This document shows, piece after piece, positions 1 to 45,446 of a DNA stretch of 45,446 nucleotides. A model generated the notes under the pieces. The model did not search any database, was not told where the DNA came from, and saw only the letters and a list, made by a program, of their open reading frames with translations. The DNA comes from a virus: the IMG/VR virus record IMGVR_UViG_3300025586_000135, positions 1 to 45,446 of that record. One strand, given 5' to 3'. Positions within the stretch are counted from its first letter, which is position 1. The number at the start of each line of letters is the position of its first letter. The position numbers and the translations under genes are program-made.

Positions 1-340
1 AGTAACGGGGTGCTTGGGCCGGGTTGCTTATTAATGCAAGAATTTTAACACTTTAGCGGGTTATTGTGTCTCCACAGCAGGTAGCGAGTAGCGAAACTAG
101 GCAGGAATGCGAATAATGGTTCTCAAGCCAGGTTCTTCTCTTGGAGTCTGGGTAGTGGTGCGGCTGATGATGATGTTAGTTTCGGTGCCCGGCTCGCTTA
201 TTGATAGGGTTTAATGAAGTTTAATTTAGTTTAACTTAGTTACAGGGTTATTATGTCACCACAGCAGCACGTAGCGAAATTCAGCGGGAATGCGAATAAT
301 GCAGGTATCGCAGGCGCGTTCTATTGGAATCTTTAGAGTG
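1..340 (+). repeat. Degenerate tandem repeats resembling a DGR variable repeat
   Basis: No intact gene is visible here. Two related segments, about 57-150 and 244-334, share GGTTATT-TGTC-CCACAGCAG, GTAGCGAAA and GGAATGCGAATAAT. A third, older copy seems to end at position 48. In frame 1 the copies read RNANNGSQARFFSWSL...FGARLAY-stop (ends 204) and GNANNAGIAGAFYWNL-stop (ends 336). These match, from memory, the C-terminal C-type-lectin variable repeat of diversity-generating retroelement targets (NWNNGANAGxFYWNLNN...NIGxRLAY). In-frame stops at 46-48 and 82-84 suggest decayed copies or the tail end of a target gene plus template. No reverse transcriptase is in the window. The retroelement link is an inference; the repetition is directly visible. 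Confidence 0.5.
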
Positions 341-351
341 AATATTGCATT

Positions 352-1059
352 ATGATCTTAACTAAAACTGTCACATATTATGGTAAGGAAATTCCAGTGG
401 AATCCCTAAGTAAAACAAGTGGGAAAAAGGTAAAGGTTAAGTGTCCTACTTGTGGAATGGTCAGAGATGCATATTACAGGGTTATAGTTAATGGAAATCA
501 TAGATGTCATAAATGTACATTGAAAGATAATCGGAAATATTTAAAAAAAGATGATAAATATGGCAGACTTACTGTTGTCAAGCCTTTAAATGGTAAGTCA
601 GTATGTAAATGTATATGTGGAGGAGTTGTAACGGTGGATAATTATGCTTTACGAAAAGGCACTACAAAGAGTTGTAGTTGTTTAAAGTCAGAAAGTTTCA
701 AAAATACAAAAGTAAATAGGGGTTCCGAACATGGTAATTGGAAAGGTGGCATTTCAGGCGAAAGGCATAGAATGATAGGGACTAAAGAATACAAAATGTG
801 GCGAACAAATGTGTTTGAACGAAATAATTATACCTGTCAAAAGTGTGGTCAGGTTGGGTATAAACTCAATGCACACCACATTATCAATTATGCAAAAAAC
901 GAAAATTCTCGTTTAGAAGTATCCAATGGTATAACTTTCTGTGAAGATTGCCATAGAATTTTTCATAAACTCTACGGTAGAAAAAATATATCATTAGAGC
1001 ATGTAAATGAATTTATAAATAATCAACAACACAAGATACATAATCCATTAACAACATAG
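352..1059 (+). CDS. HNH homing endonuclease with N-terminal zinc-finger region
   Basis: This 235-residue protein is probably a free-standing homing endonuclease that cuts DNA to spread its own gene. The N-terminal third has paired cysteines (CPTCGM, CHKC, CKCICGG, CSC), suggesting zinc-binding DNA recognition. The C-terminal third carries the HNH core: WRTNVFERNNYTCQKCG, then NAHHI, NGITFCEDCHRIFH, with the metal-binding Cys pairs and the HH catalytic pair present. The ribosome binding site is weak. It sits directly after VR-like repeats and ahead of a small phage gene, a typical intergenic position for such elements. It shares the HNH core but not the middle domain with the HNH proteins at 15379 and 33366. 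Confidence 0.85.
   Translation: MILTKTVTYYGKEIPVESLSKTSGKKVKVKCPTCGMVRDAYYRVIVNGNHRCHKCTLKDNRKYLKKDDKYGRLTVVKPLNGKSVCKCICGGVVTVDNYALRKGTTKSCSCLKSESFKNTKVNRGSEHGNWKGGISGERHRMIGTKEYKMWRTNVFERNNYTCQKCGQVGYKLNAHHIINYAKNENSRLEVSNGITFCEDCHRIFHKLYGRKNISLEHVNEFINNQQHKIHNPLTT
1014..1021 (+). promoter_or_regulatory. Possible T4-type late promoter (TATAAATA)
   Basis: An exact TATAAATA lies within the last codons of the HNH gene, about 60 bases before the next start at 1083. The motif equals the T4 late -10 element recognised by gp55. AT-rich coding sequence gives chance matches, so confidence is low. Confidence 0.3.
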
Positions 1060-1082
1060 AGAAAGAGAGGAGGGTTTACAAA

Positions 1083-1508
1083 ATGTCACAAATACTTACA
1101 GCAGAGTCTAAAACCTCACCGTCTGTGATTCAAAGGATTACACAGAATGATTATTACTATAATTACAACATCGAAGAAGTTCAAAAAGAAATAGAAGGTA
1201 GTGAAGAAACGGAAACCTTCTATCAATACAACTATGTCACAATCCAGGGCAAACCGACAAAGTGTAAGGTATTAGAGGCTATCAAGGCATCAGAATCAAG
1301 CACTGCTACGGAAGATGTTGAAGCAGTAGCTACAGAGCGTAGTGCTGCATTAACACAATTAGAGAATATAGCCGAAATGACCTATGTACAACTTGATACA
1401 TATGTTGAGAATACGTTTGGAAATTTAGCAACAGCACAGAAAACAGCTCTAAAGAAGCTCTACAAAACAGTGTTAGCGATGCTGAAGCAAATGGATTTGA
1501 GTAAATAG
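1083..1508 (+). CDS. Hypothetical phage protein
   Basis: This is a 141-residue protein I do not recognise. It follows a strong GAGGAGG site. The N-terminal half is Tyr/Asn/Glu-rich (NDYYYNYNIEEVQKEIEG, then YQYNYVTIQGKPTKCKVLEAIKASES). The C-terminal half looks alpha-helical, without signal peptide or membrane segment. Its place after a possible receptor-binding-type repeat region and before a glycosyltransferase gene would suit a tail-fibre accessory or assembly protein, but that is only context. Confidence 0.7.
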   Translation: MSQILTAESKTSPSVIQRITQNDYYYNYNIEEVQKEIEGSEETETFYQYNYVTIQGKPTKCKVLEAIKASESSTATEDVEAVATERSAALTQLENIAEMTYVQLDTYVENTFGNLATAQKTALKKLYKTVLAMLKQMDLSK

Positions 1509-1574
1509 TAAAAATAGTTAGTTTACATTAGTCAAAATAAATGTTATACAATATACATCAAGGAGACTCAATTT

Positions 1575-4500
1575 GTGAAGAAAAAAAAGAAAGTGTTGCA
1601 TATAATGCCGCATGCCTCAACGGGTGGGCTTCCCCAGTATGTTTACATTGAGATAGAAAAGACTTATAAACTATATGATACCTATGTTGTAGAATGGGAT
1701 GATATTGCTCCCATCTACACAGTTCAAAAGGACCTAATCAAGCAACTCTTACCCTCAAACCACTTCTATTCCTGGCCTCAAGGCACTAATGCTTCCAAGA
1801 AATCCAAAGAACTCATTGATATCATTTATTCCTTGAATCCAGATGTGGTGCATATCGAAGAATTTCCGGAACTCTTCCTGCCAGTACCACTTACCCAACA
1901 AATATATTCTCCTGACAGAACCTACACTATCATTGAGTCCTCACATTCTTCTGGATTCAACCCTTCCGACAAGAAATTCCTCCCAGACGCATTTACTTTT
2001 CCTGCATCTATTCAAGAGGAACGATTCCGCTACCATCGCATCCCAACTACTATCATTGAGTATCCTATTGAAGACCACAAAAGACCTGATAGAACAGAAG
2101 CACTCAAGGAACTTAAACTCAATCCGAAATATAAACACGTCATAAATGTGGGCTTGTTCACTCCAGGCAAGAACCAAGGGGGAGCCTTCAATATTGCTCG
2201 TAAGCTAAAAGGTAACAAGATACAGTTCCACTTCATAGGCAATCAAGCAATGAACTTCAAAGACTATTGGGAACCTCTGATGGTAAACAAGCCTGAAAAC
2301 TGTATCGTACATGGAGAAAGGAATGATGTTGATAAATGGTATGGGGCCTGTGACCTATTACTGTTCCCGTCCACCGCAGAACTCAATCCACTCGTGCCAA
2401 GGGAAGCTCTGTCTTGGAATATGCCTATACTAATGTACAACCTCCCTATATACAAGAATGCTTATGACCTGGAAGACAACATAGACTTCCTAACAGACAA
2501 CATAGATACCAATTGTCAGAAAGTATTGATGAAACTCGGCGCCTCCAGATTGAGTAATCGTAATAAGAAGATAGATCTACCTAAGATAAAGCTAACACAC
2601 TTGCTGACCAGGCCCAATGATGAAAGGGAACAAGCATCCATTAAATCCTTGAAACCATTAGCCTCCCTTGGCGTAGATTACATACAACATATCAATAAAC
2701 CTGAGACCATATATCCTGATATACCACCTATAACCAATCATGAAGTGAAAAGACCTGGGTATTATGGGGCCTATAATGCATTCAGGAGAGCAATAGAGGA
2801 AGAGTTCACTGAAGACCTTGATTTCTTCATGATTTGTGAGTGTGATTGCATATTAAGGGTACCTCCAGAGCATTTTGTTGATGCTCTAAGCCAGGTATGT
2901 GATGTAGTAGACAAGGAAAATATAAGATACTTCTCTTTTGGGGCAACTGGGGAGGGTGAAATGGTATGGTCTGAGAATCTGGGAGAGCTGAGTGAGTTTT
3001 CCTTTGAGACTAACAAGATTATATTGGCCCATTGTATACTATTTCCACAAGCTTCCAGAAAATTCCTATTGAAGCAGTATAAAGAACTAAGTTGGGACAG
3101 TCCGGACATATGGCTGAATGTAGCTTTCAAAGGTCAGAAGATGGGTATACTGAATAATCCATTAGCTGAACAACATGTAGGGATGAGCCTTATAGATGAA
3201 GAGGAATGCAAGGGTACAATCCAACTATATGAGCCATCTAAGAAGGATATGGGTAGCCTTTTGGATGATGTATATGAGAATACCGTTATAGAATGCAGGA
3301 AGCCCTTGATTATAGCTGATAGATTCAACCATAACTTCATTGATGGTGTGTTTTTTGAGGTTAAAGGCGAGGCTCCTGAGACAAAAGAGTATGAAAACAA
3401 CTCCTATTACAAGAACATAAATGGATTCTTCAACTTCGAAAACATATACAGGGCAATGGTCAAGGAATTCGGTTCTAAAGATTCCCATTTCGTGGAGATA
3501 GGTGCATGGAAGGGTAAGTCAACCTGCTTTATGGCAACAGAAATAAAGAATAGTAAAAAGTCTATAGCATTTGATACCATTGATACTTGGGAGGGTAGTA
3601 ATTCAGATGAAGGCCTTCAAAAACAAGCAAGTGAGTTTGATATACATGATGAATTCCTTATCAGTATGAAGAATGCAGGTATAGAAGAATTCGTGAATGA
3701 TATTGTAATGGATTCCGTACAAGCCTCAGAATTATACAAAGATGAAAGCCTTGATTTCGTATTCATTGATGGGGATCACACATACGATGCAGTTATAGGT
3801 GACATAAAAGCCTGGTATCCTAAAGTTAAGAATGGTGGTATCATTGCTGGTCATGATTACAATGGTAAAGATGGTGGTGTTTATGGTGTTGTGGAGGCAG
3901 TTGATGAATTTTTTGGTAAGAGCAATGTCATCATTAGGAACACATCATGGCTGAATAGAAAAAATAGTGATAAACCCATATCAGTACCTACAAGTAATGA
4001 ATACTATATGGAAGCCTTAGATGTGAAAAATAATCATATAGTGTATTCAGATGTGTTTAACACTAATCACTTCATAACTTGTCAACGAAAATGGTTTACT
4101 GACTGGAAATTGAGTGCTGTAAAGGATGGTAAAGTAGTATATGAGCATCGCTATAATGCAGAAGGTAAAAGGGTCCTAATTTCCTTTGAATCTAGTGCTT
4201 TAGGTGATACTATTGCTTGGATTCCTTATGTAGAGGAGTTTCGAAAGAAGCATAATTGTGAAGTCTATTGTTCAACCTTCTGGAATCAATTATACGAAAA
4301 GGAATACCCAGATATACATTTTGTCAAGCCAGGCACTAAGGTAGAAGGTTTGTATGATATGTATCGTATTGGTCATTTCTTTCCTTTCGACCCCTACAAG
4401 AACCCTATTGACTTTAGAACTATACCTCTCCAACAAACAGCATCAGATATACTCGGTTTAGAATACAAGGAAATCAAAACTTCCATAACACTACCAGATA

Positions 4501-6395
4501 AACAACCCAAAGTGAAAGACAAGTATGTTTGTTTGTCTATTCATTCCACTGCTCAATGTAAATACTGGAACAACCCAAAAGGATGGCAGCAAGTAGTTAA
4601 TTATCTCACAAATAGAGGGTATAAGGTGGTCAATATAGCCAAAGATTTCCACTATATGGGCAATAATCCACCTAAAAGCGTTATCAATCGTACTGGAACC
4701 AAGTATAACATCAAGCATAGGATCAATGAACTACAACATGCTGATCTTTTTATAGGGGTCAGCTCTGGTTTAGCTTGGTTGTCTTGGGCGATAGGTGTTC
4801 CAACAGTTTTGATATCAGGTACCACTAAACCTTACAATGAACCTAACCTTTATAGGGTGCATAATGATCAAGTGTGTAATGGATGTATGAATGACACCAA
4901 TATAGAATTCGATGGAGGTAAGTGGAATTGGTGCCCTCATGATAAGCAATTTGAATGTTCCAGTTCCATAACCCCCGAAATGGTTATAGAGCAAATCAAT
5001 ATAGCTCTGAATATAAAGGAGCAAGAGTATTGGGACAATCCTGATGTATGGGAGGATAAAGGTGAGGAATGGTCAAAAGGCTTCGGAGATTCCAAAACTT
5101 TATGGAAGAAAACTATTTATCCCTTATTAATGCACGACTATTTATACAATCTTTGTGGAAGTGTACTCGAAATTGCTCCAGGTCAAGGTAGGATTACTCA
5201 ATTCCTCATACCTCATGCGAAAGATTTAGAGCTCGTCGACATGTCTAAGACGTGTTTGGATAGCTGTAGGCATCGTTTTTCTAAAACGAAGGGTATTGTA
5301 TACATAAAAAATGATGGAATGTCACTTAGTAGTGTCCTCAACGCTTCCAAGGATTTGGTGTTTTCATGGGATTCCTTTGTCCATATGAATCTCCCAGTTA
5401 TCAGCAATTACGTCAGTGAGATTTTCAAGAAACTGAAGATCGGAGGCATTGGATTTATTCATCATGCTAATTTAACAGACGGTCAAGAAGATTCCTTTGG
5501 CAATATAGGAGGAAGGTCTAACATGACTTTGGATACCTTTAAACAGATATGCCAGAAAAATAATCTGGAAGTTCTGGAACAAAGGACTATCAAGATGAAT
5601 GAACAGATAACTGATGGCATTACTATATTTAGGAAGAATGCTGTAGAAGAAACCATTATAGATAGCAAAATGGTCATAATCACAGCACTCTTTAACGCAG
5701 AAAATTACATATCCGAATGTATTGAATCCATTAAGAATCAGTCATATGAAAATTTTAGGTGTTATGTTTTAGATGACCTTTCAACAGACGATTCAGTTAA
5801 GAAGGCTCTAAAAGCTATTGATGGTGATAGTCGTTTTTCTGTGATATCAAATGAGACCAAAATGTATCCAATAGGCAATCATTACAATACCTTACATAGA
5901 GAAGAAATTGATGATAACGACATAGTGATAACAGTAGATGGTGATGATTACTTACCGGACGATGATGTGTTTAAAAGGATAAATGATGTGTACAGCAAGG
6001 ATAGTAATATATGGTTGACTTATGGTTCCTTTAATCAAATACAGTATGGAGAATTAGTAGACGGATGGGCAAAAGAAAGCAAAAATCTATCCAACATAAG
6101 GAATGAAGAATGGAGCACTACACATTTGAGAACATTTAGAGCATTTTTGTTCCGAGGTATAAATAGAAGAGACTTGATAGATCCCGAAACTCATGATTTT
6201 TTTCAAATGAGTGGGGATGTAGCCATGATGTTTCCTATGATTGGGATGGCTGGAGAAGAAAGGGTCAAATTTTTGAAGGACATCAATTACACTTACAATG
6301 ACGACAATCCTATATCAGAATACAAGGTAAATAGATTAGAACAAGTGAGGATAGATAAATACATAAGAAGTAAAAAACCTTACAAAAAATTATGA
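1575..6395 (+). CDS. Giant multidomain glycosyltransferase/methyltransferase fusion
   Basis: This 1606-residue polyenzyme starts at GTG 8 bases after AAGGAGA. Six domains can be read in order. (1) A GT-B, GT4-like domain (about 1-310; GLFTPGKNQGG, PSTAELNPLVPREAL). (2) A GT-A-like domain (about 335-560; an acidic CECDC stretch near 421). (3) A class I SAM methyltransferase of the Methyltransf_24 type (about 620-790; VEIGAWKGKST, FIDGDHTY). (4) A GT9/heptosyltransferase-like domain (about 865-1140; SSALGDTIAWIP, GVSSGLAWLSWAIGVPT, CNGC). (5) A second SAM methyltransferase (about 1195-1340; VLEIAPGQGR). (6) A GT2 domain (about 1366-1600; ALFNAENYISECI, VDGDDYL). It probably assembles and methylates a glycan on phage tail or capsid proteins, or modifies a host surface glycan. 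The first half looks less AT-rich than its neighbours, suggesting separate acquisition. Confidence 0.88.
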   Translation: MKKKKKVLHIMPHASTGGLPQYVYIEIEKTYKLYDTYVVEWDDIAPIYTVQKDLIKQLLPSNHFYSWPQGTNASKKSKELIDIIYSLNPDVVHIEEFPELFLPVPLTQQIYSPDRTYTIIESSHSSGFNPSDKKFLPDAFTFPASIQEERFRYHRIPTTIIEYPIEDHKRPDRTEALKELKLNPKYKHVINVGLFTPGKNQGGAFNIARKLKGNKIQFHFIGNQAMNFKDYWEPLMVNKPENCIVHGERNDVDKWYGACDLLLFPSTAELNPLVPREALSWNMPILMYNLPIYKNAYDLEDNIDFLTDNIDTNCQKVLMKLGASRLSNRNKKIDLPKIKLTHLLTRPNDEREQASIKSLKPLASLGVDYIQHINKPETIYPDIPPITNHEVKRPGYYGAYNAFRRAIEEEFTEDLDFFMICECDCILRVPPEHFVDALSQVCDVVDKENIRYFSFGATGEGEMVWSENLGELSEFSFETNKIILAHCILFPQASRKFLLKQYKELSWDSPDIWLNVAFKGQKMGILNNPLAEQHVGMSLIDEEECKGTIQLYEPSKKDMGSLLDDVYENTVIECRKPLIIADRFNHNFIDGVFFEVKGEAPETKEYENNSYYKNINGFFNFENIYRAMVKEFGSKDSHFVEIGAWKGKSTCFMATEIKNSKKSIAFDTIDTWEGSNSDEGLQKQASEFDIHDEFLISMKNAGIEEFVNDIVMDSVQASELYKDESLDFVFIDGDHTYDAVIGDIKAWYPKVKNGGIIAGHDYNGKDGGVYGVVEAVDEFFGKSNVIIRNTSWLNRKNSDKPISVPTSNEYYMEALDVKNNHIVYSDVFNTNHFITCQRKWFTDWKLSAVKDGKVVYEHRYNAEGKRVLISFESSALGDTIAWIPYVEEFRKKHNCEVYCSTFWNQLYEKEYPDIHFVKPGTKVEGLYDMYRIGHFFPFDPYKNPIDFRTIPLQQTASDILGLEYKEIKTSITLPDKQPKVKDKYVCLSIHSTAQCKYWNNPKGWQQVVNYLTNRGYKVVNIAKDFHYMGNNPPKSVINRTGTKYNIKHRINELQHADLFIGVSSGLAWLSWAIGVPTVLISGTTKPYNEPNLYRVHNDQVCNGCMNDTNIEFDGGKWNWCPHDKQFECSSSITPEMVIEQINIALNIKEQEYWDNPDVWEDKGEEWSKGFGDSKTLWKKTIYPLLMHDYLYNLCGSVLEIAPGQGRITQFLIPHAKDLELVDMSKTCLDSCRHRFSKTKGIVYIKNDGMSLSSVLNASKDLVFSWDSFVHMNLPVISNYVSEIFKKLKIGGIGFIHHANLTDGQEDSFGNIGGRSNMTLDTFKQICQKNNLEVLEQRTIKMNEQITDGITIFRKNAVEETIIDSKMVIITALFNAENYISECIESIKNQSYENFRCYVLDDLSTDDSVKKALKAIDGDSRFSVISNETKMYPIGNHYNTLHREEIDDNDIVITVDGDDYLPDDDVFKRINDVYSKDSNIWLTYGSFNQIQYGELVDGWAKESKNLSNIRNEEWSTTHLRTFRAFLFRGINRRDLIDPETHDFFQMSGDVAMMFPMIGMAGEERVKFLKDINYTYNDDNPISEYKVNRLEQVRIDKYIRSKKPYKKL

Positions 6396-6402
6396 TAGAA
6401 AA

Positions 6403-6410
6403 TATAAATA
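6403..6410 (+). promoter_or_regulatory. T4-type late promoter (TATAAATA)
   Basis: Exact TATAAATA in the 47-base gap between the glycosyltransferase stop and the start at 6443, followed by AGGAGG. It would drive the tagged-protein/FtsZ-like group. Confidence 0.6.
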
Positions 6411-6442
6411 GTATTGATGATGTAATATAGAGGAGGGAAATT

Positions 6443-6727
6443 ATGATGAATATTGATGTAACAATTGATAAATATTTAGTTAATGAAGGTTTTTTAAAGA
6501 ATCTTATTACTAAAGGTGCTATAAAAATGAGGGGTTATGATAATAAAGAATATATATGTAATGCTATAAATACTATTTGTAAAAAGGGGAATATAAGACT
6601 TTCAGGAAGAGCAAAATTTAAAAGAATATATAAAGAAGGCCTCAGAGATGGAAAATTGAAAAATGCTTCCGATGTTGTAAATTTTTTACGAACATATGCT
6701 AAAGAGGAATTAGGAATTAAAAATTAA
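6443..6727 (+). CDS. Small protein with capsid-targeting-like N-terminus
   Basis: This 94-residue basic protein follows GAGGAGGG. Its start, MMNIDVTIDKYLVNEG, matches the tag seen on many small proteins here (hydrophobic/charged helix ending in YLxNE) and fits the T4 internal-protein targeting sequence with a [LI]xE cut site. The rest (ICNAINTICKKGNIRLSGRAKFKRIYKEGLRDGK...) is Lys/Arg-rich and helical, which would suit DNA association inside the head. I do not recognise the family. It is the first gene after a TATAAATA element and directly precedes the tubulin-like gene. The second ATG at 6446 is an equally possible start. Confidence 0.7.
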   Translation: MMNIDVTIDKYLVNEGFLKNLITKGAIKMRGYDNKEYICNAINTICKKGNIRLSGRAKFKRIYKEGLRDGKLKNASDVVNFLRTYAKEELGIKN

Positions 6728-6736
6728 TTATATATA

Positions 6737-8044
6737 ATGGATATAGATGATGTAATATATCTTGGAGCTAAGGGGAGGAAAATACTTGCAAAAACACCTT
6801 ATGTTGAAAAGGAACAGGAGAAACTACCACAGGAGCACCAAGAAACTACACAAAAATTTAGCAAGGAACAGAATGAAGTAACGGAGGAGGAAGAAATGGC
6901 TATAATTAGCACGGACTTAGAAGAATTTGAAATAGAAGAATTTGAAGATGATACAATAGAAGATGAGAGTCAAGGTTCATTAAAATTAGCTTTCATAGGC
7001 GCAGGTCAATGTGGTTCAAGAATTGTACAAGAATTTAATAATCTCGGATATAAAAAATGTTTTGTTATAAATACCGCTCAACAAGATTTGGAAAATATAA
7101 CTGTTCCAAATAAAATGCTTATTCAATTAGAAGAAATGTCAGGTGGAGGTGGGGCTGGTAAAGATATGGAATTAGCAAGACGGACAATAGATTCAAATAA
7201 AGAAAAAATTTATAATAAAATGAGGGAATTATTTGGTACTGTTGATCATATATTTTGTTGCGTGGGTGCAGGAGGAGGAACAGGGGGTGGAAGTTTATTA
7301 ACAATTATTGAAATGGCTAAAAAATATATAAAATATTTAGATGTATCTGATGCGGATAAAAAGGTTGGTGCTATTATTACACTTCCAACAGGAGGTGAAG
7401 CATCTTCACCTCTTATTGGAGGAAATGCATATACTGTTGGATCTCAAATTAGTACATTAGCTGATTTAGAAAACATATCTCCGTTAATTATTATTGATAA
7501 CGAAAAGGTTCAAAAATTATATAGGAAACTTACTGTTAAACAATTTTTTCCAACAATTAATCGTTCAATCGCACAACTTTTACATATTTTCAATACAATT
7601 TCCATTGAAAGCTCTAATTATATTTCATTTGATTCTACAGACTTTCAATCAGTGTTAGAGGTGGGAGGACATATGGTAATGGGTACCTCTACAGTTCGTA
7701 ATTTTGAATCTAAGACCAGTATATCAGAAGCGTTAAAGAAAAATTTATCTAAGACATTACTAGCATCCAATTTTGATTTAGAACGAGCTAAAGCAGTTGC
7801 TTGTGTCGTTGTGGGTGGTGAACAAGAATTTGAAACCATAGAGGGTCTTATGAACAATATCGAATTTGGTTTTGACACCATTGCTGCATTTACAGGTAAT
7901 GCTAAAGTGCATAGAGGTATATATTCAGATGAATCAAGAAATGGTAGAATAAATGTATATACTATGATAAGTGGTCTTGAAAAACCAACGGCTCGTTATG
8001 AAAAAATCAAGCCAGTCAACTATAAAAAGGGGAAAAAGAAATGA
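6737..8044 (+). CDS. FtsZ/tubulin-like GTPase
   Basis: This 435-residue protein carries the tubulin/FtsZ GTPase signatures: AFIGAGQCGSR (T1, about 86-96), the tubulin signature-like loop GAGGGTGGGS (T4, about 177-186), and the T7 catalytic loop region FDSTDFQSVL (about 298) with its acidic residues. Phage tubulins (TubZ, PhuZ) form filaments that segregate or centre phage DNA; a filament role here is inferred. An acidic extension of about 85 residues precedes the GTPase core. The start is uncertain: ATG 6737 has no clear ribosome binding site, while ATG 6896 follows GGAGGAGG and would give 382 residues. The gene overlaps the next by ATGA. The typical FtsZ C-terminal peptide is absent; the end is Lys-rich (KKGKKK). 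Confidence 0.88.
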   Translation: MDIDDVIYLGAKGRKILAKTPYVEKEQEKLPQEHQETTQKFSKEQNEVTEEEEMAIISTDLEEFEIEEFEDDTIEDESQGSLKLAFIGAGQCGSRIVQEFNNLGYKKCFVINTAQQDLENITVPNKMLIQLEEMSGGGGAGKDMELARRTIDSNKEKIYNKMRELFGTVDHIFCCVGAGGGTGGGSLLTIIEMAKKYIKYLDVSDADKKVGAIITLPTGGEASSPLIGGNAYTVGSQISTLADLENISPLIIIDNEKVQKLYRKLTVKQFFPTINRSIAQLLHIFNTISIESSNYISFDSTDFQSVLEVGGHMVMGTSTVRNFESKTSISEALKKNLSKTLLASNFDLERAKAVACVVVGGEQEFETIEGLMNNIEFGFDTIAAFTGNAKVHRGIYSDESRNGRINVYTMISGLEKPTARYEKIKPVNYKKGKKK

Positions 8045-8259
8045 CAAACATACAAGAGAAGATTGACAAGCATTTGAATGAACGAAAAAATGCAAATAAT
8101 CCATCTAATGAGGTTGATGATGTTGGTGATTCTGTTAAAGGTATAAAGAAATGGTTAGATGATTTTGAAAAGGCCTATGGTTATGGTAATTTTTCACAAG
8201 CAGGAAAAACATTGAATAATATCGTAAAGAAAGTTAAAGATATGCAAAGATTTGTATAA
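8041..8259 (+). CDS. Small protein with capsid-targeting-like N-terminus
   Basis: This 72-residue protein is translationally coupled (ATGA) to the FtsZ-like gene. The first 16 residues, MTNIQEKIDKHLNERK, are almost identical to those of the protein at 12761 (MTRIDEKINKHLNERK), although the rest differs. That points to a portable N-terminal tag ending in LNE, which fits the prohead-protease rule [LI]xE. The remainder is a charged helical segment (VKGIKKWLDDFEKAYGYGNFSQAGKTLNNIVKKVKDMQRFV). Function unknown; a packaged internal protein is the best inference. Confidence 0.7.
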   Translation: MTNIQEKIDKHLNERKNANNPSNEVDDVGDSVKGIKKWLDDFEKAYGYGNFSQAGKTLNNIVKKVKDMQRFV

Positions 8260-8274
8260 GGGTGACAATTTAAA

Positions 8275-9084
8275 ATGTTCATAAAATCAGTATACCTTAA
8301 ACAACCATCAGAAGAACAGATAATCAGTTCTATAGATTCTGGAATTGACACTATATTCCTCAATCTTAATGCTGGTAATACAAAAGAAGAACTGAAATTC
8401 CTATTTGATGAATATTACACTAAGGTCAATCTTGTTCCTTTTGTGTTTTATACTCAACCAGGTAAAAGAATACAGACACAAGATCAATTTCTTTCTAATG
8501 GAAAATATTATCATTACATAGTCTGTCCAACTAACATCAACATGATCCGTAAGTTATTGGAATTTTCATTGGACCTATATGCTGATGGATTATGTAGTTC
8601 TGTTTGTATCAACTTTAAGAACTATGAGGTTGATGAGGATTGGAGTACAGAAGATAATAAGTGTGAATGTAGTAGGTGTAAAGAACTAACAGGCCTACAA
8701 CAAAAAATAAGGAACATGGAAATAATAAATGAATCATTAAAAGGTATGTCATTATACTCTTTACCATATGTGAATCCTTTCCTATGGACTATAAGCGACT
8801 ATTGGATAAATGAGAACACATATACCAATAAATGGAGGTCTTATAGAAATATATATCAGTACATACGGACAATGGGGAAAAGGAATATATCAATAAAAAA
8901 TATGAGTGTTGTAAAATTCAGTATGGTAAAGAAAGCAATAAAGTCCGTTATGACTGATGGCTATTGCATATATCCAGACGAACAGATAGACCTTAATGCT
9001 TTAACGGAATTGAATGATAATGCTGATAAGTGGAGAGGTAGTTGGTGGTTTAAATTTAAGAGGTGGGTAATAGGGGGAAAATGA
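8275..9084 (+). CDS. TIM-barrel glycoside-hydrolase-like protein, altered active site
   Basis: This 269-residue protein is a paralogue of the next gene. They share the barrel-like start, the block around residues 110-135 with a CxCxxC triad (C130, C132, C135), the motif NPFLWTISDYW, and the C-terminal aromatic/basic segment (DKWRGSWWFKFKRWVIGG). Where the neighbour has an acidic strand end AIDFESYG, this copy has CINFKNYE, losing both candidate catalytic carboxylates. It may bind rather than cut glycan. The CxCxxC signature following a D-x-E strand recalls hypothetical glycoside hydrolase families; the assignment is by motif only. It is about 59 residues shorter than its partner, lacking the NCFWRTHPND insertion. 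Confidence 0.7.
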   Translation: MFIKSVYLKQPSEEQIISSIDSGIDTIFLNLNAGNTKEELKFLFDEYYTKVNLVPFVFYTQPGKRIQTQDQFLSNGKYYHYIVCPTNINMIRKLLEFSLDLYADGLCSSVCINFKNYEVDEDWSTEDNKCECSRCKELTGLQQKIRNMEIINESLKGMSLYSLPYVNPFLWTISDYWINENTYTNKWRSYRNIYQYIRTMGKRNISIKNMSVVKFSMVKKAIKSVMTDGYCIYPDEQIDLNALTELNDNADKWRGSWWFKFKRWVIGGK

Positions 9085-9085
9085 T

Positions 9086-10072
9086 ATGTCTGAGTTTACA
9101 AAAACAATGTATGTGATATGGCCTGATTATGATTACATAGATAAAGCAATCGAAGCAGGGATTGATACCTTACTTGTATTGACTTACCATAATGTTACAG
9201 AGGAAGATATTGATAATCTTTTCCAGAGGTACAATGGGAAAGTCACTCTCATTCCTGTTGTATCATGGGTTGGGCTTAATACTATTGTTCCAGAAGGACA
9301 GCAATTTTATGATGGTAAAAATTATCAGAAATATACACCATGCCCTTTAAATAGAGATTACATAAAAGATAAGTTAAGATTTTCATTAGAATTGCATAAA
9401 AAATATACTTCTTGTACAGGTATTGCAATAGATTTTGAATCTTACGGCAAAGGTCATGAAGGAGTTATTCCTTATTATGATGAGTGGCAAGATGAAGCTA
9501 TATGTAGATGTGATAAGTGTAAAGGTCTTTCTGAACATGATCAACGTATGAAAAATGTAGAGCTTATGCAAGAAATTCTCGGAGAAATTTCTTTATATCA
9601 ATTTCCTTGTATCAATCCTTATCTATGGAGTATAAGTGATTGGTGGTATAATGAACATACTTACTTAGGTGGTTGGAATGTATATAGAATACTAAAGTAT
9701 ACGTTCAATATGAAATTTGGTCATGATGTAACCATTTTAAATTCAAGTGGTGTATGGATGGAACACTTTACTGCCAAAGATTACTTGAGGCTGATTAAGA
9801 AGTATATTAAGTCTGCTTCTAATGATGGATATTGGTTGTATCCTCAAATGAGAATGTCTAATAATTGTTTCTGGAGAACTCATCCTAATGATCCTTGGTC
9901 AAAGCAGGAATTAGCAGGATTACCTTACCAATCTTTTATTGATGCCGATTTTGATCAAACAAGCGATATTAATTTCTTTAAAAAACTTAAAGAACTCAAT
10001 GATAATATAGATAAGTATAGAAGTGGTTTATGGTTTAGGTTCAAAAAATGGTTTATAGGATTTTTCAGATAA
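9086..10072 (+). CDS. TIM-barrel glycoside-hydrolase-like protein
   Basis: This 328-residue protein begins one base after the stop of its paralogue. A beta-strand ending GIAIDFESYGKG (D116, E118) is a plausible glycosidase active-site strand, followed by a metal-binding-like CxCxxC (C140, C142, C145) and NPYLWSISDWWYNE. The end (YRSGLWFRFKKWFIGFFR) is a cationic, aromatic, amphipathic tail that could contact membrane or a partner. No signal peptide is visible. Its place between a glycan-building enzyme region and the head genes suggests it processes a host or phage surface glycan. The substrate cannot be named from sequence. Confidence 0.7.
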   Translation: MSEFTKTMYVIWPDYDYIDKAIEAGIDTLLVLTYHNVTEEDIDNLFQRYNGKVTLIPVVSWVGLNTIVPEGQQFYDGKNYQKYTPCPLNRDYIKDKLRFSLELHKKYTSCTGIAIDFESYGKGHEGVIPYYDEWQDEAICRCDKCKGLSEHDQRMKNVELMQEILGEISLYQFPCINPYLWSISDWWYNEHTYLGGWNVYRILKYTFNMKFGHDVTILNSSGVWMEHFTAKDYLRLIKKYIKSASNDGYWLYPQMRMSNNCFWRTHPNDPWSKQELAGLPYQSFIDADFDQTSDINFFKKLKELNDNIDKYRSGLWFRFKKWFIGFFR

Positions 10073-10088
10073 AAGGAGTGTATAGTAA

Positions 10089-11654
10089 ATGGCTTGGTAT
10101 AATTTTAAGAAAAGTAATGAAGATGATAGATTAGATGAGGAACTACGTGCGTTTCATGGAAAGGGTGAAAAATTCCTTACACCAGCTAAAGTAAAGAAAA
10201 CATCAGGTGAAGGAGCAGAAGACCTTCAACTTATTCAAGGATTCGGTAATATAGGTTTAAGTTCCTTTAATACCTTCTATCAAAGATATATCAACAAAGC
10301 TTTTGAAAATGAACTTATGAGGATAAATGAGTATCGTTCAATGGCTAGTATGAGTGAAATTGCTGATGTTATAGAAGACGCCACCAATGAATCAACACAA
10401 GAAGACGAGACCGGAGAAACCTTAAAATTAAATATAAAGGATGCTAAACTCAAAGAGAATGAAAACATAATAGGCAATATAGATGATGAATTTAAAAAAC
10501 TATTCTATGAAAAACTTGATATAAATACTAAACTATGGGACATCTTCAGAACCTATTATATTGATGGTAGAGTGTTTTATGAAAGAATCATTGATACAGC
10601 TCATCCCAAAGAAGGTATCCTAAACCTTAAAAAACTTCCTACAGAATCAATGGATTATTTTATTGATCCTATTACGGGAAATGTGCTTAAATACTTCCAA
10701 TACTTAACTGATAGACCAAAGAGACCAAATACATTACAAGAAGCAGAAGAATCAAAAGAAATCGTTGTATTTGATCCTAACCAAATAAGTTTTATAAATT
10801 ATGGTGTATATGGTAATAACAAGTATGAAATTCTCGGATATCTTGATAAAGCAAGGATACCATATAACCAATTAAAACTTCTTGAAACATCTGTTATTAT
10901 ATATCGTATTGTAAGGGCACCTGAAAGATTTGTATTTCGTATCGATACAGGGGCTATGCCAATGGATAAGGCAATGAAATTCGTAGAGAAAGTTAAAGAT
11001 AAAATGACCAAGAAGCAATCTTACGATTCCACTACAGGTAGACTATCACAAGAACCAGAAGTGTTAAGTATTTTGGAAAATTTTTATCTCCCTCAATCAT
11101 CTGATGGTAGAGGGAGCCAAATAGAAACAGTTGGTGGTAATAGTGCCGGATTCACGGAGCTGGACGATTTGTATTATTTTGCTCGTAAGCTTTATAGGGC
11201 TCTCAAGTATCCTCTTTCTAGAGTTTCTGCGGGACAAGAGAAAAGGGAAGCTGATTCATTATTTGGTGGTAGTCAAGTAGCTGAAATATCCAGAGATGAA
11301 GTTAAATGGGCAAGGTTTTTAGAAAGGCAACAAAAAAGAATATGTGACAGTTTATTAGACACATTTCTATTACATATGGAGTTTAAGGGACTAAAGGAGC
11401 AATATAGTCTTACAAGAGAGAATATAGAGATCACATTAAACTCTCCATCACATTATAAAGAACAAACAGACCAAGCATTTCTTGCTACAGAGTTTGATAA
11501 CTATAATGCTTTAGCAGACAGGGAGGAGATAAGTAAAAGTTTTGCGATGCATCGTTACTTACATTGGGACATGGATACGATAAAAGAGAACGTGGCCGGA
11601 TTTCGCAAGGATAAGGAGCTGGGTTTGGTTAAAGCAGAAGATAAAGGATATTAA
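10089..11654 (+). CDS. gp20: Portal protein (T4 gp20-like)
   Basis: This 521-residue protein (T4 gp20 is about 524) would form the dodecameric ring at the capsid vertex through which DNA enters and exits. Recognisable T4-like blocks include INEYRSMASMSEIADVIEDA near 80, LWDIFRTYYIDGRVFYERII near 150 (T4: FRDWYIDGRIYYHKI), EGILNLKKLPTESMDYF, and a conserved C-terminal half with ALKYPLSRVSAGQEKREADSLFGG. It follows AAAAGGAGTG and opens the head operon, followed by core protein, protease, scaffold and capsid genes as in T4. Length and motif order leave little doubt. Confidence 0.95.
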   Translation: MAWYNFKKSNEDDRLDEELRAFHGKGEKFLTPAKVKKTSGEGAEDLQLIQGFGNIGLSSFNTFYQRYINKAFENELMRINEYRSMASMSEIADVIEDATNESTQEDETGETLKLNIKDAKLKENENIIGNIDDEFKKLFYEKLDINTKLWDIFRTYYIDGRVFYERIIDTAHPKEGILNLKKLPTESMDYFIDPITGNVLKYFQYLTDRPKRPNTLQEAEESKEIVVFDPNQISFINYGVYGNNKYEILGYLDKARIPYNQLKLLETSVIIYRIVRAPERFVFRIDTGAMPMDKAMKFVEKVKDKMTKKQSYDSTTGRLSQEPEVLSILENFYLPQSSDGRGSQIETVGGNSAGFTELDDLYYFARKLYRALKYPLSRVSAGQEKREADSLFGGSQVAEISRDEVKWARFLERQQKRICDSLLDTFLLHMEFKGLKEQYSLTRENIEITLNSPSHYKEQTDQAFLATEFDNYNALADREEISKSFAMHRYLHWDMDTIKENVAGFRKDKELGLVKAEDKGY

Positions 11655-11667
11655 AAAGTAACAAAAA

Positions 11668-11687
11668 TATAAATAGAAGTATAAATA
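11668..11687 (+). promoter_or_regulatory. Tandem T4-type late promoters
   Basis: Two exact TATAAATA motifs, at 11668-11675 and 11680-11687, lie 12 bases apart in the portal/core intergenic gap just before AGAGGAGG. The 12-base spacing with GAAG between copies is the same as upstream of the sheath gene. Confidence 0.6.
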
Positions 11688-11706
11688 GATAGAGGAGGTT
11701 TTTAAA

Positions 11707-11889
11707 ATGGGTATAGATCAAGAAAAGATTAAGGATGCTTTGGACAAATTTGAAAATGATAGCTATATGGACGCGAAAGATTCTTTGGGTGGTGAGATTA
11801 GGGCTACCAGAGACAAGTTTTTAAAGGACAAACTCGGGCTGAAAGATTGGGGTAGTCCGCCTGAAGAAAATGATTCAGAAGAGGAGTAA
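11707..11889 (+). CDS. Small prohead core protein (gp67/gp68-like)
   Basis: This 60-residue acidic protein lies between portal and prohead protease, the position of T4 genes 67 and 68, which encode small prohead core proteins. It reads as one charged helix (KIKDALDKFENDSYMDAKDSLGGEIRATRDKFLKDKLGL) with an acidic end (PPEENDSEEE). Sequence similarity to T4 gp67 is weak, so the call rests on size, acidity and gene order. It has a strong GAGGAGG site after a doubled late promoter. Confidence 0.7.
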   Translation: MGIDQEKIKDALDKFENDSYMDAKDSLGGEIRATRDKFLKDKLGLKDWGSPPEENDSEEE

Positions 11890-11893
11890 TATT

Positions 11894-12154
11894 ATGCAAA
11901 CTGAAGATAAACTGAATGAGATTTATGAAGATATGCTGGAAGAAAAGAAAGGTGGTAATAAAGTTTCTGCAGGAATAGATATTTTTGTAATGATTGATAA
12001 TGTACCTACAGATGTAGACGGTGTAGACTTTGATGCTGCTGAAAAAATGATGAATCCTTTACTCAAAAAGCTTAAAAGTGTTAAGGTTCCTGGAATGAAG
12101 ATACAAAGTGTTAAATCGTCGGGGGATATGGATGATGAAGGAGAAATGAAATAA
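11894..12154 (+). CDS. Small tagged protein in the prohead operon
   Basis: This is an 86-residue protein. ATG 11894 was chosen because GAGGAG lies just upstream; an in-frame ATG at 11870 lies inside the previous gene. The N-terminus MQTEDKLNEIYEDMLEEKKGG fits the longer form of the internal-protein tag (compare MEKQDKLDELYEKHL at 30307), with MLE as a possible protease cut. The middle (SAGIDIFVMIDNVPTDVDGVDFDAAEKMMNPLLKKLKSVKVPG) resembles the protein at 12761 in its KLxSVKxP block, so the two may be distant paralogues flanking the protease gene. Function unknown. Confidence 0.7.
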   Translation: MQTEDKLNEIYEDMLEEKKGGNKVSAGIDIFVMIDNVPTDVDGVDFDAAEKMMNPLLKKLKSVKVPGMKIQSVKSSGDMDDEGEMK

Positions 12155-12170
12155 CTATATTGGAGGTAAC

Positions 12171-12758
12171 ATGGCATTACTAATCACTGAAACAAGTTAT
12201 GACGTTGAATTGCTTGAAAACAAGAACAAAAATATGTATATTGTTGGTATATTTTCAAGTGCTGAGATTGAGAATAACAATAAGAGGAAATATAAGAAGG
12301 GTATATTAGAGAGGGAAGTAACTAAAGTAGAAGAGAAAATGAAGAATCGTTGCTTATGGGGAGAGCTTTCTCATCCTTCTAACCCAGAAATCAATCCAGA
12401 AAGGATATCACATTTAGTTGAATCCTTAGAATGGAAGAATAATGATGTTTATGGTAGAGCCAAAATACTTGATACACCTATGGGTAAAATAGCAAGAACC
12501 TTAGTTAAAGAGGGTAAACTTGGTATTTCCAGTAGAGGTCTTGGTACAGTTTCCGAGGATGGATACGTTAATGAAGATTACAGATTATTAACGTGGGATT
12601 TAGTTACAGATCCAAGCAATTCGCCTAGCTGGGTTGACGGTATTTTAGAAGGACAAGATTTTTGCTGTCCTATGAAACAACCTTCTATAAATGAGGCTCA
12701 AAAAGTTTATGAAAAGCATCTATGGTCTGTGATAGAGAAAATATCAAAGGAGATGTAA
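12171..12758 (+). CDS. gp21: Prohead core protease (T4 gp21-like)
   Basis: This 195-residue serine protease of the T4 gp21 (U9/S78-type herpes-protease fold) family matures the prohead by cutting scaffold, capsid and internal proteins. Visible family blocks are NNKRKYKKGILEREV, LWGELSHPSNPEINPERISH (catalytic His), NNDVYGRAKIL and LGISSRGLGTV (catalytic Ser), equivalent to T4 ALGELNHP and GVSSRGLG. Length is near T4's 212. It lies between small tagged proteins and the scaffold. T4 gp21 cuts after [LI]xE, the rule that the tagged N-termini in this window satisfy. Confidence 0.95.
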   Translation: MALLITETSYDVELLENKNKNMYIVGIFSSAEIENNNKRKYKKGILEREVTKVEEKMKNRCLWGELSHPSNPEINPERISHLVESLEWKNNDVYGRAKILDTPMGKIARTLVKEGKLGISSRGLGTVSEDGYVNEDYRLLTWDLVTDPSNSPSWVDGILEGQDFCCPMKQPSINEAQKVYEKHLWSVIEKISKEM

Positions 12759-12760
12759 CT

Positions 12761-13018
12761 ATGACAAGAATAGATGAAAAGATTAATAAACATCTAAATG
12801 AAAGAAAATTTGGAGGAACGACAACTTATTTAGGTAAAAAGAAAATACAAGGTAAAATACCACCTGGAAGACAAGTAGGGTTACAATTACTTTTAGTTGT
12901 CGATGCTAAATTTGAAGAGGAAATTATGAAAATGATAGATAAATACTCTTCAAAATTGAGATCCGTTAAGTTTCCTAAAGTTTCTTATATAGAAGGTCAT
13001 GTTAATTATATTGAGTAG
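12761..13018 (+). CDS. Small tagged protein in the prohead operon
   Basis: This is an 85-residue protein. ATG 12761 is preferred because AAAGGAGATG lies 5-10 bases upstream. It starts MTRIDEKINKHLNERK, nearly identical to the start of the protein at 8041, and then diverges (GRQVGLQLLLVVDAKFEEEIMKMIDKYSSKLRSVKFPKVSYIEGH). The shared tag with unrelated bodies suggests capsid targeting. The KLRSVKFP block echoes the protein at 11894. The gap to the scaffold gene holds two late promoter motifs. Confidence 0.7.
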   Translation: MTRIDEKINKHLNERKFGGTTTYLGKKKIQGKIPPGRQVGLQLLLVVDAKFEEEIMKMIDKYSSKLRSVKFPKVSYIEGHVNYIE

Positions 13019-13084
13019 AAAATAGTTGTTCGATCTCTTACTATCACTACCTTTCCTTAAAAGTAAATAAAATAAACACTATAG

Positions 13085-13109
13085 TATAAATATAAGAAGA
13101 ATATAAATA
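13085..13109 (+). promoter_or_regulatory. Tandem T4-type late promoters before the scaffold gene
   Basis: Two exact TATAAATA motifs, at 13085-13092 and 13102-13109, in a 114-base gap, followed by AAGGAGG and the scaffold start. Scaffold and capsid need high late expression, which suits doubled late promoters. Confidence 0.65.
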
Positions 13110-13132
13110 TAAACAAGGAGGTTTAATTTTCT

Positions 13133-13948
13133 ATGGATAAAATTTTAGAACTTTTGGGTGCTGAAAAACTAAATGAAGATACCCAAACACAAATTAAGGA
13201 AAAACTTCAGGATATTATAGAGGTCAAAGCTTCTGAATTATCTGAGGGTAAGTTGAAAGAGGAAAAGAATCAACTTATCGAAGAGTATGAGGAAAAATTT
13301 GAGGAATATAAAAATGATATTACTAGTAAGTTTAGTAATTTTGTTGATACAGTACTTGATGAAGAAATGACCATTCCTGAAAAAATCGTAGAATTTGCTC
13401 GTAAAGGTGAGTTGTATTCAGATCTTATCGAACAATTCAAAACAAGATTAGCAATTGATGAAGGTCTTTTGGACAAAGAGGTAAAGAACCTTTTGAGAGA
13501 AGCTAAAGAGGAAATTCTTAAACTTCGTGAAGAGGTTGACGAAAAGACATCCTCAGAGCTTGAATTACAAAAAGATGCTCAAGACTTAGCATCAGCATTA
13601 TATTTGAGAAAGAAATGTGATGGTCTTACAGAGTCTCAAAAATCTCATGTACTTGATATTCTGGAAGGTGTTACTGATAAAGAAGAAATTGACAGAAAAT
13701 TCAAGGTTATTCTTGGTACAGTAGCGGAGCAAGAGGAAGAAGAAGAAGAAGAAGAGGACGATAAGAAAAAGAAAGTAAAAAAAGATGATGGTGAAGAAGA
13801 AGAAGAAGAGGAAGAAGAAGTAAAGAAAGATGAGGGTAAGGGTATGTCTGAAATAGATAATAAGAAAGAGAATCTAAATGAAGATGGAAGTCCATTCGAT
13901 TCTTATTTGAAAGGGTACCTTACAACCTTACAAGAAGGAAAAGTTTAA
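13133..13948 (+). CDS. gp22: Prohead scaffold protein (T4 gp22-like)
   Basis: This 271-residue, almost wholly helical, Glu/Lys-rich protein lies just before the major capsid gene, as T4 gp22 does. Family-like blocks include FARKGELYSDLIEQFKTRL, a coiled-coil stretch near 115-145, and LASALYLRKKCDGLTESQKSHVLDILEGV near 160-190. An acidic low-complexity stretch (runs of Glu broken by DDKKKKVKKDD) covers about 200-240, encoded by GAA repeats at 13733-13825. The C-terminus SPFDSYLKGYLTTLQEGKV may contact the capsid protein. Many [LI]xE sites suit destruction by the prohead protease. Confidence 0.9.
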   Translation: MDKILELLGAEKLNEDTQTQIKEKLQDIIEVKASELSEGKLKEEKNQLIEEYEEKFEEYKNDITSKFSNFVDTVLDEEMTIPEKIVEFARKGELYSDLIEQFKTRLAIDEGLLDKEVKNLLREAKEEILKLREEVDEKTSSELELQKDAQDLASALYLRKKCDGLTESQKSHVLDILEGVTDKEEIDRKFKVILGTVAEQEEEEEEEEDDKKKKVKKDDGEEEEEEEEEVKKDEGKGMSEIDNKKENLNEDGSPFDSYLKGYLTTLQEGKV

Positions 13949-13970
13949 AATAAAAGGAGGAAATTAAGAA

Positions 13971-15230
13971 ATGGTAAAACAATATAATATTGATGAATTG
14001 ATGAAAAAATGGAAACCAATCCTTGATGAAGGTACTCAATTCGGAAATGAAAAAATTAAGAAAGCAACAGCTATTATGCTTGAGAATCAGCACAATGAAA
14101 CCAATGAATCGTCATCCTATATGGGTGGTCAAATGGGTACAAGTGCTCCTACATACGGTAGCACAAATGCTATGTTTCAAAAAATAGCAGTTCCTATGGT
14201 AAGGAGAACTTTCCCGGAACTTATTGCTCATAGTATCGTTGGTGTACAGCCAATGACTGGCCCAGTTGGTTTGGCATTTGCTTTAAGATTCAGAGGTGAT
14301 AGTGATTATGGTAATCCGGATGCTGGAGTACCAACAGGTGGAGTAAATTATGAAGTTGGATACAACCGTGTAAACAACAGTTATTCATCCAGAACAGGCA
14401 CCAATCCTTCCGGTACAGCAGCAACAACCGTATCCGCAGAAGTTTGGGGTTCTAAGTTAGGTTCTGGTGTTGGTAGTGATATCGGTATCGGTAGAGGTTC
14501 GGGTCTCCATATTCGTGAAGTCAATATGACAATCGAGAAATCAGAGATTGAAGCCAACACTCGTAAATTGAGAAGCCGTTGGTCCTTAGAAGTTGCTCAA
14601 GATATTAAAGCGATGCATGGTCTTGATATCGAAGAGGAAATGATGGACGTTCTGGCTTATGAGATAACAGCTGAAATTGATCGTGAAATCGTACAAGCGG
14701 TTGATGATGTAGCAGTTCTTACCGAGTATACATGGACCACAAGCACAGATTACGATGGTAGGTGGGAGCATGAAAGATATCGTTCACTTTATAACCAAAT
14801 GATTAGAAAGGCTAATACTATCGCTGTTAATACAAGACGTGGTTCAGGTAACTTCGTTATAACATCACCAATCTTGTGTGCAGCCTTTGAAGCACTTTCA
14901 GCATTTACAGTAGCCCCAGTTAACTCTAGTGTTAATTCAGGTGTTACAGGTGTAGCAAGAGTAGGTTCCCTTGATGGTAAGATGACCGTTTATAGAGATA
15001 CCTTCTATACTGAAACAGTACAACAGTATACAGTAGGATATAAGGGACCAAGTGAGTATGACGCAGGTATCATTTACTTACCATATATTCAATTACTACC
15101 TGCAAGGGCAACATTTGAAGATTCCTTTAATCCAACAGTCGGATTGATGTCAAGATATGCCGTGCACAATCATTTATTTGGTGCAGCTAATTATTACCAA
15201 AAGGTTCGAATCACAGGCATGCCTTCATAA
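13971..15230 (+). CDS. gp23: Major capsid protein (T4 gp23-like)
   Basis: This 419-residue HK97-fold capsid subunit is about 100 residues shorter than T4 gp23. Diagnostic blocks are MKKWKPILDEG at the N-terminus, MVRRTFPELIAHSIVGVQPM (T4: MVRRAIPNLIAFDICGVQPM), LRSRWSLEVAQDIKAMHGLDIEEE, EITAEIDREIV and YTVGYKGPSEYDAGIIYLPYI. The N-terminal 50 or so residues correspond to the propeptide removed by gp21; IMLE-NQ and TNE-SS are possible cuts. It follows AAAGGAGG 22 bases after the scaffold gene, and a strong terminator follows it. Confidence 0.96.
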   Translation: MVKQYNIDELMKKWKPILDEGTQFGNEKIKKATAIMLENQHNETNESSSYMGGQMGTSAPTYGSTNAMFQKIAVPMVRRTFPELIAHSIVGVQPMTGPVGLAFALRFRGDSDYGNPDAGVPTGGVNYEVGYNRVNNSYSSRTGTNPSGTAATTVSAEVWGSKLGSGVGSDIGIGRGSGLHIREVNMTIEKSEIEANTRKLRSRWSLEVAQDIKAMHGLDIEEEMMDVLAYEITAEIDREIVQAVDDVAVLTEYTWTTSTDYDGRWEHERYRSLYNQMIRKANTIAVNTRRGSGNFVITSPILCAAFEALSAFTVAPVNSSVNSGVTGVARVGSLDGKMTVYRDTFYTETVQQYTVGYKGPSEYDAGIIYLPYIQLLPARATFEDSFNPTVGLMSRYAVHNHLFGAANYYQKVRITGMPS

Positions 15231-15265
15231 ATTTTTCAACACTTTCGGGTGTTTAACATTAACCA

Positions 15266-15292
15266 AACCTCTCCTTCGGGAGGGGTTTTTTT
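15266..15292 (+). terminator. Strong rho-independent terminator after the capsid gene
   Basis: A 9-bp stem AACCTCTCC / GGAGGGGTT (one G-T pair) around a TTCG tetraloop is followed by a run of seven T. It lies 36 bases after the capsid stop. A smaller stem AACAC / GTGTT lies just upstream. Confidence 0.92.
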
Positions 15293-15328
15293 ATGCTATT
15301 TACATTCTCTAAAAAATATTGTAAAATG

Positions 15329-15336
15329 TATAAATA
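15329..15336 (+). promoter_or_regulatory. T4-type late promoter (TATAAATA)
   Basis: Exact TATAAATA 37 bases after the terminator, before the HNH gene start at 15379. It restarts transcription after the capsid operon. Confidence 0.55.
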
Positions 15337-15378
15337 GGACTAATGAGAAGATATGTAATTTTTAAGGAGAATTTATAA

Positions 15379-16401
15379 ATGGGAATAAGAAGAGAAGATG
15401 GAGGAGATGTTAGTATATTAACCAAAGGTTCTCATAAAAAAATAATCTTTGCTTGTAATGTATGTAAAAAAGAAGTAACACAATCATACCAAAATTACCT
15501 AAGACAAAATAGCGGTAAGTTTTGTAGAAGTTGTAGAAACAAACATACCGCTAACAGAAAAGATGTTAAAGAAAAGCAAGCAAAAGCATCTAAAGAAATG
15601 TGGAAAAGTGAGAGTTTTAGGAAGGAAATGGGTAAACTATTATCCAAAGCCACTAAAAAAGCATGGGATAAGGATGACGGAACAAGAAGAAAAAAAATAT
15701 GGAATAAAACGCCATATAAGGAAGTACAGAAACTCATAAAATCTGTTCCGGGTCACGAATTACTAACTTCGAAAGAGGAATATGAAGAAGTGGGTAATAA
15801 GTTTAAAGTAATGTGTCCTGATGGTAGTATTATGGAAACAACTATAACACTATGGAAAAGAAACATAGAAGGTTATGTTTTTTATGACACCTATGCCTTT
15901 CAATTAGAATGGTGTGAAGAAGTAAGAAGGAATAAGGAAAATAGGGAAATATTAGAAGTTAGGTGTAAAAAATGTGATGAATGGTATGTTCTTAATACTC
16001 TTGATGTTAGTAATAGAGTACAAGCACTTAAAGGTCAATCAAAAGGTGAATGTAACCTTTATTGTTCCGAAAATTGTAAAAACTCTTGTTCTATATATGG
16101 GAAGAAGCCTGAAGTCCTAATACATAATGATGCCATAAGAGCAGGGCGTGACCCTTGGTGGAATGAACCTCGACATATGCAACCCGAATGGCGTAAAATG
16201 GTCCTTGAAAGAGATGATTATACCTGTCAGAAATGTGGTAAAACAAAAGTTTCTCTTATTGCCCATCATATCAATCCTGTAAAATTATACCCATTAGAAT
16301 CAGCCGATGTAGATAATGGGATTACTTTATGTGTTGATTGTCATGAAAAGGCCCATCAAATACCTGGATGTAGTACAGGGGAATTGGCTAATTTTTGTTA
16401 G
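15379..16401 (+). CDS. HNH homing endonuclease with zinc-finger and NUMOD-like region
   Basis: This 340-residue protein has an N-terminal Cys pair region (CNVCKK, CRSC), then a Lys-rich repeat-like segment (KEKQAKASKEMWKSESFRKEMGKLLSKATKKAW) resembling NUMOD3-type DNA-binding motifs. A middle domain with FYDTYAFQLEWCEEVR and several Cys pairs follows, then a C-terminal HNH core (ERDDYTCQKCG, AHHINP, NGITLCVDCHEKAH). Residues from about 170 to the end align with the HNH protein at 33366, while the N-termini differ, so modules have been exchanged. It sits between capsid and small terminase genes with its own late promoter, as expected of an intergenic mobile endonuclease. Confidence 0.88.
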   Translation: MGIRREDGGDVSILTKGSHKKIIFACNVCKKEVTQSYQNYLRQNSGKFCRSCRNKHTANRKDVKEKQAKASKEMWKSESFRKEMGKLLSKATKKAWDKDDGTRRKKIWNKTPYKEVQKLIKSVPGHELLTSKEEYEEVGNKFKVMCPDGSIMETTITLWKRNIEGYVFYDTYAFQLEWCEEVRRNKENREILEVRCKKCDEWYVLNTLDVSNRVQALKGQSKGECNLYCSENCKNSCSIYGKKPEVLIHNDAIRAGRDPWWNEPRHMQPEWRKMVLERDDYTCQKCGKTKVSLIAHHINPVKLYPLESADVDNGITLCVDCHEKAHQIPGCSTGELANFC

Positions 16402-16429
16402 TTTACAAATATATGAAAATACAGTATAA

Positions 16430-16437
16430 TATAAATA
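16430..16437 (+). promoter_or_regulatory. T4-type late promoter (TATAAATA)
   Basis: Exact TATAAATA 17 bases before the start at 16454, with AAGGGGG between. It probably drives the terminase/PrkA group. Confidence 0.55.
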
Positions 16438-16453
16438 CTTGTAAGGGGGATAA

Positions 16454-16633
16454 ATGAAAAATATTAAGGCTAAATGGGTCCGTTGTTGTAGTGCTGGAGG
16501 TATGGCCGTAGAAAAATATGAAATGGATATAATTATAAATCTATTAACAATTACTTTAACGGAAGCAGAAGCCGGTGCGCTTATTAATCAAATTTCTTCA
16601 ATTATAGACATACCTATGAGAGAAAGAAAATGA
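16454..16633 (+). CDS. Small hypothetical protein upstream of small terminase
   Basis: This is a 59-residue reading frame with AAGGGGG upstream and an ATGA overlap with the small terminase gene, both supporting real translation. The sequence begins MKNIKAKWVRCCSAGGMAVEK and continues with an amphipathic hydrophobic helix (MDIIINLLTITLTEAEAGAL). I do not recognise it. The coupling suggests it sets translation of the terminase gene or acts with it. Confidence 0.6.
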   Translation: MKNIKAKWVRCCSAGGMAVEKYEMDIIINLLTITLTEAEAGALINQISSIIDIPMRERK

Positions 16634-17088
16634 GTGAACTTAATAGGGAAGGATTAGCAGAGGAATTTGATTTAGAGAATATAGAGAATCAGCCTTCATC
16701 AGTATCTATATTTAAAGAAGAAGGTGAAGATCCTGATTCTATAATAAAGGATAATATTGACCGTGCTAATCGTATATTAGACCAAGTTGAAGATGAATTG
16801 GCGAATGGTAACTTTAGTGCCAGGCTTGTTGAAGTTGCAGCGAAAACTATGGATAGTGTTACCAATGCTGTCTCTCAAATTCAATCTACTGTGTATAATA
16901 ATGACTATTTACAATTAAAAAATCGTATGGTAGAATTAAAGGAGTCAGAACTTGATTATAAAGTTCAAAACTTGAAAAAACCAAATATAGGAAGTCAAAA
17001 TATCATTTTAACTGATCGTGAAAGTGTTTTAAAGGCTTTAAAAAATAATAATATGGATAAACTAAAAGAGGAGAACAAACATGAGTGA
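16630..17088 (+). CDS. terS: Small terminase subunit (T4 gp16-like)
   Basis: This 152-residue protein has the gp16 layout: an acidic N-terminus, a central helical hairpin (DNIDRANRILDQVEDELANGNFSARLVEVAAKTMDSVTNAVSQIQ) for oligomerisation, and a C-terminal segment NIILTDRESVLKALKNN resembling the short motif at the end of T4-type small terminases. It would form the ring that recognises phage DNA and regulates the gp17 motor. In T4 it directly precedes the large subunit; here about 7.5 kb intervene. It overlaps the PrkA gene by 8 bases. Sequence similarity is modest, so the call leans on layout and context. Confidence 0.75.
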   Translation: MSELNREGLAEEFDLENIENQPSSVSIFKEEGEDPDSIIKDNIDRANRILDQVEDELANGNFSARLVEVAAKTMDSVTNAVSQIQSTVYNNDYLQLKNRMVELKESELDYKVQNLKKPNIGSQNIILTDRESVLKALKNNNMDKLKEENKHE

Positions 17089-20000
17089 TTTTAGAGACAT
17101 TATTTTGAGCCAGAAAGAAGGTAAAGAAGTAGAAGAATGGGAAGGTACAGTGTTAGATTATCTTTATCTAATTAAAGAGAATCCTAATATAGTTGATTTT
17201 GCATCTGGTAGAATTTATAATACTGTTGAAGGAAGAGGTACAGAAGAAGTAGATCAATCATTAAAGACAAGAGGTTATGATGATTTAGTATCCTATAAAT
17301 TCTTTGATGATATTATCTATGGTACTAAAGAGCCTATTCATGATATCGTTAAATGGCTCAAAGCAGCCGCTCGTAGAACTGAAACTGGTAAAAGGATTCT
17401 TATTCTTGTTGGTCCTACTGCTTCTGGTAAAAGTACTATAGCCACAGCATTAAAGAGGGGATTAGAAAATGATAAAACTCCGAAATACGTTATTAAAGGA
17501 TGTCCTATTGGTATTGGTGAAGAACCACTACATGTTATACCTCATGCTGATAGACCTTATTGGGAAGATCAATTAGGTATAAAGATTGAGGGTGTTCCTT
17601 GTCCTATGTGCCAAAAAATGATTGATGAAAATTATACTGAAGATGGTGTAGTATCATGGGAAAAGATACCGGTTGTTTCTTCTTATTATTCTGAACAAAG
17701 AAGATGTGGTATTGGTACATTTTCACCATCAGATCCTAAATGTGTTAAGTGGGATACTGTATTGTTTTGTGATAATGGTATGTTATCCTTTGAAGAATTA
17801 CAAGAAAGGGTGAAGTCTAATGTTGAGGAATTTAAAGACCTTGAAATAACCGTTGATGGTATCGAAGGTGTTGAACGAACATCAAAATTCTTTAACAATG
17901 GCATACAACATATTAATAAGATCAAAACAATGTTTGGATATGAGATTGAATGCACAGATGTTCATCCACTATTAGTATTAGAAGACGGTAATGTAATATG
18001 GAAAGAGACTTCAAATCTAAAAGAAGGTGATTATGTAAGCATTAAAAAAGGTTCCATGTTATTTGGTAATGATAACATTCTTGATGATTTTAATTATAAT
18101 GGATCTCCTCCAGCCAGTATATATGTAGAATCTACTAAACCCACAAAAATGACACCAGAATTAGCAAAGGTAATGGGTTATCTTGTAGCCGACGGTAGTA
18201 TTTGTAAAAGAGATATATGGTTTACAAACACTAACAAAGATCTTGTAGATGATTTCAATCTTTGTTTTGAGAAAGTGTTCAATGTTAAACCTAAAGTATA
18301 TGAAAGAACAAATATTTTTTCAGTATCCATATCTTCTGAAATGTTGACTACCTTTTTCTTAGATGTATTAGATATGAAGAAAGGTGCTTACAACAAACAT
18401 GTTCCTTTATGTATAAGGAAATCCGATAAGGTAAGTATTCTATCCTTTTTGGATGGTTTATTCTGGGGTGACGGTACTATTTCAACAAGAAAAAAGGTAA
18501 AGAGTAATAGGTTCAAATATGCTTCAGTATCTAAGGAACTAGCAAAACAAGTACATCTAATGTTATTAAACCTTGGTATTATATCATGTCTTGATGCTGG
18601 TATCATGAACTACAATAATAATTTATGCTATACCGTAACTGTAACTGGTGATACTGTTTTGGATCTTTTAGAATTGATACCATCCTTGAAGAATAAAAAG
18701 ACTGATAATGGTGATTTTATAGGTAAGAAGGATAGGTCCAATTGGGATGTTATTCCTAATGTCTCTCCGTTATTTAGAGAAGTTATGAATGACATAAGAA
18801 AGAATGTTGGTCCTATATATAAAACCGAACTGAAGAAATATGAAAGATATCAATATCCCATAACTAAAAAAAGACCGAGAAGAAGTACAGTATTAGCTTT
18901 CTGTAACGAATCAGAAAAAATATTGAATAGATCTAGTGAAGTAATATTAGAACTTAGAAATATTTGTGGTGATAATGATACTGTTTGGTTACCTATTGTA
19001 GATATAACTGATGCTGGTTTCGATCAAGTGTACGATCTTACAGTTCCGTCCACTAATTCCTTTTGTGCTAATGGGTTTATAAACCATAATAGTCAAGATG
19101 TTAGTGAGCTTATTGGTAGACCTAATATGGCTAAACTTTCCCGTTATGGAGAAACCGATCCAAGAGGTTTTGAATTTAATGGAGAATTACAGGTCGCTAA
19201 TGGTGGTATGGTTGAAATGATTGAGTTATTAAAAACTGACATTAAACTTCAGTATGTATTGATATCATTAGCACAGGAACAAGTTATTAAGTCTCCTGGA
19301 TTCCCTCAGATGTATATTGATACATTTATCCTAGCACACACGAATCAAACAGAGTATGATATTTTTAAGGCTGATAAAAAGAATGAGGCGTTACATTCCA
19401 GGATGTATCCTATCAAGGTACCTTTAAACTTAATAGTGGATGATGAAATTAAGATTTATAAGAAGATGATTAAAGAATCTGATTTTAAGGATATTCATAT
19501 TGCTCCTAATGCTCTAAAGGTTGCTGCTCAATTTGCAGTTCTTTCAAGATTAAAACCATCTAAAAAGGTTAGTAGTATTATTGAAAAGATGAAAATATAT
19601 AATGGTGAGATTACAGAAGAATTTAAGAAAACCGAGATAGATGTCAAGACCTTAAAAGAAGAAGGTAAAGGCATGGATGAAGGTATGACTGGTATAGACC
19701 CAAGGTTTATTATTAACGCTCTGGATATTGCTCTTGGTATGAAGGAAGATAAAAAGTGCATCAATCCTATAGATGTCATAAGAACCTTGAGACAAAACTT
19801 TGAACATCAAATAGGTATTACCGATGAAGAAAAGGAAAAATATATCAATTTGCTTATTAGTGATAAAGATTCCGTGAACTGTGAGTATAAAGAAGTTGCA
19901 AAGAAGGCTGTTAATATGGCTTTTATTTATGCATATGAAGATCAAGCACAGGCTCTTTTCGGAAGGTATATGGAGAATAGCACAGCATTTTGTAAAAAGG

Positions 20001-20383
20001 AGAAAATTATTGATGATATTACTGGTGAAATCTCTGACCCCGATGAAAAGCTTATGAGGTCATTGGAGGAATTGATTGGAGTTCCAGTTAATAGTAAATC
20101 AGAATTTCGTAATGGTTTATTCGTTTATAAATCCGATGCATTAGAAAGAGGAGAAGATTTTGGTTACAATGACTATGATCCTCTAAGAGATGCCATTGAA
20201 AAGAAACTTATGAGTGATTTGAAAAATGTCGTTAATCTATCCATTGCTGATACAACTTCTACTAATCCTAAATCTAAGAAGAAAAGAGAAAAGGCTATGG
20301 AGTTATTATTGGAAAATGGGTATTGTGAATCATGTGCTCAAGTACTCTTGAAGTTCGTAGGTGAGATACTCAAAAAGCAATAA
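17081..20383 (+). CDS. prkA: PrkA-family AAA+ kinase/protease interrupted by an intein
   Basis: The precursor is 1100 residues, about 650 after intein removal, matching bacterial PrkA/YeaG. Extein blocks are diagnostic: Walker A GPTASGKST (111-119), GCPIGIGEEPLHVIP, CPMC (174-177), CGIGTFSPSDPK, then after the intein SQDVSELIGRPNMAKLSRYG, FNGELQVANGGMVEMIELLKTD, YVLISLAQEQVIK, LAHTNQTEYD, KKNEALHSRMYPIKVP. PrkA proteins are AAA+ enzymes reported as serine kinase and, more recently, Lon-like protease. In bacteria they work with YhbH/YeaH and SpoVR in starvation and sporulation. Here both partners follow in the same order. The phage role is unknown; remodelling host proteins or assisting late morphogenesis are possibilities. 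Confidence 0.94.
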   Translation: MSDFRDIILSQKEGKEVEEWEGTVLDYLYLIKENPNIVDFASGRIYNTVEGRGTEEVDQSLKTRGYDDLVSYKFFDDIIYGTKEPIHDIVKWLKAAARRTETGKRILILVGPTASGKSTIATALKRGLENDKTPKYVIKGCPIGIGEEPLHVIPHADRPYWEDQLGIKIEGVPCPMCQKMIDENYTEDGVVSWEKIPVVSSYYSEQRRCGIGTFSPSDPKCVKWDTVLFCDNGMLSFEELQERVKSNVEEFKDLEITVDGIEGVERTSKFFNNGIQHINKIKTMFGYEIECTDVHPLLVLEDGNVIWKETSNLKEGDYVSIKKGSMLFGNDNILDDFNYNGSPPASIYVESTKPTKMTPELAKVMGYLVADGSICKRDIWFTNTNKDLVDDFNLCFEKVFNVKPKVYERTNIFSVSISSEMLTTFFLDVLDMKKGAYNKHVPLCIRKSDKVSILSFLDGLFWGDGTISTRKKVKSNRFKYASVSKELAKQVHLMLLNLGIISCLDAGIMNYNNNLCYTVTVTGDTVLDLLELIPSLKNKKTDNGDFIGKKDRSNWDVIPNVSPLFREVMNDIRKNVGPIYKTELKKYERYQYPITKKRPRRSTVLAFCNESEKILNRSSEVILELRNICGDNDTVWLPIVDITDAGFDQVYDLTVPSTNSFCANGFINHNSQDVSELIGRPNMAKLSRYGETDPRGFEFNGELQVANGGMVEMIELLKTDIKLQYVLISLAQEQVIKSPGFPQMYIDTFILAHTNQTEYDIFKADKKNEALHSRMYPIKVPLNLIVDDEIKIYKKMIKESDFKDIHIAPNALKVAAQFAVLSRLKPSKKVSSIIEKMKIYNGEITEEFKKTEIDVKTLKEEGKGMDEGMTGIDPRFIINALDIALGMKEDKKCINPIDVIRTLRQNFEHQIGITDEEKEKYINLLISDKDSVNCEYKEVAKKAVNMAFIYAYEDQAQALFGRYMENSTAFCKKEKIIDDITGEISDPDEKLMRSLEELIGVPVNSKSEFRNGLFVYKSDALERGEDFGYNDYDPLRDAIEKKLMSDLKNVVNLSIADTTSTNPKSKKKREKAMELLLENGYCESCAQVLLKFVGEILKKQ
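17741..19090 (+). mobile_element. LAGLIDADG intein inside PrkA
   Basis: A 450-residue in-frame insertion (precursor residues 221-670) starts with Cys (CVKWDTVLFCDNGMLSFEEL, block A) and has TDVH in block B. It contains two LAGLIDADG motifs (LAKVMGYLVADGS and LSFLDGLFWGDGT) and ends VYDLTVPSTNSFCANGFINHN followed by Ser+1. All splice residues (C1, block B TxxH, C-terminal HN, S+1) are present, so splicing should be active. The insertion site is PSDPK / SQDVSEL, the most conserved part of PrkA, typical of intein homing. The homing endonuclease appears complete. Confidence 0.95.
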
Positions 20384-20405
20384 AATGGGGGTGATGCTTA
20401 GTGCA

Positions 20406-20462
20406 GGAGTTTACTCCATATACACCTTATGAGTAAATGTCGGAGGGTTGCCGCATTCCGAC
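20406..20462 (+). promoter_or_regulatory. Paired hairpins in the prkA-yhbH gap
   Basis: The 112-base gap holds GTCGGA (20439-20444) pairing with TCCGAC (20457-20462). Upstream, TTTACTC (20410-20416) can pair with GAGTAAA (20431-20437), competing with a tight GGAG/CTCC hairpin. No T-run follows, so it is not an obvious terminator. It may protect the RNA or adjust yhbH translation. Confidence 0.4.
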
Positions 20463-20495
20463 TTAATCAAAAATCACGCAAAAGGAGTATAAGTA

Positions 20496-21812
20496 ATGGC
20501 AATAACAGATTTTACAGATTGGGACCTAAGTGACCGTGGTTCAAAAGATGCAGAACGCCATAGAGGTAAAATTGATGATGCTATCCGTAAGGGTGTAAAG
20601 GATGTTATATCTGAAGAAAGCATCATCACTAAACGGAAAGGTCGTAAGGTACGAATACCCGTTAGGGGTCTTAAAGATTATCGTTTTGTTTATGGTAACA
20701 AGGGTAAAAATGGTTCTGCTGGCGCCGGTTCGGGTGAAGGTAAACCTGGTGATATAGTAGGTCAAAAAGATAAAAAGGATGGTGGTAATAAGCCTGGAAA
20801 TAAAGAAGGTAATGATTATATGGAAGCAGAAGTGGATATTGATTACTTGATAGACATTATGTTTCAGGATTTAGGACTACCTTGGATAGAAGAAAAGACT
20901 AAAATAGAAAAACTCGTACCTGTAGGTTGGAAGTTTGAAACAATATCTAAGAAGGGTGTTGTATCTCGCATACATAAGAAAAGAACATTTATAGAAACCA
21001 TTAAAAGGACGGCATCTTATGTGGGTGAAATTATAAGAGAAACAAATTGTACAGAAGATGATGCATATATAGCACTATCTATGGCTAAAGATGATATTAA
21101 TGAAGCTATTGATATTATAAAAGAAGACAGAATTGATAAAGATCATGAAGCTCATTTGATTATAGATGATGATGATTTAAGGTTCAAGCAAATAGAACCT
21201 GATATGACACCTCATAGTAATGCTGTTATTATAGCAATGATGGATACTTCGGGTTCCATGACCATGAATAAAAAATATTTAGCGAGGTCAATGTTGTTTT
21301 GGATGGTGGAATTCTTAAAGAAAACTTACGACCATGTGGATATTAAGTTTATACAACATACAACAACAGCAAATATAGTAGATGAAGATACCTTTTTCCA
21401 TAAAGGAGAATCAGGTGGAACATATTGTTGGACTGCCATTGATAAGGCTTTATACCTTATAGATACTGAATATCCTATTGATGAATGGAATACTTATTGT
21501 GTTTATATTTCTGACGGTGAAGATTGGGAACCACCTAAAACAATACCTTATATTGAAAGACTATTGAAGAAGAAGGTCAATATGTTTTCCTATATTGAGA
21601 TTGATACGGAAGCAGATGAAGATATGTATGGTTGGAGACCTGAAAACACCCTTATTAAAGAGATACAGAGAAAATGGAAATTCAAAGTCAAGACTATGGA
21701 AGGCACTAACTTTTATAGGAACGATGAGGAGCATTTACTATTGTCCATCATAAGAAATAAGAACCATATATGGCCTGCACTTCGTCACATGCTATTCGAA
21801 CCAAAAAGGTAA
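20496..21812 (+). CDS. yhbH: YhbH/YeaH family (DUF444) VWA-domain protein
   Basis: This 438-residue protein matches the DUF444 family, the constant partner of PrkA. The N-terminus has DLSDRGSKDAERHRGKIDDAIRKGVKDVISEESII and VRIPVRGLKDYRFVYG, followed by a Gly/Lys-rich linker (GSAGAGSGEGKPGDIVGQ). The C-terminal half is a von Willebrand A fold: MMDTSGSM (MIDAS DxSxS, about 249-255), GGTYCWTA and SDGED complete the metal site. Length equals that of bacterial homologues (about 420-430). AAAGGAGTA precedes the start. It probably forms a complex with PrkA and SpoVR, as gene order suggests. Confidence 0.94.
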   Translation: MAITDFTDWDLSDRGSKDAERHRGKIDDAIRKGVKDVISEESIITKRKGRKVRIPVRGLKDYRFVYGNKGKNGSAGAGSGEGKPGDIVGQKDKKDGGNKPGNKEGNDYMEAEVDIDYLIDIMFQDLGLPWIEEKTKIEKLVPVGWKFETISKKGVVSRIHKKRTFIETIKRTASYVGEIIRETNCTEDDAYIALSMAKDDINEAIDIIKEDRIDKDHEAHLIIDDDDLRFKQIEPDMTPHSNAVIIAMMDTSGSMTMNKKYLARSMLFWMVEFLKKTYDHVDIKFIQHTTTANIVDEDTFFHKGESGGTYCWTAIDKALYLIDTEYPIDEWNTYCVYISDGEDWEPPKTIPYIERLLKKKVNMFSYIEIDTEADEDMYGWRPENTLIKEIQRKWKFKVKTMEGTNFYRNDEEHLLLSIIRNKNHIWPALRHMLFEPKR

Positions 21813-21850
21813 TAAACAATTATGTTAATAACCAAAAAGGAGAATGTGAA

Positions 21851-22018
21851 ATGGAAATAGTAGATAAAACAGGTCAACTTAGATCGTTACAAGATTTGGA
21901 GGAGGCAAAAAAAGCTATTGAAACTTTAATAATTAAAGATGCTTTATTATTACCTTATTTAACTGTTAATGCAGGAATTATAAGAGATGCTTTAAAAGAA
22001 TGTATATCAAATAGATAA
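21851..22018 (+). CDS. Small hypothetical protein between yhbH and spoVR
   Basis: This is a 55-residue protein. ATG 21851 was chosen because AAAAGGAGAATGTGAA precedes it; an in-frame ATG further upstream lies inside yhbH. The sequence is helical (RSLQDLEEAKKAIETLIIKDALLLPYLTVNAGIIRDALKECIS). The same leader AAGGAGAATGTGAAATGGAA is repeated before the next gene at 22031, so the two starts arose by a local duplication. Function unknown. Confidence 0.6.
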   Translation: MEIVDKTGQLRSLQDLEEAKKAIETLIIKDALLLPYLTVNAGIIRDALKECISNR

Positions 22019-22030
22019 GGAGAATGTGAA

Positions 22031-22276
22031 ATGGAAGTATGGAGTCTTACCAAAGAAGATATGGAAAACAATATGGATAATGCAAAAACTGTAATTTTAA
22101 AAGGTTTAGTTGCTGATGGTTTAATAGATAAAACTATTGCTGATGATTGGTGTGCTAATAATACTATTATAATTAGAAAGAAAGGTATATTTCGTACTAT
22201 TTCTAATAAATGGTTGAAGATTAAAAAAACTGAAGAAGAAATAATGATAGTAGTAACACGAAAGGATGAAAAATGA
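22031..22276 (+). CDS. Small hypothetical protein coupled to spoVR
   Basis: This 81-residue protein shares its leader (AAGGAGAATGTGAAATGGAA) with the preceding gene and overlaps spoVR by ATGA. It has a helical N-terminal half (LTKEDMENNMDNAKTVILKGLVADGLIDKTIADDWCANN) and a hydrophobic/basic middle (TIIIRKKGIFRTISNKWLKIKK). Not recognised. Its coupling to spoVR suggests a part in the same module. Confidence 0.65.
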   Translation: MEVWSLTKEDMENNMDNAKTVILKGLVADGLIDKTIADDWCANNTIIIRKKGIFRTISNKWLKIKKTEEEIMIVVTRKDEK

Positions 22277-23784
22277 ATAAGCAAGACCTACAAAAGCTTA
22301 TAAAAGTTGAGAGTAGAATCAAACAAATTGTGAATGATGATTTGGGTTTGAAGACTTATGATGTGGAGTTCACGATTTGTAATCCTCAAAAGATGTTGGA
22401 GATTATGGCTTATCGTATACCTACCAATGTATCTTCTTGGAAGTATGGTAGAGATTATGAGCGTTTAAGAACTATATATGAAAATCACAGTTCCAACCTT
22501 CCTTATGAGGTGGTCATTAATTCCGATCCATCAATGGCTTATCTTATGAATACTAATACATTTGCTGTTCATTGTTTAGTAATGGCGCATGTATATGGCC
22601 ATGTCAATATGTCTACAGAAAATAATTACTTCAAAAATGGCAGACAAGACATAATGGGGGTATTGTCCGAAGCAACAAAAAGATTTAATGAATATGAGAG
22701 AAGATATGGTATTGATGAGGTTGAGATGATTGTGGATGCTGGCCATTCTATTCAATTACACTCAAGCCCTTTTGATATTGAAACAGAAGAAGAAAAAAGA
22801 GAAAGGATATATAATGATGTAAAGCAGAAGATAATATCCTCCCAACAAACTAAGTCCGAGTTTGGTGATTTAGTAGGTAACAATATAAGGGACATCAATG
22901 TAGACCTGGAATTGGCATTACAAAAGATAAAAAGAAATCTGAGACTTAAAACACCTGTAGAACCAACCAGTGATTTACTTAGGTATATTATTGATAATTC
23001 ACGCATTTTAGAAGATTGGCAAAAGGATATACTTGAAACCTTGAGGATGGAAGGACAATATTTCTGGCCTATGATGAAAACACATTTTTTAAACGAAGGG
23101 TGGGCCACATTTATTCACCAAAAGGTAATGAGGCAACTATTTAGAGAAGGTGTGCTCAATATAAGTGAGCATGCTCAGTATAATCATTCTAATTCCTTAG
23201 TGAAGGCTGAGAATCCTGTAGCAATGAATCCTTACCTTATTGGAACTTCTATATGGGAGGATATTGAAAAGAGATGGGATAAAGGTAGACATGGTAAGGA
23301 TTGGGATAACTGTGAAGATGCCGATGAAAAAGAAAACTGGGATACAAAGGAAGAAGGAAAGGGTTGGGAGTATTGTAAAAGTGTTATGAGGACTTATACT
23401 GATTGGTCCTTTTTTCAGAATTTTCTTACGACAGAATTGGTAGATGAACTTAATCTCTATATCTATGAAAGAAAAGAAACACCAACGACTATTGATTACG
23501 TCATCTCTAAAAAGAAAGCAGAGAATATCAGAAAAATAGTTATTAATAGTTTTGCTCATAACCATACACCACTCATAGAAGTTTTAGATGGTAATGTAAA
23601 CAATGTGGGTGATTTACTTTTTGAACATAAATGGGATAATGTAGACCTTGATGTCAGATATGCTAAGGAAACCTGTAAGCATGTATGTAGATTGTGGGGT
23701 TCAAAAGTATTTCTAAAGACAAAGGATGATGGTAAGGATATTCAATATGTAGTAGAACCATTAAGGAATATATTAAGTAGATAA
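22273..23784 (+). CDS. spoVR: SpoVR family protein
   Basis: This 503-residue protein is full length for SpoVR (about 470-510). Diagnostic blocks are PTNVSSWKYGRDYERLRTIYE, NSDPSMAYLMNTNTFAVHCLVMAHVYGH, the histidine-rich motif AHVYGHVNMSTENNYF, LNEGWATFIH, and NPYLIGTSIWEDIEKRWDKGRHGKDW followed by DWSFFQNFLTTELVDEL. SpoVR is required for spore cortex formation in Bacillus and co-occurs with PrkA and YhbH across bacteria; its biochemical activity is unsettled. The HxxGH and NEGWA motifs could form a metal site. It closes the triad and is followed by a strong terminator. Confidence 0.94.
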   Translation: MNKQDLQKLIKVESRIKQIVNDDLGLKTYDVEFTICNPQKMLEIMAYRIPTNVSSWKYGRDYERLRTIYENHSSNLPYEVVINSDPSMAYLMNTNTFAVHCLVMAHVYGHVNMSTENNYFKNGRQDIMGVLSEATKRFNEYERRYGIDEVEMIVDAGHSIQLHSSPFDIETEEEKRERIYNDVKQKIISSQQTKSEFGDLVGNNIRDINVDLELALQKIKRNLRLKTPVEPTSDLLRYIIDNSRILEDWQKDILETLRMEGQYFWPMMKTHFLNEGWATFIHQKVMRQLFREGVLNISEHAQYNHSNSLVKAENPVAMNPYLIGTSIWEDIEKRWDKGRHGKDWDNCEDADEKENWDTKEEGKGWEYCKSVMRTYTDWSFFQNFLTTELVDELNLYIYERKETPTTIDYVISKKKAENIRKIVINSFAHNHTPLIEVLDGNVNNVGDLLFEHKWDNVDLDVRYAKETCKHVCRLWGSKVFLKTKDDGKDIQYVVEPLRNILSR

Positions 23785-23806
23785 AAGTAAATAATTTTTC
23801 ATATAA

Positions 23807-23845
23807 GGGGCTCTATCTGTATAAATAAGATAGAGCCCCTTTTTT
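23807..23845 (+). terminator. Strong terminator with a late promoter in its loop
   Basis: A perfect 12-bp stem GGGGCTCTATCT / AGATAGAGCCCC encloses a 9-base loop and is followed by six T, 22 bases after the spoVR stop. The loop is G plus TATAAATA, the T4 late-promoter motif. Confidence 0.95.
23820..23827 (+). promoter_or_regulatory. Late promoter TATAAATA within terminator loop
   Basis: Exact TATAAATA fills the loop of the terminator hairpin. Initiation a few bases downstream would fall inside the second stem arm, so new transcripts would lack the hairpin. It would serve the tagged ART-like gene and terL. Confidence 0.65.
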
Positions 23846-23870
23846 ATGCTCTAAAGGAGAACTGTGTAAC

Positions 23871-24632
23871 ATGAGATTTGAAAACTATATACTAAATGAA
23901 GGAAGGAGTAAAACTATAACAGAGGAACAGGTTATAGAAATGTTGTCTGCATACTGTTCTAAAGCTGTTAAAACCTATGCATCATCTCCTATATACAGGG
24001 GAGTGAATAACAGGGATGATTACCTCTATATATCTCCGAATCCTTTAAAACCAAGAAAGTCAGCTAATACAGCTAATTTTTATACCTTGATAATGAATAA
24101 TGCACCTAAATGGAAGAAATATCCTAAGAGACAAATTATATGTTCTACGAATAGTAATACTACTGTTGGATATAGTATAAAGGGTAATTCTTTTCAAGTA
24201 TTTCCATATGATGGAGCTAAAATAGGTGTATGTCCTACGGATGATATATGGAATTCCTTTAACAATAATTTAGATGATTTAAACATGGATATTAATACTT
24301 TATTTGAATATTTTAATGTATATGGTATAGATAACATAAAAACATATAAACAACTTATAAATGCATTTAAAAAATTAACATTACCTAAAATTTCAGATGA
24401 TGTTTGGAGTGACGACCTTGCATATCAATTAAATGATATCGATCCATTTATTTTAAAACCCTATAATACCCTTTATGATTGGGCTATGGATTTTTATGAT
24501 CCAAATAAAAACGGATTTAAAGTAGTTAAAGTGGGTTCCAAATTACCAACCGGCGATAATGAAGCATGGTTAGATAGTAAATGTGTGATGATTAGAGAAA
24601 AAAGGATGGGTTATATAATGGAGAAGTTATGA
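23871..24632 (+). CDS. Tagged ADP-ribosyltransferase-like internal protein
   Basis: This 253-residue protein begins MRFENYILNEG, fitting the capsid-targeting tag with ILNE as a cut site. The body has an R-S-E type ADP-ribosyltransferase pattern: IYRGV (R43), ICSTNSNTTVGY (about 90-101), FPYDGAKIGVCPTDDIW, and a C-terminal NEAWLDSKCVMI (E231). The same order of motifs occurs in the protein at 27958. T4 packages the ADP-ribosyltransferase Alt in its head and injects it to modify host RNA polymerase; this protein is a candidate analogue. Catalytic assignment is by motif only. It overlaps terL by ATGA, so it is made with the packaging motor. Confidence 0.65.
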   Translation: MRFENYILNEGRSKTITEEQVIEMLSAYCSKAVKTYASSPIYRGVNNRDDYLYISPNPLKPRKSANTANFYTLIMNNAPKWKKYPKRQIICSTNSNTTVGYSIKGNSFQVFPYDGAKIGVCPTDDIWNSFNNNLDDLNMDINTLFEYFNVYGIDNIKTYKQLINAFKKLTLPKISDDVWSDDLAYQLNDIDPFILKPYNTLYDWAMDFYDPNKNGFKVVKVGSKLPTGDNEAWLDSKCVMIREKRMGYIMEKL

Positions 24633-26173
24633 GTATAAGGTATGATGAAAAAAGAGTTAAAAGACCATATGCCGAACATGAATACACCAATGAAGAAATA
24701 CTGGAATTAGAAAAATGCTCTAAAGATGTAAATGCTTTCATAAAACACTTAAAGATAATTAATCCAGATAGAGGTGAGGAATTTTTTAAACCCTATGATT
24801 ATCAATGGAAATTATTGGATTTAATGGCCGATAACCGTTTTGTTTGCAGTTTGCAAAGCCGACAATCAGGAAAAACGACCGTGGTTGGTGCTTATGCATT
24901 ATGGTACTCTCTGTTTCATGCCGATAAAATTGTTGGTATAGTATCAAATAAAGAGAAGTCCGCTAAAATGATATTGAGAAGGATCAAAAGGATGTATGAA
25001 TCCCTTCCTGTATGGTTGAAATCTGGTGTTAAAAATTATGCAGAAACAACAGTGTATTTTGATAATGGTTCTCAACTTATAATTTCAGCCACTTCACCAG
25101 ATGCATTTCGTGGTGAATCTTGTAATCTCCTTATTATGGATGAGTTTGCTTTTGTACCGAAAAACCAAGCAGAAGAGTTCTGGTCATCCAATGAGCCTAC
25201 CATTGCAGCATCCGAAAAATCTAAAATTATCATCATAAGTACACCGAATGGAATGTTCAACCTTTTCCATAGGCTATATCATGGAGCTGAACATAACAGG
25301 AATCCTTTTGTCCATATGAAGGTATCTTGGCAGGATGTTCCAGGTAGAGATGAAAAATGGGCAGATGAACAAGTAAAAATATTAGGAAAAGTGAAATTTG
25401 CACAAGAATATGCCTGTGAATTCCTCGGTTCCACTCATACCGTTATAGATGCTGATATATTAGAACAAATTATAACTGAATGGGTAGACCCTCCACATAT
25501 AGATTTAGAGAATAAATTTTTGATATATGAAAAACCAGTAGAAGGATGCTCATATTGCATGGGTGTAGATACTGCAAAAGGCACAGGAGAGCATGCTTCA
25601 GCAATACAAGTACTTAAAATCAAAAGTATGAAGCCTATCAAGATGGAACAAGTTGCTGTATACATAAATAATACCATAGATGTTTATAAATTTTCTGATA
25701 CTATCAATAGGATATGCTACTACTACAATAATGCTCATATAATGGTTGAGAATAATGCTGAAGGGGCCGCGGTTGTTAGTAGATTATGGTGGGAACATGA
25801 AAATGAAAATCTTGTAAATACAGGTTCCAAAGCAGCGAATCTTGGTATAAGAGCTACAAAATCTACCAAACCTAAAGCTGTATTACTTATGAAGAAATTG
25901 ATAGAGGATTATTCATTAAAATTAGTAGATAAGGAAACATTAGAACAGCTTACTACCTTTATTGAGGAAGGTAATAGATTTTTTGGAAAGGATAAAGACG
26001 ATGATGCTGTATCAGCCTTATATTGGGCTGTTTATATACTTGAAATGAATATACTTGATGAATCATTTGAATTTAATAAGGAGAAAGAAGAGGATGGTTG
26101 GGGTATATTATCTGACATAAATATATCACAAGATGATTGGTCATGGTTATATAAATCCGAATTAACTGATTAA
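24629..26173 (+). CDS. terL: Large terminase subunit (T4 gp17-like)
   Basis: This 514-residue packaging ATPase/nuclease is shorter than T4 gp17 (610). ATPase motifs: SRQSGKTT (Walker A), a coupling region, LLIMDEFAF (Walker B with catalytic Glu), and ISTPNG (motif III). The C-terminal RNase H-like nuclease has GVDTAKG, an acidic VENN strand and KDDDAVSALYWA, giving the three carboxylates. It docks on the portal and pumps DNA into the prohead. It is separated from the small subunit by the PrkA-YhbH-SpoVR module and coupled to an internal-protein gene. Confidence 0.96.
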   Translation: MSIRYDEKRVKRPYAEHEYTNEEILELEKCSKDVNAFIKHLKIINPDRGEEFFKPYDYQWKLLDLMADNRFVCSLQSRQSGKTTVVGAYALWYSLFHADKIVGIVSNKEKSAKMILRRIKRMYESLPVWLKSGVKNYAETTVYFDNGSQLIISATSPDAFRGESCNLLIMDEFAFVPKNQAEEFWSSNEPTIAASEKSKIIIISTPNGMFNLFHRLYHGAEHNRNPFVHMKVSWQDVPGRDEKWADEQVKILGKVKFAQEYACEFLGSTHTVIDADILEQIITEWVDPPHIDLENKFLIYEKPVEGCSYCMGVDTAKGTGEHASAIQVLKIKSMKPIKMEQVAVYINNTIDVYKFSDTINRICYYYNNAHIMVENNAEGAAVVSRLWWEHENENLVNTGSKAANLGIRATKSTKPKAVLLMKKLIEDYSLKLVDKETLEQLTTFIEEGNRFFGKDKDDDAVSALYWAVYILEMNILDESFEFNKEKEEDGWGILSDINISQDDWSWLYKSELTD

Positions 26174-26175
26174 AG

Positions 26176-26183
26176 TATAAATA
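26176..26183 (+). promoter_or_regulatory. T4-type late promoter (TATAAATA)
   Basis: Exact TATAAATA three bases after the terL stop, 37 bases before the neck gene start. It likely drives the neck gene and the following run of tagged proteins. Confidence 0.6.
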
Positions 26184-26220
26184 GAAATAGAAAATATTTA
26201 GGTTTTGAGGAGTAATATGA

Positions 26221-27072
26221 ATGGTAACTAAAACACAATTAATTGAACTTATAAAAAGAAACTTGGGTTATCCTATGGTCAAGGTAGAATTGGATTACAG
26301 CCAGATGGAAGATGCTGTAAATTATGCTCGTTCCAAATGGATTAAATGGGCAGTAGGAAATGCAACCCAAGAAGTGTATTTCACAATGGCTTTATCGGCA
26401 ACTCAATATATGTACGATATGCCTACTGGTGTAACAGAGGTTCTTTCTTATGGATCTAATGGTATTAGTAGTGGTATCAATACTCTTTTTACAGTTGAAA
26501 ATTATATGTATTCCAGAGGTATGTTAGATGGTCTTGTTAGTGGTTATGAAGGCTACAATTTGATATCGTATCATATAGCACGTGATTTTATAGATACTTT
26601 AAGACGTTATACTCCTGATGAATATAACTTCAAATACCATAAATATACAAATCAGTTAGAAATACAACCACCACCCGTTTCTGGAGGCTCCCTAACTTAT
26701 ACACCTAAATATGCTACTGAATTAGGTGTTGAAGTATTAGGGGATGAGATAACTATAGATTCTCCAGGATGGATATTGATTAGATGTTTTATGTTAGAAG
26801 GTGCAACTACAAGTCCAAGTTTTGAAGTAAATGATGCATATGAAAATTTTTATGATGGTGTAGGTTGGATAAAGGATTATGCTACTGCTTATAGTAAAAA
26901 AATGTTAGGTATGGTTCGAAGAAAATTTGCTTCTTTTGGTTCATTAGGTAATCAAGGTATAGCATTGGATGGTTCAGAATTAATAGGTGAAGCTGATCAA
27001 GAAATTGAAAGGCTTATGGAAGCTTTAAAGACAGAGGAATCGTATATGGGATATGATATAAGTATTGGGTAA
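26221..27072 (+). CDS. Neck / head-completion protein (T4 gp13-like)
   Basis: This 283-residue protein begins with KTQLIELIKRNLGYPMVKVELDYSQMEDAVNYARSKW, the typical N-terminal helical segment of T4-type gp13 adaptor proteins, followed by beta-rich sequence (QEVYFTMALSATQYMYDMP, YHKYTNQLEIQPPP) and a C-terminal helical region (AYSKKMLGMVRRKF). gp13 with gp14 seals the portal after packaging. GAGGAG precedes ATG 26221; the earlier ATG at 26217 hits a stop at once. Position right after terL fits a neck gene. Confidence 0.82.
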   Translation: MVTKTQLIELIKRNLGYPMVKVELDYSQMEDAVNYARSKWIKWAVGNATQEVYFTMALSATQYMYDMPTGVTEVLSYGSNGISSGINTLFTVENYMYSRGMLDGLVSGYEGYNLISYHIARDFIDTLRRYTPDEYNFKYHKYTNQLEIQPPPVSGGSLTYTPKYATELGVEVLGDEITIDSPGWILIRCFMLEGATTSPSFEVNDAYENFYDGVGWIKDYATAYSKKMLGMVRRKFASFGSLGNQGIALDGSELIGEADQEIERLMEALKTEESYMGYDISIG

Positions 27073-27076
27073 TGAT

Positions 27077-27508
27077 ATGAGTAGATTACAGAAATATTTA
27101 GATGAAGCATGGATGTATGATAGGACTACAGGTAAGAAGTTTGAGATCTTAGCTATACCACCAGATAAAATGAAGGATATTAAAGACCTCAAGGTTCATA
27201 GTGAAGGTATTAGGTTTACAGCTGACAATAAATCTAAAACTCTTTATGTATGGGATTCTTATAAAGCTAACCACTCTGCTGTTTGGGTAAATGTAATAGG
27301 TAAGGGTAGAACATATATTTGTGACCCTAATACTAAAGTTCTACAAGGTGGTGCTACAAAGAGTGGTAGTAAGTGGGATATGGATAGCTGGGATGATTAT
27401 GAGTATAAATTCTATAGTGAACCAAAAAGAGCAATCAAAAAAGCATTCAAATGGGTTGAAAGATATATCAATTTAGATTATATGGATAGATGGGATGATA
27501 ATAATTAA
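27077..27508 (+). CDS. Tagged internal-protein paralogue 1 (RFTADN/YVW family)
   Basis: This is a 143-residue protein; ATG 27077 was chosen because it gives the conserved start MSRLQKYLDEA shared by its neighbours (an in-frame TTG at 27065 also exists). The body has FEILAIPPDKMKDI, IRFTADNKSKTLYVWDSYKANHSAVW and a C-terminal FKWVERYINL. Three other proteins in this cluster share this layout. Not a family I can name. A head-packaged, injected protein is the best inference from the tag. A conserved His within AxHxxxW could be functional. Confidence 0.75.
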   Translation: MSRLQKYLDEAWMYDRTTGKKFEILAIPPDKMKDIKDLKVHSEGIRFTADNKSKTLYVWDSYKANHSAVWVNVIGKGRTYICDPNTKVLQGGATKSGSKWDMDSWDDYEYKFYSEPKRAIKKAFKWVERYINLDYMDRWDDNN

Positions 27509-27509
27509 T

Positions 27510-27956
27510 ATGAGTAGACTACAGAAATATTTAGAGGAAGAATGGATCAAAGTGTACAAGAAGAAATTCGAAGTGCTTGTAAATCCTAAATCTAGAGATA
27601 TAATGTCCATTACTAATACTCAAAAAATAGTTAGGTTCACAGCTGATAAGACTACAAAGAAAGTGTATGTATGGCATTTTGCTGAAGCCATCCATTCGGA
27701 TATATGGAAGAAGATTGTAGGTAAAGGAAGGGATTTCGATGATGAATCTTTTCAAAATGCCATACATGGAGTAGCAAGGCTGAAAGGGAGTAAATGGACA
27801 ATGACAGGTTCAGACCAATGGAGTAATTTATGGAATGATATGGAAGGTCATTATGATATGTTATTCAAGGATTTCAAATGGGTCAATCAGTATATAGAAG
27901 TTTCTAAATATTTTAGGGACCAATATGATAAAGACAAAAGAGTGGGAATATTCTAA
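27510..27956 (+). CDS. Tagged internal-protein paralogue 2 (RFTADN/YVW family)
   Basis: This 148-residue protein starts MSRLQKYLEEE one base after the previous stop. Shared blocks: FEVLVNPKSRDIMSI, VRFTADKTTKKVYVWHFAEAIHSDIW, GKGRDF, AIHGVARLKGSKWTM and FKWVNQYIEVSKYF. The tag is conserved at DNA level (ATGAGTAGACTACAGAAATA). The tandem arrangement points to recent duplication with divergence of the body. No clear ribosome binding site is seen, so translation is probably coupled to the upstream gene. Confidence 0.75.
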   Translation: MSRLQKYLEEEWIKVYKKKFEVLVNPKSRDIMSITNTQKIVRFTADKTTKKVYVWHFAEAIHSDIWKKIVGKGRDFDDESFQNAIHGVARLKGSKWTMTGSDQWSNLWNDMEGHYDMLFKDFKWVNQYIEVSKYFRDQYDKDKRVGIF

Positions 27957-27957
27957 A

Positions 27958-28809
27958 ATGAGCAGACTACAGAAATATCTAAATGAGGATAAAGGTAAGG
28001 CTATAGGATATAATGAATTAGTAGTTAGGGAATTTAAATCCTTTTATCCTGATATAGAAAAGGATTGTAAACCTTACATAACTGAGTTCAAGAAGTCTAA
28101 ATCCTTACGATTCCTTTATAGGGGAACAGAAAGAAAGATATCCGATTTTAGAATACTTAAATCTTACATAAAAACTGGTAGACAACCGAAAGATACACCT
28201 GAAGAGCTTCATAATCTGTTAAATGACCTATTTTCTGATAAGTTCCGATGGAATGTAAGAGATGGTGTATCTACAAGTAGTGGTACGAGTACTGCTGGTT
28301 ATGGGACAACTTATTTATTCTTTCCTATTGGTAGATATGAATATGCATGGTCTCCTGATATAGATGATTTATGGACTGAAATAGAACAGGAGAGTAATTT
28401 TGAAGAACCCGAACCAGATTTAGGTGTTGTAGAAGATGAATATGATGAAGAATATGGGGAATATCAATCAGGCCATTGGGAATATGATGGAGAAGTTATA
28501 GATGATCCAACTGATGTACAAGTGGACTTAGAAGATAAAGGAGAACTATTTGATGAAATGCTTATTCAATGGGTACCTGATGTAGAATTGGATGATTATA
28601 TAGAGCAAAAAGCGAGACACTATGTAGATGATAGAGAAAATTTTCTCTATAGACTTGTAAAAACTTATACAGATATGGGTTTATTTAAAGCTATAAAATC
28701 TAAACATGAAGTATTGTTTAATTGTAAGAAATATTACCTTGTAAATAAAGATTATGAGGATCTATTTGCAGAAGTTTTGATAGGTAATACTAAAATAGAG
28801 GATTTATAA
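27958..28809 (+). CDS. Tagged ADP-ribosyltransferase-like internal protein
   Basis: This 283-residue protein starts MSRLQKYLNED, with LNE as a cut site. ATG 27958 is used because it begins the tag one base after the previous stop. The pattern is FLYRGT (R55), RQPKDTPEELHNLLNDLF, VSTSSGTSTAGYGTTYLFFPIGRYEYAWSPDIDDLW (S105-T106-S107) and HEVLFNCKKYYLV (E251). This resembles R-S-E ADP-ribosyltransferases and matches the motif order of the protein at 23871. An acidic, Tyr-rich insertion (about 147-180) separates the halves. It is a candidate T4 Alt-like effector; the target is unknown. Confidence 0.68.
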   Translation: MSRLQKYLNEDKGKAIGYNELVVREFKSFYPDIEKDCKPYITEFKKSKSLRFLYRGTERKISDFRILKSYIKTGRQPKDTPEELHNLLNDLFSDKFRWNVRDGVSTSSGTSTAGYGTTYLFFPIGRYEYAWSPDIDDLWTEIEQESNFEEPEPDLGVVEDEYDEEYGEYQSGHWEYDGEVIDDPTDVQVDLEDKGELFDEMLIQWVPDVELDDYIEQKARHYVDDRENFLYRLVKTYTDMGLFKAIKSKHEVLFNCKKYYLVNKDYEDLFAEVLIGNTKIEDL

Positions 28810-29228
28810 TGAGATTACAGAAATACCTATTAAAAGAAGCAAGAGTAAAACAAACTGATGCTGATGTATTTTTAGATGAATATGCTCCAACTTTCATGTG
28901 GAATCCTAAAGATGGGTTTCTATGGTCTGTATATGATAAAAAAAAGGATAATTGGTTATATTATAAAGAATCTAAAAAATTAAGAGGTCGAAAGGATGAT
29001 AATTCTTTTATGGAACATGGTACTATATTAGATGTTTATGATAAAAAATCAAATTATGATGATGTGGATGATTTTATCAGAGGACGTATAAATCCTAATG
29101 GAAAGATAATTTATATACATGATTTAGGAAGTAGAGGAATGAATGCTGTAGATGCTAAAAAATTTGATAAGTGGGTTGATAAAACAGTAAATATGGTATA
29201 TAAGTATATGGATGATTATATAAGATGA
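28809..29228 (+). CDS. Tagged small protein, unknown body
   Basis: This 139-residue protein starts MRLQKYLLKEARVKQ, sharing the tag and overlapping the previous gene by TAATG. T4 internal protein III begins MKTYQEFIAEARVGAG, so even the residues after the cut (KEARV / AEARV) look alike. The body (FLWSVYDKKKDNWLYYKESKKLRGRKDD, IIYIHDLGSRGMNAVDAKKFDKWVDKTVNMVYKYMDDYIR) is not homologous to the RFTADN paralogues and is not recognised. Confidence 0.72.
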   Translation: MRLQKYLLKEARVKQTDADVFLDEYAPTFMWNPKDGFLWSVYDKKKDNWLYYKESKKLRGRKDDNSFMEHGTILDVYDKKSNYDDVDDFIRGRINPNGKIIYIHDLGSRGMNAVDAKKFDKWVDKTVNMVYKYMDDYIR

Positions 29229-29677
29229 GATTACAGAAATACCTACAAGAAAAATACTTAACCAGAATAAAACATTTTCATTCTAGTAAAACATCCTTTG
29301 AGGTATGGGTAAATCCAACATCAAAAGAATTGAGAAATATTGGAAGATATGTAAAATTTATAGCTGATAATAAAGGTAAAAAATTATATGCATGGAATAA
29401 TGATGGACCCTTACATGAGGATGCTTGGGAACAAATTTCTAAACGAGATTTGAAAAGTGATGTATGGAATGGTGATATAATTCCTGGAGGTTCAATGAGG
29501 GGTAAAATGTATAGTCCTGATGGTATGGATTACTTAGGAAACTTTATGGATGGTAATTTATATAATTCTGATAATACTTTGAATGATGAAGGATATCGTT
29601 ATATTAATAGTTTCAAATGGGCAGACAAATATATAGATATAACAACATATTTAAAAGGTGATCGTGAATATGAGTAG
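29225..29677 (+). CDS. Tagged internal-protein paralogue 3 (RFTADN/YVW family)
   Basis: This 150-residue protein starts MRLQKYLQEKYLTRIK, overlapping the previous gene by ATGA. Family blocks: FEVWVNPTSKELRNI, VKFIADNKGKKLYAWNNDGPLHEDAW, FKWADKYIDITTYL. The first 14 residues are almost identical to those of the next protein (MSRLQQYLQEKYLTRMQ), extending past the tag, so these two are the closest pair of the family. Function unknown. Confidence 0.75.
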   Translation: MRLQKYLQEKYLTRIKHFHSSKTSFEVWVNPTSKELRNIGRYVKFIADNKGKKLYAWNNDGPLHEDAWEQISKRDLKSDVWNGDIIPGGSMRGKMYSPDGMDYLGNFMDGNLYNSDNTLNDEGYRYINSFKWADKYIDITTYLKGDREYE

Positions 29678-30098
29678 ACTACAGCAATACTTACAAGAAA
29701 AATACTTAACCAGGATGCAAAAGCCTTATGGTTCAGGCTCTTTTGAAATATTTATTAATCCTTCAACCAAAGAAATGAGAGAAATTGGTGGTGGTTTAAG
29801 ATTCACAGCCGATAATGTAAATCAAAAGTTATATGTATGGGATGAAGACTGTGCTGTTCATATTGATGTATGGGATGAATTTTCTAAAATAAATAAAGGG
29901 AGAGATTACTATGATGTTACTTGTTGTGATGTCATATTTGGTCAAGCTGAATTAAAAGGTGGTAAGTGGGAAATGACTTATTCGGATGAACTTACGGCTG
30001 GTAGTGAACGAGATAGTTTTGATGAAGATGTATATGATAATTCTCAATGGATAAATAAATATATTAAAGTCAATAAATATCTAAAGAAATTCTTGTAG
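29670..30098 (+). CDS. Tagged internal-protein paralogue 4 (RFTADN/YVW family)
   Basis: This is a 142-residue protein; ATG 29670 gives the tag MSRLQQYLQEK and overlaps the preceding stop by 8 bases. Blocks: FEIFINPSTKEMREI, LRFTADNVNQKLYVWDEDCAVHIDVW, AELKGGKWEMTYSD, QWINKYIKVNKYLKKFL. It closes the run of six tagged genes between neck genes. Confidence 0.75.
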   Translation: MSRLQQYLQEKYLTRMQKPYGSGSFEIFINPSTKEMREIGGGLRFTADNVNQKLYVWDEDCAVHIDVWDEFSKINKGRDYYDVTCCDVIFGQAELKGGKWEMTYSDELTAGSERDSFDEDVYDNSQWINKYIKVNKYLKKFL

Positions 30099-30306
30099 TC
30101 CAGGGGGTCGAACCAGTACTCAAGCGTTGAAAACATTAGAAAGAGAGAATACCGCCGCTTTAGAAAGGTGTTGAAATCAATAAAAGGTAGTAGTATCAAG
30201 ATAAAAAATGATAATGAAAGAAAGTATTGTAAACATTAACAAAGGGTATTTTTAAGTCAAATTTGGTACGCTTTTTGCCCTAGTAAAGTACAAAAGGAGA
30301 AAAAAA
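30099..30306 (+). other. 208-base intergenic gap without a recognised gene
   Basis: I see no reading frame of substance and no late-promoter match. The start (GTCCAGGGGGTCGAACC) recalls, on the opposite strand, a tRNA T-arm and acceptor end, but no cloverleaf can be drawn. The end supplies AAAGGAG for the next gene. Confidence 0.4.
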
Positions 30307-30576
30307 ATGGAAAAACAAGATAAGTTAGACGAATTGTATGAAAAACATTTAGTAAGTGAAGCTATAGGTAAGAAGGGGTTCACCATTACTTGTAACAAAT
30401 GCGGTGCAACATCTAATATACCAAAAAATACTGGGATTGTAAAAGGTGAAGTAGAATTAGAACTTTCTGGTACTGAAAGTGGAGAAGGATATTCTGTAGG
30501 TGGTCTTTTATTAGATTGCAAAAAATGTAAAAATAATATAGAACTTGATCAAGAAAATATGTATTGGAAAAGATAG
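30307..30576 (+). CDS. Tagged zinc-ribbon protein
   Basis: This 89-residue protein starts MEKQDKLDELYEKHLVSEAIGKKG, the longer tag type, with VSE as a possible end. The body has CNKCGATSNIPK and CKKCKNNIE, two Cys pairs about 40 residues apart that would bind one zinc ion (zinc ribbon). AAAGGAGAAAAAAAATGGAAAAACAAGATAAGTTA, the leader and first codons, is repeated almost exactly at the next gene. If packaged, a zinc ribbon could bind nucleic acid. Confidence 0.72.
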   Translation: MEKQDKLDELYEKHLVSEAIGKKGFTITCNKCGATSNIPKNTGIVKGEVELELSGTESGEGYSVGGLLLDCKKCKNNIELDQENMYWKR

Positions 30577-30603
30577 CAAAGGAAGATAAGAAGGAGAAAA
30601 AAA

Positions 30604-30756
30604 ATGGAAAAACAAGATAAGTTACAAGGTCTATATGAGCAGATAGTAGCAAAAGAACATAAGGATATTGAAGAAAAGGCTCCTGACCTTATAGAATCCT
30701 TGATAAAAAGAGTTGAGATGTTAGAAAGCAAGGTTGTTTTATTAGAAGGGAAATAA
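30604..30756 (+). CDS. Small tagged coiled-coil protein
   Basis: This is a 50-residue protein (MEKQDKLQGLYEQIVAKEHK...). Ribosome binding site and first seven codons duplicate those of the gene at 30307, which supports its start. The rest is a heptad-like helix (APDLIESLIKRVEMLESKVVLLEGK). The AKE segment may be a cut site. It ends 8 bases before the first structured RNA element. Confidence 0.62.
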   Translation: MEKQDKLQGLYEQIVAKEHKDIEEKAPDLIESLIKRVEMLESKVVLLEGK

Positions 30757-30764
30757 ATAACATA

Positions 30765-30820
30765 GGAGGACAGAGGGTAGCTCCCTTTGGTTGAATACCT
30801 CTATTATTCAACCTAACTCC
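30765..30820 (+). ncRNA. Structured RNA element, copy 1
   Basis: A 56-base element just after a stop codon. The outer stem is GGAG/CTCC, an inner hairpin is GGG-TAGCT-CCC, and a second hairpin is GGTTGAATA / TATTCAACC. Copies 2 and 3 keep the fold with compensating changes in the second hairpin. The GIY-YIG gene follows 37 bases downstream. Confidence 0.7.
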
Positions 30821-30857
30821 TTAGAATAATAAAACCTATAGAGGAGGTTAAAGTACT

Positions 30858-31475
30858 ATGATAATTTATAAGGCTACAAATAAGATTGATGGTAAATGTT
30901 ATATAGGACAAACTATACATTCATTAAAAAGAAGAAAAACAGACCATTTATGGTCTAAAGATAATTGTTATTTTCATAATGCTATACAAAAATATGGTTG
31001 GAATAATTTTGAATGGAAAGTAATTGAAGAGTGTTCATCTGAAGAAGAATTGAATGAAATGGAGTTTCATTATATTAAACAGTATAATTCTTTTAGACCA
31101 AATGGATATAATCTTACAATGGGTGGTAGGGGAATAAGAGGTTATAAACATTCAGAAAAAACAAAAAGAAAAATAAAAAAAGCAAGATCAAAACAAATAA
31201 TGAATCCATGTCCATATGAACAAAGAATAGCATTAAGTAAAAATCAAATGGGTGAGAATAACACATTTTATGGTAAAAAACACAGTGAAGAATCAAAAGA
31301 AAAAATGAGTAAAGCCCATAAAGGATTTAAACACAGTGAAGAATCAAAAGAAAAAATGAGTAAATCTAAAAAGGGATGTAAAAGACCCGACCTCAAAGGC
31401 AAAACATATGAAGAATTATATGGTGTTGAAAGGGCAAAGGAAATGAAAAGAAAAATCTTTAAAACTAAAAGGTAG
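30858..31475 (+). CDS. GIY-YIG homing endonuclease with NUMOD3 repeats
   Basis: This 205-residue protein starts IIYKATNKIDGKCYIGQT, where K-A-T and YIGQT stand for the GIY and YIG motifs, followed by SLKRRKTDH (catalytic Arg region) and FEWKVIEE plus EMEFHYIKQYNS (catalytic Glu). The C-terminal half has two to three NUMOD3 DNA-binding repeats (YKHSEKTKRKIKKA, KKHSEESKEKMSKAHKG, FKHSEESKEKMSKSKKG); the last two are repeated at DNA level. AGAGGAGG precedes the start. A free-standing mobile endonuclease in a gap between structural genes. Confidence 0.92.
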   Translation: MIIYKATNKIDGKCYIGQTIHSLKRRKTDHLWSKDNCYFHNAIQKYGWNNFEWKVIEECSSEEELNEMEFHYIKQYNSFRPNGYNLTMGGRGIRGYKHSEKTKRKIKKARSKQIMNPCPYEQRIALSKNQMGENNTFYGKKHSEESKEKMSKAHKGFKHSEESKEKMSKSKKGCKRPDLKGKTYEELYGVERAKEMKRKIFKTKR

Positions 31476-31481
31476 AAGAAG

Positions 31482-32102
31482 ATGAGTATTTTGGAGCGTC
31501 CAGCATGGGAATTATACCATCCACAAGATGGGAATATAGAACACGATCTCTACGATTCTGTAATCGTTGAATATACTGATATATCCGGAATTAAGGTAAA
31601 TTGGTTTATCCGTGATGAAAGTATAGAAATGGATAGACTTTATGGAGAGTCAACTAATACCGGATACCTTGGACCATATAAGACAAAACTCGTATACGAT
31701 GTAACAGAAGAGCCCACAATGGCTGACCCTTTCGGGATAGTTTCCATTGATGTTATCCAATACGGTTTCATTCCCAAGTCCACATTTACAAGAGATGTTA
31801 GTGCTGGATACGATCCTAAGCCTGGTGATGTTATACAGACTTTATGGAATGAGAGATCTTATGAAATTGTAGATGTAGGAGCAGAAGGAAGTATATTTCA
31901 ACTAAAGAAATTAGTGTGGGAATTAATACTGAAACCTTATCGTGTATCAGATCAATCAGAATCAGCTATGGATATTTCATATGATATCGATAGCACTTTA
32001 TCACAACCACTTACAGCATATGGTGATAATGAGTGGATAGAAGATGAATCGAATGACATCGATTTATATTCGGACGTTGATTCTTCAATTTATGGCTTCT
32101 GA
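31482..32102 (+). CDS. Neck protein (T4 gp14-like)
   Basis: This 206-residue beta-rich protein lies between the gp13-like and gp15-like genes. The block TRDVSAGYDPKPGDVIQTLWNERSYEIVDVGAEGSIFQLKKLVWELILKPYRVSD is typical of phage head-closure/neck proteins with an SH3-like barrel. The end is acidic and Ser/Asp-rich (DESNDIDLYSDVDSSIYGF). T4 gp14 pairs with gp13 to cap the filled head. The assignment rests on this block and gene order. Confidence 0.75.
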   Translation: MSILERPAWELYHPQDGNIEHDLYDSVIVEYTDISGIKVNWFIRDESIEMDRLYGESTNTGYLGPYKTKLVYDVTEEPTMADPFGIVSIDVIQYGFIPKSTFTRDVSAGYDPKPGDVIQTLWNERSYEIVDVGAEGSIFQLKKLVWELILKPYRVSDQSESAMDISYDIDSTLSQPLTAYGDNEWIEDESNDIDLYSDVDSSIYGF

Positions 32103-32119
32103 GTCATAGTAAGGATTTA

Positions 32120-32174
32120 GGAGGACAGGGGGTTGCTCCCTTGGTTGGATGCTGTATTCATTCAACCTAACTCC
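32120..32174 (+). ncRNA. Structured RNA element, copy 2
   Basis: A 55-base copy 17 bases after a stop codon: GGAG/CTCC outer stem, GGG-TTGCT-CCC hairpin, GGTTGGAT / ATTCAACC hairpin with one G-T pair. It precedes the mini-ORF at 32212. Confidence 0.7.
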
Positions 32175-32211
32175 ACATAAAACTAACTTCAATACAGGAG
32201 GATAGAGTAAA

Positions 32212-32307
32212 ATGATTACTATAAGAAATTTAAAAAAGTTTTGTAATGAAAATAAATGTAATTATTCAAATTTAAAATATAAGTTGAAAAGGGAAAAGAA
32301 AGCATGA
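32212..32307 (+). CDS. Mini-ORF resembling an endonuclease DNA-binding module
   Basis: This is a 31-residue frame (MITIRNLKKFCNENKCNYSNLKYKLK...) with a strong AGGAGG site and an ATGA overlap with the gp15-like gene. The FCxENxxNYSNLxxKLK pattern resembles the short helix-turn-helix modules found in HNH/GIY-YIG homing endonucleases. Together with the RNA element in front, it may be a remnant of a mobile endonuclease, now serving as a leader ORF for the tail gene. Confidence 0.5.
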   Translation: MITIRNLKKFCNENKCNYSNLKYKLKREKKA

Positions 32308-33269
32308 GATCATACTATTACTACAACTCAATCAGGAAAAGCATAGTACAGTTTTTGGATGTCTTCAAGAATGTACAAATTGCTCGCTATGATTCTGAAG
32401 GCACTGTAACTGGTTATCGTAAGGTACCATTAAAGTTCGGTCTGAAGGAAAAAGTGTGGTATTGGCTTCATGAACGAAAGGATGACGAAATTCTTCCGAT
32501 GATGTCTGTAGTACTTAGCTCTGTAGAATATGCATCCGATCGTCAAACCAATAAAATGAGAAATATTGTAAAATCCAAAACCATTTCAACAGGAGAATTA
32601 GGTAGATTCCTTAATCCTATACCCTATAATCTTGGTTTTACAATGACAATTTGGTCCTTACATATGGTGGATGTAGATCAAATATTAGAACAGATATTAC
32701 CCTATTTTACACCCACAATCTTCATTCGTATAAATATACCAGAATTAGATGCTACCTTAGATTTGAAAGTTCTTTTTAATGGATGCTCTCCTGATATCAG
32801 TATGGAAATGGCTGATGAGGATATTAGGGTAATTAAATGGAATTTAGATTTCATGGTTCATAGTTATTTATTCCAACCATTAAAAACCACTGGTCTCATT
32901 ACAAAGGTTATTCAAAAAATCTATGGTGATGAACATAGTTGGGGTAGTAGATTTACCGAATCAGTTTTTACATCTGGGGGTGGTAAAGAAATGGCTGCTC
33001 TATATACGAAGGCTGTCCCACCATATTTTGATGAAGATGATTGGGTGGCATCCACTGATTATGATATAGGTGATTTAGCAAAACCAACCGAAGCAAATGG
33101 TTATCTATATGAGGTTCAAAGTATATTAGTTCCTGGACTATCAGATACTACAGAACCTACCTGGCCTACAGAAAGGGGAACTCCTGTAGTGGATAATGAT
33201 ATCATATGGGAAAGGTATTCTACCGACGAATATGAAAGACTGACGGAATTGGAGATATTTGAGAATTAA
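32304..33269 (+). CDS. gp15: Tail terminator / sheath stabiliser (T4 gp15-like) with extra domain
   Basis: This 321-residue protein starts MRSYYYYNSIRKSIVQFLDVFKNVQIAR, matching T4 gp15 (YFYNSSFRRYATLMGDLFSNIQIKR), and continues with NPIPYNLGFTMTIWSLHMVDVDQILEQILPYF (T4: DDMFQIVEQILPYF). gp15 caps the finished tail and joins it to the neck. Beyond about residue 245 a second module (DDWVASTDYDIGDLAKP, GYLYEV, TEPTWPTERGTPVVDNDIIWERYS) has the W-x-Y-x-x-G-D / W-P / G-x-x-V-x-D pattern of phage carbohydrate-binding-type domains, absent from T4 gp15. It could decorate the neck. Confidence 0.88.
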   Translation: MRSYYYYNSIRKSIVQFLDVFKNVQIARYDSEGTVTGYRKVPLKFGLKEKVWYWLHERKDDEILPMMSVVLSSVEYASDRQTNKMRNIVKSKTISTGELGRFLNPIPYNLGFTMTIWSLHMVDVDQILEQILPYFTPTIFIRINIPELDATLDLKVLFNGCSPDISMEMADEDIRVIKWNLDFMVHSYLFQPLKTTGLITKVIQKIYGDEHSWGSRFTESVFTSGGGKEMAALYTKAVPPYFDEDDWVASTDYDIGDLAKPTEANGYLYEVQSILVPGLSDTTEPTWPTERGTPVVDNDIIWERYSTDEYERLTELEIFEN

Positions 33270-33280
33270 AAGGAAGGAAA

Positions 33281-33335
33281 GGAGGACAGGGGGTTGCTCC
33301 CTTGGTTGGATACTCCTAATATCCAACCTTACTCC
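33281..33335 (+). ncRNA. Structured RNA element, copy 3
   Basis: A 55-base copy 11 bases after a stop codon: GGAG/CTCC outer stem, GGG-TTGCT-CCC hairpin, GGTTGGAT / ATCCAACC hairpin fully paired. Relative to copy 1 an A-T pair has become G-C. The HNH gene starts 30 bases later. Confidence 0.7.
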
Positions 33336-33365
33336 ATATAAAATTAATTTTAGGAGGGATTAATA

Positions 33366-34106
33366 ATGAAAGGAAAAGTTTTAACAGAAGAACATAAAAG
33401 AAAAATAAGTGAAAAATTAATAGGTATAAAAAGAGGTAAACAATCAAAGGAACATAAAAAGAAATTGAGTGAATCACATAAAGGTAAAAAATTTACAGAA
33501 AAACATAAACAAAATATAAGCAAAGCGCATAAAAGTAAACAGTCATATCCTTGGAAAGGTGGTTATAGATCTAATAATTTACCATTTTATGATACATATG
33601 CTCCTCAAATAGAATGGTGTGAAGAAGTTAGGAAAAGTCCCACTGATAAGAATATATTAGAAGTAAGGTGTACCTATTGTGGAAAATGGTATACACCTAA
33701 ATTACAGGAAGTTACAAAAAGGATATATTCAATAAATGGTAAACAACAAGGTGAATGTCGTCTTTATTGTTCTGATAATTGTAAAAAAGTATGTCCTATA
33801 TATCATAAAACACCTGAAACACTTATGAAGGAAGATGCTATAAGGGCGGGAAGATTGGGCTGGTTGGAATTAAACAGAGAAGTTCAACCTGAATTAAGGC
33901 AATTAGTTCTCAAAAGAGATAAATACCAATGTGTTAAATGTGGTTCAGATGGACCTCTTCATTGCCACCACATTTATCCAGTATCAATTGAATTTATTGA
34001 AAGTGCGGATATTGATAATTGCATTACTTATTGCATTGATTGTCATAAGGAAGCACATCAAAAAGATGGATGTGGGTATGGACAGCTAAGAATGGAGGTA
34101 TGTTAA
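33366..34106 (+). CDS. HNH homing endonuclease with NUMOD3 repeats
   Basis: This 246-residue protein has three N-terminal NUMOD3-like repeats (LTEEHKRKISEKLIG, QSKEHKKKLSESHKG, FTEKHKQNISKAHK), a middle domain (FYDTYAPQIEWCEEVR with Cys pairs CTYCGKWY and CSDNCKKVC), and a C-terminal HNH core (KRDKYQCVKCG, LHCHHIYP, NCITYCIDCHKEAHQKDGCG). The middle and end align with the HNH protein at 15379; the front resembles the GIY-YIG protein's repeats, showing module shuffling. It lies between the gp15-like gene and a tube-type gene. Confidence 0.9.
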   Translation: MKGKVLTEEHKRKISEKLIGIKRGKQSKEHKKKLSESHKGKKFTEKHKQNISKAHKSKQSYPWKGGYRSNNLPFYDTYAPQIEWCEEVRKSPTDKNILEVRCTYCGKWYTPKLQEVTKRIYSINGKQQGECRLYCSDNCKKVCPIYHKTPETLMKEDAIRAGRLGWLELNREVQPELRQLVLKRDKYQCVKCGSDGPLHCHHIYPVSIEFIESADIDNCITYCIDCHKEAHQKDGCGYGQLRMEVC

Positions 34107-34108
34107 TA

Positions 34109-34627
34109 ATGGCTTTATCAACTCAATTAAATAAAGCGTCACCCTTTTCATTTGAATTAGTGTTTCCTTTAATACCTGTTCAATCAGAATTAAAAGGTAA
34201 TGAGGAATTTACTCTTAATATTTATGAGACTGTACTTCCAGGTGTTACAATGGATATGGAAGAATCTAGATGGCAAGGAGCCAAAACCAATAGGGCTAGT
34301 GGTGAATTAACTTTTGAACCATGGAATGTAAGCTTTTTAGTGGATTCTGAGTTTAAAAATTGGCAAATTATATTAAAATGGTTCATGTTTATAAATAACA
34401 ACAGAGATAAATATATAGATCTACAGAGAAATTATGCTGTAGATGCCACATTGAGAATTCTAAATAATTTCCAAGAGCAAAAATTTTCTTTATTCTTTGT
34501 TGATGTATGGCCTAGTAGTTTGGGGGAAATATCATTAACTTATAGAGAGGGGGAGCCAAGTTTAGAAGCTCAAGTCTCATTTATTTATGATAGATTTGAA
34601 TTAAGAGAGTATTCTACAATAGATTAA
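34109..34627 (+). CDS. Tail tube-type protein
   Basis: This is a 172-residue protein; ATG 34109 follows GGAGG in the end of the HNH gene (an in-frame ATG at 34070 lies inside it). The layout FELVFPLIPVQSELKGNEEFTLNIYETVLPGVTMDMEESRWQGAKTNRASGELTFEPWNVSFLVD...DVWPSSLGEISLTYREG...AQVSFIYDRFEL follows the gp19-like tube fold: the same W-Q-G, F-x-x-W and VWPSSLGEISL blocks appear in the three tube proteins at 36624-38440. It could be a tube component or a connector at one end of the tube. Confidence 0.75.
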   Translation: MALSTQLNKASPFSFELVFPLIPVQSELKGNEEFTLNIYETVLPGVTMDMEESRWQGAKTNRASGELTFEPWNVSFLVDSEFKNWQIILKWFMFINNNRDKYIDLQRNYAVDATLRILNNFQEQKFSLFFVDVWPSSLGEISLTYREGEPSLEAQVSFIYDRFELREYSTID

Positions 34628-34664
34628 GGGGTTTATGTAAATTGATATAATATTGTAGGAAAAG

Positions 34665-34705
34665 TATAAATAATATAAATAGAAGTATAAATAGAAGTAT
34701 AAATA
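34665..34705 (+). promoter_or_regulatory. Four tandem T4-type late promoters before the sheath gene
   Basis: Exact TATAAATA occurs at 34665, 34674, 34686 and 34698; the last two repeats are GAAGTATAAATA units with a 12-base period. This lies in a 165-base gap before the sheath gene. No other gap here has so many copies. Confidence 0.7.
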
Positions 34706-34792
34706 TATAATGGATTGTGAATGATTAAAATTTTTGTTTTATCCTAAATGTATTTGATAAAAAACGAATTAATATAAGGAGGAAATATAATA

Positions 34793-36604
34793 ATGGCATT
34801 TTACCTAAGTCCGTTAGTGGATACAAACGAAATTGATTTAACCACAACCATTCCAGCAGTTGCTACATCTACAGCAGCATTAGTAATAAGGAAATCATGG
34901 AAGGGGCCGGAATTAAAAACCCATTTAGTTACAAACCTTGAGCAACTTCTTGATGCTTTTGGAGACCCTGACCAATATTCTTATATAGATATGATGGCAG
35001 CTATGGGTTATTTAAAATACGGAAATAAATTATGGTGCACCAGAGCAATGCCTGCTACAGCAAGATTTGCAGGTACATATGGTGATTTGGGTACAGAGTT
35101 AACACCAACTTCTGATTTTACAGCATATACAACCGGAAATTCATTCGTGATGTCTGACCTCGCAAGTGATGACCCTGATGCATTTCATGATGAAAGTCCC
35201 TTTTCAGCATTACCAACATCTGGAAATGATATATCTATAATTGCTAACTCCAGAGGTACATGGGGTAATTATACAAAGATAGCTATAATAGATCAAGAGA
35301 CATACTCATTAGTAACATCTGCTGGTGGTGGAACATACTCACAATATCAAACAGCAGGTGGAACATTAAGTGAAACATTATGGGGTGATGTCAATGATGT
35401 TGATTATCCTATTGAATCACAGAGAGAATTTCTTGTTTTAGTAAGAGCAACAGAGCAAGACCAGTTAAATAAAACTACTATAGTATACTCGTTAAAGGAA
35501 GCATGGTATGTTTCTGCTGATGAGAATAAAGTAGATGACGAAGGTAAAAATATCTTTGCACCTAACGTTATTAATAGGGAATCTAAGTACATTAGAATAG
35601 CATTAAATACTAATGCTGTTAATAATGATATCTATATTGCCACAGTTTCATATGAGCAATTTGCAGGTGGCTTGGATGATTTTACAGCTTGGGATGATGA
35701 TTCAGACCTCGAAGATGCAGCAGTACAAACAGCATATGAAGAATATGAAAATTCAGAAGTCATTGATATTAATATAATCATTGATGCTGATAAGAATCTC
35801 ACTGTTAAACAAAAAATAGTTGATATAGCAGAAGATAGAAAGGACTGTATAGCACTTTGTGATTGTAGAAGTACAGATGTTATTAATCAAAGTGGAAGTG
35901 AAGTTGCTAATCTTCGTGATTATAGACTTGGAACATTCAATCAGAATTCAAGTTATGTAGCCCTTTATGGTAACTGGCTTGAAATGTTTGATAAATGGGG
36001 TGCAAAATATCGTTGGATTCCAGCAACAGGACATATGGCAGGTATTTTAGCCAGAACAGATGATATGTCTGATCCATGGTTTGCACCCGCAGGTCTCAAT
36101 AGAGCTGTTTTGACCAATATCCGTAGGTTAGCATGGTCACCTACTCTTGGAAAAAGAGATATACTTTATAAGAATGGTATTAATCCATTAGTATCATTTG
36201 CGGGTCAAGGTAAGGTTGCTTGGGGTCAAAAAACTATGTTAGATAAATCTTCAGCTTTCAATAGAATTAATATTAGAAGATTATTCATAGTAATGGAGAA
36301 GGCTATTTCTACAGCAGCTAAGTACTTCTTGTTTGAACCTAATGATGAGTTCACAAGGCTTAGCATTATAAACATGATTGAACCCTTCCTTAGAGATGTA
36401 AGAGGAAGACGTGGTATTTATGACTTCATGGTTGTATGTGATGAAAGAAACAATACTGCTGAACGTATTGACCGTCAAGAACTATGGGTTGATATATATG
36501 TGAAATCTACAAAGGCTGCTGAATTCATCGTATTGAATTTCATAGCAACAAAATCTGGAGCCTCATTTACAGAATTAGTAGGAATCACAGGTGAAGGATT
36601 ATAA
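34793..36604 (+). CDS. gp18: Tail sheath protein (T4 gp18-like)
   Basis: This 603-residue protein (T4 gp18 is 659) is the contractile sheath subunit. The N-terminus LSPLVDTNEIDLTTTIPAVATSTAALVIRKSWKGP and the C-terminal domain (RRLFIVMEKAISTAAKYFLFEPNDEFTR, FLRDVRGRRGIYDFMVVCDERNNT, AAEFIVLNFIATKSGASF) closely match T4 gp18 (RRLFNYLEKAVSRAAKYFLFEQNTEFTR, GIFEFQVVCDETNNT). The variable central part faces outward. AAGGAGG precedes the start and a cluster of late promoters lies upstream, suiting a high-copy protein. Confidence 0.96.
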   Translation: MAFYLSPLVDTNEIDLTTTIPAVATSTAALVIRKSWKGPELKTHLVTNLEQLLDAFGDPDQYSYIDMMAAMGYLKYGNKLWCTRAMPATARFAGTYGDLGTELTPTSDFTAYTTGNSFVMSDLASDDPDAFHDESPFSALPTSGNDISIIANSRGTWGNYTKIAIIDQETYSLVTSAGGGTYSQYQTAGGTLSETLWGDVNDVDYPIESQREFLVLVRATEQDQLNKTTIVYSLKEAWYVSADENKVDDEGKNIFAPNVINRESKYIRIALNTNAVNNDIYIATVSYEQFAGGLDDFTAWDDDSDLEDAAVQTAYEEYENSEVIDINIIIDADKNLTVKQKIVDIAEDRKDCIALCDCRSTDVINQSGSEVANLRDYRLGTFNQNSSYVALYGNWLEMFDKWGAKYRWIPATGHMAGILARTDDMSDPWFAPAGLNRAVLTNIRRLAWSPTLGKRDILYKNGINPLVSFAGQGKVAWGQKTMLDKSSAFNRINIRRLFIVMEKAISTAAKYFLFEPNDEFTRLSIINMIEPFLRDVRGRRGIYDFMVVCDERNNTAERIDRQELWVDIYVKSTKAAEFIVLNFIATKSGASFTELVGITGEGL

Positions 36605-36623
36605 AAAGATAGGGGTTTTATAG

Positions 36624-37229
36624 ATGGCTACTCTACCTGATATTCCACTTATTCCTTCAGAGTTAACGGGATTTGACCTCCAAACCTTCAAGAGTGCTTT
36701 TGAAGGTGGGGGTCGTGCCTATACTTTTATATGGGTACCAACAATGATAGAGGTTGGTTGGAATAGTAGATATTTTGTAAGAACGGCAAGTATGCCTGAA
36801 AGTACAGTTGAAGAAATGACCACACATTGGCAGGGTATGAAGTATACTGTCGGTGGTCCCAGAACATTTACTGATTGGACCTTAACTTTATATTGTGATG
36901 CCGGTTCATCTATAAGAAATGCTTTTGAATTATGGATGCATGAAATACACTCTGTACTACCTGTAGGTCAATATTATGGTAAGCCTGAGGGTTTATTAAA
37001 ATATGGATATTTAAGAAGTCAAGGATTGATAATGTTAAATAATAATGGTGGTTCTACAACAGGGGTGTATTTAACTGATTCATGGCCTAAAGCTGTAGGT
37101 CCTATAACATTGGATTATAGTACCCCCGATATAGCATCATTTGATGTAACAATGTCCTATTCTTATCATGTGATTGTACCACTTAATATTAATGCTATTC
37201 CTATTCCTATAACAGGTCCAGGTGTATAA
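36624..37229 (+). CDS. Tail tube protein paralogue 1 (gp19-like)
   Basis: This 201-residue protein follows the sheath gene, where T4 has gp19. Blocks: FDLQTFKSAFEGGGRAYTFIWVP, YFVRTASMPESTVEEMTTHWQGMKYTVGGPRTFTDWTLTLYCD, LTDSWPKAVGPITLDYSTPDIASFDVTMSYSYH. The same order is found in the next two genes, so one of three related proteins forms the main tube. It is longer than the third paralogue, with a Pro-rich end (LNINAIPIPITGPGV). Confidence 0.88.
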   Translation: MATLPDIPLIPSELTGFDLQTFKSAFEGGGRAYTFIWVPTMIEVGWNSRYFVRTASMPESTVEEMTTHWQGMKYTVGGPRTFTDWTLTLYCDAGSSIRNAFELWMHEIHSVLPVGQYYGKPEGLLKYGYLRSQGLIMLNNNGGSTTGVYLTDSWPKAVGPITLDYSTPDIASFDVTMSYSYHVIVPLNINAIPIPITGPGV

Positions 37230-37231
37230 AG

Positions 37232-37873
37232 ATGTCATTATTCGGACAAAGAGAATTTAGTATAGACAATTTTGTTAATGAATTTAGAGGTGGGGCTAAA
37301 TCGTTCCTATTTATATGGGAACCTGAAATCAAAAATTCTGAAGGAAATCTTATAGCCCCAGACACTTTAAAAAAAAGAAGATATCTTGTTAGATCAACCG
37401 GTTTTCCTTCAAGTAATGTAGACGAAATCATTGTTGAGTACCAAGGTTTAGATTTCAAAATGGGTGGTAAAAGAAATTTCGAAGATTGGAATATTACACT
37501 CAATGTTGATGCTGATGGAATGATAAGATATGAGCTTGAAGAGTGGATGAATGCAATACATAAAGTTGATGATAAAAATAATCAACATTTTTACAGAAGC
37601 CATTATGAAACCACACAAATATTTAAGATTTTGAAGGGTGATGGTGGTTTTAGTAACCCTTTATTAGAAATAACACTATATAATGCTTGGCCTAAAAGTA
37701 TAAGTGCTATAGCATTAGATTATAGTTCTACTGAATTTGCACAATTTGATTTAACCTTTTCATATCAATACCATACAATAAAGAAACCTGTAATTACTCC
37801 TGGTGTGATGATAGATTTGAGTAGTTTTTTAGCTGATATAAAAACAAAATTTAGCGGTTTAATATCAGGATAA
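37232..37873 (+). CDS. Tail tube protein paralogue 2 (gp19-like)
   Basis: This 213-residue protein starts two bases after the previous stop. Blocks: FSIDNFVNEFRGGAKSFLFIWEP, RYLVRSTGFPSSNVDEIIVEYQGLDFKMGGKRNFEDWNITLNVD, LYNAWPKSISAIALDYSSTEFAQFDLTFSYQYH. A C-terminal extension (IDLSSFLADIKTKFSGLISG) is absent from the other two. It diverges most at the W-Q-G motif (EYQG), which may mark a specialised role such as a tube-end connector. Confidence 0.87.
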   Translation: MSLFGQREFSIDNFVNEFRGGAKSFLFIWEPEIKNSEGNLIAPDTLKKRRYLVRSTGFPSSNVDEIIVEYQGLDFKMGGKRNFEDWNITLNVDADGMIRYELEEWMNAIHKVDDKNNQHFYRSHYETTQIFKILKGDGGFSNPLLEITLYNAWPKSISAIALDYSSTEFAQFDLTFSYQYHTIKKPVITPGVMIDLSSFLADIKTKFSGLISG

Positions 37874-37876
37874 TTT

Positions 37877-37884
37877 TATAAATA
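37877..37884 (+). promoter_or_regulatory. T4-type late promoter (TATAAATA)
   Basis: Exact TATAAATA four bases after the stop of tube paralogue 2, followed by AAAAGGAGG and tube paralogue 3. A dedicated promoter suggests that paralogue 3 is the abundant tube protein. Confidence 0.6.
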
Positions 37885-37909
37885 ACAAAGTAAAAGGAGG
37901 AATAATATA

Positions 37910-38440
37910 ATGCCATTTAATTTAGATACATTTAAAAGTAATTTCATTGGGGGTGCACGTTCATATCTATTCATGTTCTCACCACAATTCCCAGAAGGTG
38001 TAAGTACTGTTCCAGCGGCACCGGAAACAAAATATCTTGTAAGAGCAACTAATGTTCCTGAGTCTACAACTGAGGAAATTATTGTAAACTGGCAGGGTGC
38101 TGATTATAAGTTAGCGGGTAAACAAACATTTACCGATTGGACTATTACATTTAATGTAGACCAAGGCGCTGCTGTAAGAGTTGCCTATGAAGAATGGATT
38201 AAAGCAATTCATAATGTAGATGGAAGTCATAAGTATGGATTACCAGTAGAATATGAAATGACACAAAATCTATGGATGTTAAACTATGATGGTTCCGAGC
38301 ATATCTTAGATATCGAATTAGTTGATGCATGGCCAAAGAGTGTTAGTGCTATTACATTAGATTATAGTGCAATGGATGTAGCGCAATTTGATGTAACGTT
38401 TGGATACCTATATCATAGAATCACAAACTCTTCAAGTTAA
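37910..38440 (+). CDS. gp19: Tail tube protein paralogue 3, probable major tube subunit
   Basis: This 176-residue protein (T4 gp19 is 163) is the most compact of the three tube paralogues. Blocks: FNLDTFKSNFIGGARSYLFMFSP, KYLVRATNVPESTTEEIIVNWQGADYKLAGKQTFTDWTITFNVD, LVDAWPKSVSAITLDYSAMDVAQFDVTFGYLYHR. Its own late promoter and strong AAAAGGAGG favour high expression, so it is the likeliest main tube subunit. It directly precedes the tail assembly chaperone gene. Confidence 0.9.
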   Translation: MPFNLDTFKSNFIGGARSYLFMFSPQFPEGVSTVPAAPETKYLVRATNVPESTTEEIIVNWQGADYKLAGKQTFTDWTITFNVDQGAAVRVAYEEWIKAIHNVDGSHKYGLPVEYEMTQNLWMLNYDGSEHILDIELVDAWPKSVSAITLDYSAMDVAQFDVTFGYLYHRITNSSS

Positions 38441-38466
38441 TAAAATTGTAGTGAAAGGAGAATAAT

Positions 38467-39243
38467 ATGTCAGAAGAAGAAAAGGTTGCTGTAGAAGGGA
38501 AAAAGTTAGATTTTAAGAATTACCTCAATGTATATGAATTTGACACTACATTACCAGGTAGTAAAGAAGTTGTTAAATTTAAACCAATAACCACAGGACA
38601 ATTAAAACGGTTACTGGTTTATGAAAATGAAACTAATCCAATGATGGTTGAACAAGCATTGGATGAATTAATATCCTCTTGTATAATAACAGAGGGTTTC
38701 AATATTAATAATCTATACTTACAAGATAGGTTTTTCCTATTAGTTGAAATTAGAAGAAAATCCAAAGGTGATAATTATCAATTTCAATACAATTGTCCTG
38801 AATGTAACTCTCAATCTGTTCAGAATATTGACCTTACCAATTTAAAAGTTACGGGTGTTCCAGAAGATATAGAATCGGTTGTGAAAATTGATGATAATTT
38901 GTCAGTTAAATTGGCTCACATAACAAGAGGTGGACAGAGAGAAGCATTTAAAAATCTTAAAAATGTAAAAAAACTCACAGAAACTCAACGTATTACTGAG
39001 ATGGCTTTATTAACACATGCTTCATCCATTCAAAGTATTATGGTTCCTGAAGGTGAAATAAAGGATGCCTCCATAGAAGATCGTAAGTATCTTTTGGAGA
39101 ACATACCCACAGATGCTTACGGAAAAATAAGAGATTGGTTTACAGATAACGATTTTGGTATGGATTTTACTTATACTATAAAATGTACAGGTTGTGACCG
39201 AGAAGAAAAGGTTGATATACCTGTTGAGAATTTTTTTTTCTAA
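38467..39243 (+). CDS. Tail assembly chaperone / baseplate protein (T4 gp26-like)
   Basis: This 258-residue protein lies between the tube and tape measure genes, the place of tail assembly chaperones. The N-terminal part (VVKFKPITTGQLKRLLVYENETNPMMVEQALDELISSCIITEGF, FFLLVEIRRKSKGDNYQFQYNCPECNSQ) matches the T4 baseplate/gp26-type family, with a zinc-binding pair CPEC and another CTGC near the end. The frame closes in a run of nine T (39231-39239) immediately before TAA, and the -1 frame continues for about 60 codons, so a longer frameshift product is likely. Confidence 0.82.
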   Translation: MSEEEKVAVEGKKLDFKNYLNVYEFDTTLPGSKEVVKFKPITTGQLKRLLVYENETNPMMVEQALDELISSCIITEGFNINNLYLQDRFFLLVEIRRKSKGDNYQFQYNCPECNSQSVQNIDLTNLKVTGVPEDIESVVKIDDNLSVKLAHITRGGQREAFKNLKNVKKLTETQRITEMALLTHASSIQSIMVPEGEIKDASIEDRKYLLENIPTDAYGKIRDWFTDNDFGMDFTYTIKCTGCDREEKVDIPVENFFF

Positions 39244-39422
39244 TTAAAATAATTGTAGATAATACATTAGAAAATATTGTTAGAGAACAGTTTCATTTAG
39301 CTCGTCAAGCTAACATAAGTTTGACTGAATCCACAATGTTACCGGACTTTGAACGTGATGCTTATGTTAATATGTTAGCTAAAGCATTAAAAGAAGAAGC
39401 TGAACAAATGAAATTCAAATAA
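39237..39422 (+). CDS. -1 frameshift extension of the tail assembly chaperone
   Basis: Past the T9 run the -1 frame is open from about 39237 to the TAA at 39420-39422, giving FLIKIIVDNTLENIVREQF followed by HLARQANISLTESTMLP and a helical end. It has no good start codon or ribosome binding site of its own (the first ATG is at 39338, giving only about 27 codons). This is the arrangement of lambda G/GT: a chaperone gene before the tape measure, with a slippery run joining a C-terminal extension. Slippage itself is inferred. Confidence 0.65.
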   Translation, partial: FLIKIIVDNTLENIVREQFHLARQANISLTESTMLPDFERDAYVNMLAKALKEEAEQMKFK

Positions 39423-39444
39423 TGTCTCTAAAGGAGCATAAATA

Positions 39445-39663
39445 ATGGAGTTAAAAAAATATTTAAACAAAAACCTTGAAGTTAATATGCTTATAAGAAA
39501 ATTTGAAGTATTAGATGAATCCAAGAAATCACAATTTGTAGCTAAACTTATAGGTTTAGGTGTCTTAGTGGTGGATAAGAATGGTAAACTCAAACCTGGC
39601 CCAAATAAGATGTCCAAAGATGAAGTCCTTGGTAAACTTAAAAAGAAAAAGGGTAAAAAATAA
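39445..39663 (+). CDS. Small basic protein, tag-like start
   Basis: This 72-residue protein begins MELKKYLNKNLEV after AAAGGAG, weakly like the capsid-targeting tag (KKYLN...LE). The rest is FEVLDESKKSQFVAKLIGLGVLVVDKNGKLKPGPNKMSKDEVLGKLKKKKGKK, a helical segment with a strongly basic end. Not recognised. It overlaps the next gene by one base (TAATG). Confidence 0.65.
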   Translation: MELKKYLNKNLEVNMLIRKFEVLDESKKSQFVAKLIGLGVLVVDKNGKLKPGPNKMSKDEVLGKLKKKKGKK

Positions 39664-40031
39664 TGGATACTATAGAAAATAAGATTGAAGACTATCTCTC
39701 AGACCATGAGGAATTAGATGAAGGATTAGGAAGACTTATGGGTGCTGGTTGGAATATGTTAGATTTAGTTTTAGCTGATAAAAATGCTAAGAAAAATGCT
39801 CAAAAAAGTCTTGATAATATTGAGAAAATTATGAAGATGGATGATGAAGGAACACTCAAGCCTAATTTAAAGAAACAGTTGAAACTATTTAATAAAAAAC
39901 TTGAATTCTATAAAGAGGAATTCGTAAAGGTTTTGATACGAATAGAAAGATTAGCAGAAGAATTAGAAAAAGAGGAAAGAAAGGAAACGAAAAGAAATAG
40001 AGAAGAAAGAAGTAAATACGGCGAAAAATAA
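39663..40031 (+). CDS. Tagged helical protein upstream of the tape measure
   Basis: This 122-residue protein begins MDTIENKIEDYLSDHEELDEGLG, the longer tag type, with a possible cut at ELDE-G. The rest is helical and charged (ADKNAKKNAQKSLDNIEKIMKMDDEGTLKPNLKKQLKLFNKKLEFYKEEFVKVLIRIERLAEELEKEERKETKRNREERSK). It could be a packaged protein, or a coiled-coil helper of the tape measure. Function not recognised. Confidence 0.68.
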   Translation: MDTIENKIEDYLSDHEELDEGLGRLMGAGWNMLDLVLADKNAKKNAQKSLDNIEKIMKMDDEGTLKPNLKKQLKLFNKKLEFYKEEFVKVLIRIERLAEELEKEERKETKRNREERSKYGEK

Positions 40032-40072
40032 ATAGAGCTCGCTTAGATATGATGTTAATCTAATGGATCTAT

Positions 40073-40121
40073 AAAGGTCTCAAGAGTATTTGAAAGAATA
40101 TAAACTTGGAGACCTTTTTTT
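40073..40121 (+). terminator. Terminator with promoter-like loop before the tape measure
   Basis: AAAGGTCTCAAG (40073-40084) pairs with CTTGGAGACCTTT (40105-40117) with one bulged base, followed by a run of seven T counted from 40115. The 20-base loop ends in TATAAA. The tape measure start follows 11 bases later. Confidence 0.85.
40099..40106 (+). promoter_or_regulatory. Late-promoter-like TATAAACT in terminator loop
   Basis: TATAAACT differs from TATAAATA at positions 7 and 8 and overlaps the end of the terminator loop, repeating the design seen at 23820. It would start a very short leader for the tape measure gene. Confidence 0.4.
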
Positions 40122-40131
40122 ATGGGGAAAA

Positions 40132-43100
40132 ATGGGAAGAACTTCTAAAAATGATAATGTATCAATTAATGATGTTGATCTTGCATCTATAGTTGATTCA
40201 GCTAAAGAAACTGCTAAAGTACAGCAGGATACAATTAAAGAAACTGCTAAAGTACAACAAGATTTGGCTGAAGAAACCTCTGGCTATACTAAAGAAATGG
40301 CTGAAGAAACTGCTAAAGTACAACAAGATTTGGCTGAAGAAACCTCTGGCTATACTAAAGAAATGGCTGAAGCTGGTTGGGAAGGTATAAAAGATAGTTC
40401 TAAACAAGCAATGAGTACTATTTCTGGACATTCTAGAGAAATATTAGGTTCAGGACTTACAGAAGTATATGACCTAAGTAAAAATATGGCCTCCTCTTTA
40501 GGTGGTGGTCTTAAAAAAATGTGGGATGTAAGACAAGAAAAGAAAAAAGATAAATCTGAAGAATTTTTAGAAGATATATCTAATAGTCAAGATGAGTTTA
40601 CATCTGCCGCTTTATCAAAAGGAAGTATATATACACATGATGTAACCATGGAAGGAATGATGGGAAACGTTTCTCAAATACTTGAAACTCAAGAACAAAC
40701 CTTTTCTAATATGGAAGAATTGACGGCTGAAGGTCAAAAAATGCAAGCTGAATCTCAACGTATTACAATCAAAGCTTTGGACATGTTATATGATAGAGGA
40801 GGTGAGGGAGAGGAGGAAGAAGACGGAACTGATATTCTTGAAGTTGCTTTAGATATTTTTCATACGTTGACTTCACAATCTGAAAATATAGAATTAATGA
40901 GAATTAGTCAAGTAGAACAAATGGGGTTCATTACCAAATTTGTACAACCTATGAGAGAGTTCTATACTAGGTCTATAAAAAATATTGCTAAGGGTAATGA
41001 GTTAGTAGAAAATAGATTAGTAGAAATTAGAGGTATACTTTCAAGAGCATTAGGTATTAATGAAAGGGATGTAGCTGTAAGAGATAAATCATTGAAATTA
41101 ATACCTAAACTATTGTTATCTCCTTTATTAATACCACTATATGCTCTTAAAACATCTATATCTAAAGTTTATGATGGTATTAAAGGAGGGAATAAAACAG
41201 TACTATCAGTAGATGATAAAAGAAACAATTTACTATTTGATATTCTTAAAGGTGTGAGAGTTTTAAAAGATTCTGAAATAGATAATAAAAAAGTCATAGA
41301 AATGATTAGAGCCCCAAAAGGTGGTATTGATATAGAAGGCAAGCAATACAAAGGTGGTCAATTTTTACCAAAAGATATGACTAAAGCAATTGTTAGTGCT
41401 GATAAATTAGATAAGGATGATGAAAAACAAACGGCTCTTTTAGGTGGTATGAATAATTATTTTAAGAGAAAAGAAAAGGAAGAAGATAGAGATGTTAGTA
41501 AAAAATCCTCCTTTTGGGCATTTTTAGGAAAATTAGGTCCGGCGGCTATCGCAGCTGTTCTTGCTACAGGTATAGCAGGTCTTGGTTGGGCAGTTTCGGA
41601 TGCTTTTGGAGCTTGGGCTAAAGCGTCAGCTGGTAAATGGGGTAGTACAGATAAAATATCAGCAGCTTTTGGTGGGTTTTTAGGTGGTGAAGGGTCGGGG
41701 CTTTGGAATGCTTTAAAACAAGGAATTAAAGGTGCGGCTGTAGGTATGGTACTTGGGTTATCTTTTGGTCCCCCAGGTATAATTATTGGTGCTATACTTG
41801 GAGCAACTATGGGTGGTCTTTTGGGTTGGATTGGTGGTTTAAAAATAGCAAAATGGATTGATGGTACTGTCAAACTTTTTAGACGTTTGTTTGATTTACC
41901 TGAATTATTAACAGACGAACAAATAAAAGCCACACAAGATGAAATAGATAGTATGAAAGCTGGTTTAAAAGTTAAAAGAATTGATTTGAAAGGGTTAAAA
42001 GAAGTTTATGAAAGTATAAAAGACGAAAAGGGGTATTATAAAGAAAGAATACAGGTAAGAAGACAGATTAGAGAAGCGCAGGCATCAATTATAGAAGATG
42101 AAGCAATTATAGCAAGAGAAGTAAAAAGAATTGCTGAATCCTCTATAGCTGAAAGAGATAAGATTATTAAATTTCATCAAAAAGAAATCAATCTCCTTAC
42201 AGATGAGGTATTTAAATACCAAAATAGTATGGTTCACCATAGGGCTATACTCGAATTAATGGAAGCATTAGGTCAATATGGTACAAATGAATATAATGTA
42301 AGAAAAGAGATGTATGATAATGCTAAAAAGGATTATTTAAATGCAAAAAAACATAGAGATAATTTATTAGCTGACCAGAACGAACGAAAAAAAGAAAGAA
42401 GAGAAGAAAGTTCGGATATTCATAGAAAACATAAGACTTTATGGGGTAATTTTATATTATCTGTAAGAGATGTTGTGGATTTCTTTTCTAATATTTATAC
42501 TCCTGCTACTGAAGCATCTCTTGTAGGTGGTCTTGGTCTTATAGAAGGAGAGAAAGCAAAAATATTTGGTGTAGATATAGATACTTATATGTTCCCACTT
42601 ACTGCTTTAGGCATATTTATAAAGGATTCTTTTATAAAATTAAGATATGGTATAGAAGATTGGTTTAAAGATAGCTGGGTATATAAAACTTATGAATGGT
42701 TGTCAAAGGAGAAAAACGTAGCTACCGCAGGAGATACCGCAGATAGAGGAAATAAAATATTTTCAACTCCTGATACATCTAATATAGCACAAACAGCAGA
42801 AGGAAAATTATTACAGAGTGAAAAAAGATTAGCAGATTTACGAAAACAAGGAAGTGAATTAGTAGACCGTAGAGATCCAAGAACTTTATCACCTGATGAG
42901 AAGAAAAGATTATTAAAAATTGAAGAACAAATAGAATTTGAAAAGAAAAAGAAAAAATTATTAGAAGAATCTCTTAATATACAAGAAAAAACTTTTGATA
43001 AAATGACAAAAGGTAATAGCATTTTTACACATGATGTGCATCTTGAAGAATTATTGAAAGAATTCTTAAAGTTATTTAAACCTTTCGTAGAGTCTGTAAA

Positions 43101-44580
43101 ACCTATAGTCGAATCCTTAGAACCTATGGCTGATTCATTGGCTAAGTCTGTAAAACCTGTAGTCGAATCTCTGGCTAAGTCTTTTACACCTATGGCTGAG
43201 TCTTTAGAACCTATAGTCGAATCTTTGGCTAAGTCTTTTACACCTGTAGTCGAATCTCTGGCTAAGTCTGTAAAACCTATAGTCGAATCTCTGGCTAAGT
43301 CTGTAAAACCTATAGTCGAGTCTTTGGCTAAGTCTTTTACACCTGCAATAGATTCATTGGCTGAGTCTTTTACACCTATGGCTGAGTCTCTGGCTAAGTC
43401 TGTAAAACCTATAGTCGAATCCTTAGAACCTATAGTCGAATCCTTAGAACCTATGGCTGATTCATTGGCTAAGTCTGTAAAACCTATAGTCGAATCCTTA
43501 GAACCTATAGTCGAATCCTTAGAACCTATAGTCGAATCTTTGGCTAAGTCTTTTACACCTGTAGTCGAATCTCTGGCTAAGTCTGTAAAACCTATAGTCG
43601 AATCTCTGGCTAAGTCTGTAAAACCTATAGTCGAATCTCTGGCTAAGTCTGTAAAACCTATAGTCGAATCCTTAGAACCTATAGTCGAATCTTTGGCTAA
43701 GTCTGTAAAACCTGTAGTCGAATCTCTGGCTAAGTCTTTTACACCTATGGCTGAGTCTTTAGTTAAATCTTTAAACCCTGTATCTGAAGCTTTTGCTGAG
43801 TCTGTAAAACCCGTGGCTGAATCTTTTGGTTTGAAAAGAAAATTTAAAAATAAAAACATTCAAAAAGGATTGGATTGGTTTACTTCTGAAGAAGGTGGTG
43901 GGTATACGAAAGAACAAGCTATTGGTATTATAGGAAATCTTTTACAAGAAAGCCAACTTGACCCTAAAGCATTTAATAAAGCTGGTGGTGGTAAAGGTGC
44001 ACGTGGTATAGCACAATGGAGAGGAAGTAGATTAAAAGATTTTGAGGATTTTATTGGTAAGTCTGTATTAGATTCAACTTATGAGGATCAGTTGAGATTT
44101 TATACACATGAAATGTCGAAAAAAGGTAAAGAATTTAGAGCTGGTAAAAAATTAAGGGCTACAACAGGATTTGAAGATGCAACACTTTCTGTTAGAAAAT
44201 ACTATGAAAGAGGGCCTAATACCGAAGATGATCAACGGTTAAGATATGGAAAAAATATTTATGATAATATGGCTTCTGTGAAAAAACCTGGAGGTAAAAT
44301 AGAATCTGCTGAAGCGGATAGAGCAAAGGTAATTCAGGATATATACAATAGTAGAAGAGAAACTGATACCAAAAGAGACCAAGATAGAGCAGAAATGACT
44401 AGAGTTATGAAGGAAAGTTCATTTAAAACTGATAAATACCAAACAGATATGGCAAAACAAGGAAGTTTAAGTAATACAATAATAGCAGGTATGAGTGGTA
44501 GTAGAGGAGATGTGTCTGATATACCTGAAGAAGTTGATAACTATTTGCTTGGATTATCTGTAGCTGGAATATTAAGTTAA
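40132..44580 (+). CDS. Tape measure protein with tail-lysozyme domain
   Basis: This protein is 1482 residues from ATG 40132. An upstream in-frame TTG at 40090 lies inside the terminator hairpin and is unlikely. The N-terminus has 22-residue coiled-coil repeats (ETAKVQQDLAEETSGYTKEMAE). A Gly/Ala-rich hydrophobic region (about 465-590; AAIAAVLATGIAGLGWAVSDAFG, GPPGIIIGAILGATMGGLLGWIGG) could insert in the host membrane. Helical parts follow, then Pro-containing 7/11-residue repeats (about 985-1230). A C-terminal domain (about 1245-1380; GYTKEQAIGIIGNLLQESQLDP, GARGIAQWRGSRL) is of the phage tail lysozyme type, with Glu in LLQES as the probable catalyst. At the usual tape measure scale (about 0.15 nm per residue) the tail would be roughly 220 nm. 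Confidence 0.88.
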   Translation: MGRTSKNDNVSINDVDLASIVDSAKETAKVQQDTIKETAKVQQDLAEETSGYTKEMAEETAKVQQDLAEETSGYTKEMAEAGWEGIKDSSKQAMSTISGHSREILGSGLTEVYDLSKNMASSLGGGLKKMWDVRQEKKKDKSEEFLEDISNSQDEFTSAALSKGSIYTHDVTMEGMMGNVSQILETQEQTFSNMEELTAEGQKMQAESQRITIKALDMLYDRGGEGEEEEDGTDILEVALDIFHTLTSQSENIELMRISQVEQMGFITKFVQPMREFYTRSIKNIAKGNELVENRLVEIRGILSRALGINERDVAVRDKSLKLIPKLLLSPLLIPLYALKTSISKVYDGIKGGNKTVLSVDDKRNNLLFDILKGVRVLKDSEIDNKKVIEMIRAPKGGIDIEGKQYKGGQFLPKDMTKAIVSADKLDKDDEKQTALLGGMNNYFKRKEKEEDRDVSKKSSFWAFLGKLGPAAIAAVLATGIAGLGWAVSDAFGAWAKASAGKWGSTDKISAAFGGFLGGEGSGLWNALKQGIKGAAVGMVLGLSFGPPGIIIGAILGATMGGLLGWIGGLKIAKWIDGTVKLFRRLFDLPELLTDEQIKATQDEIDSMKAGLKVKRIDLKGLKEVYESIKDEKGYYKERIQVRRQIREAQASIIEDEAIIAREVKRIAESSIAERDKIIKFHQKEINLLTDEVFKYQNSMVHHRAILELMEALGQYGTNEYNVRKEMYDNAKKDYLNAKKHRDNLLADQNERKKERREESSDIHRKHKTLWGNFILSVRDVVDFFSNIYTPATEASLVGGLGLIEGEKAKIFGVDIDTYMFPLTALGIFIKDSFIKLRYGIEDWFKDSWVYKTYEWLSKEKNVATAGDTADRGNKIFSTPDTSNIAQTAEGKLLQSEKRLADLRKQGSELVDRRDPRTLSPDEKKRLLKIEEQIEFEKKKKKLLEESLNIQEKTFDKMTKGNSIFTHDVHLEELLKEFLKLFKPFVESVKPIVESLEPMADSLAKSVKPVVESLAKSFTPMAESLEPIVESLAKSFTPVVESLAKSVKPIVESLAKSVKPIVESLAKSFTPAIDSLAESFTPMAESLAKSVKPIVESLEPIVESLEPMADSLAKSVKPIVESLEPIVESLEPIVESLAKSFTPVVESLAKSVKPIVESLAKSVKPIVESLAKSVKPIVESLEPIVESLAKSVKPVVESLAKSFTPMAESLVKSLNPVSEAFAESVKPVAESFGLKRKFKNKNIQKGLDWFTSEEGGGYTKEQAIGIIGNLLQESQLDPKAFNKAGGGKGARGIAQWRGSRLKDFEDFIGKSVLDSTYEDQLRFYTHEMSKKGKEFRAGKKLRATTGFEDATLSVRKYYERGPNTEDDQRLRYGKNIYDNMASVKKPGGKIESAEADRAKVIQDIYNSRRETDTKRDQDRAEMTRVMKESSFKTDKYQTDMAKQGSLSNTIIAGMSGSRGDVSDIPEEVDNYLLGLSVAGILS
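40240..40371 (+). repeat. 66-bp direct repeat, two copies, in the tape measure gene
   Basis: Two adjacent copies of a 66-base unit (40240-40305, 40306-40371) encode ETAKVQQDLAEETSGYTKEM-AE. A partial older copy precedes them near 40204. Near-perfect identity indicates recent duplication. Confidence 0.85.
43090..43825 (+). repeat. Tandem repeats coding SLAK-SVKPIVE units in the tape measure gene
   Basis: About twenty-five imperfect units of 21 or 33 bases encode SLEPIVE, SVKPIVE or SFTPVVE heptads, optionally joined by SLAK. Neighbouring units are often identical in DNA. The array would stretch or shrink by recombination. Confidence 0.9.
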
Positions 44581-44593
44581 GGAGAGGAGAATT

Positions 44594-45367
44594 ATGTCTG
44601 TTGAAACACCCTGGATGAACCCTTGGTTTGAACCTTATACCAACACTGATTTTAAGGGTTTATGGATACTTATAACTGCTATGCCTTTAAAAGAAGTTAC
44701 TGCTTTTGCTGATAATGAAACAGGGGGTTTAGAAGTTGGTGTACCAGTAAATGCCTATAAACTTCTTGCTCCCCAACAAATAATGGAAACTATTAATAAC
44801 ACTTGGGAGCCGTGGGAGACAATATCGTCAAGAATGGCAGGTAAAGGAAAAGAGGTTATAGAAATAGGTAGAGATATAGTTACTGTTGGTAAAGCTTTAA
44901 AATCACAAATTAAAGGTATAGGTGTTGGGGAACTTTTTAAAAATTTAGGGAAAAGAGAAAAAGGTAAGTTTAAGGTCGATACCCCTTTAGTTTATGAAAA
45001 TACTGAAAGAAGGGAATTTACTTTCCAATTCAATTTGGTATCCAACACAGGAGGTTATTTTATGATGAGGATTGTTAGAGAATTACAACAACTTTCAACA
45101 CCCAGAAGGACTAAAAAATATGCCGGTCTTGGAATAGAATATCCCCATGTTTTTAAACTTGAATGCATACCTGAACCAGAAGATGGTTATTTTTCAGTCC
45201 TTAGTAAATGTAATTATATGGCTATTACATCTATACAACCAACATATATGGCTCCTTATGATGAGAAGGGTCAACCTATGAGAATAGAACTTACTATTAC
45301 ATTTAAAGAATTAGACCCATTATACTCTGATTCCTTTACACCAAACCAAGAACCTGTTTGGAATTAA
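44594..45367 (+). CDS. Baseplate tail-tube initiator (T4 gp48/gp54-like)
   Basis: This 257-residue protein follows the tape measure gene. The second half (TPLVYENTERREFTFQFNLVSNTGG, MMRIVRELQQLSTPRR, YPHVFKLECIPEP, KCNYMAITSIQPTYMAPYDEKGQPMRIELTITFKELDPL) matches the tube-like domain of T4 gp54/gp48, which start tube polymerisation on the baseplate. Its N-terminal half (PWFEPYTNTDFKGLWILITAMPLKEV) is less conserved. GGAGAGGAG precedes the start. Confidence 0.82.
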   Translation: MSVETPWMNPWFEPYTNTDFKGLWILITAMPLKEVTAFADNETGGLEVGVPVNAYKLLAPQQIMETINNTWEPWETISSRMAGKGKEVIEIGRDIVTVGKALKSQIKGIGVGELFKNLGKREKGKFKVDTPLVYENTERREFTFQFNLVSNTGGYFMMRIVRELQQLSTPRRTKKYAGLGIEYPHVFKLECIPEPEDGYFSVLSKCNYMAITSIQPTYMAPYDEKGQPMRIELTITFKELDPLYSDSFTPNQEPVWN

Positions 45368-45383
45368 AGGGAGATTATATATA

Positions 45384-45446
45384 ATGACTATAACAAAAGC
45401 AGACAAAACATTTAGAGAATTGACGGGACATCAACTTGAAGAACAG
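45384..45446 (+). CDS. Start of a further gene, cut by the window edge
   Basis: ATG 45384 follows AAAGGGAG and opens a frame reading MTITKADKTFRELTGHQLEEQ up to the edge. Too little is visible to name it; by position it is likely another baseplate or tail gene. Confidence 0.6.
   Translation, partial: MTITKADKTFRELTGHQLEEQ

Follow-up and report, generated by a model that had tools for sequence, protein, structure and literature searches.

A PrkA-YhbH-SpoVR gene trio in the late packaging operon of a T4-like phage clade

Gene content of the packaging region

The window, that is, the whole 45,446-nt stretch of viral record IMGVR_UViG_3300025586_000135, encodes PrkA, YhbH (DUF444) and SpoVR, in this order, between the putative T4-type small terminase (TerS) gene and the large terminase (TerL) gene (Table 1). 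This triad had been proposed in the first-pass annotation. Its coordinates hold, Pfam profiles matched all three families, and the motifs named there were found unbroken, namely Walker A (GPTASGKS), MIDAS (DTSGS...T...D), HxxGH and NEG.

Table 1. Features of the trio locus and its surroundings in the window.
Feature	Position	Strand	Evidence
Upstream gene gp23, major capsid protein of T4 type	13971..15230	+	Pfam Gp23 9e-98; PHROG major head protein 1.6e-90
T4-type late promoter match TATAAATA, 5' of TerS operon	16430..16437	+	Sequence match; enriched 5' of TerS among relatives
Putative T4 gp16-like small terminase; 5'-most conserved gene of operon; 8-nt overlap with prkA	16630..17088	+	25-member profile, synteny, gaps
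PrkA (AAA+ ATPase) ORF, including intein	17081..20383	+	Pfam AAA_PrkA 3.6e-96, PrkA C-term 2.5e-67
PrkA intein, 450 aa, LAGLIDADG endonuclease domain	17741..19090	+	Pfam Intein_splicing 7.3e-19, LAGLIDADG_3 1.2e-19
YhbH/YeaH, DUF444, vWA domain with MIDAS motif	20496..21812	+	Pfam DUF444 2e-91
Small ORF 1, 55 aa, outside conserved module	21851..22018	+	Duplicated leader GGAGAATGTGAAATGGAA; matches only in copies of same phage
Small ORF 2, 81 aa, outside conserved module	22031..22276	+	Leader GGAGAATGTGAAATGGAA; weak phrog_31803 2e-4
SpoVR, putative metal-site protein (H106, H110, E275, H282)	22273..23784	+	Pfam SpoVR 2e-97, SpoVR_C 1.2e-8
Intrinsic terminator 3' of SpoVR, late promoter TATAAATA at 23820-23827 in loop	23807..23845	+	Sequence; fold energy
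Non-trio protein of the SpoVR-TerL interval, N-terminus capsid-targeting-like	23871..24632	+	phrog_12810 1.5e-39; N-terminal motif
Large terminase TerL (gp17-like)	24629..26173	+	Pfam Terminase_6N 1.7e-19, Terminase_6C 5.9e-8

The putative TerS gene had no Pfam or PHROG match. The sole PDB matches of its 25-member profile were the T4-type small terminases 3txq and 3txs, with weak E-values (0.014-0.017), and its position fits this assignment. The two small genes between yhbH and spoVR indeed share a duplicated leader, since GGAGAATGTGAAATGGAA precedes the first of them and recurs before the ATG at 22031; the first gene probably starts at 21851 (55 aa) and not at 21770 as initially annotated. 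They do not, however, belong to the conserved module: both were found in this phage only, and homing nucleases lie at the corresponding spot in its relatives.

Properties of the three proteins

PrkA scored 322.8 bits against AAA_PrkA and 227.7 bits against the PrkA C-terminal domain (curated Pfam cut-off 25 for each), and its profile matched the solved relative 9xip with an E-value of 4e-191. The G, K and S of its Walker A motif are kept in 51/51 relatives and in E. coli. The 1100-aa ORF contains an intein that had been overlooked (residues 221-670; Intein_splicing 68.5 bits, cut-off 35.8), whose junctions (SDPK/C...HN/SQD) have an N-terminal Cys, a C-terminal HN and S as the +1 nucleophile. 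A homologous intein occupies the identical site in PrkA of L080, and the site is empty in L004. Mature PrkA would thus comprise 650 aa after splicing. Inteins were found at conserved motifs of all three trio proteins, in different phages, an independent pointer to strictly constrained sites. The related PrkA of B. anthracis, classed in AAA+ clade III, oligomerises in an ATP-dependent manner with no clear protease or kinase activity, and both activities are disputed for Bacillus PrkA (PMC13001217).

YhbH reached 307.6 bits against DUF444 (cut-off 27), and the D, S, S, T and D of its MIDAS motif are invariant in all 51 relatives and in E. coli. SpoVR scored 326.9 bits (cut-off 27) and its C-terminal domain, SpoVR_C, 35.3 bits (cut-off 27.6); residues H106, H110, E275 and H282 are likewise invariant in 51/51 relatives. 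Since neither a shallow (pLDDT 72.5) nor a deep (pLDDT 91.8) model of SpoVR gave a significant PDB match, no enzyme class was assigned. Its identification as an HExxH zinc metalloprotease was rejected, as the motif is HVxGH (V in 49 of 51), without the catalytic Glu, and a PDB fold match is absent. A role of the trio in anti-phage defence was also discarded: PADLOC returned no match for YhbH or SpoVR, and for the PrkA ORF only P-loop and homing-endonuclease cross-hits.

A late operon shared with the small terminase

The module had been described as flanked by a late promoter and a strong terminator, and both were found. Matches to the T4-type late promoter TATAAATA lie at 15329 and 16430; in the whole window they number 20 on the plus and 5 on the minus strand (11.6 expected for both strands combined). 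The terminator has a perfect 12-bp stem (23807-23839) followed by T6, with a folding energy of -26.1 kcal/mol (z -6.4). The operon thus reads late promoter-TerS-PrkA-YhbH-SpoVR-terminator, followed by a fresh late promoter for TerL, and the composite terminator/TATAAATA element would both close the trio operon and open the TerL unit.

The same arrangement was observed among the relatives. In 23/44 of them, TATAAATA occurs in the 300 nt preceding TerS (3.0 expected), and it is also present in 24/36 SpoVR-TerL gaps (1.3 expected). Inside the operon, the late promoter was found in 8/55 PrkA-YhbH gaps, and was absent from the TerS-PrkA (0/18) and YhbH-SpoVR (0/20) gaps. TerS and PrkA overlap or are at most 20 nt apart in 29/47 cases, the largest distance being 151 nt. 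Promoter positions in this phage and across its relatives therefore support the suggestion that the trio is expressed late, with the structural genes.

Conservation and ancestry in the T4-like clade

The order gp23>TerS>PrkA>YhbH>SpoVR>TerL was found in 73 retrieved viral loci, some of them on shared contigs. In two of the phages (L066 and L128) the head genes are inverted, yet the five-gene block from TerS to TerL is unbroken. The trio proteins of 51 representatives form a single clade (stem 0.5, SH 100), and the shallow nesting within bacterial sequences that a recent host capture implies was not seen. Their dN/dS values are mostly 0.03-0.2, similar to those of TerL and gp23; mean identity is 66% for PrkA versus 68% for the capsid protein, and trio distances correlate with TerL distances (r 0.57-0.78). 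The trio is consequently old and under purifying selection, and not a recent insertion with decaying genes. It is not universal in the clade, being absent from L273, L275 and L270, the last of which shows no trio across 171 kb and has PhoH in its place.

Taken together, these features indicate that, in a clade of uncultivated T4-like phages, the trio is a fixed and functional component of the late programme. Such a fixed, regulated and selected packaging-operon form was not found described in the literature, where phage trio genes were previously known as annotations.

The trio in other phages

The trio was acquired by phages several times, and lies beside head, packaging or tail genes in at least two further lineages and elsewhere in others. 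In Thermus phage Lalka27a the order is portal-minor head-YhbH-SpoVR-PrkA-TerL, while in phiYS40 TerL is found three genes beyond the trio, on the opposite strand. About 15 contigs of L368-type phages have the order gp23-adaptor-x-x-YhbH-SpoVR-PrkA-x-x-tail sheath. In huge phages the trio is beside DNA polymerase or topoisomerase, in L092 it is near PhoH and glycosyltransferases, and in RsoM2USA TerL is, by the annotation of that phage, ~140 kb away (PMC8504454). Linkage to terminase is accordingly no universal rule, since the huge phages and most viral2 contigs have other neighbours.

The trees did not favour one common phage ancestor for all trios (AU p 0.035 for the two main viral clades); by the same test the independence of the two T4-like trio lineages is only weakly supported. 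Two further leads were dropped. A possible connection to GroEL, suggested next to PrkA of L092 by phrog_5725, was rejected because Pfam shows no chaperonin there or in relatives, and the yeaGH genes of Enterobacter phage LAU1 were not counted, as they probably represent host DNA at the end of the record.

Possible functions of the phage trio

We tentatively favour a reading in which the trio is a late-made AAA+/MIDAS remodelling machine with SpoVR, probably acting on virion assembly or on the dying cell. PrkA would form an ATP-driven AAA+ ring, and YhbH could serve as its adaptor through the MIDAS metal site, following the AAA+/vWA scheme of RavA-ViaA, MoxR or CbbQ-CbbO; gene adjacency and motifs point to this putative physical partnership. 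SpoVR, with its conserved His/His/Glu/His site, may be the third component, either a metal-dependent effector or a coupled client. The complex, presumably produced alongside TerS in the final phase of infection, would probably act by remodelling a multiprotein target of that phase, either phage proteins of the head, portal or packaging apparatus or the host machinery and envelope that assembly has to deal with. Virion assembly would be the single most likely target because unrelated lineages also place the trio among head, packaging and tail genes. Of the initial suggestion of an assembly chaperone or protease, the chaperone part is possible and is the leading reading; as for the protease part, such activity is disputed for PrkA (PMC13001217). 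A more specific proposal goes further: the trio would be a phage assembly/packaging machine that remodels head, portal or terminase proteins, that T4-like and Thermus phages took from bacteria on more than one occasion and placed in late structural operons, and whose action discloses the biochemistry of the bacterial trio. In our estimate it is rather unlikely that this holds in full.

Some observations count against an assembly role. The position of the trio may reflect one old insertion and vertical descent, not function; other phages (huge phages, L092, RsoM2USA) hold it away from structural genes; a small number of close relatives lack it; and the HxxGH of SpoVR is without the Glu of HExxH and without a PDB fold match.

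A possible but doubtful alternative is that the phage brings its own version of the stationary-phase or starvation trio to sustain production in a slow or starved host up to lysis, the late operon giving late timing only. The bacterial genes are linked to stress and starvation, as osmotic stress harms B. anthracis prkA mutants (PMC13001217), and in the virome of an oxygen-minimum zone no 'sporulation' AMG was more abundant than SpoVR (PMC8940887). Acquisition by several phage lineages, some of which hold the trio far from structural genes, would also fit a general benefit. Host-support genes, however, typically belong to the early or middle class and have a patchy distribution, whereas the trio, judging by promoters, shares the late transcription of TerS and is conserved like capsid genes.

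It is improbable that the trio proteins travel inside the virion and enter the next host by injection, to act there early in infection. Enzymes are packaged by large T4-like phages, and promoter-based late expression adjoining head genes would suit such a fate. A capsid-targeting-like N-terminal motif is present in seven neighbouring genes of the window (0.9 expected), but in 0/153 trio N-termini from 51 phages, and an AAA+ ring of ~70-kDa subunits would be bulky cargo.

That the phage blocks or hijacks sporulation, as the first-pass annotation had also suggested, is very improbable. The gene names and the function of prkA and spoVR in Bacillus sporulation invite this view, but the three families also occur in E. 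coli, which does not form spores, in Thermus and in Haloferax; cultured trio-bearing phages infect Thermus; the nearest bacterial relatives by SpoVR sequence are Bdellovibrionota; and the phage proteins group apart from the only Bacillota sequence included. Least credible of all is hitchhiking, in which a bacterial operon entered a permissive site on one occasion and has since been inherited without selected function. The terS-terL gap of relatives does take different genes (PhoH together with a nuclease in L270, nucleases in others), and inteins and homing nucleases are common in this region, but the low dN/dS, the invariant motif residues and the constant order over deep divergence contradict it.

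The trio genes are hence more likely to serve particle completion or the end of infection than to act as 'sporulation genes'. Virome surveys that count viral spoVR as a sporulation gene (as in PMC8940887) call for caution, since several phage groups carry it within a late operon linked to the virion. The bacterial trio is very widespread, and the phage clade, which has fixed it in the TerS operon under late control and strong selection, offers a compact, testable system with particle formation as readout.

Comparison with known systems

The three families are shared with bacterial prkA-yhbH-spoVR genes (yeaG-yeaH and ycgB in E. coli; operons in Bacillota, Bdellovibrionota and Bacteroidota). 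The gene order of bacterial operons L161, L199 and L248 matches that of the phage trio, and the motif residues are identical in the E. coli homologues. In contrast to the bacterial trio, the phage genes form a separate clade with a long stem, lie in the TerS operon with its phage late promoters and contain inteins.

A complete trio, annotated as SpoVR, serine kinase and conserved protein, is also present in Thermus phages phiYS40, TMA, phiLo, MN1 and Lalka. It differs in its order (YhbH-SpoVR-PrkA) and in forming a separate clade, and these phages are not T4-type. The Ralstonia jumbo phage RsoM2USA (PMC8504454) and the huge uncultured phages LR745206, LR756511, LR756502 and LR756504 encode the trio or, at a minimum, PrkA and SpoVR. 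Theirs are far from terminase where it is visible, and some are nested among bacterial sequences, which suggests separate captures.

As in the trio, an AAA+ ATPase gene adjoins a vWA/MIDAS gene in RavA-ViaA, MoxR-vWA and CbbQ-CbbO. PrkA matches RavA weakly at the profile level (E 0.001), but those systems are without a SpoVR partner and PrkA is its own Pfam family, so the likeness is functional only. Finally, the spoVR family is shared with marine viral contigs, in which it was read as promoting host sporulation (PMC8940887); here, by contrast, spoVR is one member of a trio that, in some T4-like phages, lies within late packaging or structural operons.

Organization of the prkA-yhbH-spoVR locus

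The 45,446-base IMG/VR virus record comes from the part of a T4-like phage genome that encodes structural proteins. As judged from sequence, family searches left the assignments to PrkA, YhbH and SpoVR beyond doubt and bore out the first-pass annotation, which had placed the three genes in this order between the small (TerS) and large (TerL) terminase genes. The TerS-like gene is likely, but not certainly, a small terminase, on the basis of its position and of a 25-member profile whose sole PDB matches were T4-type small terminases (E 0.014-0.017).

Main features of the window around the trio
Feature	Position	Location	Basis
Late promoter	16430	ahead of TerS	
TerS-like gene (likely small terminase)	16630-17088	between gp23 and TerL	position, profile
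prkA	17081-20383	between gp23 and TerL	family searches
yhbH	20496-21812	between gp23 and TerL	family searches
Two small ORFs		between yhbH and spoVR	
spoVR	22273-23784	between gp23 and TerL	family searches
Hairpin and T run	23807-23845	3' of spoVR	
Genes with common N-terminal motif	23871-24632, 27065-30098		

The prkA ORF owes its length of 1100 aa to a 450-aa intein that includes a LAGLIDADG domain and that the first-pass annotation had overlooked; the uninterrupted site of viral locus L004 reads SDPM-SQDVSELIG, versus SDPK-[C...HN]-SQDVSELIG in the window. A homologous intein (51% identity, exteins 64%) occupies the same site in PrkA of L080. Other inteins were found beside the MIDAS threonine of YhbH (L030, 12438-15074) and at NEG(WA) of SpoVR (L077, 5282-7978; L011, 9926-11833); these phages are unrelated, and the insertion points differ slightly. 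Since inteins favour conserved sites of needed proteins, their placement is indirect evidence that these trio motifs matter. TerL is also broken in L004 (9945-15582), by intein-like pieces that are themselves split around free-standing nuclease genes, and is interrupted in L275, L080 and others. This region of T4-like phages is densely populated with homing-type nucleases, HNH and GIY-YIG among them, both at 15379-16401 of the window and between yhbH and spoVR in L003 and L004.

Transcription signals

The T4 late promoter TATAAATA occurs 20 times on the plus and 5 times on the minus strand of the window (expected total 11.6), and is thus commoner than expected on the coding strand. With one copy ahead of TerS and a perfect 12-bp hairpin followed by a T run behind SpoVR (-26.1 kcal/mol, z -6.4), the trio is indeed flanked by a late promoter and a strong terminator, as had been claimed. 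The hairpin loop contains another TATAAATA, so that a single element would close the TerS-trio unit and open the TerL unit. Relatives show the same pattern: 23/44 loci have a late promoter in the 300 nt preceding TerS (expected 3.0) and 24/36 have one in the SpoVR-TerL gap (expected 1.3), while none was found in 18 TerS-PrkA or 20 YhbH-SpoVR gaps. The prkA reading frame begins within TerS in 19 of 47 loci.

Conservation among T4-like phages

Viral contigs were scanned with profiles, and the best 80 of 497 PrkA and best 80 of 340 SpoVR relatives were kept. The proximity to terminase pointed out in the first-pass annotation recurs in other phages: among the matches listed, the order gp23-TerS-PrkA-YhbH-SpoVR-TerL was present in 73 loci, overlapping loci from one contig being entered separately. 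Clustering of SpoVR at 85% identity gave 51 T4-like representatives, which form a single clade in the concatenated tree (SH 100, stem 0.5) and in all of which Walker A, MIDAS and SpoVR H106/H110/E275/H282 are invariant. In 31 genomes, the mean identity of PrkA (66%) is just under that of gp23 (68%) and above that of TerL (61%), and distances correlate with those of TerL (Mantel r 0.57-0.78, p 5e-4). Pairwise dN/dS values are mostly 0.03-0.2, comparable to TerL and gp23. The TerS-to-TerL block is intact in L066 and L128 despite inverted head genes. One representative, L064, carries the trio without a visible terminase; a volactin-like gene of the actin family (3-749) adjoins it, with GT9 and VanY-like genes nearby.

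In a scan with a TerL profile, one group of relatives stood at 47% identity or higher and the other T4-likes at no more than 40%. Of the 31 informative loci in the first group, 25 carry SpoVR upstream of TerL, against 0/36 in the second. Of the six SpoVR-less loci, L262 and L269 are fragments of insufficient length to decide, L273 and L275 have TerS close to TerL and no trio, L277 is recoded and divergent, and L270 lacks SpoVR over all its 171 kb, PhoH occupying the slot. The trio is missing in some close relatives and is therefore dispensable in some lineages. The L270 gene in the terS-terL slot (4680-6920) is PIN-PhoH-like with an apparent intein, and PhoH is also found near the trio in L092. 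TerL of L274 (419-1906) and L277 (1975-3459) has 7-8 in-frame TGA codons read through, mostly at tryptophan positions, and by this codon evidence TGA is recoded to tryptophan in these T4-like phages.

Possible function

AAA+ ATPase genes beside MIDAS/vWA genes usually encode ATP-driven remodelling pairs acting on a third complex. PrkA and YhbH may form such a machine, with SpoVR as its effector or client; it would be made late, together with TerS, and its most likely target would be virion assembly or packaging. Taken as a whole, this proposal is tentative, a real possibility short of an even chance. The main rival, that the trio supports host physiology, is somewhat less likely. PrkA of B. 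anthracis belongs to clade III of the AAA+ proteins; it forms oligomers with ATP, and its activity as a protease or kinase is negligible (PMC13001217). The invariant His/His/Glu/His set of SpoVR suggests a putative metal site, but not that of a classical HExxH protease; a search of the PDB with the confident predicted structure found no relative.

The trio proteins are unlikely to be packaged in the head, since 0/153 of their N-termini have the capsid-targeting-like motif that neighbouring genes share. This motif, similar to (S)RLQKYLxE, is common to seven genes of the window (0.9 expected by shuffling), six of them in tandem, and resembles the T4 capsid-targeting sequences cleaved by the prohead protease; the seven genes probably encode head proteins that are internal or are injected. 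A comparable but larger tandem family is present in L003.

Comparison with other phages

Phage copies of the trio genes are already known as annotations, and viral 'sporulation' gene lists already include spoVR (PMC8940887). No description of a fixed, late-regulated, selected trio in a small-terminase operon was found in the one open-access library searched, an absence that is no proof. The trio is also present in Thermus phages, huge phages and a large second viral group with the order YhbH-SpoVR-PrkA, and RsoM2USA carries it according to its paper (PMC8504454). In the trees, the Thermus, huge-phage and second-group trios stand apart, often next to different bacteria; a topology uniting the second group and the T4-like clade was only weakly rejected (AU p 0.035). 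In Lalka27a, the trio has portal/minor head genes on one side and TerL on the other, and in about 15 second-group contigs it is tightly packed between gp23/neck adaptor and tail sheath. In huge phages and in most second-group contigs it is not among virion genes. The link with virion genes is therefore recurrent across lineages rather than a rule.
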